From the NCBI RefSeq assembly GCF_033954835.1, contig NZ_CP121471.1:2350501-2414500 (forward strand): a stretch of 64,000 nt of DNA. The letters run 5' to 3'. Each line of letters begins with the position of its first letter. Position 1 is the first letter of the stretch. The stretch is from Thiorhodovibrio frisius. GTDB taxonomy: Bacteria > Pseudomonadota > Gammaproteobacteria > Chromatiales > Chromatiaceae. The notes beneath the pieces were generated by a model, which ran no database searches, was not told where the DNA came from, and saw only the letters and a program-made list of their open reading frames with translations. Below are positions 1 to 64,000 of this stretch, piece by piece. The position numbers were made by a program, and so were the translations under genes.

Positions 1-2478
1 CGCTCGGGCCAGGGAGATCAAGGCGGTGGCCATGGTAACGCCGGCTGAGGGGCCGTCCTTGGGGGTGGCGCCGGCGGGCACATGCAGGTGGATGAAGGCA
101 TTTTCGAAAAAGGCCACATCGGCGCCAAATTCTTTGGCGTGGCTGACCACATAGCCATAGGCGATGTCGGCGGACTCTTTCATCACGTCGCCGAGTTGAC
201 CGGTCAGCTTGAAGCCGCGGGTGAAGTTGTGTGTGCACTGCGCCTCAATCGAAAGGGTGGCGCCGCCCATGGCAGTCCAGGCAAGACCCGTGACCACGCC
301 GGGGCCGGAGAGCTTGCGCTCGTCGCGAAAGACCGGGCTGCCCAGATAGTCCTTGAGATCCGCCTCGGTGACGGTAATGGGCCTGGGCGCGTCTTCGAGC
401 AGCTTGATCGTGCATTTGCGCACGATCTTGCCGAGCTGCTTTTCCAGCCGGCGCACGCCCGCGTCGCGCGCATAGCCCTCAATAAGCGCACGCAGGGTTT
501 TGGTGTCCAGCTTGAGGGTGTCGCGGTCCAGGCCAGCTTTGTCGATCTGGCGCGGTAGTAGATATTTCCGCGCGATGGCCAGTTTTTCACTGGCGATGTA
601 GCCGGAGAGCTGAATCACCTCCATGCGATCAAGCAGGGGCCCGGGAATGCTGTCGGTCTGGTTGGCAGTGCAAACAAAGAGCACCTTGGAGAGATCGAAG
701 CGCAAATCCAGATAATGATCGAGAAAATCGTTGTTCTGTTCGGGGTCGAGCACCTCAAGCAGGGCCGAGGCCGGGTCGCCATGATAGGACGCGCCAATTT
801 TGTCGATCTCATCGAGCATGATGACCGGATTGGCGGTACCGGCTTCTTTCATCGCCTGCAAGAACTTGCCCGGCATGGCGCCGATGTAAGTGCGGCGGTG
901 GCCTTTGATTTCGGCCTCGTCGCGGATGCCGCCGACCGAGAAGCGATAAAACTTGCGCCCCAGCGCATCGGCGATGGAATGACCGATGGAGGTTTTGCCC
1001 ACACCGGGCGGGCCGACCAGCAGGATGATAGAGCCGGCGATCTCGCCTTTCATGATGCCGACGGCGAGGAATTCCAGAATGCGATCTTTCACATCTTCCA
1101 GGCCGTAGTGGTCACGGTCCAGCACCCGCCGGGCGCGCTTGAGGTTGAGCTTGTCTTTTGAATGCCGACCCCAGGGCAGCAGGGTGATCCAGTCGAGATA
1201 ATTGCGCGTGACGGAATACTCGGGCGAGCCGGTCTCGAGAATGGACATCTTGTCCATTTCCTCATCGACGCGCTTCTGGGCTTCTTCGGACAGGGTGAGC
1301 TTTTTTAATCGATCCTTAAAGCGGTCGACCTCAGCGGTGCGATCATCCTTGGCGATGCCCAGCTCTTTTTGAATGGCCTTGAGTTGCTCGCGGAGGAAAA
1401 ACTCGCGCTGGGTTTTCTGCATCCGCTCCTCAACCGACTGGCGGATGGTCTGTTGGGCGTGAGCGAGCTCAAGCTCTTTGTTTAACAGCACCAGCACCTT
1501 CTCCATGCGCTTCATCAGCGGTACGGCTTCGAGTACCTCCTGGAGCTGGATTTTGGTGGAGGTGGTCAGACTGGCGGCAAAGTCGGCCAGGTGCGAGGGA
1601 TCATCTGGGCCAAAGCGGTCGAGGAACATGCGCAGTTCTTCGACATAGAGCGGATTGAGCGGCAGCAACTCCTTGATGGTGTTGATGACGGCCATGGCAT
1701 AGGCCTTGACCTCGTCTTCCGGCACCGGGGCCGGCTCGGGCAGGTAATCCACCAGGGCGGCAAAGGGCGCGCGCCGACGGGTGAACTTGTTGATGCGGAA
1801 GCGTTGCAGGCACTCGACCAGCACTTGCAGTTTGCCCTCGGATTCTGCCGCGCGGTGCACGCGCGCGGCAGTGCCGATTTCGCGGAAGTTCTCGACCTTG
1901 GCCGACTCCGAGGTCTCGCTGTTGACCAGCACAATGCCGATGATTTTGTGGTCGGATTCGGCCACGGTCTCGATAGTGCGGCCCCAGTGGCCGGCGTCCA
2001 TCAGCAGGGGCACCGCCTGGCCGGGGAAGAAGGGGCGCGAGGCGACCGGCAGCAGCGGAATGCGCGTGGGCATCACATCGCGGGCGCGCGCCAGCTTGCC
2101 ACCGCTCGCGCTACTGCTCGAGGTCGTCCCGTTCTCGTCGTCATCCTCCGACTCGGTCGCAGACTCAGCCTGGTCTTCGTTGTCGGTATGCTCGATAGCC
2201 ATCTTTTCGCGGCCCATTCTTTTCAAGAACTCTTCGCGCAGAGCCTTGGGCAGCTTTTCGGCCAGTTTCTCGACCATGGCGAGCGGCAGCATGTCTTCGA
2301 GCAAAGTATCGAGGCCATCATGCTCGGCGTCGTTCTGCTCGGAGTCCTGCCCGCTTTCTTCCCCGCTGGCTTCGTCGCTGTTCTCAGTCGGCTCAGGCGC
2401 CGCCTTGTTTTCGGGCTTGTCCTGCTCGGGTGCGGCGGAATCCGGCGTCGGTTCGCCGTCACTGTCCTGATGATGCAT
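1..2478 (-). CDS. lon: ATP-dependent protease Lon, C-terminus beyond window
   Basis: ATP-dependent serine protease that degrades misfolded and regulatory proteins in the cytoplasm. About 826 residues are visible. The LON substrate-binding domain begins near residue 138 ([15 protein letters not shown]), the AAA+ Walker [10 protein letters not shown] lies near residue 488, and the catalytic-serine motif PKDGPSAG is near residue 811. The gene then runs off the left edge before the catalytic lysine. Compared with E. coli Lon, all landmarks are shifted by about 130 residues. The shift comes from a low-complexity acidic N-terminal extension rich in D, E and S. The ATG at 2478 is supported by GGAGAG five bases upstream; internal starts near residues 88-93 are possible but have weaker ribosome sites. 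It lies 45 bp downstream of rsmA on the same strand. Confidence 0.95.
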
Positions 2479-2523
2479 GCAGTCTCTCCAGCTTGCGGCC
2501 GGTTTGGGTTAAGCCCGCAAATC

Positions 2524-3396
2524 TCAGGGTTTATCCCCGGGATTGCAAGCCTGGTTGGAAAGGCGGGCGAAATCTTCAATGCCCAGAGTTTCGGCGCGTG
2601 CGCCCGGATCGATGCCTGCCTGCTCGAAGGCAAGTGGCTCAATCCACTGGCGCAGGCTGTTGCGCAGGGTCTTGCGCCGTTGCGCGAATGCCGCCGCGAC
2701 CAGGCTAGCGTGATGCGGTGGATTGGCGATGCTGACGGGCGCAGAGATTGGGATGCGCAGACGCAGCAGGGCGGAGTCCACTCGTGGTGCTGGCTTGAAA
2801 GCACCAGGGCCGATGTGAAACAGCCACTCGGCTTGGCAACGGCTCTGCACCATGACCGACAGGCGCCCATAGGCTTTACTGCCTGGGGCGGCAACAATGC
2901 GCTCGACGACTTCTTTTTGCAGCATCAGATGCATGTCGGCGATGGCTTGGGCCTGGTCGAGCATGTGAAACAGCAGCGGCGTGGAGATGTTGTAGGGCAG
3001 GTTGCCGATAATGCGCAGCGGGTGGCCTGGGCGCAGGGCGGTGAAATCAAAGCGCAGCGCATCGGCCTGGTGTAGATGCAAGTCGCCGCAGCCGGCGCAT
3101 TGCTGGTGCAGTGGCGCGATCAGATCGCGGTCGAGTTCAATGGCGTCGAGGCGGCCGCCGGCGGCGAGCAGACCACGGGTAAGCGCGCCCTGGCCAGGGC
3201 CGATTTCGACCAAGGCATCGTCCGGCTTGGGGGCGATGGCGGCGAGAATACGCTGAATGATGAATGGATCATGCAGGAAGTTCTGACCGAAGCGCTTGCG
3301 CGCCTGGTGTTTTGGCTCAGGCGTGGTTTGCTGTGAGCATTTGTTGGCGGTGACGGCTTTGCTGATGTGATCGTCCTCATGCGTGCGTGATGCCAT
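2524..3396 (-). CDS. rsmA: 16S rRNA dimethyladenosine transferase RsmA/KsgA
   Basis: SAM-dependent enzyme that dimethylates two adjacent adenines near the 3' end of 16S rRNA during small-subunit maturation. The family signature ARKRFGQNFLHD is near residue 33, followed by the SAM-binding VEIGPGQGALT and the catalytic NLPYNIS motif. At 290 residues it is slightly longer than usual because about 30 residues precede the conserved start. No closer ATG exists, so the ATG at 3396 is kept although its ribosome site is weak. It lies between the FliL-like gene and lon on the same strand. Confidence 0.96.
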   Translation of the reverse strand: MASRTHEDDHISKAVTANKCSQQTTPEPKHQARKRFGQNFLHDPFIIQRILAAIAPKPDDALVEIGPGQGALTRGLLAAGGRLDAIELDRDLIAPLHQQCAGCGDLHLHQADALRFDFTALRPGHPLRIIGNLPYNISTPLLFHMLDQAQAIADMHLMLQKEVVERIVAAPGSKAYGRLSVMVQSRCQAEWLFHIGPGAFKPAPRVDSALLRLRIPISAPVSIANPPHHASLVAAAFAQRRKTLRNSLRQWIEPLAFEQAGIDPGARAETLGIEDFARLSNQACNPGDKP

Positions 3397-3457
3397 GCTT
3401 GGCGGGGCAGGGCGAGAACAAGTTGCCCTGCCGCCGACTTGGTTGCCAGTCGCGCAC

Positions 3458-3919
3458 TTACTGCATGATGAAGGCGGTGAAGTAAAGGTCCTGGATTGCC
3501 GGGTTACCGGCCATGCGGCTCAGAGTCTCGCGCAGCGCTTCCAGGGTTTCCTTGCGCAGGCTCTCGCGTCCTTCCACGCTTTGCAGTGCCTCCATGTCAC
3601 GCCCGCCAAAGAGAGTAATGAGTCGGTCGCGGATGGCGACGCTGTGTTGCTGTATGACGTCGTTATCAGCGGCGGTAAGCACATAAAAGTCCATCTCTAC
3701 GCGCAGGTACTTGGCGGAATCCTCGCTTGCCAGATTGACGATCAGGTAGGGGCCCATGGAGACATAACCGGGGTAATTGCCCGTTATCTTGAGCGGGGCC
3801 TGAGCCAGACCCGGTGTTGCAGGCAGCAAGAGTGCGAGGGTTAGCAGCAGCGAGTGCAAGCCGACCCTGGGCGCGGCGGATATCAGGTTCAAGAGGCTGT
3901 TCATGCGTCCTTGGATCAT
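3458..3919 (-). CDS. FliL-like periplasmic protein
   Basis: A 153-residue protein with a hydrophobic N-terminal signal or anchor (residues about 18-40, ending near LAQA). A FliL-type domain follows (GPYLIVNLA, YLRVEMDFYV, HSVAIRDRLITLFGG, then a C-terminal FTAFIMQ). Flagellar FliL proteins attach to the basal body and act on the stator. No flagellar gene is near here, so a motility role is only inferred from the domain. Start is the ATG at 3919 or at 3904; a TATAAT box lies about 35 bp upstream. The rsmA start follows 61 bp downstream on the same strand. Confidence 0.75.
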   Translation of the reverse strand: MIQGRMNSLLNLISAAPRVGLHSLLLTLALLLPATPGLAQAPLKITGNYPGYVSMGPYLIVNLASEDSAKYLRVEMDFYVLTAADNDVIQQHSVAIRDRLITLFGGRDMEALQSVEGRESLRKETLEALRETLSRMAGNPAIQDLYFTAFIMQ

Positions 3920-3954
3920 GGTGCGAATCTGTTTGTTCTAGCGAAGGTGATCGC

Positions 3955-3960
3955 ATTATA
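3955..3960 (-). promoter_or_regulatory. Candidate -10 box for the FliL-like gene
   Basis: On the minus strand the sequence reads TATAAT exactly, about 35 bp upstream of the ATG at 3919. No good -35 hexamer is seen at 16-18 bp. It may also drive rsmA and lon, since all three genes are co-oriented with short gaps. Confidence 0.45.
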
Positions 3961-4019
3961 CCCAGCGGACATGGGCGTCGGTTATTTCGGGTTGGGGAAA
4001 AGGGTCTGTTGGCCAGGCG

Positions 4020-7000
4020 CTAAGCGGCGAGCGCGCCGGTGGCGCCATCGGCGGGCTGGCTCGGGGGGCTTGGATGCGCATCGACAGGGTGGCGGGTGCC
4101 AGCATCCGGTGCGGCGATCAGCACATAAACGGCCGGCACTACAAAGAGGGTGAAAAGCGTACCAATGCCCAGACCGGCGGTAATCACCAGCCCGATGTCA
4201 AAGCGGCTGACCGCGCCTGGGCCGCTGGCGGTGAGCAGCGGAATCATGGCCACCAGCATGGCGACTGTGGTCATTAGAATTGGGCGCAGGCGAATGGCCG
4301 AGGCCTGCTGCACGGCAGCGGATCTATCCAGACCGTCGCGCTCGCGTAGTTGATTGGCGAACTCGACAATCAGAATGCCGTTTTTGGCGATCAGGCCGAT
4401 CAGGGTAATCAGCCCCACCTGGGTGTAGATGTTGATGCTGGCAAAACCGAGAAACAGAAACACCATGGCTCCGGCGATGGACAGCGGCACCGACATCAGA
4501 ATGACGAAGGGATCGCGCCAACTCTCGAACTGGGCTGCCAGGACCAGATAGATGATCAGCAGCGACAGGAAGAAGGTTGCCTCCAGCGCGCCGCCCTCGG
4601 TCTTGAACTGGCGCGACTCGCCCTTGAAGTCCCAGCGCAGATTGCGCGGGAAAATATCGGTGGCTTGTTGTTCCAGATAACTCAGCGCATCCCCGAGCGA
4701 CACCCCGGGCATCATCACGCCAGACAGGGCGATAGAATTCAACTGCTGGAACTGGGTGCGTTTGGACGGTACTACCTCATTGCGCAGGCTGACCAGGGTC
4801 GAGAGCGGAATCAGCTCGCCGCTGGCGGTGGGTATGTGGTAATTCTCGATAAGCTCGGTGGTGGCACGGGTGCTTTGCTCCACCTGCGGGATCACCTTAT
4901 AGCTGCGGCCCTCCAGGCTGAACCAGTTCACATAGTCCTGATTGAGCATCACCGCCAGACTGCGCCCGAGCGCCTGCATGCTGATGCCGAGATCCCCGGC
5001 CAGATCGCGGTCGACTTCAATCACAGTGCGCGGGCGGGCGTATTCAACATCCTTTTGCAGGAACATGAACTTGCCGCTGGCCATGGCGGTGCCCAGAAGT
5101 TGATCGGCAAAGCCGTTGATCTCCTCGATCTCGCTGTCGGAGAGGATGACAAACTCGATCGGGATGCCATTACCCGGTGTCGGCAAGCTGGGACGCGGAA
5201 AGGCGACGGTTTGCAGGCCGGTAATCTGTCCAAGCGCGCCCTGTAGTTGCGGCTGCACGACCATCTGCGAGCGCTCGCGCTGCGAAGGCGGGGACATCTT
5301 GAAACCGCCAAAGGTCATGGTGGTATCACCGCCAAAACCGGCGAGTAGGAAGCTTTCCTGATATTCCGGGAAGGTCTCGAAAATGGTCTGCATCTGGCGC
5401 ACATAGCGCACGTCGTAATCGATGGTCGCGGTCTGGGGCGCGTTACCCATCACGAACAGAATGCTCTGATCCTCAGTGGGCGCCAGCTCTTTTTTGGTCA
5501 TGCCATACATGGCGTAGATGGCGCCGATCACCACCAGCGCCACCAGAATAGTCACCGCCGGGTATTTGAGCCAGCTCGCCAGGGCGTGGCCATACATGCG
5601 CGCGAGCCAGGCAAAGAACTGCTCGACTAGGTGCTCGAAGCGCGAGGAGTCCTCGCTCGAATGCAGCACCCGCCCGGCGATCATGGGCGAAAGGGTCAAG
5701 GCCACCACGCCTGAGATCAGCACTGCGCCGGCCAGAGTGAAGGCAAATTCAGTAAAGAGCGAACCGACCAACCCGCCCATGAAGCCAATGGGTGCATAGA
5801 CGGCGACCAGGGTGGTGGTCATGGCGAGAATCGGCAAGCCGAGTTCGCGCGCGGCATCTACGGCGGCGGTGATGCCGTCTTTGCCCATTTCCAGATGGCG
5901 ATGGACGTTTTCGACCACCACGATGGCGTCATCGACCACCAGGCCGATAGCCAGCACCATGGCGAGCAGGGTGAGCAGATTGATCGAGAAGCCCATCAGC
6001 AGCATCAGGAAAGCACCGCCGACGATGGACAGCGGCACCACCAGGGATGGAATGAGCGCGGCGCGGATCGAGCCCAGCGACAGGAAGATCACGAAGAGCA
6101 CAATCAACACCGCCTCGGCCAGGGTGGTGAAGACCTCGCGGATGGATTCCTCAATGAATTCGCTGGCATCGTAAGGAATGTGCGCTTCGAGCCCCTCGGG
6201 GAACTGCGCCTCCAGGCTGGGCAGCAACTCATGTACGCGCTCGGCAACGGTGAGCGGATTGGCACCTGGTGCCTGCTCGATGCCAATGAAAATGGCCGGG
6301 ATGCCCTTGTAGAGCGTCTGGGAGTTGTCATCGGCCGGGCCGAGTTCCACTGTGGCAATGTCATTGAGGCGAACCAGCGTTCCGCCTTCTTCGCGGATGA
6401 CCAGTTGGCGGAAGTCCTCGACATCGCTTAAGTCTGTGGTGGTGCTGAGATCAATCTGCACCAGGTCGCCACGCAACTGGCCGATGCCGGCCAGGTAATT
6501 GTTGGCTTGCAGGGCAGCGGCAACCTGCTCGCCGGAAATACCGAGCGCCGCCATGCGATCAGGATCGAGCCACACGCGCATGGCAAAGGTCTGATTGCCG
6601 AAAATCTCGGCCTGAGCAACCCCCTCAAGCGCCTGCAACTGCGGCTGCACCACCCGGATCAGATAATCGGTAATCTGCGACAGGGACATCTCACGGCTGT
6701 AGAAGGCGAGATACAAGAGCGCCGTGGTATCACCCGTGGTGGAATCAATCACCGGATTTTGCGCCGCCTCGGGCAGCACATTGAGCTGGCTGGCGACCTT
6801 GGCCTGAATTCCCGACACCGCATCATTGGCCGAGTAATTCAGGCGCATATTGGCCTCAATCACCGACACGCCCTGGCTGCTGGTGGCACTGAGAAAATCA
6901 ATCCCCTCGGCCTGCGCGATGGCCTGCTGTAGCGGCGTGGTGATAAAGCCCTTGACCAGTTCGGCGCTGGCACCCGGATAAGCCGTGGTGACAGTGACCA

Positions 7001-7130
7001 CGGTGTTTTGGGTCAGCGGAAACTGGCGCACTTCCATCTCAAAGATGGCACGCAGGCCGAGCACGAAAATCAGCAGGCTCACGACACTCGCGAGCACCGG
7101 GCGATAGACGAAGATATCGGTGAATTTCAC
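4020..7130 (-). CDS. RND-family efflux pump, inner-membrane subunit (HAE1 type)
   Basis: A 1036-residue proton-driven exporter of the AcrB/MexB class, the usual length for the family. The N-terminal helix (IFVYRPVLASVVSLLIFV) is followed by a porter domain. Helix 4 carries the proton-relay motif AIGLVVDDAIVVVENVHRH near residue 400, and the second half ends with another helix bundle (ASINIYTQVGLITLIGLI). Its start overlaps the stop of the adaptor gene by 4 bp (ATGA), so the pair is translationally coupled. No outer-membrane channel gene is adjacent; a TolC-type partner must be encoded elsewhere. Substrate cannot be inferred. Confidence 0.95.
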   Translation of the reverse strand: MKFTDIFVYRPVLASVVSLLIFVLGLRAIFEMEVRQFPLTQNTVVTVTTAYPGASAELVKGFITTPLQQAIAQAEGIDFLSATSSQGVSVIEANMRLNYSANDAVSGIQAKVASQLNVLPEAAQNPVIDSTTGDTTALLYLAFYSREMSLSQITDYLIRVVQPQLQALEGVAQAEIFGNQTFAMRVWLDPDRMAALGISGEQVAAALQANNYLAGIGQLRGDLVQIDLSTTTDLSDVEDFRQLVIREEGGTLVRLNDIATVELGPADDNSQTLYKGIPAIFIGIEQAPGANPLTVAERVHELLPSLEAQFPEGLEAHIPYDASEFIEESIREVFTTLAEAVLIVLFVIFLSLGSIRAALIPSLVVPLSIVGGAFLMLLMGFSINLLTLLAMVLAIGLVVDDAIVVVENVHRHLEMGKDGITAAVDAARELGLPILAMTTTLVAVYAPIGFMGGLVGSLFTEFAFTLAGAVLISGVVALTLSPMIAGRVLHSSEDSSRFEHLVEQFFAWLARMYGHALASWLKYPAVTILVALVVIGAIYAMYGMTKKELAPTEDQSILFVMGNAPQTATIDYDVRYVRQMQTIFETFPEYQESFLLAGFGGDTTMTFGGFKMSPPSQRERSQMVVQPQLQGALGQITGLQTVAFPRPSLPTPGNGIPIEFVILSDSEIEEINGFADQLLGTAMASGKFMFLQKDVEYARPRTVIEVDRDLAGDLGISMQALGRSLAVMLNQDYVNWFSLEGRSYKVIPQVEQSTRATTELIENYHIPTASGELIPLSTLVSLRNEVVPSKRTQFQQLNSIALSGVMMPGVSLGDALSYLEQQATDIFPRNLRWDFKGESRQFKTEGGALEATFFLSLLIIYLVLAAQFESWRDPFVILMSVPLSIAGAMVFLFLGFASINIYTQVGLITLIGLIAKNGILIVEFANQLRERDGLDRSAAVQQASAIRLRPILMTTVAMLVAMIPLLTASGPGAVSRFDIGLVITAGLGIGTLFTLFVVPAVYVLIAAPDAGTRHPVDAHPSPPSQPADGATGALAA

Positions 7131-8308
7131 TGCGACGCGTCTCCGCTGTCAGCCTGGGATGCGTCGGCGTCTGGCGCTGCGGCGGTCCTTTTTTTGCTTG
7201 GTTCACCGGGTCCCTTGGGCCTGGCTCCGTCGCCCTCGGTGATTTGGACCTCGGCGCCATTACGCAGCTTGACCTGTCCGGCAGCCACCACCCGATCACC
7301 GGCTTTAAGGCCGGACATGACGGCTACCCGTCCGCCGCGCACCGCGCCGGTTTGAATCTGGCGGCGCTGTACCACCAGTTTGCCGGCCTGTTCACCCTCG
7401 CCATCGAGAATCAAAAACACCGAATCGCCATAGGTATTGAAAGTGATGGCCTCGCGCGGCAGAGTGAGCACCTGGTCCTGTTTGGGCAGTAGGGTGGCGA
7501 CCTTGGTGAACATGCCGGGCCGCAGCCGATGGTCGGTATTCTTCAGCAGCGCGCGCACCTGGACATTGCGCGTGGCCTGATCCACCGCCGGGCTGATGGC
7601 CTGAATGGTGCCGGGGAAGGACTCATCCGGATAGGCCGCGACCCGCACTGCCACGGCCTGTCCGACGGCAAGTTGCGCCAGTTCGCGCTCGGGCAGGGCA
7701 TAGTCGACATAGACGGGATCGAGGGCCTCCAGCGCGACGATGCTGGTGCCGGCGGCTAGATACTGACCAAGATCGACCTGACGGATGCCGAGCTGACCGG
7801 CAAAGGGCGCGCGGATGGTTTTCTTTTCAATTAACGCGCGCTTGGCGGCCACTTCGGCCTCAGTCTGTTGCAGGCGGGAACTGGCCTCATCGAAATCGCC
7901 CTGGGACACGGCGCGATCTGCCAGCAGGCGGCGGTTGCGGCCAAGCTGGGTCTCAGCCAGGCTGCGCGCGGCTTCCAGCCCAGCCAGATCGGCCTCGTCG
8001 ACCTCGGTGTCGAGTTGAACCAGTGCCTGGTTTTTCTCCACCATATCGCCGGAGTCGAACAGAATCTGCTGGATCTGTCCCGGTACCTGGTTGCTGACCA
8101 TGACCCCCTGCACCGCCTGCACCGAGCCGACAGCGTGCAGCTCTGGCTGCCAGGTCATGGCCTCCACCCGCGTGGCGGCAACCGTGGCTGCCGGCTGCGG
8201 TTGGGAGAACATGGCAATTTCGCCCTGAATCTGGCGATATTTCAAAAAGCCCAGGCCACCGATGACGATGGCGACGACGAGGAGAACGAGCAGAATGCGA
8301 CGCAGCAT
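7127..8308 (-). CDS. RND efflux periplasmic adaptor (membrane fusion protein)
   Basis: A 393-residue adaptor that bridges the inner-membrane RND pump and an outer-membrane channel. A single N-terminal helix (about residues 4-22) anchors it. Next come a lipoyl/barrel-sandwich segment (VQAVQGVMVSNQVPGQI), a short alpha-hairpin rich in A, E and R (about 105-150), the second lipoyl half (IRAPFAGQLGIRQV) and beta-barrel/membrane-proximal domains. The C-terminal 35 residues are low-complexity (K, A, D, S). It is the first gene of a two-gene operon with the pump. Confidence 0.93.
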   Translation of the reverse strand: MLRRILLVLLVVAIVIGGLGFLKYRQIQGEIAMFSQPQPAATVAATRVEAMTWQPELHAVGSVQAVQGVMVSNQVPGQIQQILFDSGDMVEKNQALVQLDTEVDEADLAGLEAARSLAETQLGRNRRLLADRAVSQGDFDEASSRLQQTEAEVAAKRALIEKKTIRAPFAGQLGIRQVDLGQYLAAGTSIVALEALDPVYVDYALPERELAQLAVGQAVAVRVAAYPDESFPGTIQAISPAVDQATRNVQVRALLKNTDHRLRPGMFTKVATLLPKQDQVLTLPREAITFNTYGDSVFLILDGEGEQAGKLVVQRRQIQTGAVRGGRVAVMSGLKAGDRVVAAGQVKLRNGAEVQITEGDGARPKGPGEPSKKRTAAAPDADASQADSGDASQ

Positions 8309-8420
8309 GGCGTGATTTATCCCTTAACTGTGTGATCGATTACCTGCGCTTCGACACCTGTGCGTCGATACCTGCGCACCGATCAGGGGTTCCTTTCCGG
8401 CGCCAAGGGCCGGACCGATT

Positions 8421-8885
8421 CTAATGCTCCGGTGGAGCCGTGGCTGCAGAGGCTTTGGCGTTCGCGGCTTTCTTGGCGACGATCCGTGCCAACCACCATT
8501 TCAGCAGGGTAACGCTGAGGAGAACGCCAAGTCCCCATGCGGCCAGCAGATAGGAGGAGGGGATGGTCCAGGCGGGGCTGGCGGCCAGGGCCAGCGAGGA
8601 GGTGCTCGCGGCAAGGAAAAAGACCCCAAGCAGCAAGAACGCCGTCCAGCTTAGCGCCATGGCACCGTAGCGCTCTGCCATCGACAGCACCACCAGGGTC
8701 CCGGGCAGGGCCAGCGAGGCGATCAGGATCATGGACCCAATGGTCCACCAGCTGATCTCGGGGAGACTGCCGATAATGATGGGTTGAAGGGTTGGGCCGG
8801 ACATTAGGCCTGCGGCGGCTGCGACCACGGCCAGAATAATGTCTTTGTTGACGGCTCCTTTCATGCTTCGGTGGCTCTTCATCAT
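8421..8885 (-). CDS. Small multipass membrane protein, unknown function
   Basis: Not recognised. A protein of about 154 residues with four hydrophobic stretches (roughly residues 14-30, 45-65, 75-100 and 110-130) and a K/A-rich cytoplasmic tail. The ATG at 8885 (or the adjacent one at 8882) follows a GAGG ribosome site; the longer TTG-initiated version is less likely. It lies between the efflux adaptor and the divergent glycosyltransferase gene, with 113 bp to the adaptor start. Nothing in it suggests a substrate or catalytic site. Confidence 0.65.
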   Translation of the reverse strand: MMKSHRSMKGAVNKDIILAVVAAAAGLMSGPTLQPIIIGSLPEISWWTIGSMILIASLALPGTLVVLSMAERYGAMALSWTAFLLLGVFFLAASTSSLALAASPAWTIPSSYLLAAWGLGVLLSVTLLKWWLARIVAKKAANAKASAATAPPEH

Positions 8886-9084
8886 AATCCTCGTCCCTAT
8901 TGATTTTGGTCCCGATTGTTGTCCCAATCGTTAGCTTGCCATTTTCCCTAGGTCGGGCCGTTCACCGCAAGCGGAATCTTTTGCCCTGAGCCATACCGAT
9001 CACAAATAGAGCGACCGGTTTTGGGCCTGACCCAATGCAAGCCGGTACCCCAGGGCCATCGGCAGCCCCGTGCGGAACTTGCGC

Positions 9085-9090
9085 TATACT
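9085..9090 (+). promoter_or_regulatory. Candidate -10 box for the glycosyltransferase operon
   Basis: TATACT lies 52 bp upstream of the ATG at 9142, without a convincing -35. Its position argues against the upstream GTG at 9070 as the true start of the glycosyltransferase. Confidence 0.35.
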
Positions 9091-9141
9091 CTGCGCCCCG
9101 GCATCGGTGCCGGTTTCCAAGTTTTCGCACAGGCTCCATCC

Positions 9142-10158
9142 ATGCAATCCCCGTCGCCAGCCAAGCCGCCAGCCGACCGCTCCCTGTCGGTCGTTATTCC
9201 ACTGTATCAAGAAGCCGAGAATGTCGCGCCTCTGCTCGAGCGCGTGCATCAGGGTCTGGCCGAGTATTCGCATCCTTGGGAGCTCATTCTGGTTGATGAC
9301 GGCAGTCGCGACCAGACCCCGGCGCGGCTTGAACAGGCTGTCGCACACTATGGCGAGCATGTCCGAGTGATCCGCTTGCGCCGCAACTTCGGTCAGACAG
9401 CAGCCATGCAGGCGGGCTTCGATGCCGCGCGCGGGGCCTTTATCGCCACCCTCGACGGCGACCTGCAAAACGACCCGGCGGAGATTCCGCGTCTGCTTGA
9501 TGAATTAATTGATCGCGATCTTGACCTGCTGCAAGGTTGGCGCCAGCGCAGACAGGATGCGCTCATTATCCGCAAAATCCCCTCGCGCATCGCCAATCGG
9601 CTGATTGGCAAGGTCACGGGGGTGCGCCTGCATGACTATGGCTGCTCGCTCAAGGTCTATCGTGCCGATGTGATCAAAGAAGTGCGTCTGTATGGCGAGA
9701 TGCACCGCTTCATCCCGGTGTGGGTGGCGTCTGTGACCTCGCCCGCGCGCATTGGCGAGACGGTGGTCAGCCATCAGGCGCGGCAGTTCGGTCAGTCAAA
9801 ATATGGCATCTCGCGCACCTTTCGCGTGCTGCTTGATCTGCTTTCGGCCTTTTTCTTTTTGCGCTTTGGTGCGCGGCCGGGACATTTCTTTGGCTCCATT
9901 GGGCTTGGTTTTGGCGCTCTTGGGTCGCTGTTGATGGCGCATTTGCTGGTGGTTAAGTTTGTCTTAGGCGATGACATCGGTCAGCGTCCGCTGCTGTTTG
10001 TTGCCATCCTGCTGCTAGTCGCCTCGGTGCAACTCCTAACCACGGGTGTGCTGGCGGAGATGCTGGTGCGTACCTTCTTTGCCTCGTCGCGGCGCACGCA
10101 CTACGGTATTTTGCCGGACGATTCTGGCACTCAGCCTGGCTGGAAATTGCCGCGTTAA
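9142..10158 (+). CDS. GT2 family polyprenyl-phosphate glycosyltransferase (GtrB/ArnC-like)
   Basis: About 338 residues. The N-terminal GT-A domain has SVVIPLYQEAENV, the nucleotide-binding LVDDGSRD near residue 52 and the metal-binding LDGDLQNDP near residue 107. The QFGQSKYGISR segment typical of dolichol/undecaprenyl-phosphate transferases follows, and then two C-terminal membrane helices (about 255-280 and 290-315). These enzymes transfer a sugar from a nucleotide sugar to a polyprenyl phosphate carrier at the inner membrane. A GT39 transferase and a PAP2 phosphatase follow directly, which fits a pathway that builds, uses and recycles the lipid-linked sugar. Confidence 0.9.
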   Translation: MQSPSPAKPPADRSLSVVIPLYQEAENVAPLLERVHQGLAEYSHPWELILVDDGSRDQTPARLEQAVAHYGEHVRVIRLRRNFGQTAAMQAGFDAARGAFIATLDGDLQNDPAEIPRLLDELIDRDLDLLQGWRQRRQDALIIRKIPSRIANRLIGKVTGVRLHDYGCSLKVYRADVIKEVRLYGEMHRFIPVWVASVTSPARIGETVVSHQARQFGQSKYGISRTFRVLLDLLSAFFFLRFGARPGHFFGSIGLGFGALGSLLMAHLLVVKFVLGDDIGQRPLLFVAILLLVASVQLLTTGVLAEMLVRTFFASSRRTHYGILPDDSGTQPGWKLPR

Positions 10159-10194
10159 TGGCGGTCTGCTGGAGGCTGTGGTGATGGAGGGACA

Positions 10195-11835
10195 ATGAAC
10201 AGTTCACACTTGGCATTCCGTCTACGCTTGCTCGATGGGCTATTGGTGTCGCCTTGGATGTTGCCCCTCATCCTCTGGCTTGTCTTTTTCTGGCAACTCG
10301 GCGGCTCGCCGCTCTATGACCTAGACGAAGGTGCCTTTACCGAGGCGACCCGGGAGATGCTGGCGAGCGGCAATTTCATCACGCCGCATAAGAACGGCCA
10401 GCCGCGCTACGACAAACCGGTGATGATCTACTGGTTGCAGGCCGGCTCGGTGGCGTTGCTGGGGCTCAATGAGTTCGCGCTGCGGCTGCCCTCGGCCATT
10501 GCCGCGAGCCTTTGGCTGCTGGCGCTGTGGCTGTTCGTGCGCCAGCGCCTTGATACAGAAACAGCCACCGCGGCCGCGCTGGTGATGGCGTTGTCGCTTG
10601 AGATCGGCCTGATCGGCAAGGCGGCGGTGGCCGATGCGGTGCTGAATCTGTTCATCGCTCTGGCCTTTTTTGATGTCTATCGCTACCGGCTCGCGCGACT
10701 TGCGGACTCGCCCCGGGCGCGCGGACTGCTGTGGCGGGTGTATCTTTGGCTGGGCCTGGGTTTCCTGACCAAGGGTCCGGTGGCGGTGTTCTTTCCGCTC
10801 GTCGTCAGCCTGCTCTATGCGCTGACCATGGGCTGGCGGGAGGTCAAAATTTGGCTGGGTGCGGTGTTCGAGCCGCGCGGCTGGCTGGTGTTTCTGGCGG
10901 TGGCGGCGCCCTGGTATCTGGCGATTTATCTCGATAACGGCCTGGGATTTTTCCAGAGCTTTTTCTTAAAGCACAATCTCGGGCGCTTCGGCGGTGTTAT
11001 CCATGGCCATGAGGGATTCCCCGGCTATTATCTCGCCATGCTGCCGCTGGTGATTCTGCCCTTTAGCGGCTGGCTGTTGGCAGTGCTGCCGGCGCTGCGG
11101 CGCATCTGGGTCGATCCGTTTGATCGTTTCCTGCTGCTGTGGTTTTTGACGGTGTTGCTGGTGTTCTCCTTTTCTAGCACCAAGCTGCCGCATTATCTGG
11201 TCTATGGCCTCACGCCGCTCTTTATCCTGCTCGCGCGCTATCGCGAACGCCTGCGTAACCGCTGGCTGGCATTGCTGCCGGCGGTGGTTCTTGTGCTGGT
11301 GTTACTGGCACTGCCGCTGGTGCTCGGTCCGCTGGCCGAGCAGGCCAACAGGCTGCATGAAATCGCGCTTTTCGAGCTGGGCCGGGAGGTGCTTGATGGT
11401 TTCTATGTGCTGGGCATCCTCTCGGCGCTGGCGCTGCTGATCGGCCTGTTTTTGGCCCATCGGGTTGCACTCTGGCAGCGGGTGGTGCTGGCCGGGGTCA
11501 TTCAGACTCTGGTGGTTTACGGGCTGCTGGTGCCGCGAGTGTTCGAGGTGATGCAGGCGCCAGTCAAGGAGGCGGCATTACTGGCGCGTCAGCTCGACGC
11601 GCCCACGGTGGTTTATCACACCAGTATGCCGAGCTTTAGTGTGTATCGGCAGGCGATCACGCCTGATCGCGACCCCGAGCCTGGGGATCTGGTGTTTCTG
11701 CGCATCGATAAGCTCGAACGCCTGCGGGAACTTTATCCGCCAGAGCAGCTCGAGACGCTTTACCAGCGAGGCGCTGTTGCTCTGGTGCGGGTTGGCGAGC
11801 GTCCAACGGCCACCGAGGTGCCGGATCATGGCTGA
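10195..11835 (+). CDS. GT39/ArnT-like membrane glycosyltransferase
   Basis: A 546-residue multipass protein of the PMT/ArnT superfamily. The first periplasmic loop carries YDLDEGAFTEATREM, which holds the conserved acidic residues of the active site, followed by PRYDKPVMIYWLQ. About eleven hydrophobic segments follow and a soluble C-terminal tail closes the protein. Such enzymes transfer sugars from polyprenyl phosphate carriers to lipid A or other acceptors on the periplasmic side. It begins 36 bp after the GT2 gene, with GGAGG before the ATG, and its end overlaps the PAP2 gene by 8 bp, so the three genes form an operon. Confidence 0.88.
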   Translation: MNSSHLAFRLRLLDGLLVSPWMLPLILWLVFFWQLGGSPLYDLDEGAFTEATREMLASGNFITPHKNGQPRYDKPVMIYWLQAGSVALLGLNEFALRLPSAIAASLWLLALWLFVRQRLDTETATAAALVMALSLEIGLIGKAAVADAVLNLFIALAFFDVYRYRLARLADSPRARGLLWRVYLWLGLGFLTKGPVAVFFPLVVSLLYALTMGWREVKIWLGAVFEPRGWLVFLAVAAPWYLAIYLDNGLGFFQSFFLKHNLGRFGGVIHGHEGFPGYYLAMLPLVILPFSGWLLAVLPALRRIWVDPFDRFLLLWFLTVLLVFSFSSTKLPHYLVYGLTPLFILLARYRERLRNRWLALLPAVVLVLVLLALPLVLGPLAEQANRLHEIALFELGREVLDGFYVLGILSALALLIGLFLAHRVALWQRVVLAGVIQTLVVYGLLVPRVFEVMQAPVKEAALLARQLDAPTVVYHTSMPSFSVYRQAITPDRDPEPGDLVFLRIDKLERLRELYPPEQLETLYQRGAVALVRVGERPTATEVPDHG

Positions 11836-12706
11836 AGGCTTGCTCGGTTTTCTTGGGCGCGATCTCAAGACCGCGTTGCAGCGGGGGCTTGAGGTCGATC
11901 CGAGCACCAATCCCGACGCCGCGCGCGAGTTGCTGCTTGCCGTGCTAGCCCTCGCGCTGCTGGCGCTGGGGCTGTTCCTGATGGGCGGCTATCATGCGGG
12001 CTTCGGCACGGTGAACGCCTGGTCGCGGGATTATCCGTCCTGGCTGTGGCAGAACCTCACGCTCTTGGGTGACGAACATCTGGCCTTCGCTCTGGCGCTC
12101 TTTTTCGCGCGCCGGCATCCGCGAGTGTTCTGGGTGCTGATCTGTGCGGCGCTGGTGGGCGCGGCCTATGCGCGGGGGCTAAAACCGCTGGTCGATGCCC
12201 TGCGACCGCCGGCTGTGCTGGAGTCCGGCAGTTTTCAGCTCATCGGCCCTGGCCATCGCCATCACAGCTTTCCGTCTGGCCATGGTGTGACGGCCGGGGT
12301 CTTTTTTGGCGTACTCATCTACCATGCGCGTAGGGGCAAGTGGCGGCTGTTGTTTCTGCTGCTGGCGCTGCTCGCTGGCCTGAGTCGGGTCGCGCTTGGG
12401 GTGCACTGGCCGGTAGACGTGGCCGCCGGACTGGCGGGCGGTCTGCTAGCCGCCTGGCTGGGGGTGGGGCTTGCGAGGCGCTTGCCTTGGGGCATCACCG
12501 ACACCAGTATCCATTTGGCGATGGTGACTTTGGCCGTGATCATGGCGGTTGCCCTGGCTCTGGCCGGGCGCGGCTACCCGGATGCGCTCTGGCCGGGGCG
12601 AGTGGTGGTTGGGCTGGCGCTGCTCAGTGCCCTGTTGAGCTATTTGGTCTTGCCTGTGATGCGTTATGTTCGTGAGCGCTGGCGTGGTGATGGGGCCGGT
12701 GGGTGA
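11828..12706 (+). CDS. PAP2-family membrane phosphatase
   Basis: A 292-residue membrane protein with all three parts of the PAP2 phosphatase signature: KPLVDALRP near residue 120, PSGHG near residue 150 and SRVALGVHWPVD near residue 190. Family members remove phosphate from undecaprenyl pyrophosphate, phosphatidic acid or lipid A. The operon partners suggest carrier-lipid recycling or lipid A modification here. The ATG at 11828 lies inside the end of the GT39 gene; a longer in-frame upstream extension would run entirely over that gene and is rejected. Confidence 0.88.
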   Translation: MAEGLLGFLGRDLKTALQRGLEVDPSTNPDAARELLLAVLALALLALGLFLMGGYHAGFGTVNAWSRDYPSWLWQNLTLLGDEHLAFALALFFARRHPRVFWVLICAALVGAAYARGLKPLVDALRPPAVLESGSFQLIGPGHRHHSFPSGHGVTAGVFFGVLIYHARRGKWRLLFLLLALLAGLSRVALGVHWPVDVAAGLAGGLLAAWLGVGLARRLPWGITDTSIHLAMVTLAVIMAVALALAGRGYPDALWPGRVVVGLALLSALLSYLVLPVMRYVRERWRGDGAGG

Positions 12707-12738
12707 TGATTCCTTGATTTCGACCTGGGAGGCGAAGG

Positions 12739-13092
12739 ATGCAAGATCGGCCAACGATCAAAACGGCGATTCCTAAAGGGCGCTACCAGATTGGGGACTA
12801 TTCAGCGACACTGCTGAGCGAGATTGAAAGTCCGGATGCGCGCACGTATCGCTATATTCTTGCCTTTGTGCCGGATGGTCAGCGCGAGCCCAGGCTTTAT
12901 GTCTGTAGCGAATCCGCTGCCGATCCGGCCGAGCCGCGACTCTGCCATCTGCGAGTGGTGAGCGAGACCTTGTCGGAGGTTGTTGATAGCGACGCACGCT
13001 GGGCGGATGCAGACGTCTTCGCCGAGCAGGCGCTGGAGCTTGGCATCCAGGCGCTGGGGCTGTCGAAACAGCAGGCTGTAAAACTGCTGTAG
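12739..13092 (+). CDS. Conserved-looking small protein, unknown function
   Basis: Not recognised. A 117-residue soluble protein with no signal peptide or membrane helix. The first half looks beta-rich (GRYQIGDYSATLLSE, YRYILAFVPDG); the second half is helical and ends in a leucine. GGGAGG lies 8 bp before the ATG. It starts 32 bp after the PAP2 gene, so it may be the last gene of that operon. Positions 13093-13208 hold no recognisable gene. Confidence 0.65.
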   Translation: MQDRPTIKTAIPKGRYQIGDYSATLLSEIESPDARTYRYILAFVPDGQREPRLYVCSESAADPAEPRLCHLRVVSETLSEVVDSDARWADADVFAEQALELGIQALGLSKQQAVKLL

Positions 13093-13208
13093 GAGATCGT
13101 CAAGAGAAACGCGCGGCAAGAGGTGATCTGGGCATGGCGCGGGCACCGATTGGACCTTGGCGAAAGAGATGCACGGTGCTGGCGAGACTCCTGCCACTGC
13201 TCATCCAG

Positions 13209-13679
13209 TCATTTCTCTAAGGACAAAATCAACTGCCATTGAGCGCCCGTTACCGGCATGATCGACAGCCGGTTGCCTTTGCGAATCAGCGGGAAATCGC
13301 CAAGCGCGTCGGCGAGTGGTTCACTTTTGAGTTCCGCCAGGGTAATGGTCCGCGTCAGATGGCGGACATAGCGCACATCAACCAAAAACCAGCGCGGATT
13401 GTCCGGATCGCTTTTGGGGTCGAAGTAGCGATTGTTCGGATCAAAAGCCGTGGGGTCGGGATAGCCTGAGCTGAGAATCTCCATCAACCCGACAATGCCC
13501 GGTTCTTTGCAGTTGGAATGATAGAAAAACGCTTGGTCGCCGGGCTGCATCTGGTCGCGCATCATGTTGCGGGCCTGATAATTTCGCACCCCATCCCAGG
13601 GCTCGGTCTGCTCGGGGCGGGCAACCAGGTGCTCAATGCCAAAGACTTCAGGCTCGGATTTCATCAGCCAGTAGGCCAT
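13209..13679 (-). CDS. EVE domain-containing protein
   Basis: A protein of about 156 residues beginning MAYWLMKSEPEVF, with EPWDGVRNYQARN, GDQAFFYHSNCKEPGIVG and PRWFLVDVRY: the EVE fold, related to PUA and YTH domains that bind modified nucleobases in RNA or DNA. Bacterial stand-alone EVE proteins have no settled role. The ATG at 13679 is chosen because TGGAGG stands seven bases before it and the homologous region begins there. It is transcribed away from the HDOD gene. Confidence 0.88.
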   Translation of the reverse strand: MAYWLMKSEPEVFGIEHLVARPEQTEPWDGVRNYQARNMMRDQMQPGDQAFFYHSNCKEPGIVGLMEILSSGYPDPTAFDPNNRYFDPKSDPDNPRWFLVDVRYVRHLTRTITLAELKSEPLADALGDFPLIRKGNRLSIMPVTGAQWQLILSLEK

Positions 13680-13857
13680 GGGCTTGCCTCCAGGAAGGGG
13701 GGAAGGGCGGACACGAGCAAAATCATGGCGATTTTTGTGCACGGATTCCGCCTGCGTTTGCGTGACTGCACTATCATAGTCGCCAATCATGGGGCGCGGG
13801 AAATCCTGATTCTGGCCCTGTTCTCCCAGTGGGGCACGATGCGACCCTGAGGGCGTA

Positions 13858-14736
13858 ATGAAAATGACACCACAAGACCTGATTAAAGAAACCGAGCATC
13901 TTTTCTCTTTGCCGGACGTGGCCCTGCGGGTGAATCAGCTGATCGACGAGCCCAGCACCCGCCCGGCCGATCTCGCCGAGGTCATCCTCTACGATGCTGC
14001 CCTGTCCGCGCGCCTGCTGCGGCTGGTCAACAGTGCCTACTATGCCCGCCCGGTCCTGATCGAGACCGTCACCCAGGCAATTTCGTTGGTCGGCTTCAGG
14101 CCGCTGCGCGATCTGATTTTGGCGACCTTTGCAGTCGAGATGTTTCACGGCCTGCCGCCAGAAAAGGTCAACATGGAACGCTTCTGGTTCCATGGCGTGG
14201 CAACCGGCATTGCGGCGCGTGAGCTTGCCAAGCGGCGGGGCGTGCGCGAGGGCGAGCGCTTGTTTCTCGGCGGACTACTGCACAGCATTGGCAAGCTTGT
14301 GTTTTTTAGTTACTGCGCGGACGACTACGCTGAGGTGCTGCGGCTGATCGATGATGAACGCCTCTCGGTGATTGAGGCCGAGGAGCGGGTGTTTGGCTTT
14401 AATTTCGCCGATCTTGGCGCCGAACTTCTGCGTGCCTGGCGCTTCCCTGAGTCGATTTGGAAGGCGGTGGCCCATCAGCTCGATCCCGACAAGGCATCGG
14501 ATTATCGCTTGGAGGCATTGATTGTGCAGGGGGCCGAGCAGGTCGGCAGCATTGTGCAGTCCACCGCCATTGATGGCGGTGAGGCGCTGGCCACCAGTGC
14601 CTCGGATTACCTGAGGAGCCTTGCCGGGCGTCTGGGGCTGCCGAGCGATGCACTCGATGAACTGCCCGGCGACATCAGCCTGCAGGTGGTCGAGGTGTTC
14701 GAGGTTCTGGTGCCGGGCGCCTCTGTGGTGTATTGA
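13858..14736 (+). CDS. HDOD domain signalling protein
   Basis: A 292-residue protein made almost entirely of an HDOD domain (LPDVALRVNQLIDEP near residue 18, AALSARLLRLVNSAYY near residue 50, LFLGGLLHSIGKLVF near residue 140). HDOD proteins are HD-related, usually non-catalytic, and act in signalling networks. This copy keeps a single H-S in place of the full HD pair. Start is 13858 or the second ATG at 13864. Its stop overlaps the start of the helicase gene by one base, so the two are probably co-transcribed. Confidence 0.85.
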   Translation: MKMTPQDLIKETEHLFSLPDVALRVNQLIDEPSTRPADLAEVILYDAALSARLLRLVNSAYYARPVLIETVTQAISLVGFRPLRDLILATFAVEMFHGLPPEKVNMERFWFHGVATGIAARELAKRRGVREGERLFLGGLLHSIGKLVFFSYCADDYAEVLRLIDDERLSVIEAEERVFGFNFADLGAELLRAWRFPESIWKAVAHQLDPDKASDYRLEALIVQGAEQVGSIVQSTAIDGGEALATSASDYLRSLAGRLGLPSDALDELPGDISLQVVEVFEVLVPGASVVY

Positions 14737-17144
14737 TGTCCGTGGCGCCGGGCACGGCGGATTTCACGCGCTTTCTTGAGCGGCTCAAAGACCGCTACCG
14801 GGATCGCATCACCGGCGAGCTGGCCCTGCCGGCATCACGCGCGTGCATGGCGGAGCTGCCCGCTGATCTGCATCCGCGCCTGCGCGCGGCTTTGGATCAA
14901 CGGGGCTTAAGCGGCCTCTACAGCCACCAGCGCCAGTCCTGGGATATCGCCCGTGCCGGCCAGCATCTGGTCATTGCCACGCCGACGGCTTCGGGCAAAA
15001 CCCTGTGCTACAACTTGCCGGTGATTGATGCCGTGCTGACGCGTCAGGCCAAGGCGCTGTATCTCTTTCCGACCAAGGCACTGGCGCAGGATCAGGTCGC
15101 GGAGTTGTCTGAGCTCAATCAGGCCGGGTCTGGGCAGGCGGACGCGGGCGGGGAGGGCACAACACTCGGCATCAAAGCCTTCACCTTCGACGGCGACACC
15201 CCGGGCGACGCGCGCAAGGCAGTGCGCACGCGTGGCGACATCGTGCTGTCGAATCCTGACATGCTGCACCAGGCCATCCTGCCGCACCACACCAAATGGG
15301 CGCAGTTCTTCGAGTCGCTCGCCTTTATCGTGGTCGATGAGCTGCACAGCTACCGAGGCGTTTTCGGTGCGCATGTGGCCAATGTGTTTCGCCGTTTGAA
15401 TCGCGTCTGTGCCTTCTACGGCGTGCAGCCGCAATTCATCATGGCCTCGGCCACTATCGGAAATCCGCAAGAACTGGCCGAGCGGCTGATCGGCGCGCCG
15501 GTCGCGGCGGTGACCGAGAGCGGCGCACCGCGCGGGGCAGGGCACTTGTTGCTGTGGAATCCACCGGTCATCAACCCGGATCTCGGCATTCGCGCCTCGG
15601 CGCGCTCGCAGACCACGCGGGTGGCGCGCTCGGCGATCAAGGCCGGGTTCAAGACCATTGTCTTCGCGCGCTCGCGGCTGATGGTGGAGGTGATCACCAA
15701 GTATCTGAAAGACGTCTTCGATCGCGATCCACGCCGCCCGCCGCGGGTGCGCGCCTATCGCGGCGGCTATCTGCCGAGCGAGCGGCGTGGGATCGAGCGC
15801 GACCTGCGCGCGAGCCGGGTGGACGTGGTGGTCAGCACCTCGGCGCTGGAGCTGGGCGTGGACATCGGCAGCCTAGATGTCTCGGTGCTCAATGGCTATC
15901 CTGGCACCGTGGCCGCGACCTGGCAGCGGCTCGGGCGGGCAGGGCGGCGCAATCGCCCGAGCCTCGGCGTGCTGGTCGCGAGCAGCGCGCCCATCGATCA
16001 ATACATCGTGCGCCATCCCGAGTTTTTTCTCGGCCGTTCGCCCGAGCAGGCGCGCATCCATCCCGATCAGTTATTGATTCTGATGGACCATGTGCGCTGC
16101 GCGGCCTTTGAGCTGCCGTTTCAGGAGGGCGAGAGCTTCGGCAGCGAGGATCTCGCCGAAATGCTCGGCTATCTGCGTGACCAGGGGCTGCTGCAATACC
16201 AGAGCGGGCGCTGGTATTGGATCGCCGACAGCTACCCGGCCAATGCGGTCTCACTGCGGTCGGTCGCCGAGGGCAATTTCGTCGTCATCGACATCGACGC
16301 CGGCAAGCAAACCATCATCGCCGAGGTCGACTACAGCAGCGCGCCAGGTACGATTTATGAAGGCGCCATCTACATGGTGCAGTCGCAGCCCTATCAGGTC
16401 GAAAAGCTCGACTGGACTGGGCGCAAGGCCTTCGTGCGCAAGACACGCGCCGACTATTACACCGATGCGATTGACTACACGCGGCTGAAGATTCTCGACC
16501 GCTTCGATCAGCAGCGCCTTGACCAAGCCGCCAGCTCCCATGGCGAAGTGCATCTGGTGCGCCGCTATCCCGGCTACAAGAAAATTCGCTACTACAGCCA
16601 CGACAACATCGGCTACGGCAACATCAACCTGCCGGATCAGGAAATGCACACCACCTCGGTCTGGTGGCAGGTGCACCCCGAGGCGTTGGCCCAAGCCCTG
16701 CCGCAGCGCGAGCGCGCCATCGAGGGCTTTCTTGGCGCCGCCCATGCGTTGCACCATGTCGCCGCGCTGCGCGCCATGGCAGAGGTCAGCGATCTCGGCC
16801 GCGCGGTCGGAGACGGGCAGGGGACCTGGTTCGCCGCCGTCGGCAATGACGGACGCGGTCAGCTGCGCGGACCAGATAACGAGCCGGTGGAACTGGCCCC
16901 CGGGGGTCGCTTCGAACCGACGCTCTTTCTCTACGACAACTTCCCCGGCGGCGTCGGCCTGTCCGAACCGCTCTATCGCGACGCGGCCATGCTGGTCGCC
17001 GACGCGCGCGCCCTAGTCGCCGCCTGCGACTGCGCCGGCGGCTGCCCAGCCTGCGTCGGCCCCATCCTGCCGGGGGATGAAGAACGCGAGCAGCATCCCA
17101 AGGCCGTTGCGTTGTTAGTGTTGGGCCTACTTGGTGGCACGTAA
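14736..17144 (+). CDS. mrfA: DEAD/DEAH helicase with C-terminal Cys cluster, MrfA/YprA-like
   Basis: About 802 residues. Helicase core: the Q-like region LYSHQRQSWDIA, Walker A ATPTASGKTL near residue 82, DELH motif II near residue 200, helicase C-terminal domain with STSALELGVDIG and QRLGRAGRR. The last 40 residues contain four closely spaced cysteines (CDCAGGCPAC), the DUF1998 metal-binding signature. In Bacillus subtilis the homologue MrfA (YprA) works with the exonuclease MrfB (YprB) in repair of mitomycin C damage. A MrfB-like gene is present 3.4 kb downstream. ATG 14736 is preferred over the overlapping TTG at 14733. Confidence 0.88.
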   Translation: MSVAPGTADFTRFLERLKDRYRDRITGELALPASRACMAELPADLHPRLRAALDQRGLSGLYSHQRQSWDIARAGQHLVIATPTASGKTLCYNLPVIDAVLTRQAKALYLFPTKALAQDQVAELSELNQAGSGQADAGGEGTTLGIKAFTFDGDTPGDARKAVRTRGDIVLSNPDMLHQAILPHHTKWAQFFESLAFIVVDELHSYRGVFGAHVANVFRRLNRVCAFYGVQPQFIMASATIGNPQELAERLIGAPVAAVTESGAPRGAGHLLLWNPPVINPDLGIRASARSQTTRVARSAIKAGFKTIVFARSRLMVEVITKYLKDVFDRDPRRPPRVRAYRGGYLPSERRGIERDLRASRVDVVVSTSALELGVDIGSLDVSVLNGYPGTVAATWQRLGRAGRRNRPSLGVLVASSAPIDQYIVRHPEFFLGRSPEQARIHPDQLLILMDHVRCAAFELPFQEGESFGSEDLAEMLGYLRDQGLLQYQSGRWYWIADSYPANAVSLRSVAEGNFVVIDIDAGKQTIIAEVDYSSAPGTIYEGAIYMVQSQPYQVEKLDWTGRKAFVRKTRADYYTDAIDYTRLKILDRFDQQRLDQAASSHGEVHLVRRYPGYKKIRYYSHDNIGYGNINLPDQEMHTTSVWWQVHPEALAQALPQRERAIEGFLGAAHALHHVAALRAMAEVSDLGRAVGDGQGTWFAAVGNDGRGQLRGPDNEPVELAPGGRFEPTLFLYDNFPGGVGLSEPLYRDAAMLVADARALVAACDCAGGCPACVGPILPGDEEREQHPKAVALLVLGLLGGT

Positions 17145-17268
17145 GCAGTCTGGCCAGCAAGGAGACTGGCGTTCTGCGAGTTCCGAAGTCATGCTTCGTC
17201 AAGGGGGAGGGCTGTCATGCCGGTTATGGCGGCGAGGGTGCCAATGAACAAAGATCAGGAGGTTCTTA

Positions 17269-17758
<490 letters not shown>

Positions 17759-18007
17759 ATGGGAAGTGCTGTTCTAAGCGTCCCTTCTGCGGAGGATAGG
17801 AAATCCAAGCCACCCTGAGCGTCCAGGTTGGCCGGACGACGAACGGTAGCGGGGGTGGGATGCGCCGTCAACGTCCAACTGCGGGGCTAACGGACGTCGG
17901 GGCGGTGCAGGCGCGCGCGTTCCGGGGTGCTGGCGCGTGCATCTGCTGGGCAGCGTGCCACCGGCAGACGAGAGGGGCTGCACCGTTGCCTGCGAGAGAG
18001 ACGGCGG
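17759..18007. other. Gene-free stretch downstream of the IS91 fragment
   Basis: No convincing gene. It holds a possible hairpin (ACGTCC ... GGACGT around 17871-17896) near where the end of the IS91-type element would be expected, but I cannot define a terminus. Confidence 0.35.
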
Positions 18008-18690
18008 CTACCAGGCGACGCGCTGATCGAACTCGAAGTCGGGCTCGGGCTGCTGGAGGAGGTCCCAGTCCGGCATCGGCTCGGGTGCCTCGTCCCAGGC
18101 GGGCGGTCTGCGGGCGGGCGAGATCGGGGGTGGACGCGGTGGCTCACCGATGTGGGTGAAGATCTGCTCGACGGGCGCACGGCCTCGGTGATGAAGGCAA
18201 TGATGTGCATGTCCGCGCCGCGGTTGGGGCAGGTTTTTTCAACCGCTAACAACAGCCGCGCCAGCAGCATGGCCCAGAGGTAGCGCGCTGGGGAGCGCGC
18301 GTTCGGGGCCGGTGCGCGACGGGGTGCGGCGAGCTCGGCGCAGGCGCTCGGGTCGTCGGTCAGTTCACGCCCCAAGACGACGGCCGCCGCACGCAGGGGC
18401 GCGTTTGGCGCGAGCACGCCATGGTAGCGATGGCGGTGGCGCCTGGGCGGGGGGATGAGGGCCGCGAGATGGTCGATCAGCTCCAGTGGCGTGAGCGTCA
18501 GCGCCGTGATGCCATTGCGCTGGGGCTTCGGTAATCGGTAGACGACGCGTTCGGCATCGAGCCGCTCCAGGCGCTCGAGCGCGAACGGGGGCCGAGCACA
18601 GTAGCGCAGCAGCCGCTCCAGCCCGGTGCGATCGTGCGCACCGACGCGCACCGCCGCATCCAGCGAGAAGCCGCTGTTCTCCGTTCTCTT
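18008..18690 (-). pseudogene. IS91-family (Y2) transposase, 5'-truncated and frameshifted
   Basis: The minus strand reads GFSLDAAVRVGAHDRTGLERLLRY and then a stretch ending HRHRYHGVLAPNAPLRAA, which is the C-terminal half of IS91/IS801-type single-strand transposases. Homology begins abruptly near 18690, so the N-terminal catalytic part is missing. After MHIIAFITEA (near 18185) the frame is wrong. Shifting by one base restores a typical C-terminus (QIFTHIGEPP ... PMPDWDLLQQPEPDFEF) that ends at the stop at 18008. The copy is therefore dead. Positions 18691-18955 hold no gene I recognise. Confidence 0.75.
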
Positions 18691-18960
18691 GATTCCTTTT
18701 CCTACTGCGCCGCGAGCTGAAATCAGGCGATCACGGCCACTGCCACCGTTGCCCCGCTCCCCATCAGCATCCCCGCCGAGAGCCATCCCCACGAAATAAC
18801 GTGTTCGGGCGGGGCCGGAGACGTCAGTCTTTGAGGCGAGCCTGCCGCTGGTGACCTAGACTTCAGGCCAAATCCCTGCGCCCGCAGCAAAGCCGCCGTC
18901 TGCACCACGACCTGCCGGAGTGCGGTGTTCTGTCGGTCTCGATGATTCTGCAACGATGCA

Positions 18961-19233
18961 CTAGCCTTTTAAGTCGCGGTAGAAATTCTCATGCGGTCCC
19001 AAGCTCAGCAAGGTGCAGAGGGCGTCATCCCGGGTGTAGGCAAGGAGGAAGGTTTGATGAATGCAATCGAATTTGAAGACGCGAACACCAGCAAGGTCGC
19101 CTTTTTTCTCTTCGCCACTTGCCGGGTCGGCAAGGATGGTGCGAATGGCGTCATTGACAGCCTCGCGCTGATTGGGATGAAGCCGCTTGTATGCGCGTTT
19201 GAAAGCAGGGCGTTGGGCGAGTCGATGTGTCAT
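18961..19233 (-). CDS. RelE/ParE-superfamily toxin
   Basis: A 90-residue toxin-like protein (RPAFKRAYKRLHPNQREAV, a central VRVFKFDC, and LLSLGPHENFYRDLK at the C-terminus) of the RelE/ParE/YafQ fold. Most relatives cleave mRNA on the ribosome, some inhibit gyrase; the target here is unknown. The ATG overlaps the stop of the upstream antitoxin gene by 4 bp (ATGA), the classical arrangement of a type II module. Confidence 0.85.
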   Translation of the reverse strand: MTHRLAQRPAFKRAYKRLHPNQREAVNDAIRTILADPASGEEKKGDLAGVRVFKFDCIHQTFLLAYTRDDALCTLLSLGPHENFYRDLKG

Positions 19234-19442
19234 TGCTCTGGCAAGTCGAAGGGCTCGGAGGATTCCTCAAGCGCCTGCAGGGTATCGCGCACAAACTCAA
19301 TGGGCAGGTCAGGATTGTCGAGCGCGGCGCGGCCAACCTTGGCCCAGTAGGCGATCTGTTGTGGAATCGAGCGCATTTCGGCGCTGGCCTGTGACTTGGC
19401 GGCGGCATAGAGATTGTCGTCAATGCGGATAGAAACGCTCAT
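19230..19442 (-). CDS. ParD-like antitoxin
   Basis: A 70-residue protein beginning MSVSIRIDDNLYAAAKSQA, with SIPQQIAYWAKVGRAALDNPD, the pattern of ParD-like ribbon-helix-helix antitoxins. It precedes the RelE/ParE-type toxin with a 4-bp overlap. Expected to bind its own promoter and neutralise the toxin. Divergent from the next antitoxin-toxin pair, with about 250 bp between them. Confidence 0.82.
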   Translation of the reverse strand: MSVSIRIDDNLYAAAKSQASAEMRSIPQQIAYWAKVGRAALDNPDLPIEFVRDTLQALEESSEPFDLPEQ

Positions 19443-19695
19443 CTTGAAAATCCTGTGGCGATCTGCGACAAATGCAGTTTATGTTGGATTGCTGGGTTTG
19501 CCAAGGCACAAGTTTTGGTGAAATTTGAGGATTCTGGAGTGAGCCATGGGCGATGACGGTTTGTCTTGGTGCATACGCGTGCAGCAGCAATCGTCTGCAG
19601 GTCTTGGCGACAAGCAGTTTTCGTCGCCATGCCGCTTGCGCGCGAGTGCCAGGTTCGGCATGCTGCAACGCATATGCAATGCATCTGGGGTTTAG

Positions 19696-19971
19696 ATGAA
19701 AACGGCAACCATTCCTTCCCTGCGGGTTGATCCACACCTGCGGCGTTGCGCGGAAAGCGTCTTGCATGAAGGGGAGAGCCTATCTGGCTTTGTCGAACAG
19801 GCTATCCGTGACAGCATCGCCTATCGCCAAGCTGAACAAGAATTTATCGCACGCGGGTTGAAGTCGCGGGATCAGGCGCGCCAGTCGGGGCGCTATATCG
19901 AGGCGTCTGCCGTGGTGGATCGGCTGCAAGGAATGCTCGACGAGGCCAAATTCAGCGAACCCTCCGGATGA
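19696..19971 (+). CDS. Antitoxin, ribbon-helix-helix type
   Basis: A 91-residue protein with a short basic/beta start (ATIPSLRVDPHLRRCAESVL), GESLSGFVEQAIRDSIAYRQ typical of RHH antitoxins, and a helical tail (GRYIEASAVVDRLQGMLDEA) that probably wraps the toxin. The next gene overlaps it by 4 bp and encodes a ParE-like toxin. Confidence 0.8.
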   Translation: MKTATIPSLRVDPHLRRCAESVLHEGESLSGFVEQAIRDSIAYRQAEQEFIARGLKSRDQARQSGRYIEASAVVDRLQGMLDEAKFSEPSG

Positions 19972-20276
19972 GGTATCGGGTTCGCTTCACTCCAGAAGCC
20001 GAGGCCGATCTGGTTCGGCTCTATGCCTTTATTCTTGAGAGAAATCCAACAGATTTGGCAGTGGTGGAGCGAGCGCTTGATGCGATTCGCGCCGCATTGA
20101 CCACACTGGAGCGCTTGCCATTTACTTGCCGCAAGGCTGCGACCCATTCGCCGTTTCTGCGCGAGCTGCTCATCCCATTTGGCGCGACTGGCGATGTCGC
20201 GCTATTTGAAATTGATGATGCGGAGACAGTCACGGTGCTCGCTGTTCGCCATCAGCGCGAGAATGACTATCATTAG
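19968..20276 (+). CDS. ParE-family toxin
   Basis: A 102-residue protein starting MRYRVRFTPEAEADLVRLYAF and ending VTVLAVRHQRENDYH, a typical ParE/plasmid-stabilisation toxin. ParE toxins generally poison DNA gyrase. Second gene of a coupled antitoxin-toxin pair (ATGA overlap). Confidence 0.86.
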   Translation: MRYRVRFTPEAEADLVRLYAFILERNPTDLAVVERALDAIRAALTTLERLPFTCRKAATHSPFLRELLIPFGATGDVALFEIDDAETVTVLAVRHQRENDYH

Positions 20277-20307
20277 AGCAGGGGGGGCATTAGAGCAGGA
20301 GGGCAGT

Positions 20308-20577
20308 ATGGGCGATAACGGCTCAGCTTGGTACATACTCGGTCTTTCGACGGGCTTTATTTTTGGGCTTGCGATTGCTGCCCCGTCGTGGCACAGCGTG
20401 GTGGTCCCGCTGAAGAAGACAGAGCACGCGGCGCTCGTGCAGGCCACCGCAAACGCCAGGATGGAAAGGAGAATTTGCCTGCGTGTGCGCGAGGCATTCA
20501 TCAAATCCCTCGGTTCGGAGACAGACCTCGATTTTTTGTGCGCCGACCCAATCGATGCGACGCCTCCGGAGCGCTGA
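20308..20577 (+). CDS. Small single-helix membrane protein, unknown
   Basis: Not recognised. An 89-residue protein with one N-terminal membrane helix (about residues 7-25, ILGLSTGFIFGLAIA) and a soluble tail containing two cysteines. AGGAGG six bases before the ATG at 20308 supports translation. It is squeezed between the ParE toxin (31 bp) and the mrfB-like gene (9 bp) on the same strand, so it may be co-transcribed with either. Confidence 0.6.
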   Translation: MGDNGSAWYILGLSTGFIFGLAIAAPSWHSVVVPLKKTEHAALVQATANARMERRICLRVREAFIKSLGSETDLDFLCADPIDATPPER

Positions 20578-20586
20578 CCGCAACCC

Positions 20587-22014
20587 ATGGCAATACAGGG
20601 CCAGGGTCAAGCCATGAGCCTGAAATCCCGGCTTGACCGGCTGCGCCAGCAGCCGGCGCCGATGCCAGCGCCTTCAACGCCGGTCGACCCGCATCCGGTT
20701 GAGGCGGAATCATTGGATTCGAACCCGATTGCCTCAGATCCGCTCGGTTTGGCTCACGGCGTCCTGTCTCCCCAGCCCCAATCCTCCGGCGGTTCCGCCA
20801 ATGCGGACAGGGGTGAGCCTGGTCTAGCCGAACGCATCGCGCGACTGCGCCCACATGTGCTCCAACCGTCCATGCGCCAAGGTGACGAACGCGCCTTGGC
20901 CGAAATTCTGGGTGCCGCGCAGGTGGCGCCCGGACTTTTGTTTTTGCAGCAACAACTTGACGCGACCCGACCTCATGGCCGGTTCGCCCCCGCACAGGCG
21001 GTTGGCGCTGCGAATCCCCTGGGCGAGCTAACCGACTTGGCGCCTGCCCCGCCCGAGACTTGGTGCTTCCTGGACACCGAAACCAGCGGTCTGGCCGGCG
21101 GCACCGGCACCTGGGTGTTCCTGTTTGGCGCCGCCCGTTTCGTCTCCGAACCGGGCGAGGGAGGCCCGCCACTGACACTGGAACTGGAGCAATATTTGCT
21201 CACCCGCCTGGACGCCGAAGCCCTGATGCTCGAGCACATGGCCAATTCCCTGGCGGATGCTAGCTTGCTGGTCAGCTACAACGGCAAATCCTTCGACATC
21301 CCACTGCTCCTGACCCGCTGCCGGCTAGCTGCCATGGGCGGTCCGCCTGCCATTGGCGATCTCGCCCAGCGGCTTGAGCAGTTGGCGCATCTCGACCTGC
21401 TGCACCCGGTGCGCCGCGCCTTCGCGAAACGCTGGCCGGATTGCCGTCTGGCAAGCGTCGAATCCCGCCTGCTCGCCTTTAATCGCGGCCAGGATCTCCC
21501 CGGCAGCGAAGCCCCTGCCGCCTGGCTCGACTGGCTGCGCCACGGTGACCTGACGCGACTGCCTGCCGTGGTCGAGCACAACCGCAAGGATCTGCTCTCC
21601 GTCGCCGCGCTCATGCCGGCCCTAGTAAGCGTTTATCGCCAACCGCTGCGCCATGGCGCCGACAGCGCCAGCGTGGCCGCGCATTGGATCAAACGCGGCG
21701 ATATCGAACAGGCACGCGCGCTGCTGGAGTCCAGTGTGAACGGCCAAGCTGCCGAGCCCGAGGCGATTAGACTGCTCGCACAGCTGCATCGCCGTGATCG
21801 CAATTGGCCGCGCGCGGTGGAACTCTGGGAGATGTTAGCGCGCGACAACCATCCCGGCGCGCTGGAGGCCCTGGCCAAATTCCACGAGCACATCGCCCGT
21901 GACCCGCAACGCGCCCTCGGCTATGCCAGCCGTTTGCCGGCTGATCCAGTAAGCGAGCACCGGCGCCAGCGGTTGAGGATTAAACTGAAAACCCCAAGCG
22001 AGCGGCTCTTATGA
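20587..22014 (+). CDS. mrfB: RNase H-like 3'-5' exonuclease with TPR-like tail, MrfB/YprB-like
   Basis: A 475-residue protein. A disordered Pro/Ser-rich region (about 20-85) precedes a DEDD-type exonuclease domain: WCFLDTETSGLAGGTG near residue 160 (D and E), LLVSYNGKSFDIPLL near residue 230 (D) and VEHNRKDLLSVAAL near residue 330 (D). The C-terminal 120 residues are helical and repeat-like (HWIKRGDIEQARALLE, LHRRDRNWPRAVELWE). This is the architecture of YprB/MrfB, partner of the helicase MrfA in B. subtilis. Start is 20587 or the second ATG at 20614. The likely partner helicase is at 14736-17144. Confidence 0.87.
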   Translation: MAIQGQGQAMSLKSRLDRLRQQPAPMPAPSTPVDPHPVEAESLDSNPIASDPLGLAHGVLSPQPQSSGGSANADRGEPGLAERIARLRPHVLQPSMRQGDERALAEILGAAQVAPGLLFLQQQLDATRPHGRFAPAQAVGAANPLGELTDLAPAPPETWCFLDTETSGLAGGTGTWVFLFGAARFVSEPGEGGPPLTLELEQYLLTRLDAEALMLEHMANSLADASLLVSYNGKSFDIPLLLTRCRLAAMGGPPAIGDLAQRLEQLAHLDLLHPVRRAFAKRWPDCRLASVESRLLAFNRGQDLPGSEAPAAWLDWLRHGDLTRLPAVVEHNRKDLLSVAALMPALVSVYRQPLRHGADSASVAAHWIKRGDIEQARALLESSVNGQAAEPEAIRLLAQLHRRDRNWPRAVELWEMLARDNHPGALEALAKFHEHIARDPQRALGYASRLPADPVSEHRRQRLRIKLKTPSERLL

Positions 22015-22198
22015 CGCTTCGCCGAGCGTGCAGGGAAAATCGACGGCGGTGTTTACTGGGGGGATGAGTCTACGCTCACTTAGTGCACAAAAACCGGTCG
22101 TTTTCGCAGGCGCTGATGTCCTGCTCGCGAATGACACCGCTGAGCCGCGGCGTCGACAGCTCCAGCCTGGACGCGCATTGGATCAAGCCGTTCCGCCA

Positions 22199-23962
22199 TT
22201 AGCCCGTCTGCTTGCATTCAAGGAATATCCGCTTCTCGCAGGTGGCGCAGATGCTTCGGTCCAGTTTTTGGTAGATGGCCCGGATGCCGGCCTCTTTGGA
22301 CTGGAAGACGTTGCGGGCGCCGGTGGCATCGAGACAGCCTGCCGAGTCGAGCGTCTCCCACAGGCCGGGTTTGACGTTGATCAGGTAAAGACCGCCGCCG
22401 CCCTGCTGCCGCCGCTCGGCCTCGTCGGATACTGCCTGCGCGCCCTGTAAGTCGACGAAGTTCATGCCGTCGGCCAAGATCGCGAGATGCTTCTGGTCGG
22501 CGAAGCGCGCCCGCAGAATATCGAAGGCGCGCTCTACATGGGGCACCGAGCCGAAAAACAGCGACCCATCAATGCGGATAATGCGCAGCTGCGGACACTG
22601 CGGCACATCGGTGGCGTCGGAGAATGCGCGCTTGGGCAGGCCGGGGTCGGGTGCCAGGGTGACAATGCGCGGTTTCGAGGTGCGCTCCAGGTAGAGCACC
22701 AAGGACAGCAGCACGCCGGCGAAGATCGCGAACTCAAGTTCCAAGAACAGCGCCGAGAAGAAGGTGACCGCCAGAACCGCAGTCTCGCGACGCGAGGCGT
22801 GCAGGATGTGGCGGATTTCCCGGCGATCAATCAGCCCCCAAGCGACCAGGAACAGCACCCCCGCCATGGCGGCCTTGGGCAGATAGCTCGCCAGTGGGGC
22901 CACCAGCAGCACGATGACCATCAGCATCACCGCCGCAAACACGGCCGCCAGAGGTGTGCGTGCGCCGGCCTCAAAGTTGACACCGCTGCGGTTAAAGGAG
23001 CCAGTCGCCACATAGCCCGAGAAGAAGGCGCCAGCGATGTTGGACAGGCCTTGGCCGATGAACTCCTGGTTGCCGTCGATACGGTAGCCGCCGCGCGCGG
23101 CCAAGGCGCGGCCGATGGAGACGGCTTCGGTCAGCGCGAATAGCGTTACCGCCAGCGCCGTGGGGGCTAGCTGCTTGATGTGATCGAGCGCGAAGCTCGG
23201 CGACGACAAGGGCGGCAGACTCGCCGGCAGCGCTCCGACGGTGAGGATGCCGGTCTGTTCTGGACCAAGTAGGTGGTTGAGCAGCAGGGCTGCCAGGCTG
23301 CCGGCAAGCATTGCGGCGATCATGTAAGGGAATTTTGGCGCCCACAGGCGCACGGCGATACCGATGCCCAGGGTCACGACAGCGACCAGGGTCGCAAAAG
23401 GGTTGATTTCGATTGCGTGACGGCCGAACTCCATCAGGATGTCGTGGAAATGGCCGCCACTGTCCATCTCGACCCCGAAGAAATGCTTCAGCTGCTTGGC
23501 TGCGATCAAAAAGGCTGCGCCGGCGGTGAAGCCGACCACCACCGAGTGGGAAATGAAATTGACCAGCGCTCCTAAACGCGCAAGGCCCAGGGCCAACTCG
23601 ATGATGCCGACCATGAAGGTTAGGGTCAGGGCCAGGGTGACATAATCCGGGCTGCCGGGCGTCGCCATCAGCGACAGTGCAGAAAACAGCACGACCGAGG
23701 CGGCCGTGGTCGGGCCCGAGACCAGGTGGCGCGAAGAACCGAAGAGCGCGGCAATGATTGCTGGAACCATGCCGGCATAGAGACCGTACTGTGGTGGCAT
23801 CCCGGCAATGGTGGCAAAAGCCACGCCCTGCGGTAGCACGATGATGGCGCCGGTCAGGGCAGCCATCAGGTCGGCGCGCGCATCGCCGCTGCGCACCTGT
23901 GGCAGCCATCGCGCAAAGGGCCAGAAAAGAGACCAGTAATTGGCGTTTGCCGAGTTAGGCAT
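22199..23962 (-). CDS. SulP family anion transporter with STAS domain
   Basis: A 587-residue membrane protein. The N-terminal Sulfate_transp region shows DLMAALTGAIIVLPQGVAFA, QYGLYAGMVPAIIAALFGSS and about eleven helices. A C-terminal STAS domain (IIRIDGSLFFGSVPHVERAF, near residues 450-560) follows, and then a Cys-containing tail (CATCEKRIFLEC). SulP proteins import sulfate, bicarbonate or other anions. The substrate cannot be read from the sequence, but the dabAB genes 1.2 kb further on make bicarbonate worth considering. Divergent from the EamA gene. Confidence 0.92.
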   Translation of the reverse strand: MPNSANANYWSLFWPFARWLPQVRSGDARADLMAALTGAIIVLPQGVAFATIAGMPPQYGLYAGMVPAIIAALFGSSRHLVSGPTTAASVVLFSALSLMATPGSPDYVTLALTLTFMVGIIELALGLARLGALVNFISHSVVVGFTAGAAFLIAAKQLKHFFGVEMDSGGHFHDILMEFGRHAIEINPFATLVAVVTLGIGIAVRLWAPKFPYMIAAMLAGSLAALLLNHLLGPEQTGILTVGALPASLPPLSSPSFALDHIKQLAPTALAVTLFALTEAVSIGRALAARGGYRIDGNQEFIGQGLSNIAGAFFSGYVATGSFNRSGVNFEAGARTPLAAVFAAVMLMVIVLLVAPLASYLPKAAMAGVLFLVAWGLIDRREIRHILHASRRETAVLAVTFFSALFLELEFAIFAGVLLSLVLYLERTSKPRIVTLAPDPGLPKRAFSDATDVPQCPQLRIIRIDGSLFFGSVPHVERAFDILRARFADQKHLAILADGMNFVDLQGAQAVSDEAERRQQGGGGLYLINVKPGLWETLDSAGCLDATGARNVFQSKEAGIRAIYQKLDRSICATCEKRIFLECKQTG

Positions 23963-24139
23963 GGGAGCTTGTTCGCTGATGGTGGATGAGATGCTTCACA
24001 GCCCGCAGCCGTGACCCGATAGCCTTCTGCCGGGGTCAGAATGCCGATGGCCTTGCTCTATTCTACTGTTTCAGTTGGACTCGGGTGCGAGGAAACATCA
24101 GGATTAGTGAAGGATGAGAGGGGGTAGAATAGCCGCCAG

Positions 24140-24985
24140 ATGAAAATTTTGCTCACCGCTTTTGTGATGCTGCCCCTGGCAGCCAATTCCTGGCTGTGCC
24201 GGGCGGCTTTGCGCGATACGGCTATCGACCCGGCGACATTCACCTCTGTGCGGCTGCTATCGGGCGCCCTGATGCTGTGGCTGTTGCTGCGTTTTACCGG
24301 CAAGTTAGCCGCCGGTGCTGGGAGCTGGCCATCGGCGCTGGCGCTTTTCAGCTATGCGGCGCTATTCTCCTTTGCCTATCTCAGCCTCAGCAGCGGCACT
24401 GGCGCGCTGCTGCTGTTTGGTGCCGTGCAGGTCACCATGATTGCCTTCGGCGTGCGCGCGGGAGAACGACTCGACGCGGTGCAGGTTTTGGGCGTTGTCA
24501 TGGCATTCGGCGGTCTGGTAGGCCTCCTTTGGCCGGGGTTGACTGCTCCGCCGCTTGCCAGCGCGCTGATGATGCTCGCTGCCGGCGTTGCCTGGGGTAT
24601 CTACTCGGTGCGCGGCCGTGCCACCACCGATCCGGCGCGTGAGACGGCCGGCAATTTTATTCTTGCTGTGCCTTTTGCGCTGGCACTCAGCCTGCTCACG
24701 CTACCCGGCATGTCTGTTGCCCCGCTCGGCCTGGCGTATGCAGTGGCATCCGGTGCGCTGACCTCCGCGCTGGGCTATGTGCTCTGGTATCACGTGGCGC
24801 GTCAGCTGCGGGCAACCAGCGCGGGGACAGTACAGCTGAGCGTGCCGGTCATTGTGGCCATTGGCGGAGTGCTGCTGCTGGGGGAGCCTATTACCCTGCG
24901 CTTGATGATCGCTTCCACCGTTGTGCTCGGAGGCATTCTGATCGTCATCCTCGAGCGCGGGCGGAAAAGCGTGCACCCCCGCTGA
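24140..24985 (+). CDS. EamA/DMT-superfamily transporter
   Basis: A 281-residue protein with ten predicted helices in two EamA repeats (first ends near VMAFGGLVGLLWPG, second has ALGYVLWYHVARQL and VPVIVAIGGVLLLGEPITL). DMT exporters typically move amino acids or small metabolites across the inner membrane; the substrate is unknown. Divergent from the SulP gene with 177 bp between starts. Confidence 0.88.
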   Translation: MKILLTAFVMLPLAANSWLCRAALRDTAIDPATFTSVRLLSGALMLWLLLRFTGKLAAGAGSWPSALALFSYAALFSFAYLSLSSGTGALLLFGAVQVTMIAFGVRAGERLDAVQVLGVVMAFGGLVGLLWPGLTAPPLASALMMLAAGVAWGIYSVRGRATTDPARETAGNFILAVPFALALSLLTLPGMSVAPLGLAYAVASGALTSALGYVLWYHVARQLRATSAGTVQLSVPVIVAIGGVLLLGEPITLRLMIASTVVLGGILIVILERGRKSVHPR

Positions 24986-25108
24986 CCTTACAGCGAATCA
25001 CAGGGATTCATTATCCGGGGTGATCGGGGCCATGAATGTTGGCATGAAACAGTCGCTTCGTTCGCCGGGGGGCCGCACCATGAATCCTAGCGAACCGAAC
25101 CCAGAGCC

Positions 25109-25130
25109 GGCAGGCGCTATAGCGCCTGCC
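25109..25130. terminator. Perfect 22-bp palindrome between convergent genes
   Basis: The sequence from GGCAGGCGCTA to its mirror half is a perfect inverted repeat without T-runs. It lies between the ends of the convergent EamA and dabA genes, so a bidirectional transcription stop is the most likely role, but the missing U-tract keeps confidence low. Confidence 0.4.
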
Positions 25131-25179
25131 GAAATCGCCATCGGCCGGCAACCTGTTCAGCCTTTCGCAGGCAAGGGGT

Positions 25180-27885
25180 TCAGGCTGCCGCAGCCAAGGG
25201 CGTCTGCCAGCCAGTCCCAGGCAGTCGCTGCTGAATCGCTCCTTGCTCATCGATGCGGAACAGATGCAACCAGCCGTTGTCGAGCATCTGCCGCACCAGA
25301 TCATGGCGGTCGATGATGGCGTCGATGGGCTCCTGCGGGGCTTCGAGCACCACAGACAGGCGCACCGGCTCATGCACCCAGCGCTTGCCATCATGCAGCG
25401 ACTGCATGGGCAAGCCGACGCGCAAGTCGCCAGTGTTGCCTTCCAGCACGCCGATGGCGCCGCCGACGACATTGTGCAGCACCTTGTTGCCGCTGCCGAA
25501 GCGCCGGTTGTCGGTGGTGGAGCCGTAATACTGCAGGTTGATCCAGCCGGCCACCACCATGGGCGCGGTCATAATCAGCTCAAGCACCGCGAAGCCTTCA
25601 TCGGCCTGCCAGTCGTAGTCGTGCAGGAAGGTCCGTCCGCCAAGATCGATCCCACGGCTGCGCTCGCGCGGCGCGGCAATGAAGGCCGCGCAGCCGGCCA
25701 GTGCCCACTCCGGGCGCACCTGCGACCAGTCGCGGCTGCGATGGCGAATATTGGCCGTGATTGCCCGGCGCGAGCGCCCATCGAGCCCCAGCAAGGCGGA
25801 CCGCTGCAAGCGCGTCAGCTCGCCGGCCTGCGCCAGCCAGCTCTGCAACTCGGCGAGTTCCTCGGCATATTCGCCCGGCAAGATATGCGTATCGAACAGC
25901 CGAATATCGTCGACACAGGTATCGTGCAGCGCGGCCAGGAACCAGGTATCGGCCGGGATAAAAATGCCCCGCTCCGCCAGCCCGGCACGCACCTGGGCAT
26001 CGTTGAGCAGCGCCGCGCCTACGCGGGCACTGACCTCACCGCTCAAGCCGCCGCAGGCACCGCAGTCAAGCCCGGCGGCATGCGGGTTGTTGACCACCGT
26101 GCTGCCGTGGCCGACCAGCAGGACCAGACGCGCGAAGCCGGTCGTCAGCGACATGCCACGCAGCATGTTCTCGGCCAGACCGATGCGGTCTTCCTCGGGA
26201 ATGCCGCCGATTGCCATGGCCTGCTCGCCCTGACCATGTGTACAGCCATCCTGGGAATCCTCATCATGGGCTTGGTCACCAGCAATGGGGTGGTCATGCC
26301 CCCGGTGCTCGTGCAACTGGTGGTCATGCCCCCGGTGCTCGTGCAACTGGTAGTCATGCCCGGCGCAGGCGCTATGCGGCGACGCGTTGAGCGTCGGACC
26401 AACCTGCCGAGTCTGCTCCGCGTCCAGGCGCAGGTCATCGGGTGCCGGCACCGGTCGACCAAAGCCAAAGCTGTCGGCAAGGATCTTGGGCGTGTAGAGC
26501 AGCAGGCCGGCGGCCTCGACGAACGAGAAGCAGGACGATGCCCCCATTTTGAACGCCTTCCAGGTCTTGGTGAGACCGTTTCGCCGCCGCTGGGTCGCGA
26601 GCGCCTGGACAGCGTCATCGTCATCGCTGCCCTGCAGAGTGGAGCAAACCCGGTACTTGGGGCTTAGCAGCACCGGCAGATGCGAGCGCGGAGCGACCGC
26701 GCCGAGCGGGACATGCTCGAGCGGCAGCCCGAAGAATCCGGCAAACCCGAGCGTCTGGCCCTGCGGGCAGATGGTCTCGAGCGCGCGGCGGATGACCTCG
26801 GAGCGCACGTCGATGCAGAAGGCGGCTTGGACGGCTGGTCGTGCCGCTGCTGCTCCATCGACGGCCTGCTTGTTGTCGGCTAAAGCGGCGAGTAGCCGGC
26901 GTTGATAGCCAATCTCGAAGGCTGTGAGCAGCATATGGTCGACAGCGCGCTCGGCCTCGCCGTGCGGATCGCAACCAGAGGCCTGTTCTCCGGCATCCGC
27001 TTGTGCCTCGCAGCGGAGCTGTTCGCAGACATTGCCCCAGCGCGCGAGCAGCTTGGGCCCGGCCTTGTGCTCAAACACCAGCATGTCCCAGGCGAGGCGA
27101 ATGGCCAGCAGTTCGACGATGCTGTCGTCTTGCTCACCGCCCAGTTCGGCCTCCCAGCGCAACAGTCGGGTCCAGGCGGCCCAGCCGCCGATGTCGAGCA
27201 GGGCAGCGTGCATGTAGTCGAGCTGCGCCTGCCGTGGCAATCCGAGCCGACGCAGCGCCGCGGCGATACATACCCAGTGTGATTCCGGCAGCGCCTTGAC
27301 ACGCGCGCGGATGCCAGGCTGGCCCATCATGGCAGCGCTGTAGTCGAGCGCGGCAAAGCTGCGCCAGGCGGCATAGAGCGACTGGCCGGTCCAGGGTCGC
27401 TTCCAGGTCGCCTGCCCCATGTCGTAGAAGGCGGCGCAATGGTGACTGATGCGCTCCACCACAAAGCTCGACCAGTCATCGGCATCCTGCTCGTCGAGCA
27501 TGGCGGTCAGCAGCGGCACCCGCGGCGTGGGTGTGGGTTCTTCCGTGGCTGCCTCGCGCAGCTTTGCCGGGCTCAGCTCACTGCTGCAGTGGCGCGCCGC
27601 TGCCTGCAAATCGGTATCGATGATCCTTCCTGCGTCGATTTGCTCGCGGTAATACGCCCGCGGCATGTACATGCGCGACCCGCTGATGCGGCGCAGTGTC
27701 GCAGCCGCCTGCTGAAAGCGCTGATCGACCAACCCGTGGAAGGGGTTGACCGCGACGAAGCGGTCCAACGGCCATACTGGCGCGATGCGGTTACAGGCGG
27801 TCTGGATGCGTTGTTTGAGGGAATCTTCCATCGCGTGCTGGGACGCCAGTTTCGGATCATCAAAGCGGACATCGTTCATCTTCAT
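25180..27885 (-). CDS. dabA: DabA, inorganic-carbon uptake subunit (DUF2309)
   Basis: About 901 residues. DabA is a beta-carbonic-anhydrase-like protein that, with the membrane protein DabB, takes up CO2/bicarbonate vectorially. The zinc-site residues are in place: Cys357 and Asp359 in AAFCIDVRSE, His593 in GHGSTVVNN and Cys608 in AGLDCGACGG. The His-Cys spacing of 15 equals that of the characterised Halothiobacillus protein. The Asp-His distance is about 60 residues longer because of a His-rich insertion (residues about 500-555). ATG 27885 follows GGAGGAGG; upstream extension is rejected. Its start is 22 bp after the dabB stop, so they are one operon. Confidence 0.93.
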   Translation of the reverse strand: MKMNDVRFDDPKLASQHAMEDSLKQRIQTACNRIAPVWPLDRFVAVNPFHGLVDQRFQQAAATLRRISGSRMYMPRAYYREQIDAGRIIDTDLQAAARHCSSELSPAKLREAATEEPTPTPRVPLLTAMLDEQDADDWSSFVVERISHHCAAFYDMGQATWKRPWTGQSLYAAWRSFAALDYSAAMMGQPGIRARVKALPESHWVCIAAALRRLGLPRQAQLDYMHAALLDIGGWAAWTRLLRWEAELGGEQDDSIVELLAIRLAWDMLVFEHKAGPKLLARWGNVCEQLRCEAQADAGEQASGCDPHGEAERAVDHMLLTAFEIGYQRRLLAALADNKQAVDGAAAARPAVQAAFCIDVRSEVIRRALETICPQGQTLGFAGFFGLPLEHVPLGAVAPRSHLPVLLSPKYRVCSTLQGSDDDDAVQALATQRRRNGLTKTWKAFKMGASSCFSFVEAAGLLLYTPKILADSFGFGRPVPAPDDLRLDAEQTRQVGPTLNASPHSACAGHDYQLHEHRGHDHQLHEHRGHDHPIAGDQAHDEDSQDGCTHGQGEQAMAIGGIPEEDRIGLAENMLRGMSLTTGFARLVLLVGHGSTVVNNPHAAGLDCGACGGLSGEVSARVGAALLNDAQVRAGLAERGIFIPADTWFLAALHDTCVDDIRLFDTHILPGEYAEELAELQSWLAQAGELTRLQRSALLGLDGRSRRAITANIRHRSRDWSQVRPEWALAGCAAFIAAPRERSRGIDLGGRTFLHDYDWQADEGFAVLELIMTAPMVVAGWINLQYYGSTTDNRRFGSGNKVLHNVVGGAIGVLEGNTGDLRVGLPMQSLHDGKRWVHEPVRLSVVLEAPQEPIDAIIDRHDLVRQMLDNGWLHLFRIDEQGAIQQRLPGTGWQTPLAAAA
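26291..26363 (-). repeat. 30-bp tandem repeat inside dabA encoding a His-rich decapeptide
   Basis: Two exact 30-bp copies (26291-26320 and 26321-26350) and a partial, slightly diverged third copy encode GHDHQLHEHR twice, followed by GHDHP. The frame is maintained. The run is part of the His-rich insertion of DabA and could bind Zn, Ni or Co, but no function is shown. Confidence 0.85.
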
Positions 27886-27907
27886 GAGTTTCCTCCTCCG
27901 CATGCGG

Positions 27908-29524
27908 TTACCCCAGGCTGGCACTGGCAGAGCGCTTGGGCGCGGGCCAGAGCCGGGTGATCAGACGTGTAACCAGAATGTCGACATAGAGGCCGTTGTA
28001 GAGATGGACCTGAATAGCCTGTCGCAGCGGCCCCTGCAGATGCGTAAACAGATGCTGAAGCAGCAGCAGACCTACAAACACAACGACCACCCCTGCGCCG
28101 AACGCAATCTCGAACGCGGCACTGGCCGGTTGCGCGGGCACCACACTGCCAGCAATGGCATGCTCGAACGCCGTGTGCAGCCCGAAATAGGCCAGACAGA
28201 CAAAGCCGACAATGGCAGTGGCGCGAATCAATAACTTGGCGTTGTCCTCCAAGACCAGGGCCTGTAACAGCAATTGCGTGGTTGCGATGGCCACCACGGC
28301 GCCGGTGACAATCAACGCTGGCTGCTCGCGCGGATCGATGCCAAACAGGAAACCGGCGATCAGGGTCATCAGCAGCGCACTCTGAAAGGCCACCAGCCAA
28401 TGCCAACCCTGGGGAGCACCATGCCCGAACGGCAGTACAGGCGCGCGAAAGCCGTCGACACCGCTGCCCGAGGCCAGAAAGGCATGCGCCTTGTAGAGCG
28501 AGTGCGCCACCAGATGCAGCAGCGCCAAGCTATAGAGACCCAAACCGGCCTCAAGCAGCATGAAGCCCATCTGCGCTGAGGTTGACCAGGCCAGGGACAC
28601 CTTGATGCTGGTCTGGGTCAGCATCACCAGGGAGGCGATCGCCAGGGTCACCAGCCCGATTACGGCCAGGGTGTCCAGCGCGGGCCCAGAGAGGGACATC
28701 ACCGGGCTCATGCGAATGACGAGAAAGGCCCCTGCATTGACGATACCAGCATGCAACAGCGCCGAGACCGGCGTGGGCGCCTCCATCAGCTGCAGAATCC
28801 AGCCATGGAACGGGAACTGGGCGCATTTCAGCACCGCCGCCAGTACGATTAGCCAGGCTGCGGTCTGCAGGGTGCCCGGCAGTGGCCCGGTTTGACCGGC
28901 CAGGGCGGCGTAGACTCCGGGGAATTCCATGGTGTGCAGGGTCGCGCCGATCAGCAGACTGGCGACGAACAGGCTCACATCCCCAATGCGGCTGAAGACA
29001 AACTTCTTATGCGCCGCCAGCACCGCCGCCGGACGCTCCGGATAAAACACCAGCAACCGATGCAGACACAGGCTGGTCGCCATCCAGGCGAGCGAGAACA
29101 TCAACAGGTTGCTCGCCACCAGCACCGTGAGGATGGCAGCCAGCGTCAGCATCAGCCACTTGTGAAAGTAGCCCTCGCGCGCATCCCCCGCCATGTAATT
29201 GCGCGAATAGGTCGAGACCACCGCCCCGACCAGGGACACCAGCGCGAGCATAATGACGGTGACGGCATCGACATAGACGCCGACGGTAAAGGCACCGATG
29301 CCGAACGGCAGACCGAAGGAGACCAGCGTCAGGGATTCGGCGGAACCAAAGCCGTGCAGCAAGAGCGCAACCAGCGACAGGCCAAACGCACCCCAGGCCA
29401 GCGCATTGGTCAGCACCGCCATGCGCGGCCCAAAACGCTGCGCCCAGGCATCCGGCACAGCCGCGACGGCCCAGAGACTCAAAGGCGCGGCCAGCGCCGC
29501 AGTGGTAGTCAGCGAAAACGACAT
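27908..29524 (-). CDS. dabB: DabB, proton-conducting membrane subunit (NuoL-like)
   Basis: About 538 residues, a complex-I NuoL/MrpA-type proton channel that energises DabA. It has the expected motifs: LKCAQFPFHGWILQLMEAPTP with the conserved lysine near residue 230, SALLHAGIVNAGAFL, and about 13 helices. The C-terminal tail is short, as in DabB. ATG 29524 is preceded by GGGAGG. First gene of the dabBA operon; the 343-bp upstream region separates it from the divergent DUF4424 gene. Confidence 0.92.
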   Translation of the reverse strand: MSFSLTTTAALAAPLSLWAVAAVPDAWAQRFGPRMAVLTNALAWGAFGLSLVALLLHGFGSAESLTLVSFGLPFGIGAFTVGVYVDAVTVIMLALVSLVGAVVSTYSRNYMAGDAREGYFHKWLMLTLAAILTVLVASNLLMFSLAWMATSLCLHRLLVFYPERPAAVLAAHKKFVFSRIGDVSLFVASLLIGATLHTMEFPGVYAALAGQTGPLPGTLQTAAWLIVLAAVLKCAQFPFHGWILQLMEAPTPVSALLHAGIVNAGAFLVIRMSPVMSLSGPALDTLAVIGLVTLAIASLVMLTQTSIKVSLAWSTSAQMGFMLLEAGLGLYSLALLHLVAHSLYKAHAFLASGSGVDGFRAPVLPFGHGAPQGWHWLVAFQSALLMTLIAGFLFGIDPREQPALIVTGAVVAIATTQLLLQALVLEDNAKLLIRATAIVGFVCLAYFGLHTAFEHAIAGSVVPAQPASAAFEIAFGAGVVVVFVGLLLLQHLFTHLQGPLRQAIQVHLYNGLYVDILVTRLITRLWPAPKRSASASLG

Positions 29525-29906
29525 GCACACCTCCCGGGAGTTTCTCCTTCCACGATGAACGAGCAAGTATCCTCTCGATTGAGTGTGATGGTCTTTGGTC
29601 TTAATAAAAAATCGATCTTTTAAGGAAAACCTATTTACTTTAGTCTATGCATTTAGTTTGCGGCTGTCTTGGCCATTGCCGCCATGTTCGCCGAGGCGCG
29701 CGCAGTGCTATCCTGCTGCTCGGTTCCGCGACAGGGACAGTCCGCTGCCGTCGGTGGCAAATGCGGCTTCTGCGTGCGAGAGGGGCGCTTTTTGGGGCAC
29801 CTAATGCGTCAGCGGTTATGATGAATTCATCGCCAACGGTGTGGATGGCTGAATACCTGCCTATCTTTTGGTCAATGCTCCAAGTTGGGAGCCGCGTGGT
29901 GTGTCC
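29525..29906. promoter_or_regulatory. Divergent intergenic region with AT-rich dyad upstream of dabBA
   Basis: No credible gene. An AT-rich dyad, CTTAA(N15)TTAAG at 29600-29624, lies about 76 bp upstream of the dabB start and stands out from the GC-rich surroundings. It could be a regulator site (LysR-type regulators often control carbon uptake), but no regulator gene is adjacent. No strong -35/-10 pair was found for either direction. Confidence 0.35.
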
Positions 29907-30935
29907 ATGAGCGGAAGTTCGATGATGGTTTCAGCTTTGAGATTTCTTGTCGTCCTTGCGGCCGTGATGCCCCCATTCACGGCAGTTGCTAATGATACTT
30001 CGGCGCAGATGGCCGCCGGTGGGCTGGTTTTTGGCAAGCAGCTTGGCATATCCATGCAGTCCGAAGACCTCTACATTTCGCCGGATATTGTCCGCGTGCG
30101 CTATGTTTTTCATAACAAAACGGACAAGGATCTTGAGACGATTGTGGCTTTTCCGCTGCCGGAAGCCGCTCCTTCCAGCGATACCGGCGGAGGCCACAAT
30201 TTTTATGATGGTGTCAGTGCGAATTTCTTGAATTTCAAGACCCGGGTCGATGGTCAACCGGTGGTCACGCAGGTTGAACAAAAGGCGCTGGCTCTCGGGC
30301 TCGACCGCACGGAAATTCTGAAAAAGTACCATGTGCCGATCGAATCCTATATTCCTCCAACGGATCAGCGCTCCGCTTATCATGGGCTTTCACGGTTGAC
30401 TGAGGCGCAGTGGGATGAGCTTGCTGCGCTCGGGCTGCTGAAGATCGATTCGCAGGGGCACCCGTCTCCTGGATGGACGGTGGCCACGGTCTTTTACTGG
30501 AATCAGGTCTTTCCAGCCGGAAAGGACACTGTGATTGAGCACGAATACCAGCCGTTGACCGGTTCGAGTTTCGATGCGCCCATCAGCCGGAAACCGGAGG
30601 ACGAATACGCGGCCCGAGCCATGGTCAGGTATTGCATTTCTGGTGAAGATACTAAAGCCATCTACGAGCTTCATGAGGGCAAGGTCGACGGCAAGGCCTA
30701 CACAGCGTTTTCCGAAGAGCTTGGCTACATTCTCAAGACCGCCGCGAATTGGAGCGGTCCGATCAACAATTTCCATCTGGTCATCGAGGCGCGGGAACCG
30801 GTCGACTTCGCTTTCGCCTGCCTGCCGGGGCTGGAACGGAAATCGCAATCACGGCTCGAAATGAGCCAGGACCACTTTTGGGCTTTTTCTGATCTGGATG
30901 TTCTGTTCGTCATCTCGAAACCTTTGGACAATTAG
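29907..30935 (+). CDS. DUF4424 domain secreted protein
   Basis: About 342 residues. A signal peptide (MMVSALRFLVVLAAV ... AVAN) is followed by the DUF4424 pattern: GLVFGKQLGISMQSEDLYIS, RVRYVFHNKTDKD, FPLPEA, and AGKDTVIEHEYQP. Periplasmic or exported; function not established. Start is the ATG at 29907 or 29922, both of which give a good signal peptide. The TTG further upstream is unlikely. Confidence 0.82.
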   Translation: MSGSSMMVSALRFLVVLAAVMPPFTAVANDTSAQMAAGGLVFGKQLGISMQSEDLYISPDIVRVRYVFHNKTDKDLETIVAFPLPEAAPSSDTGGGHNFYDGVSANFLNFKTRVDGQPVVTQVEQKALALGLDRTEILKKYHVPIESYIPPTDQRSAYHGLSRLTEAQWDELAALGLLKIDSQGHPSPGWTVATVFYWNQVFPAGKDTVIEHEYQPLTGSSFDAPISRKPEDEYAARAMVRYCISGEDTKAIYELHEGKVDGKAYTAFSEELGYILKTAANWSGPINNFHLVIEAREPVDFAFACLPGLERKSQSRLEMSQDHFWAFSDLDVLFVISKPLDN

Positions 30936-31080
30936 GCATCTCCACGGTTTTTGCACATTGCATCCGCAGTCTTTGCATTCTTGGGGTTTAGTTTTATCAA
31001 GGTCGGGAGCGAGTCGGGAATGATCCTGTTCTCAGTCCGACGACAACGACTTTTCAGCAACTATCCCAAGGAGCTTCTTA

Positions 31081-31613
31081 TGAACAAGACCATGATTCCC
31101 GTCGCTGCCATGCTGTCTGCTTTGCTTGTCGGTCCGGTTGCGGCTTCCCCGCATGGGGGCGGTCCTGGCAAGGCAGGAGGGCAGGGCGCTGAGCAGCGTC
31201 TCGAACGCATGACCGAGCAGCTTGATCTCAGTGCCGAGCAACAGCAGGCCATGGCCGCGATTTTTGACGCCCAAGCCAGTCAGCGCGCCAAGATGCGAGC
31301 ACAGATGCGTGAGCAAATCGATGCGGTGTTGACCGAGGAGCAGCGGGCCAAGCGCGCGGAGTTGAGGGCCGAGCGCATCGACCAACGCGTGGCTCGCATG
31401 GCTGAGCGGCTCGATTTGAGCGCGGAGCAAAGCACCCAGCTCAAGGCACTTTTCACCGAAAATCAGAATGCAGGGCGCTCTTCGCGCGCGGGTTCCGGCT
31501 CTATGCGTGAGCAACTTGCGAGCATTTTGACCGTGGATCAACTGGCCGAGCTTGGCAAGGGGCGCGACAAGGGACGTCAGGGCAAGGGCGATAACAGCGA
31601 CTGTAATCGCTAG
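31081..31613 (+). CDS. Spy/CpxP-like periplasmic protein
   Basis: A 177-residue protein with a signal peptide (MNKTMIPVAAMLSALLVG ... AAS). Two similar helical segments follow, each with a QLDLSAEQ or RLDLSAEQ motif (near residues 44 and 105), the hallmark of Spy/CpxP proteins that sense or chaperone misfolded periplasmic proteins. AAGGAG precedes the ATG. The kinase-regulator pair directly follows, so this is probably the stress target or sensor accessory of that two-component system, as in Cpx/Bae systems. Confidence 0.8.
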
Positions 31614-31634
31614 ATTCACCTGCATCCGCATGCT

Positions 31635-31660
31635 TTCGGGGCTAGTTACTTCGCCCCGAA
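31635..31660 (+). promoter_or_regulatory. Hairpin directly before the kinase ribosome site
   Basis: TTCGGGGC and GCCCCGAA (8-bp stem, 10-nt loop) lie between the Spy-like gene and the kinase. The stem ends one base before the GGGAG ribosome site of the TTG-initiated kinase gene. It could lower kinase translation or act as a partial terminator after the abundant Spy-like transcript. Confidence 0.5.
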
Positions 31661-31672
31661 GGGAGTCGCCCG

Positions 31673-33130
31673 TTGACCCTCTCCATTCGCACCAAGCTGT
31701 TTCTGACGCTGCTCTTGGCCTGTGCCTTCTCGGTGCTGGCCGTGCAGACGTCGATGTACTGGTCGTTCCGGCATGGTTTGCGGGACATGATCGAGCAGCG
31801 CCTGAATGAGCGTGTGGAAAGCATCGGTGCGCGCCTGGTGGCTCAGTATCGCGCGGATGGGAGTTGGTCACGAATCAGCGAAGACCGGCGATTGTGGATG
31901 GAACTGCTCAGCACGCGCGAGTCGGGGCGTCGAGATGAGAGGCTGGCGCATTCTTCGCGCCAATCTCGCATAGGTGCTGATGCGGTGGATCGGGCATCGC
32001 CCATGCCTCAACATGGACCATTCCCGGAGCGCCGCCGGACGCCTCTGGCCAAACGCCTGATGCTGTTTGATGCCGAGGGCGCGCCTGTCTATGGCCGTCG
32101 CGATCAATTGAAACAGGCGCTGCGTTTTCCGCTGCGTCTGGATGGACAAGTCATCGGCGAGCTGGCACTCATTCCAGGCCCGCCGATCCACGAAGCGGCA
32201 GAACTGCGCTTGCGTCAACGCCAGACCAGAGTGCTGCCGATCATCGCCCTGGCGACTCTGAGTCTGTCGGCCTTGCTCGCCTGGTGGCTGTCGCGCTGGC
32301 TATCGCGGCCGGTGCTGCGTTTTCGCGAAATCACGTGCCGACTGGCCAGCGGGCACTTTGCCGCCCGAGCCCCAGTGACCGGTCGTGACGAACTGGCCGG
32401 ACTCGGCCATGATCTCAACGCCCTGGCTGCCACTCTGGAGCATAACGAGCAGGCTCGCCGGCGCTGGGTGGCTGATATCTCCCATGAACTGCGCACCCCG
32501 GTCAGCCTGCTGCGCGCTGAGCTGGAGGCCCTGCAAGACGGCGTGCGCCCGTTCGATGTCGGCACCATCGCGACCTTGCACAGTGATGTCATGCGCCTGT
32601 CGCATCTGATTGGGGATCTTTACGAATTATCGCTCAGCGACCTTGGTGCCCTGAGCTACCGCAAGGCGAAGACGGATTTGGCCGAGGTGCTAGAGGCTGA
32701 GGTCAGCGCCTTTCGCGCCCAGTTCGACGCCGCCGGTTTGGACTTGCAGTTTGACAATCGCCTGCGCACGGCGGCGATCATTCAGGCCGATGCCCAACGG
32801 CTGACGCAACTCTTCGGCAACCTGCTGCGCAATAGCGGACAGTATACGGATGCAGGTGGCGCGCTTCTGGTCCGGCTGAGCACGGAAAAAGACGGCCATT
32901 TCGTTGTCGATTTTCAGGATACCGCTCCCGGTGTTTCCGACGCGGACCGTGAACGCCTGTTTGAGCGCCTTTACCGGGTCGAGCCATCTCGTACCCGCCA
33001 GACCGGAGGTGCCGGACTCGGGCTAGCCATTGCGAAAAACATCGTCGAAGCCCATCAGGCCAGCATTGAGGCACTGCCATCGCCCCAGGGCGGGTTGTGG
33101 ATTCGGATGCGCTTTCCCCAAACACCATGA
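31673..33130 (+). CDS. Sensor histidine kinase (BaeS/CpxA-like)
   Basis: A 485-residue membrane kinase. TM1 is near residues 8-30, a periplasmic loop of about 150 residues follows, then TM2 (about 183-203) and HAMP. HisKA has the phospho-accepting His in DISHELRTPVSLL near residue 270. The ATPase domain has an N-box (NLLRNSGQYTD), DTAPGVSD and GGAGLGLAI. The start is a TTG eight bases after GGGAG; no in-frame ATG fits, so expression may be deliberately low. Overlaps the regulator gene by 4 bp. Confidence 0.92.
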   Translation: MTLSIRTKLFLTLLLACAFSVLAVQTSMYWSFRHGLRDMIEQRLNERVESIGARLVAQYRADGSWSRISEDRRLWMELLSTRESGRRDERLAHSSRQSRIGADAVDRASPMPQHGPFPERRRTPLAKRLMLFDAEGAPVYGRRDQLKQALRFPLRLDGQVIGELALIPGPPIHEAAELRLRQRQTRVLPIIALATLSLSALLAWWLSRWLSRPVLRFREITCRLASGHFAARAPVTGRDELAGLGHDLNALAATLEHNEQARRRWVADISHELRTPVSLLRAELEALQDGVRPFDVGTIATLHSDVMRLSHLIGDLYELSLSDLGALSYRKAKTDLAEVLEAEVSAFRAQFDAAGLDLQFDNRLRTAAIIQADAQRLTQLFGNLLRNSGQYTDAGGALLVRLSTEKDGHFVVDFQDTAPGVSDADRERLFERLYRVEPSRTRQTGGAGLGLAIAKNIVEAHQASIEALPSPQGGLWIRMRFPQTP

Positions 33131-33813
33131 CCAACAACATTCTGATCGTTGAAGACGAGACGCGACTCGCCGAGCTGTTGGCGGATTACCTGAAAGGCGC
33201 CGGCTTTGCGACCGAACATCTGGCTGATGGCCTGGCCGTGGTCGAGCGGGTGCGCGCGCAGCCGCCAACACTCATGCTGCTCGACCTGATGCTCCCCGGT
33301 CGCGATGGGTTGGACATCTGCCGCGAGTTGCGCGGCTTCAGCAGCCTGCCGATCATTGTGACCACCGCGCGGGTCGAGGAAATCGACCGGCTGCTGGGCC
33401 TGGAACTTGGCGCTGATGACTACATCTGCAAGCCCTACAGTCCGCGCGAAGTGGTCGCGCGCGTCAAAGCCGTGCTACGCCGGGCGCAAGCACCCGAAGC
33501 GGCACCCAGCAACCGGCTAACGCTCGATGCAGAGCGCTTGCGCGTCAGTCTCGGGCAAAGGAGCGTTGAGCTGACCGCCGTTGAATGCGCGCTCTTTCGC
33601 ACTCTCTCATCGACACCGGGCCGGATCTTCTCGCGCGCGCAACTGATCGAGCGTATCTACCAGGATCATCGCATCGTCTCAGATCGCACCGTCGACAGTC
33701 ATATCAAGAAACTGCGGCGCAAGCTCGCCGAACTCGACGCAGGGCAAGAGCTGATCGAGTCAGTCTATGGTGTTGGCTATCGCTTTGAGGACCAACGCCC
33801 TTCAAGCGACTGA
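33127..33813 (+). CDS. OmpR-family response regulator (BaeR-like)
   Basis: A 228-residue regulator. The receiver domain has acidic EDE near residue 9, phospho-acceptor Asp53 in LLDLMLPGRDG and Lys near 103 in DYICKPY. A winged-helix DNA-binding domain follows (SRAQLIERIYQ, VDSHIKKLRRKL). Cytoplasmic partner of the kinase that overlaps it by ATGA; likely activates the Spy-like gene upstream. Confidence 0.93.
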   Translation: MTNNILIVEDETRLAELLADYLKGAGFATEHLADGLAVVERVRAQPPTLMLLDLMLPGRDGLDICRELRGFSSLPIIVTTARVEEIDRLLGLELGADDYICKPYSPREVVARVKAVLRRAQAPEAAPSNRLTLDAERLRVSLGQRSVELTAVECALFRTLSSTPGRIFSRAQLIERIYQDHRIVSDRTVDSHIKKLRRKLAELDAGQELIESVYGVGYRFEDQRPSSD

Positions 33814-33875
33814 TACGTGCTGAGTAATGATCTAGCCCGCGCGCTAGTTGCTGTGGCGGACGACTATTTGCTCAG

Positions 33876-34592
33876 CTATTCGACATTCAGCGAGTCGTCC
33901 GGCCAGTAGCGCGATCCGGTCAGTTTGGCGCCGATTTTCCAGCCTTTGCCAGTCAGTATGAAGACGGCTTTGCCGTTGTCGAAGCCGAGTCGGAGTTGGT
34001 CTTTTTCTTCGCCGGTCATGGTGCCAATTTCGGCTGAGCCATCCAGGCCCTGGTTGATAAACTTCTGCAGCAGGGCATCGGACTCGAACAGGATCACCAG
34101 TTGAGAGGCAAAGCCGCCTAAGCCAAAGCTTACGCCAGCGCCTGTGGTGGCCATTTTCATGTAGGTGTGTTCGTCTGTTTCGCGCTCAACCGCGACGCCG
34201 CGCCCATAGCCGGCGACCACGTAGAAGCTGGCCTCGCGCCTGTCGAAGACCGCATAGCCGGCGCTGCGCTCGAAAAGCTTCTGGCTGTCGGGCTGGTCGG
34301 TGAACAAGCGTTCCAGGGTCTTTTTAGCCATGGCGTCGAGCTTGTCGCGCGTCTCTTGGGGAGTGGCTTCGTTGCCCAGGCTTTCCTGAGCGGAATCGAC
34401 GGTCTCTTTGACTGCGCCGGTTGCCGTTCCGGCCGCCTGGCCAACGGCGGTCACAGCACCCTTGGTGGTGTCGCCGACGGCTTTTGCGGCTTTTTCCGCG
34501 CCTTGTTTGAGACCCTCCAACGGGAGCTGGGCTGTTGCGAGCAGTGGGACGAGCAGCAGAATCAGTGCAGCGGTGGGACGGATGTTATGCAT
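33876..34592 (-). CDS. SYLF/YSC84 domain secreted protein
   Basis: A 238-residue protein with a signal peptide (MHNIRPTAALILLLVPLLATA). An Ala/Gly/Thr-rich helical linker (about 30-85) follows, and then the SYLF-type domain: FERSAGYAVFDRREASFYVV, GRGVAVERE and GAGVSFGLGG. SYLF domains bind lipids in eukaryotes; bacterial members are periplasmic and uncharacterised. Convergent with the response regulator, with 62 bp between. Confidence 0.8.
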   Translation of the reverse strand: MHNIRPTAALILLLVPLLATAQLPLEGLKQGAEKAAKAVGDTTKGAVTAVGQAAGTATGAVKETVDSAQESLGNEATPQETRDKLDAMAKKTLERLFTDQPDSQKLFERSAGYAVFDRREASFYVVAGYGRGVAVERETDEHTYMKMATTGAGVSFGLGGFASQLVILFESDALLQKFINQGLDGSAEIGTMTGEEKDQLRLGFDNGKAVFILTGKGWKIGAKLTGSRYWPDDSLNVE

Positions 34593-34775
34593 TGTTATGG
34601 CACCAGTGATGGAGAAGGTGAGGGTGGGATGGGGGTTTAGGATAGAGTTTGAGGGTAATGTACGCTAACGCACGGTCGGTTTGGTCGCAGAGGAAGATAA
34701 TAGTCTTTTCTCAATGCGCGCGACCAGGGGACAGGATCGTGACGTCAGCCCCGCAGAACAGAGGAGGATTTTCCC

Positions 34776-35915
34776 ATGCCTGCGTACAAGGGTAACAACC
34801 GGTCGAGTGGCGGCTTATCTGGTGGCAACTCGTCTGATGGCAACGCTTCTGATGGTTCAGGGGGCAGCAGTTCCTTGCCTCCGGATCTCGAGAGTCTGAT
34901 CCAACAGGGACAAAATCGGCTCAATCGGGTCTTTTCAGGTGGGAGTCCACACGGCGGAGTCGTCATTTTGGTGGCGATCCTCGCGCTCGTCATTCTGGGG
35001 ATATGGACCGCATGGACCACCTATTACACTGTGCCGAGCGACTCGGTGGCTGTGGTGCAGCGCTTCGGAAAATATCTCAAGGAGGTTCAGCCAGGGTTGC
35101 ATTTCAAGCTGCCTTTGGGAGTCGATAAGGCCACCATTGTTCCGGTCAAGCGCCAGTTGAAGCAGGAATTCGGGTTCACCACCCCCGGCGCCACGGATCC
35201 CTACCAGAGTCCTCAAGACGGCAAGCGGGAAACGGAGATGGTGACGGGAGACCTGAACGCCGCCCTTGTGGAATGGGTGGTGCAATACCGCATTTCCGAT
35301 CCGGTGAAGTTTTTGTTCGAGGTTCGGGAGCCGAGTGAGACGCTGCGCTATGTGTCGGAATCCGTGATGCGCGAGGTGGTTGGTGATCGCACCGTTGATG
35401 AAGTCATCACCATTGGTCGCCAGGAGATCGAAACCGAGGCGCTGGCCAAGATGCAGGCGCTCTCGACCAAATACGCCATGGGGATCAGCATCGATCAGGT
35501 GCAATTGAAGAACATCAATCCACCCCAGCCGGTGCAGGAGTCCTTCAACGAGGTCAACCAGGCCCAGCAGGAGAAAGAGAAGCTGATCAACGAGGCCCGG
35601 CGCGATTACAACAAGGTGATCCCGCTGGCCGAGGGCGAGAAGGATCAGCGCATTCGCGAGGCCGACGGCTACCGGCTCAAGCGCATTAACGAGGCTGAAG
35701 GCGACGCAGCCCGCTTCAATGCCCTGCTGGCGGAATACAGCAAGGCCCCGGAGGTCACCCGCCGCCGCATCTATATCGAAACCCTGCAAGAGGTGATGCC
35801 GAGCATCGGCTCCAAGATCATTATCGATGAGCGGACGCGCAGCATTCTGCCGTTTTTGAATCTGGATGCCCAAAGTGGAAATCGATCCGCAGATCAAACC
35901 GGAGGTCGGCCATGA
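34776..35915 (+). CDS. hflK: HflK, membrane protease modulator
   Basis: A 379-residue prohibitin/SPFH-family protein that with HflC forms a cage around FtsH and tunes its proteolysis. A Gly/Ser-rich N-terminus (1-35) is followed by one membrane helix (about 62-84), then the SPFH domain (VPSDSVAVVQRFGKYLKEVQ) and a long helical region rich in E, K and R. AGGAGG precedes the ATG. Followed by hflC with a 4-bp overlap. It is separate from the usual hfq-hflX neighbourhood. Confidence 0.93.
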   Translation: MPAYKGNNRSSGGLSGGNSSDGNASDGSGGSSSLPPDLESLIQQGQNRLNRVFSGGSPHGGVVILVAILALVILGIWTAWTTYYTVPSDSVAVVQRFGKYLKEVQPGLHFKLPLGVDKATIVPVKRQLKQEFGFTTPGATDPYQSPQDGKRETEMVTGDLNAALVEWVVQYRISDPVKFLFEVREPSETLRYVSESVMREVVGDRTVDEVITIGRQEIETEALAKMQALSTKYAMGISIDQVQLKNINPPQPVQESFNEVNQAQQEKEKLINEARRDYNKVIPLAEGEKDQRIREADGYRLKRINEAEGDAARFNALLAEYSKAPEVTRRRIYIETLQEVMPSIGSKIIIDERTRSILPFLNLDAQSGNRSADQTGGRP

Positions 35916-36925
35916 AAAAATCAATCCTTATCTTGGTGGTCCTTGGCATCGGCATCTACATTGCGGTCAGCTCAATCTATACCGTGAGCGAAGTCGAGCA
36001 GGTGATCATCACCCAGTTCGGCAAGCCGGTCGGCGAGCCGGTTACTTCGGCTGGCCTGAAGCTCAAAATGCCCTTCATCCAGGACGTGAATCCCATCGAC
36101 AAACGGGTGCTGGAGTGGGACGGCAATCCGTCGGATATGCCGACCAAGGACAAGCTTTATATCTCGGTCGATCTGTTTGCCCGCTGGCGGATTACCGATC
36201 CTCTCCAATACTTCCTGCGCCTGCGCGATGAGCGCAGCGCCCAGTCGCGCTTAGACGACATTCTCGGCAGCGAGACCCGTAACGCAGTCGCCAAGCACGA
36301 GCTGATCGAGATTATCCGCACCACCAAGGATCGCGTGCCGCTGCGCGATGCTCTGCTGACCGACGCCGAGCAGGAGCAGGATTTGGGCTCGCTGGTGCCG
36401 ATCCAGAAGGGCCGCAAGCTGGTCGAGCAGGAGATATTCACCGCAGCCGCCGAGAAGGTCCGGGTGTTCGGGATCGAGCTGCTCGACATCCGCTTCAAGC
36501 GCATCAATTACAACGAGAGCGTGCGCCCAAAGATCTACGACCGCATGATCAGCGAACGGCGCCAGATCGCGGAGCGCTTCCTGTCAGAAGGTCATGGCGA
36601 GGCGGCCAGAATTCGCGGCAATCGGGTGCGGGACCTGAACAAAATCCAGTCCGAGGCCTATCGGCAAGTCGAGGTGATCCGTGGAATGGCGGACGCCAAG
36701 GCTACCGAGATCTATGCCAGCGCCTACAACCAGAGCCCCGAAGCGGCGGCCTTTTATGAATTCACCCGCACCATGCAAGCCTACAAGACCATGATCGCGG
36801 AAAACACCACCTTGGTGTTGTCCACGGATAGCGATCTGTTTAAGTTCCTGAAGGGCGCGGCCCCGCCGAGCGATGCTGTGTCGGGCCAGGGTCTTAATCC
36901 TGTCGGCGAAACGGTGCCGAGATGA
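35912..36925 (+). CDS. hflC: HflC, membrane protease modulator
   Basis: A 337-residue SPFH protein with an N-terminal helix (ILILVVLGIGIYIAVSSIY), the band-7 region (VSEVEQVIITQFGKPVGEPV) and a C-terminal helical region containing SEGHGEAARIRGNRVRDLNK. Forms the FtsH-HflKC complex with the preceding gene (ATGA overlap). The last about 25 residues are low in complexity. Confidence 0.93.
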   Translation: MKKSILILVVLGIGIYIAVSSIYTVSEVEQVIITQFGKPVGEPVTSAGLKLKMPFIQDVNPIDKRVLEWDGNPSDMPTKDKLYISVDLFARWRITDPLQYFLRLRDERSAQSRLDDILGSETRNAVAKHELIEIIRTTKDRVPLRDALLTDAEQEQDLGSLVPIQKGRKLVEQEIFTAAAEKVRVFGIELLDIRFKRINYNESVRPKIYDRMISERRQIAERFLSEGHGEAARIRGNRVRDLNKIQSEAYRQVEVIRGMADAKATEIYASAYNQSPEAAAFYEFTRTMQAYKTMIAENTTLVLSTDSDLFKFLKGAAPPSDAVSGQGLNPVGETVPR

Positions 36926-37125
36926 CCGGTTGAGGTAAACAGTTATCCTCCTGCTGATCGCAATGACAGCAGGTGTCGACTGGCCAGGTCAGCTTCGCGC
37001 CGAAAGTAGTGCCCAGACTTCACCGTCATGACCTTCAATGTTGGCGATGCCGTGCCAAGATCCCTTCCCGTCAGAGCACGTGACCTAAAGCGCTTTGACG
37101 TGCGACATTAATTAGCGTGGAATTC

Positions 37126-37153
37126 TTTACAGAAGGAAAAACCTTTGTATAAT
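37126..37153 (+). promoter_or_regulatory. Strong sigma-70 promoter upstream of the GGDEF gene
   Basis: TTTACA (37126-37131), a 16-bp spacer, and a perfect TATAAT (37148-37153). Transcription should begin near 37160, leaving a leader of about 265 nt before the GGDEF gene, or producing a separate small RNA. The rest of the 36926-37125 stretch after hflC holds nothing I recognise. Confidence 0.7.
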
Positions 37154-37159
37154 CCACGA

Positions 37160-37424
37160 AAGGAATCTAAGGATACCGGGAAACCAATCGGGTCTGGTGC
37201 CTTAGTTTCCGGTAAAAACACGTAATCGACTGAATAATAAGTATATTTAAGCCTTTCAATGCGGGCGTCTCCGGGGCAAATGCCTCTTAAGGCGAGCTAA
37301 TATCGCCTGCCTTGTTTCAAAGTGTGACGTAAAAATCACATCACTCTTTTATTTGAGCCAAAGCTAGAGATACACCAGCCGCGCCTAAGCTTTTTCCGGA
37401 CTTTTCTTTTTGTGTATCCCAAGA
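37160..37424 (+). ncRNA. Candidate structured leader RNA (or sRNA) before the GGDEF gene
   Basis: Starting at the predicted transcript start there is a long hairpin: TACCGGGAAAC (from 37174) pairs with GTTTCCGGTA (to 37214), a 10-bp stem with one bulged G and a 20-nt loop. A second hairpin, AGGCGA(N7)TCGCCT, spans 37290-37308. A dyad TGTGA(N8)TCACA lies at 37323-37340. I compared it by memory with c-di-GMP riboswitches and saw no match to their cores. It is AT-richer than its surroundings. Confidence 0.4.
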
Positions 37425-39275
37425 ATGACAGCGATCACGAGAATGAAAACCAGCGACTCTCCGGATCTTGACGCGCAAGGGGCTTTTTTCCGTCCCCCTA
37501 ATCCCCCTAAGGGCACCGTCCTGGATTCGGCCAATACAGAAATTTCCAGCCGATCCAACCGCGAGGTCGGCGCATCCGCATTTGTCGGCGGTCAAGCACG
37601 ACACCCCCTGTCACTCGCCGCAGCAAAAGTCGGCACCTACATGCTAGACCTTTCGTCCGAGCGCATTCACGGCGATTCACAGTACTTCAGTCTGCTTGGC
37701 TTTCCGCCGACAACGAGGGATCTGCCGTTAGGGGCATTCCTGGCGAAACTGGATTGTGAAGGCTGTCGCAGCTACCAAAAGGTGCTTGAGGACGTTCGCC
37801 AGCAGCTCAGCGACCAGCTCGAGTTATGCATTTTTGTGCATCGCAATGAAAATGATTCTGTCCCGGTCCTTGATCGCGGGCTTGTATCCATTGAGGACGA
37901 GCGCGTTCTCATCGTGGGCGCGCAGATCGACCTGACGGGGCTTACCACGCCATTGCCGCAGTTCCAGCATCTGGCATCGCACGATCAGCTGACCGGACTG
38001 CTGAGCCGCCACGCCATCTGGCGCCTTGTTGAACAAGCACACCATCAGACCCAAGGAACGGGGTCCGCTTGCGCCATTGCCGTGCTGGACATTGATCACC
38101 TAAAAGAAGTCAATGATATACACGGACCAATTGTCGGCGACAAGTTACTGTCCGAATTGGCGACCCGGCTTGATCAGCTGTTTCGGCCACGGCAAATCAC
38201 CATGGGCCGCTGGGGTGGTGATGAGTTTCTCGCCATTGCATCCGATTTGGATGAGCTTGGTCTAGTCCGGGAAATCGACAACGCACGCCAAGCGCTCGTC
38301 GACGTGCCCACCCTGATCGATGGCACCCATGTATCGGTTACTTTCAGCAGCGGTGTGACTTCCGTTTGCCAGCCCATGGATACCACGGAGCAGATTCTCG
38401 CGCGCGCGGACGTCGCTCTCTATCGCGCGAAACGGGATGGCTGCAATCGTGTATATGGCAGCGGCAGGGCTACGGATAACCGCACCATGTCGCTGGCAAT
38501 TTTGGTTCAGGATGCAGTGCGCACAGCTCGCGTGACCCCGGTGTTTCAACCACTGGTGCGGCTCAGTGACCAGCGACCTGTCGCAGAAGAGGCGTTCTCG
38601 CGCATTATGGAAGGTGGCTCGCGTCTCTTGAATGCAGCTGCCTTTATCGAAGTTGCACTCCAGCTCAAACTCTTGCACCGCATTGATCACATGCTATTCG
38701 ACGCGGTGATCGAACGCATCACCTATCCACCATCGAGTGCCTCCTCCCCTTTGCCGGTTAACGGCGAGGCCAAGCCCATCTTCGTGCATATCTCGGAAGA
38801 CCTTATTCGGCATCCAGCCACACTGAATGAAATGGTCAAAACCCTAGCGGACCATCCCTTGTCGGCGGTAACGCCCGTGGTTTTGGTGCTCAATGAGCAA
38901 ATCGCCACCGAGCACACGAAGACGCTCCCAGGCATCCTCCAACCGATGCTCGACCTAGGCTGCAAGCTCTCGATTTCTGGCTTTGGCGACAGCGACAATT
39001 CCTTGCAAATGCTTTATGAGGGTTTTCCTGTCAGCTTCCTGTCCGTCGATCCTTCCCTGGTTCAGGAAGCGCTGAAGTCTGAGCGCGCCCGAAAGGTGAT
39101 AGCCGAGATTCAGCTAACCGCGAGAGAGTTAGGCATCACCACCATTGCCAAGCAACTGCAGAACCCAGAAACTTTGAAAATGGTCATCGAGCTGGGTCTG
39201 GACTGGGGGCAAGGCTACCTACTCGGCGTGCCCACGGACCCATCCTGGCCTCTATCTGCCCGGTCGGGCGTCTAA
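37425..39275 (+). CDS. GGDEF protein with degenerate EAL domain
   Basis: About 616 residues. The N-terminal region (about 70-180) looks like a PAS-type sensor (LDLSSERIHGDSQYFSLLGF). The GGDEF domain has an intact RWGGDEF near residue 265, so diguanylate cyclase activity is likely. The EAL-like domain (about 365-610) has AEEAFSRI in place of the catalytic EAL motif and GFGDSDNSLQML in place of the DFG-type loop, so phosphodiesterase activity is doubtful. It ends in GLDWGQGYLLGVPT. Start may be 37425 or 37443. A decayed relative of its EAL part lies at 48.2-48.7 kb. Confidence 0.87.
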   Translation: MTAITRMKTSDSPDLDAQGAFFRPPNPPKGTVLDSANTEISSRSNREVGASAFVGGQARHPLSLAAAKVGTYMLDLSSERIHGDSQYFSLLGFPPTTRDLPLGAFLAKLDCEGCRSYQKVLEDVRQQLSDQLELCIFVHRNENDSVPVLDRGLVSIEDERVLIVGAQIDLTGLTTPLPQFQHLASHDQLTGLLSRHAIWRLVEQAHHQTQGTGSACAIAVLDIDHLKEVNDIHGPIVGDKLLSELATRLDQLFRPRQITMGRWGGDEFLAIASDLDELGLVREIDNARQALVDVPTLIDGTHVSVTFSSGVTSVCQPMDTTEQILARADVALYRAKRDGCNRVYGSGRATDNRTMSLAILVQDAVRTARVTPVFQPLVRLSDQRPVAEEAFSRIMEGGSRLLNAAAFIEVALQLKLLHRIDHMLFDAVIERITYPPSSASSPLPVNGEAKPIFVHISEDLIRHPATLNEMVKTLADHPLSAVTPVVLVLNEQIATEHTKTLPGILQPMLDLGCKLSISGFGDSDNSLQMLYEGFPVSFLSVDPSLVQEALKSERARKVIAEIQLTARELGITTIAKQLQNPETLKMVIELGLDWGQGYLLGVPTDPSWPLSARSGV

Positions 39276-39380
39276 GCAGCTGCTGCGCGATTTCGCTGGC
39301 TGCCTTTCCCCTCGCACCGTCTCTAAGTCCACTTTCGGATTGAAAGCGGCCGTGAAGGTCTTGCGCTGTCTCTTGCTCAT
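39264..39380 (-). pseudogene. IS3-family OrfA remnant
   Basis: On the minus strand, an ATG at 39380 with GGAGAG before it opens MSKRQRKTFTAAFNPKV, the start of IS3-type OrfA transposases. After ETVRGE the frame shifts by one base and continues as GKAASEIAQQLL. Only about 40 codons remain, and the homology stops at the stop codon of the GGDEF gene. Confidence 0.65.
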
Positions 39381-39470
39381 ATTGCCTCTCCAAAAGCCAG
39401 CGAGTAGTTTGCCTTCCCATGCCCGATGTGCTGCAATAAAAGAAAATGTGACACAAGAGCGGAGGATGTG

Positions 39471-39698
39471 ATGAAAGAACTAAATATTCGAGAGATGCGC
39501 GCCAACATCGGTCGTTTGGACGAGTTAGTTGCAGCGGAGGGAGAACTGGTCATCAGCCGTCGCGGTCAGCCCATTGCGCGGGTATTGCCGATGTCGTTTC
39601 ATCGCCAGCCCCCCGACCACGCCGATCTGCGACAACGCACAGCGCTGCTTCAGTCGGCATCTGGGGATCTGATCCGAGCAGAGCGTGATGAGCGCTGA
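39471..39698 (+). CDS. Phd/YefM-type antitoxin
   Basis: A 75-residue antitoxin (MKELNIREMRANIGRLDELV, ELVISRRGQPIARVLP) of the Phd/YefM fold, which binds DNA as a dimer and neutralises the cognate toxin. GGAGG precedes the ATG. The PIN-domain toxin gene overlaps it by 11 bp. Confidence 0.85.
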   Translation: MKELNIREMRANIGRLDELVAAEGELVISRRGQPIARVLPMSFHRQPPDHADLRQRTALLQSASGDLIRAERDER

Positions 39699-40128
39699 TC
39701 GTCGCGCCTATCTGGATACCAGTGCGCTGGCGAAGTGGTACCTGAATGAGCTCGGTTCTGACGATTTTGTGGCGTTTCTTCAAGGCTTAGACGTGGCGGT
39801 GATCAGCAGCCTGACTGTCACGGAGATGCGGTCTTTGCTCAGTCGGCGGCGGCGTATGGGCGATTTACCGGTTGAACTCGAGACCCTGCTTTTCGCCGCC
39901 TTTCTCGAGGATATTGATCGCGGGTGGCTGCAACACTACACGATGGATGATGCCCGGTTTGCTGAGGCGACGAACCTGATTGTGCGCTATCCTGAGCACC
40001 CGCTGCGTACGCTCGACGCACTCCACCTGTCGCTGGCAGCCCATGCTGGGATAGCGATGCTGGCAACGGCCGATGCGGTCATGGCTAATGCCGCAACGAG
40101 CATGGATTTTGAGGTTGTGCGCTTTTAG
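39688..40128 (+). CDS. PIN-domain toxin (VapC-type ribonuclease)
   Basis: A 146-residue PIN-domain protein: YLDTSALAKWYLNE at the N-terminus (first acidic residue), TVTEMRSLLSRR (Glu), and LRTLDALHLSLAAHAG (Asp) near residue 115, the acidic metal-binding residues of VapC RNases. ATG 39688 is chosen over GTG 39685. Coupled to the Phd-type antitoxin. Confidence 0.87.
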   Translation: MSADRRAYLDTSALAKWYLNELGSDDFVAFLQGLDVAVISSLTVTEMRSLLSRRRRMGDLPVELETLLFAAFLEDIDRGWLQHYTMDDARFAEATNLIVRYPEHPLRTLDALHLSLAAHAGIAMLATADAVMANAATSMDFEVVRF

Positions 40129-40193
40129 TCAAAGTCTAGCGCACTAAGTGTCAAGTCCCGGTTTTTTGGTTCTAGAGTTTAAAGGAGGCCGGC

Positions 40194-40620
40194 TTAAAGA
40201 AAAGCGTCCTTGAACCAGCCCCAGATCCCCAAAGAGAATCCGGGAATGAGATTAATCCCCGCTGCTGACTTGGCAAGGTAGAGCGTCAACAGCCCGGTCA
40301 GGATGCTGAACGTCAGGAAGATCGTCAGGAATGCAGCCTGCATGAATAGGCCAACCTGTTGTTCAGCTCGGGAAAGCTCGCGGCGATTTCGGCCCAGCAG
40401 AAACACCACATAATACCGGTGGCGCATGAATTTCAGGGTGCCGCGCCAGTCGATAGCATGGGTACCCCAACTGCGTGCGCCGAGTGCCACCTTGAGGCAG
40501 CTCAACTGCTCCTCCGAAAAACTCTCCTGAACTTCAGCCGGTATGCGGCCCATCAACTTCTGCAGCGGTGTCCTGGATTAACCGGGAACGCACATCCGGA
40601 TCAACTTCAATTTCGCTCAT
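40194..40620 (-). pseudogene. Two-helix membrane protein with probable single-base frameshift
   Basis: An ATG at 40620 with GAGAGG before it opens MSEIEVDPDVRSRLIQDTA but meets a stop at 40534. An overlapping frame opening at 40553 (MGRIPAEVQESFSEEQL) continues to 40194 with two C-terminal membrane helices (about FLTIFLTFSILTGLLTLYL). Removing one T in GTTGATG near 40555 fuses both into one 142-residue protein (...AEVMGRIPAEV...). Read as a +1 frameshift, real or a sequencing error; two overlapping genes are the alternative. Function unknown. Confidence 0.6.
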
Positions 40621-40651
40621 AGTTCATCCTCTCCAAGCGCGACCGCCAAGA

Positions 40652-40720
40652 GCTTTGGAGCGGCACTCTTGCCGACGTCGTCGCTTGGGCGGCTTTTACT
40701 ATCAAGTCGGTCGGTGTCAC
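40652..40720 (-). pseudogene. HEPN-domain protein remnant (N-terminus only)
   Basis: From a GTG at 40720 the frame reads VTPTDLIVKAAQATTSARV, the typical start of HEPN partners of MNT nucleotidyltransferases, and then loses similarity after about 23 codons. The GTG overlaps the stop of the MNT remnant (GTGA), the coupling usual for this pair. Confidence 0.5.
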
Positions 40721-40863
40721 AAACTTACCCCTTCCTTGGCGATATTTTGGAGTAGGACCGGATTCGAATGGGTTTCGGGAAACTCCCATTCATTGAGCCA
40801 CACAGGTATGGACGCAATGTCTACTCCTGTCTCCAAGAGAACGTCAGAGGCCACATCTGCCAT
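40717..40863 (-). pseudogene. MNT-type nucleotidyltransferase remnant (C-terminus only)
   Basis: ADVASDVLLETGVDI, IPVWLNEWEFPETHSNP and LLQNIAKEGVSL match the C-terminal end of minimal nucleotidyltransferases that act as antitoxins to HEPN toxins. The nucleotidyltransferase core (GSxAR...D-D) is absent: upstream of about 40863 the frame reads unrelated sequence. Confidence 0.6.
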
Positions 40864-40956
40864 GCCCAACGCGGTGGCCAGTACCGGCTGACGACTACCC
40901 TTGAGGAAAAATCGAACCTGGTTTTTCTTTAATGCCAAGGCCAAAAAACCTGGGGT

Positions 40957-41226
40957 TCAATCGTAGTGCCCCCTGAACGAGGATATGTCAATTTCCTGCA
41001 AGGATTCGTAAATCGTATAAACCAACCGATCTTTTTGGTTTACCCTTCTCGAATACACTTCTTTTTCAAAGTAACGCAATCGTTCTGGCTTACCCGAACC
41101 GCTTCGTGGGTCGTTCATGATTTCCCGGACAAGATCGAAACATTTGACATAGCTGGTGCGATCATTCTTGCGCAGCCAATCCAAATCATCTTGTGCATTG
41201 TCAAGAATGCAAATCCGGTAGGTCAT
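40957..41226 (-). CDS. YoeB/Txe-type mRNA interferase toxin
   Basis: An 89-residue toxin (ILDNAQDDLDWLRKNDRTSY, GSGKPERLRYFEKEVYSRR, RLVYTIYE, and C-terminal SSFRGHYD) of the YoeB family, which cleaves mRNA in the ribosomal A site. Glu, Arg and C-terminal His-Tyr positions of the active site are present. It overlaps the antitoxin gene by 26 bp. Confidence 0.88.
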   Translation of the reverse strand: MTYRICILDNAQDDLDWLRKNDRTSYVKCFDLVREIMNDPRSGSGKPERLRYFEKEVYSRRVNQKDRLVYTIYESLQEIDISSFRGHYD

Positions 41227-41482
41227 GGAACACCTGTTCAACGGCAGGGAAATCAATTCGGTGTCCAGCCTCGCGTTGGGCCTGACCCATGAGCAGGGCA
41301 TTCAACGAACGCTGATCCATCAGCAAACGAAGCGTTTCCTGCATGGCATCGTATTTTTCCTGCGGAATCAGAATGACCGATCCACGATCCGAAACAATGG
41401 CTGCTTCTTCATGGTCGCTGACGGCGCTGGCAATGAGATTGCCTAAATCAGCAGATGCCTGCTGCAAGGTATAAAATTGCAT
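41201..41482 (-). CDS. YefM/Phd-type antitoxin
   Basis: A 93-residue antitoxin (MQFYTLQQASADLGNLIASA, IVSDRGSVILIPQEKYDAM) partnered with the YoeB-type toxin. ATG 41482 follows GAGAGG. The C-terminal part, encoded in the overlap, is probably the toxin-binding tail. Confidence 0.85.
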   Translation of the reverse strand: MQFYTLQQASADLGNLIASAVSDHEEAAIVSDRGSVILIPQEKYDAMQETLRLLMDQRSLNALLMGQAQREAGHRIDFPAVEQVFHDLPDLHS

Positions 41483-41930
41483 TGTTATCAACCTCTCATG
41501 GGCAGAGGAAAAGGTTTTATGCTCGAATAATTTCCCAAATGATGCATTATTCTAAAGCGAGAGATTAGGGGATAGTATCTCAAAATTGTGCATGGCATCC
41601 CAAAAACTAGAAAAGCGTCAGACATGCCAAGGAGAGACAAATCCACGCCTTCCGCTTCATCACGCTTTGGTCCAGATGCTGCGCGCGCGGGGATACGGCG
41701 AAGCAAAGCCCGCGAGCAACCAGATCACTCAGTCCGGTTCCCCGGGGCAACCGCGCATGCTCTTACAGTCCGCCGAGATTTGACTCCCTGTCCACTCATT
41801 GGAGAATACGAATTGCTGCTTCATCACGAATGTCAACGTCACCGATACCGTTGCCTGAAGGGTGCCAGTTGCACTACTGTACATCCAGTATCGTCATCAG
41901 GCCCTTGCCCTATCTCACCGGCCCAATCAC
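41483..41930. other. Gene-free spacer within the toxin-antitoxin island
   Basis: Short open frames exist (for example from 41625), but their products are low-complexity and match nothing I know. The first 100 bp are AT-rich and probably hold the promoter of the yefM-yoeB pair. The rest shows no feature I can name. Confidence 0.4.
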
Positions 41931-42194
41931 ATGCACGCCATCGAATTTAAGGGACATCTAAAGGAAGGCGTCATTCGCCTGCCAGCTTCCTACCGGCATT
42001 GGCGGGAAGACCGCCCCGTCAAAGTCATCGTTCTGGTGGACGACGACGAGACGCCGCAATCGCCCCCGCTGGACGCCAATCAACGGCTGGCCGCCATCCT
42101 GAAGGTCAGCCGACGCTGCGCGGCTGCTCCAGAACTCGATCCGCGCGGTGCGGACGAGATCATCGGCTACGATGCCAACGGATTGCCAAGCTGA
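41931..42194 (+). CDS. VapB-like antitoxin
   Basis: An 87-residue protein (MHAIEFKGHLKEGVIRLPA, RPVKVIVLVDD, ending IIGYDANGLPS) with the N-terminal DNA-binding and C-terminal toxin-binding layout of antitoxins of PIN toxins. The toxin gene begins 10 bp downstream. Confidence 0.78.
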   Translation: MHAIEFKGHLKEGVIRLPASYRHWREDRPVKVIVLVDDDETPQSPPLDANQRLAAILKVSRRCAAAPELDPRGADEIIGYDANGLPS

Positions 42195-42204
42195 AGTTTG
42201 GCAC

Positions 42205-42597
42205 GTGGTCATCGATACCTCATCGCTCGTGTGCATCCTGCTGGATGAGCCGGAAGCTGATCGCTGCGCCTGCCGTTTGACCGAGACGGATTCGCCCAAT
42301 GTCATGTCGGCAGCGACCTGGCTTGAAACCATGCTCGTCATTAGCGCGCGGCGTGGCGAACTGGGTCGCCAAAGCCTTGACGAGCTGCTCGCGCTAGCCG
42401 TGATCGAGATCCAGCCTGTCGATGCCGAGCTGGCGCGCATTGCTTATCAAGCCTGGCTGCAATACGGCAAGGGTCGGCATCCAGCCGGGCTGAACTTCGG
42501 TGATTGTTTTTCCTATGCTCTGGCAAAAAAACGTCAAGAGTCCCTGTTGTTTAAGGGCGAGGATTTCTCGAAGACCGATATCGCCAGCGCGCTTTAG
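42205..42597 (+). CDS. VapC-family PIN toxin
   Basis: A 130-residue PIN ribonuclease: VVIDTSSLVCILLDEPEA (Asp), AATWLETMLVISARRG (Glu), LNFGDCFSYALAKKRQESLL (Asp) and a C-terminal FKGEDFSKTDI. The GTG at 42205 gives the canonical VapC start; an ATG at 42172 would overlap the antitoxin. Confidence 0.88.
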   Translation: MVIDTSSLVCILLDEPEADRCACRLTETDSPNVMSAATWLETMLVISARRGELGRQSLDELLALAVIEIQPVDAELARIAYQAWLQYGKGRHPAGLNFGDCFSYALAKKRQESLLFKGEDFSKTDIASAL

Positions 42598-42733
42598 TTT
42601 CGTCGGTGGGACTCCAGATCGTTCTCTGTTACATCGGCGTCCAGATCCTGCGCCAGCACAGCCGCCTCAATACCTCGACCACAACCCACCACCTCGGGCC
42701 ATTCAGTATACGGTCCCCAGAATTGCACAAGCC

Positions 42734-43687
42734 TCAGTGAAAAATAGTCTCGGGCGTCTCGGCGGTGAGGATGCGTTTGGACCATTGCAGGAGTTCTTCG
42801 GGGTCGGCTGCCTCAATGCGCTCGCGGTGCGCTTCGAGCGAAGCTGAGCCGAATTTTTCTTCCAGCTGCATCATCAAGATCGTGGCTTCGCCCTGCTGCA
42901 CGCCCTTCTCAATCCCGGCTTGCTCAAACGTGGTGACATAAGGCATCTGTCGTTGTTCCTCGTAGGCATAAAGTTCTTGGCGAAACGCCGCCTCCAGATC
43001 TTTGGGCAGGCGGATCATCCAGTCAATGAGGCGTAACACCTCCTCAATGCGCGCGCGTTCGTGACCGCGCTCATACATCAAGCGCATCAGGCGGAATTTC
43101 CAGCGTTTCAGTGTCTCGGCATCGTCGGTGACCTTGGCGCGGATCTGCGCCATCACCACCAGGGCGAAGACGTTGTCGCTGGCTTCCAGCTCCGCCCAGC
43201 GCTCGGGCTCGGCGTAGTCGAGCAGTTTGACCATCGGGAAGTCGAATTGCACCCGACAGTCCCACAGCGCGGCGCTGTAGTGCTGGGGGCGGAAGCCTCG
43301 GTCGGTATCGGCCAGCACCGCCAGGCTCGCCACCGGCACCTGGTAGGCATCGCGGATTTTGTAATTGTAGGTGAAGATCCGCTCGGCAAAGTCGCTTTCC
43401 GGATCACCTTGCACTTCCACATGGGCCAGCACCCAAACCGGCGTCTCATCGCGGCGCGTGACGCCGACGAGCTTGTCGGCATAGCGCCTGGTAGTACTGG
43501 CCTCGCGCACGATCTTCTGGAATTCCTTGTCGAGAAACTGCATGCCTTTGGACCAGTCAATCTCGGCATGGATGGCCGGGAACAAGAGCGCGAGAAACTC
43601 CGGGAATAACTTCTCCAGGGCCTCCTTCCACGGGCTGTCGTAGTCGGGTTTCTCGCTGGTGTCAGCGGCTTGGGTGTCGGCAGTCAT
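42734..43687 (-). CDS. Rpn-family nuclease / DUF4351 protein
   Basis: About 317 residues. An N-terminal PD-(D/E)XK-like Rpn region (PWKEALEKLFPEFLALLFP, ADKLVGVTRRD, WVLAHVEVQGDPESDF, where E and Q fit the nuclease core), a helical middle, and a C-terminal DUF4351-like segment (ILMMQLEEKFGSASLE). Rpn proteins are recombination-promoting nucleases often annotated as transposases and abundant in mobile regions. ATG 43687 lacks a good ribosome site. 42598-42733 holds no clear gene. Confidence 0.8.
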   Translation of the reverse strand: MTADTQAADTSEKPDYDSPWKEALEKLFPEFLALLFPAIHAEIDWSKGMQFLDKEFQKIVREASTTRRYADKLVGVTRRDETPVWVLAHVEVQGDPESDFAERIFTYNYKIRDAYQVPVASLAVLADTDRGFRPQHYSAALWDCRVQFDFPMVKLLDYAEPERWAELEASDNVFALVVMAQIRAKVTDDAETLKRWKFRLMRLMYERGHERARIEEVLRLIDWMIRLPKDLEAAFRQELYAYEEQRQMPYVTTFEQAGIEKGVQQGEATILMMQLEEKFGSASLEAHRERIEAADPEELLQWSKRILTAETPETIFH

Positions 43688-43786
43688 GGGAGGAGTGTAG
43701 CCGATTCCCTGGCGGGGGTGGAGCGCTGCGCCGACGCCTTCTCGCTTCGCAGCGCATTGATGGCTAGACGTGGGAAAATAATTCGA

Positions 43787-45370
43787 GCCTGGACCGAATG
43801 GCACTAAGATAAGCGCAAGGGCTTGAAAACAATTGGGTAAGGCTGGCAGCTAGGGTGATACGGTGAAATCGCCAAATCAAACCAACCACCCGAGGAGCCA
43901 GCCTTCATGCATGCTAACCATCGCCCGGGCTTGGAGCAACAGAAACAGATTCAGCGTCGCGCCGAGGAGACCGACTCCTACGCGTTCTTCAACCTGTTGA
44001 CCAGTTCGCAACTGCTCGACGGAGTCGAGGCACTCTTGCCAGCACATCGCGAGCGCGTGTTTCCGCCGACGGAGACATTGTCGACGTTTCTGGCGCAGGT
44101 ACTCGCCGACGATGGCAGCTGCCAGCAGGCGGTCGACGACGCGGCGATCAAGCGCATCATTGGCGGTCTGCCGCGCTGCGCGGCGAGCACCATGCTTACT
44201 GCCAGGCCCGCGCACGCTTGCCGGCAGAGGTGGTCTCGACGCTGGTGCGCCAGGTGGGAGGCATGATCGGTGCGGGCACACCGAACTGGTGGCATGCGTG
44301 GAATCGCCCGGTGCGCCTGGTCGATGGTGCGACCATGACCATGGCTGACACGGAGGAGAACCAAGCGGTCTATCCGCAGCCGAGCAGCCAGAAACCCGGC
44401 TTGGGCTTTCCGATCTGCCGCATGGTGGCACTGATCTGTTTGGGCAGTGGCGCACTGCTCGATGCCGCCACTGGCCCGTGCGAAGGCCAGTGTGGAAGCA
44501 GGGGCAGCGATGAGCAGACGTTGCTGCGCGGCATGCTCGATGCGCTCGCTGCGGACGATATCCTGCTCGGCGACGCCTTCTACCCGACCTACTTTCTGCT
44601 CTGCGACCTGGTGCAACGGGGCGTCGATGGGGTGTTCGAGCAGCACGGCGCACGCAAACGCAGCACCGACTTCAAAACCGGGGAGACGCTCGGCGCGCGT
44701 GATCATTTGGTGGTGCTGGAGAAACCAAAAAAGCGACCGGATTGGATGACGCAGGAGTAGTACGCGCAAGCTCCGGAAACGCTGAAGGTGCGCGAGTTCG
44801 CAGCCGGTGGGAAAATCATGGTCACCACCTTTCTGGATGCCAAAGCGGCTCCGAAGAACAAACTCAAGGTGCTCTACCTGCGCCGCTGGAACGTGGAGCT
44901 GGATCTGCGCAACATCAAGACCACCCTCGGCATGGCACAACTGCGCTGCAAGACCCCGGAGATGGCCATCAAGGAACTGTGGGTCTACCTACTGGCCTAC
45001 AACCTGATCCGCTTGCTGATGGCCCAAGCCGCTTTGCTGGCCGACCAAGTTCCCAGGCAACTGAGCTTCAAGCACACCGTGCAGGTCTGGTCATCCTGGC
45101 AGCAACGCGGCGGGGCAACGCCCAATGGTGTTTGCGTGCTTGCCGTACTGAGTCTGATTGCCGAGCCGCGCGTCGGTCTGCGACCCGGTCGCATCGAGCC
45201 GCGGGCGCTGAAACGTCGAGCCAACGCCTACCCGCTGCTGACCAAGCCGAGGAAAGCCGCTCGCGCTGAAGTCCGCGAACATGGACATCCGAAAAAACAG
45301 CGCTGAATCAAACCGGTATCCAGCTCATCGCAATGCGCCATCGCTTATCTTAGTGCCATTCGAGCCAGGC
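43787..45370 (+). mobile_element. IS4-type insertion sequence, inactivated
   Basis: The ends are 29-bp inverted repeats with two mismatches: 43787-43815 begins GCCTGG and shares the 21-bp core CGAATGGCACTAAGATAAGC-G with the reverse complement of 45342-45370. Total length is 1584 bp. I find no clear target-site duplication. The right end lies 4 bp from the stop codon of the vapC gene, so insertion spared that gene. Confidence 0.8.
43907..45306 (+). pseudogene. IS4-family transposase with frameshift and nonsense codon
   Basis: The first frame (43907 on) reads RRAEETDSYAFFNLLTSSQL and is normal to about 44190. A one-base deletion there (CACC-ATGC, expected ACCGATGC) pushes it out of frame. The second frame resumes at AYCQARARLPAEV and runs to an in-frame TAG at 44758 (TQE-stop-YAQAPE), where a Glu or Gln codon is expected. 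The remainder (VTTFLDAKAAPKNKLKVLYL, then RWNVELDLRNIKTTLGM with the conserved Y/E region) is intact to 45306. DDE transposase, not functional in cis. Confidence 0.87.
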
Positions 45371-45374
45371 ACCT

Positions 45375-45773
45375 TTAATTCCAGTTCTCCAGCCGCAGAC
45401 CCGTCACGCGGGAGAATTCGCTCTCATTGTTTGTCACGAGCACCAGACCCAGCGAACGGGCATGACCGGCAATCAACTGATCGTAGGGGCCAATCGGGGT
45501 TCCCTGCTTTGCAAGCTCGGCACGAATCTGGCCCGCATGGGCAGCCGCTGAGTCATCCAATGGCAAGACCTCCATCCGCGCCACTAATCCGTCCAGACTG
45601 CGCATGTTGCGCTCCGGATTGGATGATCGTTCGGCACCGAAGACCAATTCCATGTAGGTTATGCTGGAGATGCACATGCGGCCGTCTTGCTTTTTGAATG
45701 CCTCGCGCACCGAGGCAGGGCGGTTCTTCATCGTATAGATTACGATGTTGGTGTCGAGCATGTACCTCAGCAT
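45375..45773 (-). CDS. vapC: VapC-type PIN toxin
   Basis: A 132-residue PIN RNase: MLDTNIVIYTMKNRP (Asp), SITYMELVFGAERS (Glu), GPYDQLIAGHARSLGL (Asp) and VTNNESEFSRV. This is the VapC/MvpA pattern that cleaves initiator tRNA in enteric relatives; the target is not known here. Its ATG overlaps the antitoxin stop by one base. Confidence 0.9.
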   Translation of the reverse strand: MLRYMLDTNIVIYTMKNRPASVREAFKKQDGRMCISSITYMELVFGAERSSNPERNMRSLDGLVARMEVLPLDDSAAAHAGQIRAELAKQGTPIGPYDQLIAGHARSLGLVLVTNNESEFSRVTGLRLENWN

Positions 45774-46003
45774 CAGAGCGCTTCTCGCGCTTGATCAGGC
45801 GCTTGCTCGCGCGTGGCCATGAAGTCATCCGTCACACCGTCTTCGTCGAACCAGCTATCCCATCCCTCGCCCGCCGGCACGATCAGCCGCCCACGTCCAA
45901 ACGGGATGATATCGACCCGCTTCACGAAGTCCGGGAAAGCAAGATCTTTCGGCAAACGAACCGCCTGAGAGGTATTGCTCTTGAACACCGCACCACTTTT
46001 CAT
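45773..46003 (-). CDS. vapB: VapB/VagC-type antitoxin
   Basis: A 76-residue AbrB-fold antitoxin (MKSGAVFKSNTSQAVRLPKD, VDIIPFGRGRLIVPA) with a helical C-terminal tail. A 9-bp inverted repeat 22 bp upstream is a likely operator for the VapBC complex. ATG 46003 is chosen over 46012. Confidence 0.86.
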   Translation of the reverse strand: MKSGAVFKSNTSQAVRLPKDLAFPDFVKRVDIIPFGRGRLIVPAGEGWDSWFDEDGVTDDFMATREQAPDQAREAL

Positions 46004-46024
46004 GGACATCATGCGCGAGCACCC

Positions 46025-46057
46025 TTGGATATGCGGAAAACATATCCAAGCATATCC
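46025..46057 (-). promoter_or_regulatory. Putative VapBC operator
   Basis: TTGGATATG (46025-46033) and CATATCCAA (46041-46049) form a perfect 9-bp inverted repeat with a 7-bp spacer, followed by a third half-site CATATCC (46051-46057). It ends 22 bp upstream of vapB, where autorepressing VapBC complexes bind. Confidence 0.6.
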
Positions 46058-46103
46058 GGTCCCGCTTCGCTCTTCAAGATATCATGTCGTTTCGGTGGAT
46101 AGC

Positions 46104-46225
46104 TTTGGGCCGAGTAACAGTCCCGGGGGACGCCGTGAATACATCCCTGTAGGCTTCATGGCGGCATCGCCCGATCAGATCCCGGGGCGCCAAGACCCCC
46201 GCGCCCGTCACCCGGCCCAAAACCG
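46104..46225 (+). repeat. Dispersed palindromic repeat, copy 1
   Basis: About 120 bp. Outer arms are imperfect inverted repeats (TTTGGGCCGAGTAAC... and ...GTCACCCGGCCCAAAA). The core reads GACGCCGTGAATAC, then CCCTGTAGGCTTC and GGCGGC. The same core and arms occur inverted at 62274-62380. Intergenic REP/MITE-like element. Confidence 0.75.
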
Positions 46226-46296
46226 GAAGCTCATCTGGGATTCACGCACTTTTTTCCGGCTTTGGAATTGGTGCCTGTCGTGAATGGAAAAGAAAA

Positions 46297-46322
46297 GCCC
46301 CCGAGGTGCGAACCACGGGGGC
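46297..46322 (-). terminator. Intrinsic terminator, minus strand
   Basis: GCCCCCG (46297-46303) pairs with CGGGGGC (46316-46322). On the minus strand the hairpin is followed by TTTTCTTTTCC. It lies about 150 bp downstream of the PEP-CTERM gene and probably ends that transcript. Confidence 0.65.
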
Positions 46323-46475
46323 TGGTAGCCAAAAGCTGAGTTCGGCTCGAATCAGCTGGCGTGCCAGGCCGTTCTTATACGGGTAAGGGCAGAGAGAAAC
46401 CTCTAACCTGATCTGTCCCGCTTATTACGCGGAAGGAATAATTCCACCCTGGACCCACAGATTTCCATCGGTTTT

Positions 46476-47372
46476 TTATTGTGCGATGTGAGTTTTTTCG
46501 CGGCGCCTAGCGGTCAGTCCACCCAGCGCACCGAGCAGACCTAGGCCTAGTAGGCTCATCGTTGCCGGCTCGGGAACTGCGGCGTCGGGGCTGGTGAGCC
46601 GCACGTTATCGATGGATAGTGAGTCGTAGTAGGAGCTGGCACCGATGAACCACATGTAGCTATTGCCGCCCATTTCCGCGGCCGAAAGAACAGAGGTTGA
46701 TTCATAATCGAGAACCTCGTTTCCGTCTGCGTCATACATCGACCAGTCTACCAGTACCTCATCGTTCTGCGTCGGGCTGAACTCCCAGCTGAAGGTGTAC
46801 CAGTTGGCCGCTGTTACGGTAAACAACGGGTCATCATTGTTGTAGGCCTGCTGGACATAGTAAGAGGGATCGTTCCCTTCGCTTGATGTGGAATGGTGCG
46901 GATTGGGCACGGTGACGCCAAGCGCATAACTCGCAGGGGAACCCTGACTAGCAGGTCGGATTTGGTAGGCGCCGACGTGGAATAGGTTGTCTTGACGATA
47001 AGGATTGTCGTCTACGTCTGTGATGGCTTGCGTAAACTCGAAGCCATAATTACCGTTAGCGGCCGAGGCCGGGTCAAGAAACACATCAACGCTTGACATC
47101 CAGGTGGGACCGATATCATTGCGCTGGCCGCCAAGCCACGAATACGAACCTCCACTACCGAAGTTAAGGTAATTATTGTTTGGGTCGCTTGGGTCGCTAA
47201 TGATAGTGCCGGACGACCAGTCGGTTGATCCATCTTCAAAGTCTTCGTCATACAACACTGCGCCATGCGCTGTGCTGGCCATGACTAGTATCCCTAAAAC
47301 CCCTATCCTCCAAGCGGAGGTGACGCTAAGGTGCCGCATGGTTGGAACGGTAAGACTTGAAAGCTTTCTCAT
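46476..47372 (-). CDS. PEP-CTERM sorting-signal protein
   Basis: About 298 residues. An N-terminal signal peptide (WRIGVLGILVMASTAHGA, about residues 22-38) precedes a Ser/Gly/Asn/Tyr-rich beta-sandwich-like domain with carbohydrate-binding character (DFEDGSTDWSSGTI, NLFHVGAYQIRP, DSLSIDNVRLTSP). The C-terminus is the PEP-CTERM tripartite signal: VPEPATMSLLGLGLLGALGG plus a basic tail ARRREK. Such proteins are cleaved by exosortase and exported with exopolysaccharide. ATG 47372 follows GGAG. The upstream region shows a sigma-54 promoter with a distal dyad. No exosortase is in the window. Confidence 0.9.
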   Translation of the reverse strand: MRKLSSLTVPTMRHLSVTSAWRIGVLGILVMASTAHGAVLYDEDFEDGSTDWSSGTIISDPSDPNNNYLNFGSGGSYSWLGGQRNDIGPTWMSSVDVFLDPASAANGNYGFEFTQAITDVDDNPYRQDNLFHVGAYQIRPASQGSPASYALGVTVPNPHHSTSSEGNDPSYYVQQAYNNDDPLFTVTAANWYTFSWEFSPTQNDEVLVDWSMYDADGNEVLDYESTSVLSAAEMGGNSYMWFIGASSYYDSLSIDNVRLTSPDAAVPEPATMSLLGLGLLGALGGLTARRREKTHIAQ

Positions 47373-47607
47373 GGTCACTCCAGATATTGCCTTGCATTGA
47401 AAAACTGGGAAAACTGGGACAAACCACCTCTAAATCTCAGTTCTGACACCGTAGGATCTGAGTGAAAAGTGGTAAGTCCGGCCCCTGGAACTTGAGATGG
47501 CTGTGCGAGGTGATCCGTTGGTACCGCTGTTCGCTCGCTTGCGGATGCCCGGACCTTTTCTGTCCGGATAGCTCGCCCCGCGCGGCACATCGTTCGATTT
47601 TAGGTAA

Positions 47608-47624
47608 GGCAAGAGTTAGGCCAA
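47608..47624 (-). promoter_or_regulatory. Sigma-54 (-24/-12) promoter of the PEP-CTERM gene
   Basis: On the minus strand TTGGCCTAACTCTTGCC has GG and GC separated by exactly 10 bases, and TTGC at -12. Transcription would start near 47597, giving a leader of about 225 nt with a CCGGAC/GTCCGG hairpin around 47550. A dyad 64 bp further upstream could bind the activator. Confidence 0.65.
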
Positions 47625-47685
47625 AATAATATTTCATCAATTATCAGATACTTAAAAAATGACTCGAATTGTGAACGGCCGGGGT

Positions 47686-47702
47686 TGTAAAGTTTTCTGA
47701 CA
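47686..47702 (-). promoter_or_regulatory. Dyad TGTAAAGTTTTCTGACA, copy 1 (putative enhancer site)
   Basis: Imperfect palindrome of the type TGTnAAAnTTTTnnnACA. Its centre is about 97 bp upstream of the predicted sigma-54 start, the usual distance for an activator of RpoN. PEP-CTERM genes in some bacteria are controlled by the PrsK/PrsR pair with RpoN; assignment to PrsR is an inference. Confidence 0.55.
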
Positions 47703-47841
47703 CCTAAAACGCCTATTTTTGTGCCCTGCTAACGCTTATTCGCAAAAGTAGACAGTTTTCGTCGGGTTGGATGTTTCTTCTTTTCAATGACTTGGGGTTT
47801 GGACGGTGCGGCTTGAGTCGCTTTTCGGTGTTTTTCGCTGT

Positions 47842-47858
47842 TGTAAAATTTTCTGACA
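47842..47858. promoter_or_regulatory. Dyad TGTAAAATTTTCTGACA, copy 2
   Basis: Sixteen of 17 bases equal copy 1, and ACC/ACCT follows in both. No sigma-54 box was found beside it on either strand. Confidence 0.5.
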
Positions 47859-48008
47859 CCTCATCTTGCGATTTCGTCGCTTGGAGACGTTTCGGGGTGC
47901 GTTATTGGTATAGTGAGTTTTCCGTGTTATTTTGAAAAGCGTTATAAAAACAGATTGATAAAAGATTATTTCGGCGTGCCTCTGGTGCTATGGCGGCAAT
48001 TTTTTGAG

Positions 48009-48025
48009 TGTAAAAAATTTCGACA
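48009..48025. promoter_or_regulatory. Dyad TGTAAAAAATTTCGACA, copy 3
   Basis: Same orientation and same flanking CC as copies 1 and 2, with an altered centre. Lies in the gene-free stretch 47703-48223, where I find no coding potential. Confidence 0.45.
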
Positions 48026-48223
48026 CCCTTGGCGTGGTTGGCGGGTCTGGTGTCGCGAAGTTCCCAGGACAGAGAAGGTTTCACACGGGTTTCTCGGTTC
48101 CGGAGCCTCTGATTTTGGTCTTGGTCGCGACAGCGTCCGTGTGTCTGTATGGAACTGAGGTCATGTTTCGGGCGGGCTTGGACGGAGTTGGTGCTGAGGT
48201 CGGTCCGTGCGGGTGGTTTTGCC

Positions 48224-48740
48224 TCAGCCGGCGGAAACCTGGGGGTCCGAGCGGGCGGAGAGGGGCCATGCGGGGTCGGTGGGGACGCCGAGGAGGTAGC
48301 CTTGGCGCCAGTCGATTGCCGAGGTCCTTTGCTAGGGCGAGGGTGTCGGGGTTTTGGATCTGTTTGGCGATGGTGACAATGCCGAGTGAACGGGCTTGGC
48401 TTTGGATGTCGACCAGGGTGGCGAGGGCGCGGTTCGTTCAGGGTCGAGGGGTGGCGGATCAGATCCTCCGACGCCTGAGCAAAGATCGCGGTGTGATCGG
48501 CAGGTGAAAGGCTCGCGGCTTTCCCGGGGGGGGGTACATCAGCCGCTCGAGGGCCGCCTCGAACAGCATTAGGTCGATGCGGTGCAAGAGCTTGAGCTGC
48601 AGCGCGACCTCGATGAAGGCGCCGGCATTGAGCAGGCGGGCGCTGTTGTCTTTGATGCGCGCGAAGGCCTCCTCGCCGACGGGGTGGCGGTCGTTGAGGC
48701 GAGCCAGCGGTTGGAAAACCGGCGTCACGGTCGCCATGGA
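48224..48740 (-). pseudogene. Decayed EAL-domain gene, paralogue of the GGDEF/EAL protein
   Basis: The minus strand from 48740 reads VTPVFQPLARLNDRHPV, then ALQLKLLHRIDLMLFEAALE, closely matching residues about 365-430 of the protein at 37425-39275. After a C-rich run near 48530 the frame is lost. ASEDLIRHPSTLNE, SLGIVTIAKQIQNPDTLALA and RQGYLLGVPTDPAWPLSARS appear in successive frames up to the stop at 48224. About 85 codons of the intact domain are missing in the middle and all of the GGDEF part is absent. Confidence 0.8.
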
Positions 48741-48745
48741 GACGT

Positions 48746-48762
48746 TGTAAAAAAACCTGACG
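48746..48762. promoter_or_regulatory. Dyad TGTAAAAAAACCTGACG, copy 4
   Basis: Diverged copy of the same 17-bp element, nine bases upstream of the EAL pseudogene remnant. It follows the same pattern TTGTAAA(N7)TGAC. Confidence 0.4.
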
Positions 48763-48866
48763 CTTGGCGGGTCGCAGGCGCGGTTATGTTTCCTTGTGCG
48801 TGTTTTGGTGTTTATAACCCGGACGTGGCGGCGGCTGCCAATGCGCGAGTTTTGTGTTCATACGCG

Positions 48867-48906
48867 AAAAGCCCGCGCATCCCGCATGAGGCCGGGATGC
48901 GCGGGC
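48867..48906 (-). terminator. Intrinsic terminator of ppdK
   Basis: A perfect 14-bp stem (GCCCGCGCATCCCG at 48871-48884 with its complement at 48893-48906), an 8-nt loop, and on the minus strand TTTT directly after. It starts 13 bp after the ppdK stop. Confidence 0.9.
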
Positions 48907-48919
48907 CCGAGGGACGGCG

Positions 48920-51703
48920 CTAGAGGTCCTTGCGCCCCGCCTGCTGCAGCGCTGCCTGCGCTGCGGCCAGACGCGCCACCGGCACGCGCGGTCCGGAGCA
49001 GCTCACATAATCAAGCCCGGCCTGGTCGCAGAAGGCGATGGATGCGGGGTGGCCGCCGTGTTCGCCGCAGATGCCTACGTGCAGGTCCGGCTTGACTTTG
49101 CGGCCCCATTCCACCGCCAGTTCCATGAGTTTGCCGACGCCTTTGACATCCAGCACCTCGAAGGGGTTGTCGTGCAGGACGTTGCTCTGGTTGTAGAGCG
49201 GCAGGAACTTGTTTTCGGCGTCCTCGCGCGAGAAGGAGAAGGCCGCCTGGGTGAGGTCGTTGGTGCCGAAGGAGAAGAACTCGGCTTCTTCGGCCAGGGA
49301 TTCGGCGCGCATGCAGGCGCGCACGACTTCGATCATGGTGCCGAACTTGAATTTGACCGGGAAGCCATAATCGGCCTTGACCTGTTCGTGCAGTTCGTCC
49401 ACATAGGCTTTGACTTTGAGCAACTCCTGTACGGTGCAGACTTGGGGGACTTTGATCTGCGGGTGCGCGTCCAGGCCGGCTTTTTGGCATTCCGCAGCGG
49501 CTTCGAGGATGGCGCGAATTTGCATCTGGTAGATTTCCGGGAAGGTGATGCCTAGGCGCACGCCGCGATGGCCGAGCATGGGGTTGGTTTCGTAGAGCAC
49601 ACGGACCTTTCGCAGCATGGCCTCTTTCTTGACGATGGCCTCCTCGACCAGCATGGGATCGAGGGTGTGGCGCAGCGTATCGAACTCCCGGCGGGTTTCT
49701 TCAGCCGCATGCAGTAGGCCCATGGCGCCGGCCAGCGCCGTCATGCCGCGGGTGGACTGGGCGAGGCCGCGCAGATCAGCGATGTCCTGTTCGAGCTGAT
49801 GCTCATCGGGCAGAAATTCATGGATCGGCGGGTCGAGCAGGCGGATGGTGACCGGATGCGGGGCCATGACCTCGAACAGCTGCCGGAAGTCCTCGCGCTG
49901 CAAGGGTAGCAGCCGGTCGAGCGCGGCCTGGCGGGTGTCGGGTGTTTCGGCGACGATCATTTCGATGACGATCGGCAGGCGATCAACCGCGTTGAACATG
50001 CGTTCGGTGCGCGCCAAGCCGATGCCGACGGCGCCGTATTTGAGCGCCGTGCGGGCATCGTCTGGGGTGTCGGCATTGGCCATGACCTTCAGGCGCGCTT
50101 TCTCATCGGCCCAGGACAGCAGCACGGATAGTTCCTCGGTGAACTCGGGCTCGACTGTGGGAATGGCGCCGAGATAGACCCGACCGGTGGAGCCGTCGAT
50201 GGTGATGGTGTCGCCTTCCTTGAAATGGGTGTCGCCGACGATGGCCTCGCGCCGGCTGACATCGACGCTGATGCCCTCGGCTCCGGCCACGCAGGGCTTG
50301 CCCATGCCGCGCGCGACCACAGCAGCGTGCGAGGTCTTGCCGCCGCGCGAGGTGAGAATGCCCTGAGCGGCGAAGAAGCCATGAATGTCCTCGGGTTTGG
50401 TCTCCTCGCGCACCAGGATGACTTTCTGGCCCATGTCACGGCCCATCTGCTCGGCGCGGTCGGCGTCGAACACTGCGATACCGGAAGCAGCACCCGGTGA
50501 GGCGGGCAGGCCGGTGGCCACGGCATCCGCCTTGAATGCCGGGTCGAGCCGGGGGAAGAGCATTTGCTCGAGCGCGGTGGGGTCGATACGCAGCAGCGCC
50601 TGATCCTTGGTGATCAGTCCTTCCTGCTCCATCTCGACTGAAGTGCGCACCAGGGAGACGGCGTTCATCTTGCCGTTGCGGGTTTGCAGGCAGTAGAGCT
50701 GACCGCGCTCGATGGTGAACTCGAAGTCCTGGATCTCTTTGTAATGGCTCTCGAGTTTGTCGCGCAGCTCGTCAAGTTCCGTGGCCATTTGTGGCATCTC
50801 GACGCGCAGACGATCGAGCGGCTTGGGCGTGCGAATGCCGGCGACCACGTCCTCGCCCTGGGCGTTGACAAGATACTCACCGAACAGTTTGTTCTCGCCC
50901 GTGCCCGGGTTGCGGGTGAAGCCCACGCCGGTGGCGGAATCATCGCCGCGGTTGCCAAAGACCATGGTGACCACGTTCACTGCGGTGCCATTGGCCATGT
51001 CCGGGGTGATCTTGAACTGGGTGCGATAATCGACCGCGCGCTTGCCTGACCAGGAGTTGAAGACGGCCTTGATGGCGATCTCGAGTTGCTGGTAGGGGTC
51101 GCTCGGGAAGGGGTGGCCGGTGGCCTCCTCGACCACCTTCAAAAAGCGCTCGCTAATGTCTTTCAGATCCGCCGCCGTGAGATCCACATCATGCTTGGCG
51201 TGCGCAGCCTGTTTGACTTGGTTGAATTCTTGGTCAAACTTTTCATCCGACACTCCGAGCGCGACCTTGCCGAATAGCTGAATGAAGCGCCGATAAGCGT
51301 CATAGCCAAAGCGCGCATCGCCGGTCGCCCGAATTTCGCCCTGCAGGGTGTCCTGGTTCAGGCCCAGATTCAGAATGGTATCCATCATGCCAGGCATGGA
51401 CATGGCCGAGCCCGAGCGTACCGAGACCAGCAGAGGTTTTTCAGGATTGCCAAAGCCCTTGCCGGTTTTCTGCTCCAGTGCTGTCATCTCGGCGCGCACC
51501 TGGTCCATCACTCCGGCGGGCAGCGCATGCTTCACGTCGTCGAGATAGGTCAGGCAGGCATCGGTGGAAATCACGAAGCCGGGCGGCACATTCAGGCCAA
51601 TCTGGGTCATCTCGCACAGATTCGCGCCCTTGCCGCCAAGCAGCTTTTTGTTCTTGCCGTCGCCGTCTTCAAAGGCAAAGACCCATTTTTGTTGCGTTGA
51701 CAT
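48920..51703 (-). CDS. ppdK: Pyruvate, phosphate dikinase
   Basis: A 927-residue enzyme interconverting pyruvate + ATP + Pi and phosphoenolpyruvate + AMP + PPi. The N-terminal nucleotide-binding domain begins WVFAFEDGDGKNKKLLGGKGAN. The phosphohistidine domain has GGKTSHAAVVARGMGKPCV near residue 465. The C-terminal PEP/pyruvate barrel has FSFGTNDLTQ and GICGEHGGHP, ending DYVSCSGPRVPVARLAAAQA with the catalytic Cys. GGGAGA precedes the ATG. Single-gene transcript with its own terminator. Confidence 0.96.
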   Translation of the reverse strand: MSTQQKWVFAFEDGDGKNKKLLGGKGANLCEMTQIGLNVPPGFVISTDACLTYLDDVKHALPAGVMDQVRAEMTALEQKTGKGFGNPEKPLLVSVRSGSAMSMPGMMDTILNLGLNQDTLQGEIRATGDARFGYDAYRRFIQLFGKVALGVSDEKFDQEFNQVKQAAHAKHDVDLTAADLKDISERFLKVVEEATGHPFPSDPYQQLEIAIKAVFNSWSGKRAVDYRTQFKITPDMANGTAVNVVTMVFGNRGDDSATGVGFTRNPGTGENKLFGEYLVNAQGEDVVAGIRTPKPLDRLRVEMPQMATELDELRDKLESHYKEIQDFEFTIERGQLYCLQTRNGKMNAVSLVRTSVEMEQEGLITKDQALLRIDPTALEQMLFPRLDPAFKADAVATGLPASPGAASGIAVFDADRAEQMGRDMGQKVILVREETKPEDIHGFFAAQGILTSRGGKTSHAAVVARGMGKPCVAGAEGISVDVSRREAIVGDTHFKEGDTITIDGSTGRVYLGAIPTVEPEFTEELSVLLSWADEKARLKVMANADTPDDARTALKYGAVGIGLARTERMFNAVDRLPIVIEMIVAETPDTRQAALDRLLPLQREDFRQLFEVMAPHPVTIRLLDPPIHEFLPDEHQLEQDIADLRGLAQSTRGMTALAGAMGLLHAAEETRREFDTLRHTLDPMLVEEAIVKKEAMLRKVRVLYETNPMLGHRGVRLGITFPEIYQMQIRAILEAAAECQKAGLDAHPQIKVPQVCTVQELLKVKAYVDELHEQVKADYGFPVKFKFGTMIEVVRACMRAESLAEEAEFFSFGTNDLTQAAFSFSREDAENKFLPLYNQSNVLHDNPFEVLDVKGVGKLMELAVEWGRKVKPDLHVGICGEHGGHPASIAFCDQAGLDYVSCSGPRVPVARLAAAQAALQQAGRKDL

Positions 51704-52072
51704 CTGGCTCTCCCTACAGTGGTTTCAATTGGAATGATTTCTTACGACCGAGGTTGGACCCGGGCCGACCCCGTTTAATTCCAGGCAACTCCCGGCCAAC
51801 CCCCGGGTCAACCGCTGGCCAAATCGGAAAGAGCCCTGGAGCGCGCTCCCTCCGAGCTAAACTTGACCATGGTGCGCGGATGATGCCGGGCTATTTCAAC
51901 CGAGTTTTCTGGTCTTTGCCAAGTTGTTCCGTTCCTCTGCGGTTGTTCGGCCTGGTGATGCCGGATTCGGGCCAGATTCAGGCCTGATTTGGGTTAGCAT
52001 AGTGCGTCTGAAAGTGCGGATCTTTGGGAGCTTTAAGAGAACAGGGCTTAAAATGTACGGGAATCACCCTTA
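51704..52072. other. Divergent intergenic region, ppdK / complex-I-like trio
   Basis: No gene I can support. Contains a TAAAAT at 52049-52054, 19 bp before the ATG of the first membrane gene, as a possible -10, and C/G-rich imperfect repeats (51755-51815) without an obvious role. Confidence 0.35.
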
Positions 52073-53080
52073 ATGCAGACTTTGGCCTTTTCTCAACCTG
52101 GGTTGCGAGTTGCGATCGGCTCTGCCATGCGCCAGGCGCTGCTTGGGCTTGGATTGATTGGCGTGTCGCCCCGGTCGATGGCGGGTGAGTCTGCGGCAAT
52201 GGGGGCGCGGGTGGCCGCTATTGATGGCGTCTGGTTGCTGGTGATGCTGGTTTGCGCTGCGGCGCTGGCAGTGGCGCTGATGCTCGATGAGCGGTCCGGC
52301 GTCACGCAACAAGCGTCTGCCCCAAGCCGAGACTCTAATCGGCTTGGCCACCGCCTGCTGGTGGCCGTGCTGGCGTTGTCGGGATTGGGACTGTTCGCGT
52401 TGGCTGGTCGATTTATTGTTGCCGCTCTGGCTGGCGGTGCCTTGCTTGCACTGGCTTGGGGTTTGCACGCATCCGCGCGCCCGGCCGGTCGCCTGTCGGC
52501 GACCCCGGCGCTGTGGATGGCGTCGCTGGTGGTGCTAATCGCGGTCGTTGCTGCTGGTGCGTGGGCCTTCCTGCTTGGGGGCCATGCCTGGGACGCGCAG
52601 ACCGATCAGGGCACCCTTATCACCGCTGTGCGCTGGATGCTGTCCCTGCCGGTAGCTACCTGGCTTGCGGGCCTGCTCTTTGGCACCATGCTGATCGAAA
52701 TTGCCGGCATGTTGCTTGGCCTGCTCTTGCTCATGCGTCCAGCGCGCCTCTTTGCTGGCATGGTGTTGCTGCATGCCGGGCTGGTGTTTTTTCTGGCTGG
52801 GCTGGCTGCGCGTTATGGCGGCGACTCTGAGGTTTCAGCTGCCGGGCTGGCGGTGCGCCTGCATGGTCTTGGGGTGGCGGTTATTGTGATGGGACTGCTT
52901 TTCGCCTCCATGCTGGCCGCGGTGCGCATCGCGCTGGAGCGGCGGGCGGGTGCGCTGCAACCCCAGGTGCTGGACGATCTGGCCAGTCGGGAGTGGCTGG
53001 TGGCGCTTGGTGAGGACGTGTCGGGCGAGGATGTTCTGGCGCTGTCGGAGCGCGCAAGCGCGGCGGAGAAGCGCTCGTGA
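52073..53080 (+). CDS. Multipass membrane protein with NuoK/MrpC-like C-terminal half
   Basis: A 335-residue hydrophobic protein with about eight helices. The C-terminal three (MLIEIAGMLLGLLLLMRP, LFAGMVLLHAGLVFFLAGLA, LGVAVIVMGLLFASMLAAV) resemble NuoK/MrpC. The first half matches nothing I recognise. It overlaps the next gene by 4 bp. The gene order (small subunit, NuoN/MrpD-like, NuoL/MrpA-like) suggests one membrane complex. No redox or cytoplasmic subunit is in the cluster. Confidence 0.6.
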   Translation: MQTLAFSQPGLRVAIGSAMRQALLGLGLIGVSPRSMAGESAAMGARVAAIDGVWLLVMLVCAAALAVALMLDERSGVTQQASAPSRDSNRLGHRLLVAVLALSGLGLFALAGRFIVAALAGGALLALAWGLHASARPAGRLSATPALWMASLVVLIAVVAAGAWAFLLGGHAWDAQTDQGTLITAVRWMLSLPVATWLAGLLFGTMLIEIAGMLLGLLLLMRPARLFAGMVLLHAGLVFFLAGLAARYGGDSEVSAAGLAVRLHGLGVAVIVMGLLFASMLAAVRIALERRAGALQPQVLDDLASREWLVALGEDVSGEDVLALSERASAAEKRS

Positions 53081-54621
53081 CTCCCTTGGCCGCAACGCTA
53101 GCCGGCACGCCCATGCCGATTTTGGCGATGCTATCGCTGCCGTTTCTGGCCGCGCTGGCGGTGCGACCACTGGCCGTTATTTCGCCACGGGTGGCTGGAT
53201 GGCTCGGGCCGCTGACTTTGCTTTCGTGCGCTTTGCTTGGCCTCTGGCTCCTGTCGGTTGCCGGGGATCAGCCCATGCTGATCGCGCTTGGATCAACAGG
53301 TGCGTCGCTCGAGTTGCTGCTTAAGGTCGACCGACTGGCGCTGGTCTTGGCCTTGGTCAGTCTCGCGCTGGTGCTCTTGAGCTGGACCAGGCGAGAGGAT
53401 CATCCTGATCCGGCGCGAACGCGCGCGGCTCTGCTGCTGCTCGCGGGCGGTCTGGTCGGACTCGCACTTGCGGGTGACCCGGTCACCAGCTGGTTGTTTC
53501 TGGAAGTCTGCGCTATGGCTGGCGGGGCGTTGCTGCTGATCGGCGGCACCCTGCGCTCACTGACCGCCATGCTCGCGTTCGTGCGCTGGAGCGCAATCGG
53601 CAGCGGGCTTGCGGTGGTTGGGCTAGGGCTGACGCTGACGGCTGGCTCCCTGGCAAACGGCAATCCGGCAGCGGATACTCTGGGGCGGCTTGGCTTTGGC
53701 CTGCTGGTGCTGGGTTTTGGGGTCAAGGTTGCGCTTTTTCCGCTCAATGCCTGGATGGCACCGGCTGGCCGGGCGGCAGGGGCGCGGGTGTTGGCCTTGC
53801 TGACTGGCGTGTTGCCGGCGCTAGCGTTGGTGAACCTGTCGCGCCAGCTGACTACAGGCGGTGCTGTCGCCCAGGGCGCTGATGTGCTCATGCTGCTGGG
53901 TATGCTCTCGGCGCTGGCTGGCGCTCTCGGCATGTGGCGGGCGCGAGAGTTCCCGACCTTTCTCATTGGGCTTAGCCTGGCCTCCATGGGCGCCGTGGCG
54001 GTGGGGTTCTCCCTGCCATGGCCAGCGGGGCCTTTCTCGGCCTTGGCCTTGCTGCTGCATTTTCTGCTGGTGCATTCCGCCCTTTTTGTTCTGGCTCATC
54101 GCTGGCGCAGGCGGCATGCGGATCTGGCCGGCATCGCCTGGCGTCTGCCGCTGACGGCTGCGGTGCTGATGCTGCTGGCCGCGTCTCTGGTGGGGGTGCC
54201 GCCCCTGCCGGGGTTCTGGGCCAAGCTGATGTTGGTGTTGAGTCTTGCGGAATATGGCGGCTCGGCTGCCCTGATGGTGTTGCTCATACTACTGCTGAGC
54301 ACGGCGGTGGAAGCGGTGGCCTGGTTGCGGTTACTGCGTCAGCTTTATGCGCGCACTGACAACGACGGCTTTGGGACTTCGGCTCCAGATGGCACTGCGG
54401 GAGGCTTGATGCGCGCGGATCGGCTGGCGCAGTTGCTCGTCCCCAGCCGTTGGGCTCGCGCCTATGGCTTGCTGGTGGCGGCGCTTCTGCTGCTGGTAAC
54501 CCTGTCGATCGCGTCAGTGACCGAGGGGTTGAATCGGCTGGTGGTTCCGTCGGGGGCGGTTGCCGAACCGCGTCTGGCGGTGGACGGGGGGGTTGCATTG
54601 TGGCGGGAGGTTGAACAATGA
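53077..54621 (+). CDS. Complex-I/antiporter-like membrane subunit (NuoN/MrpD type)
   Basis: A 514-residue protein with about 14 helices. WLFLEVCAMAGGALL holds the glutamate and LGFGVKVALFPLNAWMAPAG the lysine typical of proton-translocating antiporter-like subunits. The histidine usually following FPL is Asn here. GVPPLPGFWAKLMLV is the second-half signature. Likely conducts protons or cations. Coupled by 4-bp overlaps to both neighbours. Confidence 0.78.
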   Translation: MTPLAATLAGTPMPILAMLSLPFLAALAVRPLAVISPRVAGWLGPLTLLSCALLGLWLLSVAGDQPMLIALGSTGASLELLLKVDRLALVLALVSLALVLLSWTRREDHPDPARTRAALLLLAGGLVGLALAGDPVTSWLFLEVCAMAGGALLLIGGTLRSLTAMLAFVRWSAIGSGLAVVGLGLTLTAGSLANGNPAADTLGRLGFGLLVLGFGVKVALFPLNAWMAPAGRAAGARVLALLTGVLPALALVNLSRQLTTGGAVAQGADVLMLLGMLSALAGALGMWRAREFPTFLIGLSLASMGAVAVGFSLPWPAGPFSALALLLHFLLVHSALFVLAHRWRRRHADLAGIAWRLPLTAAVLMLLAASLVGVPPLPGFWAKLMLVLSLAEYGGSAALMVLLILLLSTAVEAVAWLRLLRQLYARTDNDGFGTSAPDGTAGGLMRADRLAQLLVPSRWARAYGLLVAALLLLVTLSIASVTEGLNRLVVPSGAVAEPRLAVDGGVALWREVEQ

Positions 54622-56675
54622 GTGCGAGCGCGGCCACTTTGCCCTTGCCCTGGCCGACAGCGCCTATAGCGGCTGTTTCTGGCGACTGGTCGTGGCAGAC
54701 GCTTTCGTCACTCGACTGGATGTTCGTGGCGGCCCTGGTCACCCTGCTGCTGGCCTTGGCCCTGGGCCGTTGGCGCGTCTTTGCGCCGCTGTTTGCAGCC
54801 GGCTATGGCGCGCAGTTCTGGGCGCTGGCGCATGCTGATGTGTTGACTGGCCAGCCCTTAGTTGCCTCTTTTGCCTTGCGCATTTTGCGCCAGCCCCTTT
54901 TGTGGCGATACGACAGTCTGTCGTGGTTCTTCGCCATGCTGACCATTGGCGCGGCTTTTGTGTGCAGTCTGTTCGCGCTGGCAACGGCGTCGTCCGGGAT
55001 GCTGTCGCGCCGTGCAGGAGCCAATGCTGGCGCTCGGGGTGATTCCATGGCGGGTGCCAGATCGGGTTCCAACTTGGGCTCAAGCTGGATCGCAGCCTTG
55101 GGTGCCAGAGTGCGTGTCGGTTTAGGCGTGGACTCAGGTCTCTGGCATTTGTTTCAGGTGGCTCTGGCGTTGTCGGTGCTGAGCTGTCTGTGCCTGTTTG
55201 GCAGCGGCAATCTGCTGGCGCTCTATGTGAGCTGGGAGGTGGTGGTCTGGGCATTTTTCCTGCTGCTGGCGGTCGGCGGCGGGCTGGCACTGGGCGCGGC
55301 CGTGCGCTATGCCGCCTATTCCTTTGCCGGGGGCGTGGCCCTGCTTGGTGCGCTGGCGTTGGTGTTTCGCGCTGCCAAGTCTTTTGAGTTCACTCAGGTC
55401 AGCGCTGCCTTGCCGACCCTGGGGATGGGGCAGGAACTGCTGCTGGGTCTGTTGCTGCTGGCCGCGCTGGGGCTGAGACTGGGCGCCTTGCCGCTCTTTG
55501 CCTGGCAGCCGGGGCAGGTGCAACCGCCGGTGCCGGTGTTCTGGCACGGCATTGCGGCGCGGGTGGGGTTTTTCGCTCTGCTGTTGTTGCTCTCACGCAT
55601 TGTAGGGGTCGAGTGGCTGACGCACATGGGCGGGCTGGCGCAGGGCGGCTGGTTTGATCCGCGCCTGCTGCTGTGCTGGGTGGCCTTGCTGCTGGTGCTT
55701 TTCGGCGGCTGGCGTGCCTGGCGGCAAAGCAGTGCTGGCGCAGTGCTGAGCTGGCTGGCGCTGAGCCAGACCGGATTTGTGCTGCTGGCGTTGCTGCTGG
55801 GCGGGGCTTTCGGTACCGCGAGCGGCCTGTTGCAGCTGTTTAGCCTTGGCCTGGCAGAGGCGGTGCTGGCCGGGCTTTGTCTGGTCGCGGTGCCTCTGGT
55901 GTTGGCGCCCTTCGGCTCTGATTCTGGTCGGGCTGCGATGGGGCGCAGGCGACTGGCGCTTGCTGCGGCTTTGCTGGCGGGTGCCAGCCTGGTTGGGCTG
56001 CCGCCGACTCTGGGGTTTGTCTCCAAGTGGCTGCTCTATGACGCCATTCTAACCGAACCCATGCTGGGCTTGAGCCGCTGGCCGCTGTTTGGGCTGGCGC
56101 TGCTCGGCAGCCTGCTCAGCCTGCTCGCGCTCTTGCGGTTGGTGGCTATCATGCGCGCCCAGGCCGGTCAGGAATGCGCGGGTCGGCCCGACGCCATCAT
56201 GGCGCCGGTGCTGGGGTTGTCGGGTTTGACCTTACTGGCCGGGGTGCTGCCGGGTCCGGCCATGGGCTGGGTGGTGGCCATGCAGCACGCGCTCGGGGTG
56301 CCGGTGCTAGATTGGACGCTGGGGGGTGTCGCCGGTCGTTTCAACATGCTGTGGTTGACGCTGTGGCAGGGGCTGGCGGTGCTGCCGCTGCTGGCGGCGC
56401 TGTGGTGGTTTTGGCGCGGTGCGTCAAGTGAGCGAGTGCGCGCGACGCTCTGGCGGGTGCTGGGAGCCTTGCCGATTGGTGATGGCGTGGAGCGGGCGGC
56501 GGCAGGGGAGGCCGGGTCCAGTCAGGGTAGGGGGCGCCGGCGTTTGCTCGAGTCGCTGCTCGCGCGCTTGCTCGACGGGCTGGCTGGACTGGTCGCCGCT
56601 CTGAGCGGCCCGCGCCTGGCACCCTGGACGCTGGTCGCCGCCTTGGCGAGCTTCGTGTTCTGGGCGCTGACTTAA
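54618..56675 (+). CDS. Complex-I/antiporter-like membrane subunit (NuoL/MrpA type)
   Basis: A 685-residue protein with about 16 helices. It retains LLALYVSWEVVVWAFFLL (glutamate), LRLGALPLFAWQPGQVQPPV and FWHGIAARVGFFALL. The lysine usual before the PL motif is replaced by Arg, and the HTWLPxA pattern is AWQPGQ. LVGLPPTLGFVSKWLLYDAI matches the second-half signature. The C-terminal tail has a helix (LAPWTLVAALASFVFW). The stop overlaps the convergent hypE stop by 4 bp. Confidence 0.75.
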   Translation: MSASAATLPLPWPTAPIAAVSGDWSWQTLSSLDWMFVAALVTLLLALALGRWRVFAPLFAAGYGAQFWALAHADVLTGQPLVASFALRILRQPLLWRYDSLSWFFAMLTIGAAFVCSLFALATASSGMLSRRAGANAGARGDSMAGARSGSNLGSSWIAALGARVRVGLGVDSGLWHLFQVALALSVLSCLCLFGSGNLLALYVSWEVVVWAFFLLLAVGGGLALGAAVRYAAYSFAGGVALLGALALVFRAAKSFEFTQVSAALPTLGMGQELLLGLLLLAALGLRLGALPLFAWQPGQVQPPVPVFWHGIAARVGFFALLLLLSRIVGVEWLTHMGGLAQGGWFDPRLLLCWVALLLVLFGGWRAWRQSSAGAVLSWLALSQTGFVLLALLLGGAFGTASGLLQLFSLGLAEAVLAGLCLVAVPLVLAPFGSDSGRAAMGRRRLALAAALLAGASLVGLPPTLGFVSKWLLYDAILTEPMLGLSRWPLFGLALLGSLLSLLALLRLVAIMRAQAGQECAGRPDAIMAPVLGLSGLTLLAGVLPGPAMGWVVAMQHALGVPVLDWTLGGVAGRFNMLWLTLWQGLAVLPLLAALWWFWRGASSERVRATLWRVLGALPIGDGVERAAAGEAGSSQGRGRRRLLESLLARLLDGLAGLVAALSGPRLAPWTLVAALASFVFWALT

Positions 56676-57742
56676 CAAATGCGTGGCAATTGCTCGCCGG
56701 TGAGCCAGTCGAGCAGGCGGCGACCGCCGAAGGGGGTCTCTAGCTCAATCAGCTGCTGGGGGTCTTTGGTTACCTTGCCGATGATGGCCGACTCGCGGCC
56801 CAGCGGATGGGCGCGCATGGCGGTGAGCAGTGCCTCGGCGCGCTCAGCCGGACAGATGGCGATCAGCTTGCCTTCGTTGGCGATATTGAGCGGGTCGAGC
56901 CCGAGCAGCTCGCAGGCTGCGCGCACCTCTGGCTTGAGCGGAATGGCTGCCTCGCGGATCAGCATGCCGACGCCGGACTGAGCGGCCAGTTCATTGAGCG
57001 TTGCCGCCAAGCCCCCGCGCGTGGGGTCGCGCAGGCAGTGGATGTCTGGCACGGCGGCGATCATGTCCGCGACCAGCCCGTGCAGGGCGGCGCTGTCGGA
57101 TTGGAGTTCAGTCCCAAAGCCGAGATTGTCGCGCTGCGACAGGATGGCGATGCCATGATCGCCGAGGCTGCCGCTGACCAGCACCGCATCGCCCGGTGTG
57201 GCGCGCTCACCTGAAATCACAATGCCATCTGGCACCTCGCCGACGCCGGTGGTGGTGATGAAGCAGCCATCGGCTTTGCCGCGCTCGACCACCTTGGTGT
57301 CTCCGGTGACGATGGGCACGCCGGCGGCCTTCGAGGCTTCTGCCATGGCGATGACAATGCGCTCAAGGTCAGCCAGCGGCAGGCCTTCTTCCAGAATAAA
57401 GCCGGCGGCCAGATAGAGCGGGCGGGCGCCGGCCATGGCAACATCGTTGATGGTGCCATGCACCGCGAGACTGCCAATGTTGCCGCCGTTGAAGAACATC
57501 GGCGAGATGACATGGCCGTCGGTGCTCATTACCAGGCGCCCGCGCACCGGGCCGAACAGGGCTTGGTCGTTGTTTTGGCGCAGCAGGTCGTTGTCCAGAT
57601 GGCGGCGGAAGATATCCTCGATCAGCTGCGCCATGGCACGGCCGCCGCCGCCGTGGCTGAGATCAACGCGGCCTTCGCGCACATCGAGACGGCGGTTGGA
57701 GTGGCCGGGCGAATTTGGATGGATTGAGTTGGGGGCGGTCAT
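56672..57742 (-). CDS. hypE: Hydrogenase maturation protein HypE
   Basis: A 356-residue enzyme that dehydrates a thiocarbamoyl group on its own C-terminal cysteine to give the cyanide ligands of the [NiFe] site. SHGGGGRAMAQLIEDIF, PMFFNGGNIGSLAVHGTIND and the C-terminal PRIC with the acceptor Cys are present. It follows hypD by 67 bp in the hypCDE group. Confidence 0.95.
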   Translation of the reverse strand: MTAPNSIHPNSPGHSNRRLDVREGRVDLSHGGGGRAMAQLIEDIFRRHLDNDLLRQNNDQALFGPVRGRLVMSTDGHVISPMFFNGGNIGSLAVHGTINDVAMAGARPLYLAAGFILEEGLPLADLERIVIAMAEASKAAGVPIVTGDTKVVERGKADGCFITTTGVGEVPDGIVISGERATPGDAVLVSGSLGDHGIAILSQRDNLGFGTELQSDSAALHGLVADMIAAVPDIHCLRDPTRGGLAATLNELAAQSGVGMLIREAAIPLKPEVRAACELLGLDPLNIANEGKLIAICPAERAEALLTAMRAHPLGRESAIIGKVTKDPQQLIELETPFGGRRLLDWLTGEQLPRIC

Positions 57743-57809
57743 GCTGGGTCAAGCGGGGTTAGCGTGAATTGCACGGGATTGTTCTCCGGGGTGGCCGGGA
57801 CCATGAGCG

Positions 57810-58952
57810 TTAGGCCGCCGAAGCGGTGGTCGCTCGATTCGACTGGCGCGAACGACCATAGCTCCAGTAAGCGGCGCAGGCGCCTTCTGAGGACACCATG
57901 CAGGCGCCCATGGGATTCTCGGGTGAACAGACTGTACCAAACAGCTTGCAATCTGTCGGTTCCAGCAAGCCGCGCAGCACCTTGGGGCATTCGCAGCCTT
58001 TGATCTCGCGGCTGGGGGTCACCTCGACCGGGAAGCGCTGCTCGGCGTCCCAGTCGGCATAGGTATCGGCCACGCGCAGGGCGCTGTCTGGCAGCCAGCC
58101 GAGGCCGCGCCACTCGAAAGTCTCGCGCGGGGCTAAGGTCTCGCGCATCAACGCCTGGGCTTTGGTGTTGCCTGCTGGACTGACGGCACGGCTGTATTGG
58201 TTCTCGAGATCGCGGCGCCCCTGGTTGATCTGGCGCACCAGCATGAGCGCACTTTGCATCACATCAAGCGGCTCGAAGCCGGCGATGACCAAGGGCAGGC
58301 CATGTTCCCGGGCGACAAAGGCATAGGCTGCGCTGCCGATGATGGTGCTCACATGGGATGGCCCCAGGATTCCGTCGATACGCGCGGCGTCTTGCCCGCT
58401 GTCGTTCAGAATAGCGCGCAGCGCGGGTGGGGTCAGCACATGGTTGCAGAAGACCGAGAAGTTGCTCAGCCCCTCGGCGCGTGCGGTTTTGAGCGCAACG
58501 GCTGTTGGCGGGGTGGTGGTCTCAAAGCCGATGGCGAAGAAGACAACTTGATGATCAGGCGCGGCGCGGGCGATGGCGAGCGCGTCCTGAGTGGAATAGA
58601 CCATGCGGATGTCGGCGCCCTCAGCCTTGGCTTTGAGCAGGCTCTGGCGCTCGCTGGCGGGCACCCGCATCAGATCGCCATAGGTGCAGAGGGTCACCCG
58701 GTGCTGGCTGGCGATGGCGATGGCCTGATCGATGCGCGCCATCGGCAGCACGCACACCGGGCAGCCGGGGCCGTGGACGAAGCGCAGATTCTCTGGCATC
58801 AGGTCCTGTACGCCATAGCGGAAAATGGCGTGGGTATGGCCGCCGCAGAACTCCATAAGCCGATAGTCGCGATCCGGGTGCACCTCGGTGCGAATGGCGC
58901 TGGCAATATTCCGGGCCAGAGCGCTGTCGCGGTATTCGTCGATGAATTTCAC
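57810..58952 (-). CDS. hypD: Hydrogenase maturation protein HypD
   Basis: A 380-residue iron-sulfur protein that with HypC builds the Fe(CN)2CO unit. Signatures: EFCGGHTHAIFRYG, HGPGCPVCVLP, FAIGFETTTPPTA, and a C-terminal cysteine set (KGCECPKVLRG, CKLFGTVCSPENPMGACMV) for the 4Fe-4S cluster. Start overlaps hypC by 4 bp (ATGA). Confidence 0.96.
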   Translation of the reverse strand: MKFIDEYRDSALARNIASAIRTEVHPDRDYRLMEFCGGHTHAIFRYGVQDLMPENLRFVHGPGCPVCVLPMARIDQAIAIASQHRVTLCTYGDLMRVPASERQSLLKAKAEGADIRMVYSTQDALAIARAAPDHQVVFFAIGFETTTPPTAVALKTARAEGLSNFSVFCNHVLTPPALRAILNDSGQDAARIDGILGPSHVSTIIGSAAYAFVAREHGLPLVIAGFEPLDVMQSALMLVRQINQGRRDLENQYSRAVSPAGNTKAQALMRETLAPRETFEWRGLGWLPDSALRVADTYADWDAEQRFPVEVTPSREIKGCECPKVLRGLLEPTDCKLFGTVCSPENPMGACMVSSEGACAAYWSYGRSRQSNRATTASAA

Positions 58953-59224
58953 TCGGGTGCCTCGACCTGGGCTGGTTGTGGCCGTTCATCAGATGGACTC
59001 GGGTCGAATTCGCTCATGGTCCGCATCAGCCGCAGGGTTTCCTCAGCCTCCTCCGGGCTGATGCGATTGAGCGCATAGCCAACATGCACCAGCACATAGT
59101 CCCCGACTTCGACCCCCTCCACCAAGGCGAGCGAAACGTCCTTGCGCACGCCGTCAAGCGAGACACAGGCCTGGTCGGTGGCACTATCGATGCTGAGCAC
59201 CTGGGCGGGAATCGCAAGGCACAT
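58949..59224 (-). CDS. hypC: Hydrogenase maturation chaperone HypC
   Basis: A 91-residue chaperone beginning MCLAIPAQVLSIDS, with the essential Cys2, and GDYVLVHVGYALNRISPEEA. It carries the Fe unit to the hydrogenase large subunit. ATG 59224 (after GGAG) exposes Cys2; the longer frame is rejected. The TATAGA at 59308-59313 on the minus strand is a possible -10. Confidence 0.95.
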   Translation of the reverse strand: MCLAIPAQVLSIDSATDQACVSLDGVRKDVSLALVEGVEVGDYVLVHVGYALNRISPEEAEETLRLMRTMSEFDPSPSDERPQPAQVEAPE

Positions 59225-59410
59225 AAAAAAACTCCGGTGGGTTTTGTCGCAAGCCCAGTGCAACGACGGGCTGGTTTGCCGTTGCTTGTGATTAGGTCAT
59301 GATCGAGTCTATAGCCTCTCAATATATCGGATTTGTTTCTGTAGGTGGCGGATCTCTAAAGAAGCTGTTGTGACCATCTCGCAGCGATCCGCATGGATGA
59401 GTTAGTGTTT

Positions 59411-60607
59411 TTAGGCTTCCAGACTGATGGAGTAGTCGACACAGGGGTCAATGGCAGTGACTAGCAGGTCAGCTAGCCGCTCAATCTCGGTCCGATCAGC
59501 TGCTTTTCCACCTGGCGGTAGCCTGCTTAAAGCCTGATTCAGCACCCCTTGCGGATGAAAGTTCCATTCAGTCGGTGCCAGCACCTGATGGCGCTCGACG
59601 CGGCCATCTCGCAAGACCAGTCGATGCACCAGCAGGCCGCGTGCAGCCTGGACGGCGGCGAGGCTGGTGTCTGATCGGGGATGCAGACTCTGGATGGGTG
59701 GCGCATGGTTGCTGACCGCGCTCGCCTCGGCCAGGGCTTGCGCGAGTTCCACCAGCAGCGCGGCGAAACGGGTCAGCAGGCCGTTGCCATGCGTTTGCAT
59801 CAAGCTGGCGATCAGGGGTTCCCCAGCCATGCGTGCGAGCGGCGTGGTCTCATAACAGCGTCCCTTGATGCTCGGAGCTGCGATGAAGGCATCAGTGCTG
59901 GTACTGCCCAAGGCGCCGCTTAGCTGCTGTTCAATGGCGCTCAGGTCGGGCTGGGTAAGAAAGGCAGTCCGGGTCTGGCCGAGTGTTTCCAATTCTTGCT
60001 CATGCAGGGCACGCGCCATTGCGGCGGCTGGTGTTTGAGCGCTGTCTGCGAAGCGTCGCCACTGCTCAAGGCTGTCGCAAGCGGCTAGCCAGTCGGCGGC
60101 AGTTGTTCCCAGGCTGGCCTGTTCGCCAAGTGCGATCAGCGCGCTCAAGGCGGACTCGTTGGCTGATGCAGTTGGACGATCGATGCGCGCGCTGGGGATG
60201 AAGGGCTCACCCGTCACGCGCAGCTGGGATCGCAGCCCTTGCCAGGCGGCCATGACGCGGGCCATCAGAGCATCCTCGCGCGTTAGGCCGAGCAGAGGCG
60301 GCCAGTCGAGCAATAGACGCCAAAGATGCTCCTTGATCAGCTCCGCGTGCAACAGTTGCTGACGGCAGAGCCGGGTCGATGCGTCGGGTGCTAGGTTTAG
60401 AATGGACTCGGCAGCGGCGGTAAACGCCTGGGACTGGGCGGTAGCACACAGGCTGTAGAGTAGCGGAATCTGGCGTGCCACCTCGGCGACAGGCTTGCCG
60501 GAAAACACCCGCGAGGCAGCCAGCGGGCGCGAGGAGCGGATGTCCACCCGCCAGCGCTCGCTATCCCAGTTCAGGGCAATGCGCAATCGTCCGGCCGGAT
60601 CATCCAT
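59411..60607 (-). CDS. hupK: HupK-like hydrogenase accessory protein
   Basis: A 398-residue relative of the [NiFe]-hydrogenase large subunit. The first metal-binding motif appears as LLYSLCATAQSQA and the last as AIDPCVDYSISLEA. Each therefore has a single Cys instead of the usual CxxC pair, typical of the HupK/HoxV scaffold rather than an active enzyme. Such proteins assist cofactor assembly. 186 bp upstream of hypC. No structural hydrogenase genes are in the window. Confidence 0.75.
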   Translation of the reverse strand: MDDPAGRLRIALNWDSERWRVDIRSSRPLAASRVFSGKPVAEVARQIPLLYSLCATAQSQAFTAAAESILNLAPDASTRLCRQQLLHAELIKEHLWRLLLDWPPLLGLTREDALMARVMAAWQGLRSQLRVTGEPFIPSARIDRPTASANESALSALIALGEQASLGTTAADWLAACDSLEQWRRFADSAQTPAAAMARALHEQELETLGQTRTAFLTQPDLSAIEQQLSGALGSTSTDAFIAAPSIKGRCYETTPLARMAGEPLIASLMQTHGNGLLTRFAALLVELAQALAEASAVSNHAPPIQSLHPRSDTSLAAVQAARGLLVHRLVLRDGRVERHQVLAPTEWNFHPQGVLNQALSRLPPGGKAADRTEIERLADLLVTAIDPCVDYSISLEA

Positions 60608-60623
60608 GCCGTAACCGCCCGTC

Positions 60624-62141
60624 CTAGAGCCGCACCCGTACCCGATACGTCAAAGTTGTCGAGCCCTCTGCCGGCACATCAAGCGTCCAGACTGCGGTAT
60701 GGGCATTGCCTTTTTGATGGGGTGCGCTTTCTTCGAGGATTTTCCAGTCGCCGGGGAGGCTCTCCTGCAAGGTCACAGTGGCCGGTTCTGACTTGGCATT
60801 TTTGACCAGGATCTCGAACGCACTGTCGAACTCATACTGCCAGGGGCCGCTGCCAGAGCGCTTGGTGAATTCCGTCTGTTTGCGGCTGGCGGTGACGTCG
60901 AAGGATTGTCCGAGCAATACCTTGAAAGTCTCGTTCTTGGGTGTATGGTCGATGCGATCCTCGCCGATGAACTGGGCATTGCCGGCCGAGTCGCGCTTGT
61001 AGACGCGCAGAGTCCCGGCGGGCAGCGGCATGCCGAGGTTGGATGCCTCGTCATTGGTCAGCTCAAGGAACACCTGCACGTCCAGATCCTGCGCCAGGTC
61101 GCCGAGCGCGCGCTGATAACTGCCGGCGCCGCCCTGAATCACCAACTCCTTGCGCACCTTGGCACCAGAGGCGGCAAGCAGACTGACCTGCTTGGACTGA
61201 TTATCAGCAATGGTGGTCGGCTCGGCCAGGCTGTAGAGGTGGTACTCAAACAGGGCCTCTTCCTCCATCGGCGGCGCGGCAGCGGCCATCATGCGACGCT
61301 CGGCCATGCCGTCAAACATGCTCGGGGGATCGGGCGCGCGGTTCACATCGCCAGCGACCAGTTGCAGCCGGGCGTTGCTGTAGCTGGTGCCGCTGCGGTT
61401 CTCGAGCGTCACCCAGCCGGTCAGGTCGAGCTTGGTCTCGTCGCTGCTCAGCTCGCCGACATAATCGGCCTGCCAGCTCAGGCCCCCGGTCAGGTAGCTG
61501 AGTTCCAGTGCCTGCGGCTGTGTCGCCTGGTTATCCAGTCGCATCACCAAGGTAGGGCGGTCGCGCAGGTTGGCGGGAATGTCGCGATAGACAATGCGGT
61601 AGCCCAGACTGCCGGGGCTGCCAGTCTCGATACGGTCGCCAAGTTTCAGCACCACGCCGTCGTTCGCGGCCAGCACGGTGGCGGTTTCTTCGGTCTCTTC
61701 ACCCGTGGTCGGATGGGTACGGATAAGTCCAACCTCGCGGCCGACGTATTTTTCCAGCAGCTTGCCGGGGGTGAGCAGATCGAAGTCAAAATTCTGCTCG
61801 ATGACCCGTGGTGCCGGGGTCTGATCGCCCTCGGGCACGCGCAGCAGGGCGGTCTGTGGCTTGATGCGCGCGCTGACATCACGAAAGGCCAGATCCAGTC
61901 GCCCAGCTGGCAGGCTGATCTGGCGTTGGTCTTTGATCAATGCCAGATCGCTGTTGTAGATGGTCACCGCGACCGCAGTCTGGTCGGCCAGGGTGGTGCG
62001 GACTTCGGGTAATCTGTTATTGGTTTGATCAGTGGCCTGATCGGCTTCGGGTGGGTTGGCCATGGCCGCCTCCGCGAGCAACAATGTCAGAGCAGTGGTG
62101 AATAGCGGCCAGAAGGCCCGTGGTTTGGCGCTTGCTTGCAT
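60624..62141 (-). CDS. DUF4139 domain secreted protein
   Basis: About 505 residues with a signal peptide (PLFTTALTLLLAEAAMA). The DUF4139 pattern follows: TAVAVTIYNSDLALIKDQRQ, GLSWQADYVGELSSDETKLD, LTGWVTLENRSGTSYSNARL, and a C-terminal beta domain ending STTLTYRVRVRL. Exported, function not known. It precedes hupK by 16 bp on the same strand, so it may be co-transcribed with it. ATG 62141 chosen for the signal peptide. Confidence 0.82.
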   Translation of the reverse strand: MQASAKPRAFWPLFTTALTLLLAEAAMANPPEADQATDQTNNRLPEVRTTLADQTAVAVTIYNSDLALIKDQRQISLPAGRLDLAFRDVSARIKPQTALLRVPEGDQTPAPRVIEQNFDFDLLTPGKLLEKYVGREVGLIRTHPTTGEETEETATVLAANDGVVLKLGDRIETGSPGSLGYRIVYRDIPANLRDRPTLVMRLDNQATQPQALELSYLTGGLSWQADYVGELSSDETKLDLTGWVTLENRSGTSYSNARLQLVAGDVNRAPDPPSMFDGMAERRMMAAAAPPMEEEALFEYHLYSLAEPTTIADNQSKQVSLLAASGAKVRKELVIQGGAGSYQRALGDLAQDLDVQVFLELTNDEASNLGMPLPAGTLRVYKRDSAGNAQFIGEDRIDHTPKNETFKVLLGQSFDVTASRKQTEFTKRSGSGPWQYEFDSAFEILVKNAKSEPATVTLQESLPGDWKILEESAPHQKGNAHTAVWTLDVPAEGSTTLTYRVRVRL

Positions 62142-62273
62142 GATTTGAAGGCTCCGGTTGGGATGATTGTCCGTCTGCGCAGGGCCCAATGCCAGAGCGA
62201 ATGGGCGCGTTTGCGCACCGCATCAGGGCTGTCGGCGATGATTGAGTCTATACCAATTGCAAACTGATTTTCG

Positions 62274-62380
62274 GTTCTGGGCCGGGTGACGGTCACGGGG
62301 GTCTCGGCGGCAGGACGCCGCCGGGAAGCCTACAGGGAGGTATTCACGGCGTCTCCCGTGGCCGTCACCCGGCCCAGAAC
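62274..62380 (-). repeat. Dispersed palindromic repeat, copy 2
   Basis: Inverted arms GTTCTGGGCCGGGTGACGG and its near-exact complement at the other end, with the same core as copy 1 at 46104-46225 in opposite orientation. It lies between the divergent DUF4139 and Uma2 genes. Confidence 0.8.
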
Positions 62381-62601
62381 GAGCCGAAATCTCGAGGGTT
62401 TCGGTATAACCGATTTAGCTGGCGAGTTTTTCTCCTGCCTTGGCGGTCTGGATTTTAAGCGCAATGGCGACCTGCCGCCGATTGAGTTCGCGCGCTAAGA
62501 TAGTAGTCAAGGGTGACCTATGTCCCTTGTGATTCTGTCGAGAGTTCTTGATGTCGCGGACACCGAAGGGTGCCTACATTCGTTGTTTATTGGGTGCACT
62601 A
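62381..62601. other. Spacer between repeat copy 2 and Uma2 gene
   Basis: No gene seen. The upstream extension of the Uma2 frame (from 62548) lacks coding character and a ribosome site. Confidence 0.35.
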
Positions 62602-63165
62602 ATGTCTTTTAATGCACAGCAAAAACCGTCTCTGAGTGTCGAGGATTATCTGGCTGGTGAGCCTTGCAGCGAGATTCGGCACGAGTACATTGATGGTCAG
62701 GTGTATGCCATGGCCGGTGCAAGTCGCGCGCATGGACTTATTTTGAACGCTTTTGCATTCGCGCTAACCCCCGCTGCGCGGTTGAAGAACTGTCAGCTGT
62801 TCACCTCGGACATGAAGGTAAGACTCGAGATCGACGGCAAGACGCTGTTTTACTATCCGGATTTGCTCCTGTCCTGTGATCCGGAAGATCGCGAGTCCGA
62901 TTTCTGCCAGTTGCCCTGCCTGATCGCAGAGGTGTTGTCTGAATCTACGGAACGCATTGACCGGCGCGAAAAGCTGCTGGCGTATCAAACCTTGCCGAGC
63001 TTGCTTGAATATCTGCTGGTGGCTCAAGACGGGGAGCGGGTAGAAGTCTACCGGCGCAAGAATGATTGGCGCGCGGAATGCTACGACAACGGCGATATCT
63101 GGCTGGATTGCCTGGCAACTGCGGTGCCTGTGGCGGAGATTTACCTGGACCTGAACCGAGCCTAG
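62602..63165 (+). CDS. Uma2-family (DUF820) putative endonuclease
   Basis: A 187-residue protein with the PD-(D/E)XK arrangement of Uma2/DUF820: LSVEDYLAGEPCSEIRHEYI near residue 14, YYPDLLLSC near residue 95 and CLIAEVLSESTERIDRREK near residue 110. Uma2 proteins are abundant in cyanobacteria and purple bacteria, probably nuclease-derived, with unknown role. ATG 62602 is chosen at the start of the conserved region. Confidence 0.85.
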   Translation: MSFNAQQKPSLSVEDYLAGEPCSEIRHEYIDGQVYAMAGASRAHGLILNAFAFALTPAARLKNCQLFTSDMKVRLEIDGKTLFYYPDLLLSCDPEDRESDFCQLPCLIAEVLSESTERIDRREKLLAYQTLPSLLEYLLVAQDGERVEVYRRKNDWRAECYDNGDIWLDCLATAVPVAEIYLDLNRA

Positions 63166-63179
63166 GAGGCTGATCGACT

Positions 63180-64000
63180 GTGTGCGGAATCTGCGGTGAA
63201 TTGCGCTTTGATGGTGCCCCGGTGGAGCTTGGGCGCATCGCGCGCATGATGGAGCGGTTGGCGCCGCGCGGGCCGGATCATGGCGGCAGTTACAGCGATG
63301 GTGCGCTGGCCTTTGGCCATCGGCGGCTGTCGATTATTGATCTCTCGGTGCGCGCCAATCAGCCCATGGTAGACCAGCGCCTGGGACTCGCGCTGGTGTT
63401 CAATGGCACCATTTACAACTACCCGGAGTTGCGCACGCAATTGCGCGGGCTGGGCTACGACTTTTTCTCCGATGGCGACACCGAGGTTATCCTGAAAGCC
63501 TGGCACGCCTGGGGCGAGGATTGTGTCGCGCGCTTCGACGGCATGTTTGCTTTCGCGCTCTGGGATGCCAACCGCCGAGTGCTCTTTCTAGCGCGTGATC
63601 GCTTTGGTATCAAGCCGCTTTACTGGACGCGCAATGACCAAGCCTTTCGCTTTGCCTCCAACAGCCAGGCTTTGGTGGCGGGCGGTGCGGTGGATACCGC
63701 TATCGATCCGGTCGCGCTGCATCATCTGTTTACGCTGCATGCAGTGGTGCCGGCACCGCGCACTGTGCTGAAAGGCCTGCGCAAGCTCGAACCGGCGCAT
63801 TGGCTGATGATCGAGGCCGATGGCCGCGAGCGCAGCGGCTGCTACTGGCGGCTGAATGCCACTCGCGAGCCGGTTGCCCGCTCGGAGTCCGAGTGGGTTG
63901 ATGCTGTGCATGAGCGGCTGATGCAGTCGGTGCGCAAGCGGCTCGAAATCGCCGACGTACCGGTCGGGGTGCTGCTCTCTGGGGGGCTGGATTCCAGCCT
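63180..64000 (+). CDS. Asparagine-synthase-like amidotransferase, N-acetylglutaminylglutamine type, partial
   Basis: The first 273 residues of a class II glutamine amidotransferase. Cys2 nucleophile in MCGICGELRF, LAPRGPDHGGS, FGHRRLSIIDLS, ARDRFGIKPLYW, and then the PP-loop LLSGGLDSS at the right edge, where the gene runs out. The wording of the N-terminus resembles the enzyme that amidates N-acetylglutaminylglutamine, an osmoprotectant. Asparagine synthetase AsnB is the alternative. The start is a GTG at 63180 after AGGAGG. Confidence 0.85.
   Translation, partial: MCGICGELRFDGAPVELGRIARMMERLAPRGPDHGGSYSDGALAFGHRRLSIIDLSVRANQPMVDQRLGLALVFNGTIYNYPELRTQLRGLGYDFFSDGDTEVILKAWHAWGEDCVARFDGMFAFALWDANRRVLFLARDRFGIKPLYWTRNDQAFRFASNSQALVAGGAVDTAIDPVALHHLFTLHAVVPAPRTVLKGLRKLEPAHWLMIEADGRERSGCYWRLNATREPVARSESEWVDAVHERLMQSVRKRLEIADVPVGVLLSGGLDSS

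Follow-up and report, generated by a model that had tools for sequence, protein, structure and literature searches.

A three-dyad sigma-54 promoter of the PrsR/RpoN class before the PEP-CTERM gene of Thiorhodovibrio frisius, probably orphaned of its regulator

The stretch of DNA analysed in this work (the window, 64,000 nucleotides from the chromosome of Thiorhodovibrio frisius) carries a gene encoding a PEP-CTERM protein, a promoter region with a sigma-54 box and an array of three dyads, remnants of an EAL-domain gene and the gene ppdK (Table 1). The open reading frame of the PEP-CTERM gene extends over 46476-47378 on the minus strand, and the ATG at 47372, which is preceded by GGAG, is the preferred start. 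Two models recognise the tail of the protein, TIGR02595 with 22.2 bits (cut-off 16) and PF07589 with 26.3 bits (cut-off 20.7), and no known domain was found beyond it. The substrate tail belongs to the PEP type and not to the VPLPA type: TIGR02595 is over its cut-off, and none of the 17 models listed for the tail at E up to 10 is a VPLPA-CTERM model. Relatives of the protein were found neither in 209 other genomes of the order (E up to 1e-6) nor in the plasmids and phages searched, nor among solved structures (E up to 1), and the one match among viral contigs is limited to the tail. An AlphaFold model made from the single sequence (mean pLDDT 39.3) was set aside.

Table 1. Features of the locus, with their positions in the window
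Feature	Position	Strand	Evidence or remark
PEP-CTERM protein gene	46476..47372	-	ORF, TIGR02595 and PF07589; 298 aa with a hydrophobic stretch near the N-terminus; tail VPEPATMSLLGLGLLGALGGLTARRREK
Stretch between -12 element and ATG, 236 nt	47373..47608	-	Sequence
Sigma-54 -24/-12 box TGGCCTAACTCTTGC	47609..47623	-	Pattern TGGC-N7-TTGC
Proximal dyad GTGTCAGAAAACTTTACA (Haft motif 1)	47686..47703	-	62 bp above the box
Second dyad GTGTCAGAAAATTTTACA	47842..47859	-	156 bp above the first
Third dyad GTGTCGAAATTTTTTACA	48009..48026	-	167 bp above the second; 18/18 letters equal to the distal site of the G233 array
Remnant, C-terminal end of EAL-domain gene	48242..48375	-	DNA match to the ppdK-side GGDEF-EAL gene of G233
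EAL domain remnant (ORF 48459-48737, 92 aa)	48434..48737	-	PF00563, 39.7 bits, cut-off 31.3
One-mismatch dyad GCGTCAGGTTTTTTTACA	48746..48763	-	Directly above the EAL remnant
ppdK, pyruvate phosphate dikinase	48920..51703	-	Pfam; syntenic anchor common to both congeners

Downstream of the PEP-CTERM gene lies a gene for a PIN-domain (VapC-like) protein (45375-45773), and one of the two congeneric genomes used for comparison (G232 and G233), namely G232, carries another PIN-like ORF, judged by eye, beside its ppdK. An insertion element that includes a DDE transposase (PF01609) and reads as several ORFs occupies 43787-45370 and has a 99% identical stretch in G232. The ORF at 42734-43804 (356 aa) has no Pfam match at E up to 0.001, and its family has many matching places in both congeners. 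A dispersed repeat with the core CCGTGAATACATCCCTGTAGGC is present in the window at 46094-46244 and 62328-62349, in dozens of places in G232 and in several in G233; an 18-letter part of it gave no match in the paper search.

A sigma-54 box with TTGC at -12, lying 236 bp before the ATG, had been proposed in the original prediction, and our analysis confirms it: the core GGCCTAACTCTTGC begins at 47622, with TGGC at 47623 and the end of TTGC at 47609. The 17-bp imperfect palindrome that had been placed about 97 bp before the predicted transcript start is also present, as the 17-mer TGTCAGAAAACTTTACA (47686-47702, centre 47694), and by the -12 rule the transcript would start near 47597. This dyad is real, but two further copies had been missed, and the exact motif GTGTC-N7-TTTACA is found three times on the same strand (47686, 47842 and 48009). 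A riboswitch in the long leader, for c-di-GMP or another ligand, was considered and dropped, since Rfam at the gathering threshold gave no match in the 64-kb window; the one sub-threshold match (E 3) within 47340-48250 lies outside the leader.

To estimate the expectation by chance, the 852-bp stretch 47379-48230 was dinucleotide-shuffled 5000 times. The exact dyad motif, observed three times, occurred in none of the shuffles and the box pattern TGGC-N7-TTGC in 153, and the composite of dyad and box was again absent from all 5000. When up to two mismatches are allowed, the 64-kb window has 9 dyad matches against a shuffle mean of 5.5, and 12 of 100 shuffles reach 9; dyads of this quality are no commoner than in shuffles, and the exact copies alone stand out. 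In the whole genome TGTCR-N6-TTTACA has four exact matches; three of them make up the array, and the remaining one (L026) overlaps with ORFs of both strands. With at most one mismatch this pattern is matched 76 times and the reversed control pattern 57 times, and degenerate copies are therefore mostly background. The pattern TTTACA-N40..70-TGGC-N7-TTGC has three matches in the genome, of which the two outside this promoter overlap with ORFs that are 541 and 547 aa long. A genome-wide comparison of dyads with other PEP-CTERM genes is uninformative in this organism, because the gene at 46476-47372 is the single one found by TIGR02595 at E up to 0.001.

The elements belong to a promoter class that is already known. 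Haft et al. (2006; PMC1569441) described, in the text drawn on here, an arrangement that precedes 99 of 167 PEP-CTERM genes from proteobacteria, in which motif 1, of 17 nt, ends in TTTACA, is repeated in some cases and is followed, after a spacer with a mean of 62.8 nt and a range of 32-92, by a sigma-54 motif (motif 2) that lies 23-221 nt before the gene. These authors proposed PrsR as the activator, and in their phylogenetic profile the DNA motif was matched with PrsK, PrsR and PrsT over 13 species of proteobacteria. Judged from this text description and not from the sequence logo, the T. frisius promoter fits the class in its three exact TGTC-N7-TTTACA copies of motif 1, its 62-nt spacer from TTTACA to TGGC (near the mean and inside the range), its -24 GG/-12 GC box and the position of a lone PEP-CTERM gene after a large intergenic region, and the repetition of motif 1 resembles their case of Rhodospirillum rubrum. 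It departs from the description in a box-to-start distance of 236 nt, which is above the maximum given there, in the spread of three motif copies over 340 bp, in an exosortase that is XrtD and not XrtA, and in the absence of PrsR and PrsK by curated models. The pepA gene of Aquincola tertiaricarbonis is likewise a PEP-CTERM gene with a -24/-12 promoter, and PMC9850573 reports that its start was mapped, that it depends on RpoN1 and that an enhancer is predicted upstream; however, pepA adjoins prsT, whereas the gene described here stands alone and PrsK/PrsR were not found. We conclude that the promoter, probably orphaned, is a variant of this known class.

In order to place the promoter among others of its kind, the pattern GTGTC-N7-TTTACA-N45..75-TGGC-N7-TTGC was surveyed in the genome collection, where it matched at least 117 stretches, 80 of which were made into loci (L078-L157). 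Among the matches listed most are titled as proteobacteria, the exceptions being Caloramator (L143), a Streptomycetaceae MAG (L136), a Thermodesulfovibrionia MAG (L114) and two whose title says only 'bacterium' (L092, L134). A simple tail rule found a PEP-CTERM-like ORF downstream in 44 of the 80 loci, or in 44 of the 69 that have at least 450 bp of downstream DNA (11 have less). Two or three of these 44 calls are doubtful: in L105, L125 and L139 the call was assigned to a small ORF, and while L105 also holds a 244-aa ORF with a PEP tail, L125 and L139 are doubtful. The rule also omitted at least three related-looking tails (L093, L096 and L128). The distance from the box to the start is 236 nt in T. 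frisius as against 0-125 nt, measured to the first possible start codon, in 42 of 44 comparable promoters.

The dyad-to-box gap forms three narrow peaks at about 52, 63 and 74 bp across many species, with 19 of the 80 loci at 49-53, 46 at 60-66, 12 at 71-75 and 3 elsewhere; the loci are not all independent, three of them being from one MAG. The gap of 62 in the window lies inside the main peak. The phase statistic of the gaps is 0.72 (best period 11.3, nearly flat between 11.0 and 11.7) and the maximum in 2000 uniform draws was 0.404. A one-peak null is the fairer control, and under it the troughs at 54-59 and 67-70, which hold 3 gaps, would hold 32.9 on average and at least 14 (20000 draws). 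The step between peaks is about one helical turn, as expected if the activator and the polymerase must face each other. In the open-licence literature no title or abstract start was found on such spacer phasing or on an orphan array.

At least two dyads, with at most one mismatch, are present in 16 of the 75 surveyed sites that have 400 bp upstream and three dyads in 3 of the 75, as against 0 of 59 control stretches, and triple arrays are uncommon but not unique. In 10 of the 16 multi-dyad sites a further dyad lies 102-122 bp upstream. Pfam was run on ten ORFs behind composite sites (nine of the 36 without a PEP call and the doubtful L139), which gave SpoIIE/PAS, a PAS histidine kinase, a methyltransferase, a TPP enzyme, a sortilin-like protein and ArgJ, and four ORFs without a family. 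None of the ten has a GGDEF or EAL domain, and the link to c-di-GMP described below therefore rests on one congener. Composite sites are found upstream of the PAS/SpoIIE phosphatase (L126:2224-4896) and of the PAS histidine kinase (L138:1975-4536), and the PrsR-type regulon may thus reach signalling genes.

The regulators and the sorting enzyme of the class were then sought in the genome of T. frisius itself, which is one contig of 5,417,120 bp, 98.25% complete. The best protein for PrsR (TIGR02915) scores 354.6 bits with a cut-off of 502.6, and the best for PrsK (TIGR02916) 85 bits with a cut-off of 300. For XrtA (TIGR03109, cut-off 208) the sole exosortase over the PF09721 cut-off scores 199; this protein, encoded at C1:3.88 Mb, is XrtD (TIGR04152, 572.8 bits, cut-off 400), which is filed as specific for VPLPA-CTERM proteins. 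The organism thus resembles the XrtD/VPLPA-CTERM system in its one exosortase over cut-off and differs from it in the PEP type of the substrate tail. Nine encoded proteins have an AAA stretch of the sigma-54-activator type, which suggests that sigma-54 (RpoN) itself is present. A recognition-helix signature defined in this analysis, RP[TS][LM]Y, is found in 30 of 30 PrsR loci from the surveyed genomes and in 0 of these nine proteins.

PrsR is over its cut-off in 106 of the 210 genomes of the order, T. frisius included in the count, and in 44 of 50 tested genomes that bear composite sites, these 50 having been chosen by hand, with isolates favoured, from the 78 genomes of the survey. All six genomes without PrsR are titled as MAGs, and one of them has a truncated match. 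The control by PrsR and RpoN that had been expected from the architecture is therefore partly supported: the build of the promoter and its 62-bp gap agree with it, but PrsR and PrsK over cut-off are not found in this genome. The original observation is correct and more extensive than first noted, and the promoter class was rightly named, whereas the presumed regulator goes too far.

The genomes of T. frisius (G000), G232 and G233 are single contigs of 5.42, 5.47 and 5.48 Mb, and T. frisius, T. litoralis and T. winogradskyi are described, in the passages of PMC10609205 cited here, as having circular chromosomes without plasmids. Of the two congeners, G233 has PrsR over the cut-off and G232 does not. 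In G233 the scores of PrsR, PrsK and PrsT are 659 (658.8), 706 and 740 bits, and the locus has the order sugar transferase, prsT, ATPase, prsK, prsR, chain-length determinant, tyrosine kinase and XrtA-type deacetylase; the ATPase resembles the XrtA-associated family (273.9 bits, under the cut-off of 324.5). The right flank of this locus continues in T. frisius and in G232, which have a common left flank that is unlike that of G233, and the prs locus is therefore absent at that place from both.

A similar array is found in G233 beside ppdK, with dyads at 12546, 12379 and 12221 and a box at 12142 of L277, and an intact GGDEF-EAL gene is placed behind it (L277:10126-12840). The spacings (the last from dyad to GG) are 167, 158 and 79 in G233 and 167, 156 and 80 in the window, and when the two upstream regions are aligned locally the score is 49, against at most 36 in 50 shuffles. 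In the 17 kb around ppdK of G232 neither a dyad nor a match to the EAL remnant was found. From the array before the GGDEF-EAL gene, the sequence suggests that PrsR may also govern c-di-GMP turnover in G233.

The EAL remnants of the window sit between ppdK and the array, and by place and direction they look like the gene that the array precedes in G233, although on sequence a second GGDEF-EAL gene of G233 is the slightly better match. This second gene (C1:792161-794005, at 0.79 Mb) has no dyad in the surrounding 20 kb. The C-terminal remnant has 75% DNA identity to the ppdK-side gene and about 71% to the second; the stretch 48434-48729 has 70% (163 bits) to the former and 48529-48738 has 77% (177 bits) to the latter, and in all the pieces score 177, 91 and 37 bits against the second gene and 163 and 103 against the ppdK-side gene. 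The remnant as an orthologue of the ppdK-side gene on sequence was dropped, since the second gene matches as well or slightly better. The one-mismatch dyad is possibly a relic of the EAL gene's own array.

We read this arrangement as the possible remains of an ancestral pair of array-driven genes, one encoding a GGDEF-EAL protein and the other the PEP-CTERM protein, of which one was kept per species. A duplication followed by promoter capture would give much the same picture, and the unusual length of the leader gives room for it. Under either history the shared array would argue for PrsR in the common ancestor, and hence for a loss here. On the other hand, the PrsR locus could be a gain in G233, because T. 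frisius and G232 share the flank without it.

Other differences between the three genomes were seen in this region. An intact GGDEF-EAL gene of the window (37410-39275) has 72% DNA identity over about 1.3 kb to the array-driven gene of G233, and no exact dyad lies near it within the window. The stretch of G232 that matches window positions 7931-22188 ends about 1.9 kb from ppdK, and some 26.7 kb of the window (22189-48920), the PEP-CTERM gene included, are missing at that place in G232, being possibly an island or a rearrangement. The ppdK gene (compared over 48921-51714) is 98% identical to that of G232 and 87% to that of G233, and the far side (53.4-57.5 kb) matches G232 at 68-85%, a contrast in identity that hints at a recent exchange of ppdK.

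In the working model of such a promoter, dimers of a PrsR-type response regulator would bind the TGTC-N7-TTTACA dyads and form oligomers; with about six helical turns of DNA looped out, these would remodel the RNA polymerase-sigma54 complex at the box 62 bp downstream. The other two dyads, which lie 156 and 323 bp above the first, would raise the local concentration of the activator and could give cooperative help. We consider it probable that the T. frisius array is a PrsR/RpoN enhancer-promoter that was orphaned by the loss of PrsK and PrsR and is now silent or under another activator. As the cognate PrsK/PrsR and XrtA were not found, the promoter would be an orphan, most likely with little or no activity unless some other sigma-54 activator drives it. 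The intact ORF and the three intact dyads are unlike long neglect, and the loss may therefore be recent or the site still in use.

Continued use would be explained if the promoter were alive and had been taken over by another sigma-54 activator that recognises the dyads, for instance an NtrC-like protein (L052-L058). The nine activator-type proteins supply candidates, and all three dyads are intact, as are the gap and the ORF; against this, none of the nine has the signature present in all 30 PrsR loci, NtrC-family activators bind different sites, and outside the array the genome has one exact dyad, which overlaps ORFs. We therefore regard the takeover as unlikely, if still the strongest of the alternatives. 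A broader reading receives about as little credit from us: the array would have outlived PrsR through another sigma-54 activator, while the substrate moved from XrtA and PrsKR to XrtD in one species, and the same array design would in this genus also serve a GGDEF-EAL gene, with PrsR coupling the export of a matrix protein to c-di-GMP turnover.

The promoter would be an ordinary one if PrsR and PrsK were present but had been missed through a plasmid, an assembly gap or strong divergence, which the completeness value of the genome would allow, and incompleteness is a likely cause in the six MAGs without PrsR. However, the assembly is a single contig, and the passages of PMC10609205 cited above report for T. 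frisius a circular PacBio chromosome with more than 500x coverage and no plasmids; moreover, PrsR of the congener scores 658.8 bits and the best protein here 354.6. We hold a missed regulator to be very improbable. Least credible of all is that dyads and box are chance intergenic sequence and that the gene uses another promoter: the box alone does appear in some shuffles and the start codon is unusually far from it, but three exact dyads and a box stand in the expected order, the composite was never reproduced by shuffling, and the array spacing is common to G233.

The retention of the motif in triplicate in a genome that, by curated models, has neither PrsK nor PrsR makes this locus a natural test of whether such promoters strictly need PrsR. 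If the promoter does strictly need it, the PEP-CTERM gene should be dead in T. frisius and should be switched on by the prsKR of the sister species. Moreover, the regulon in one species of the genus appears to include a c-di-GMP enzyme.
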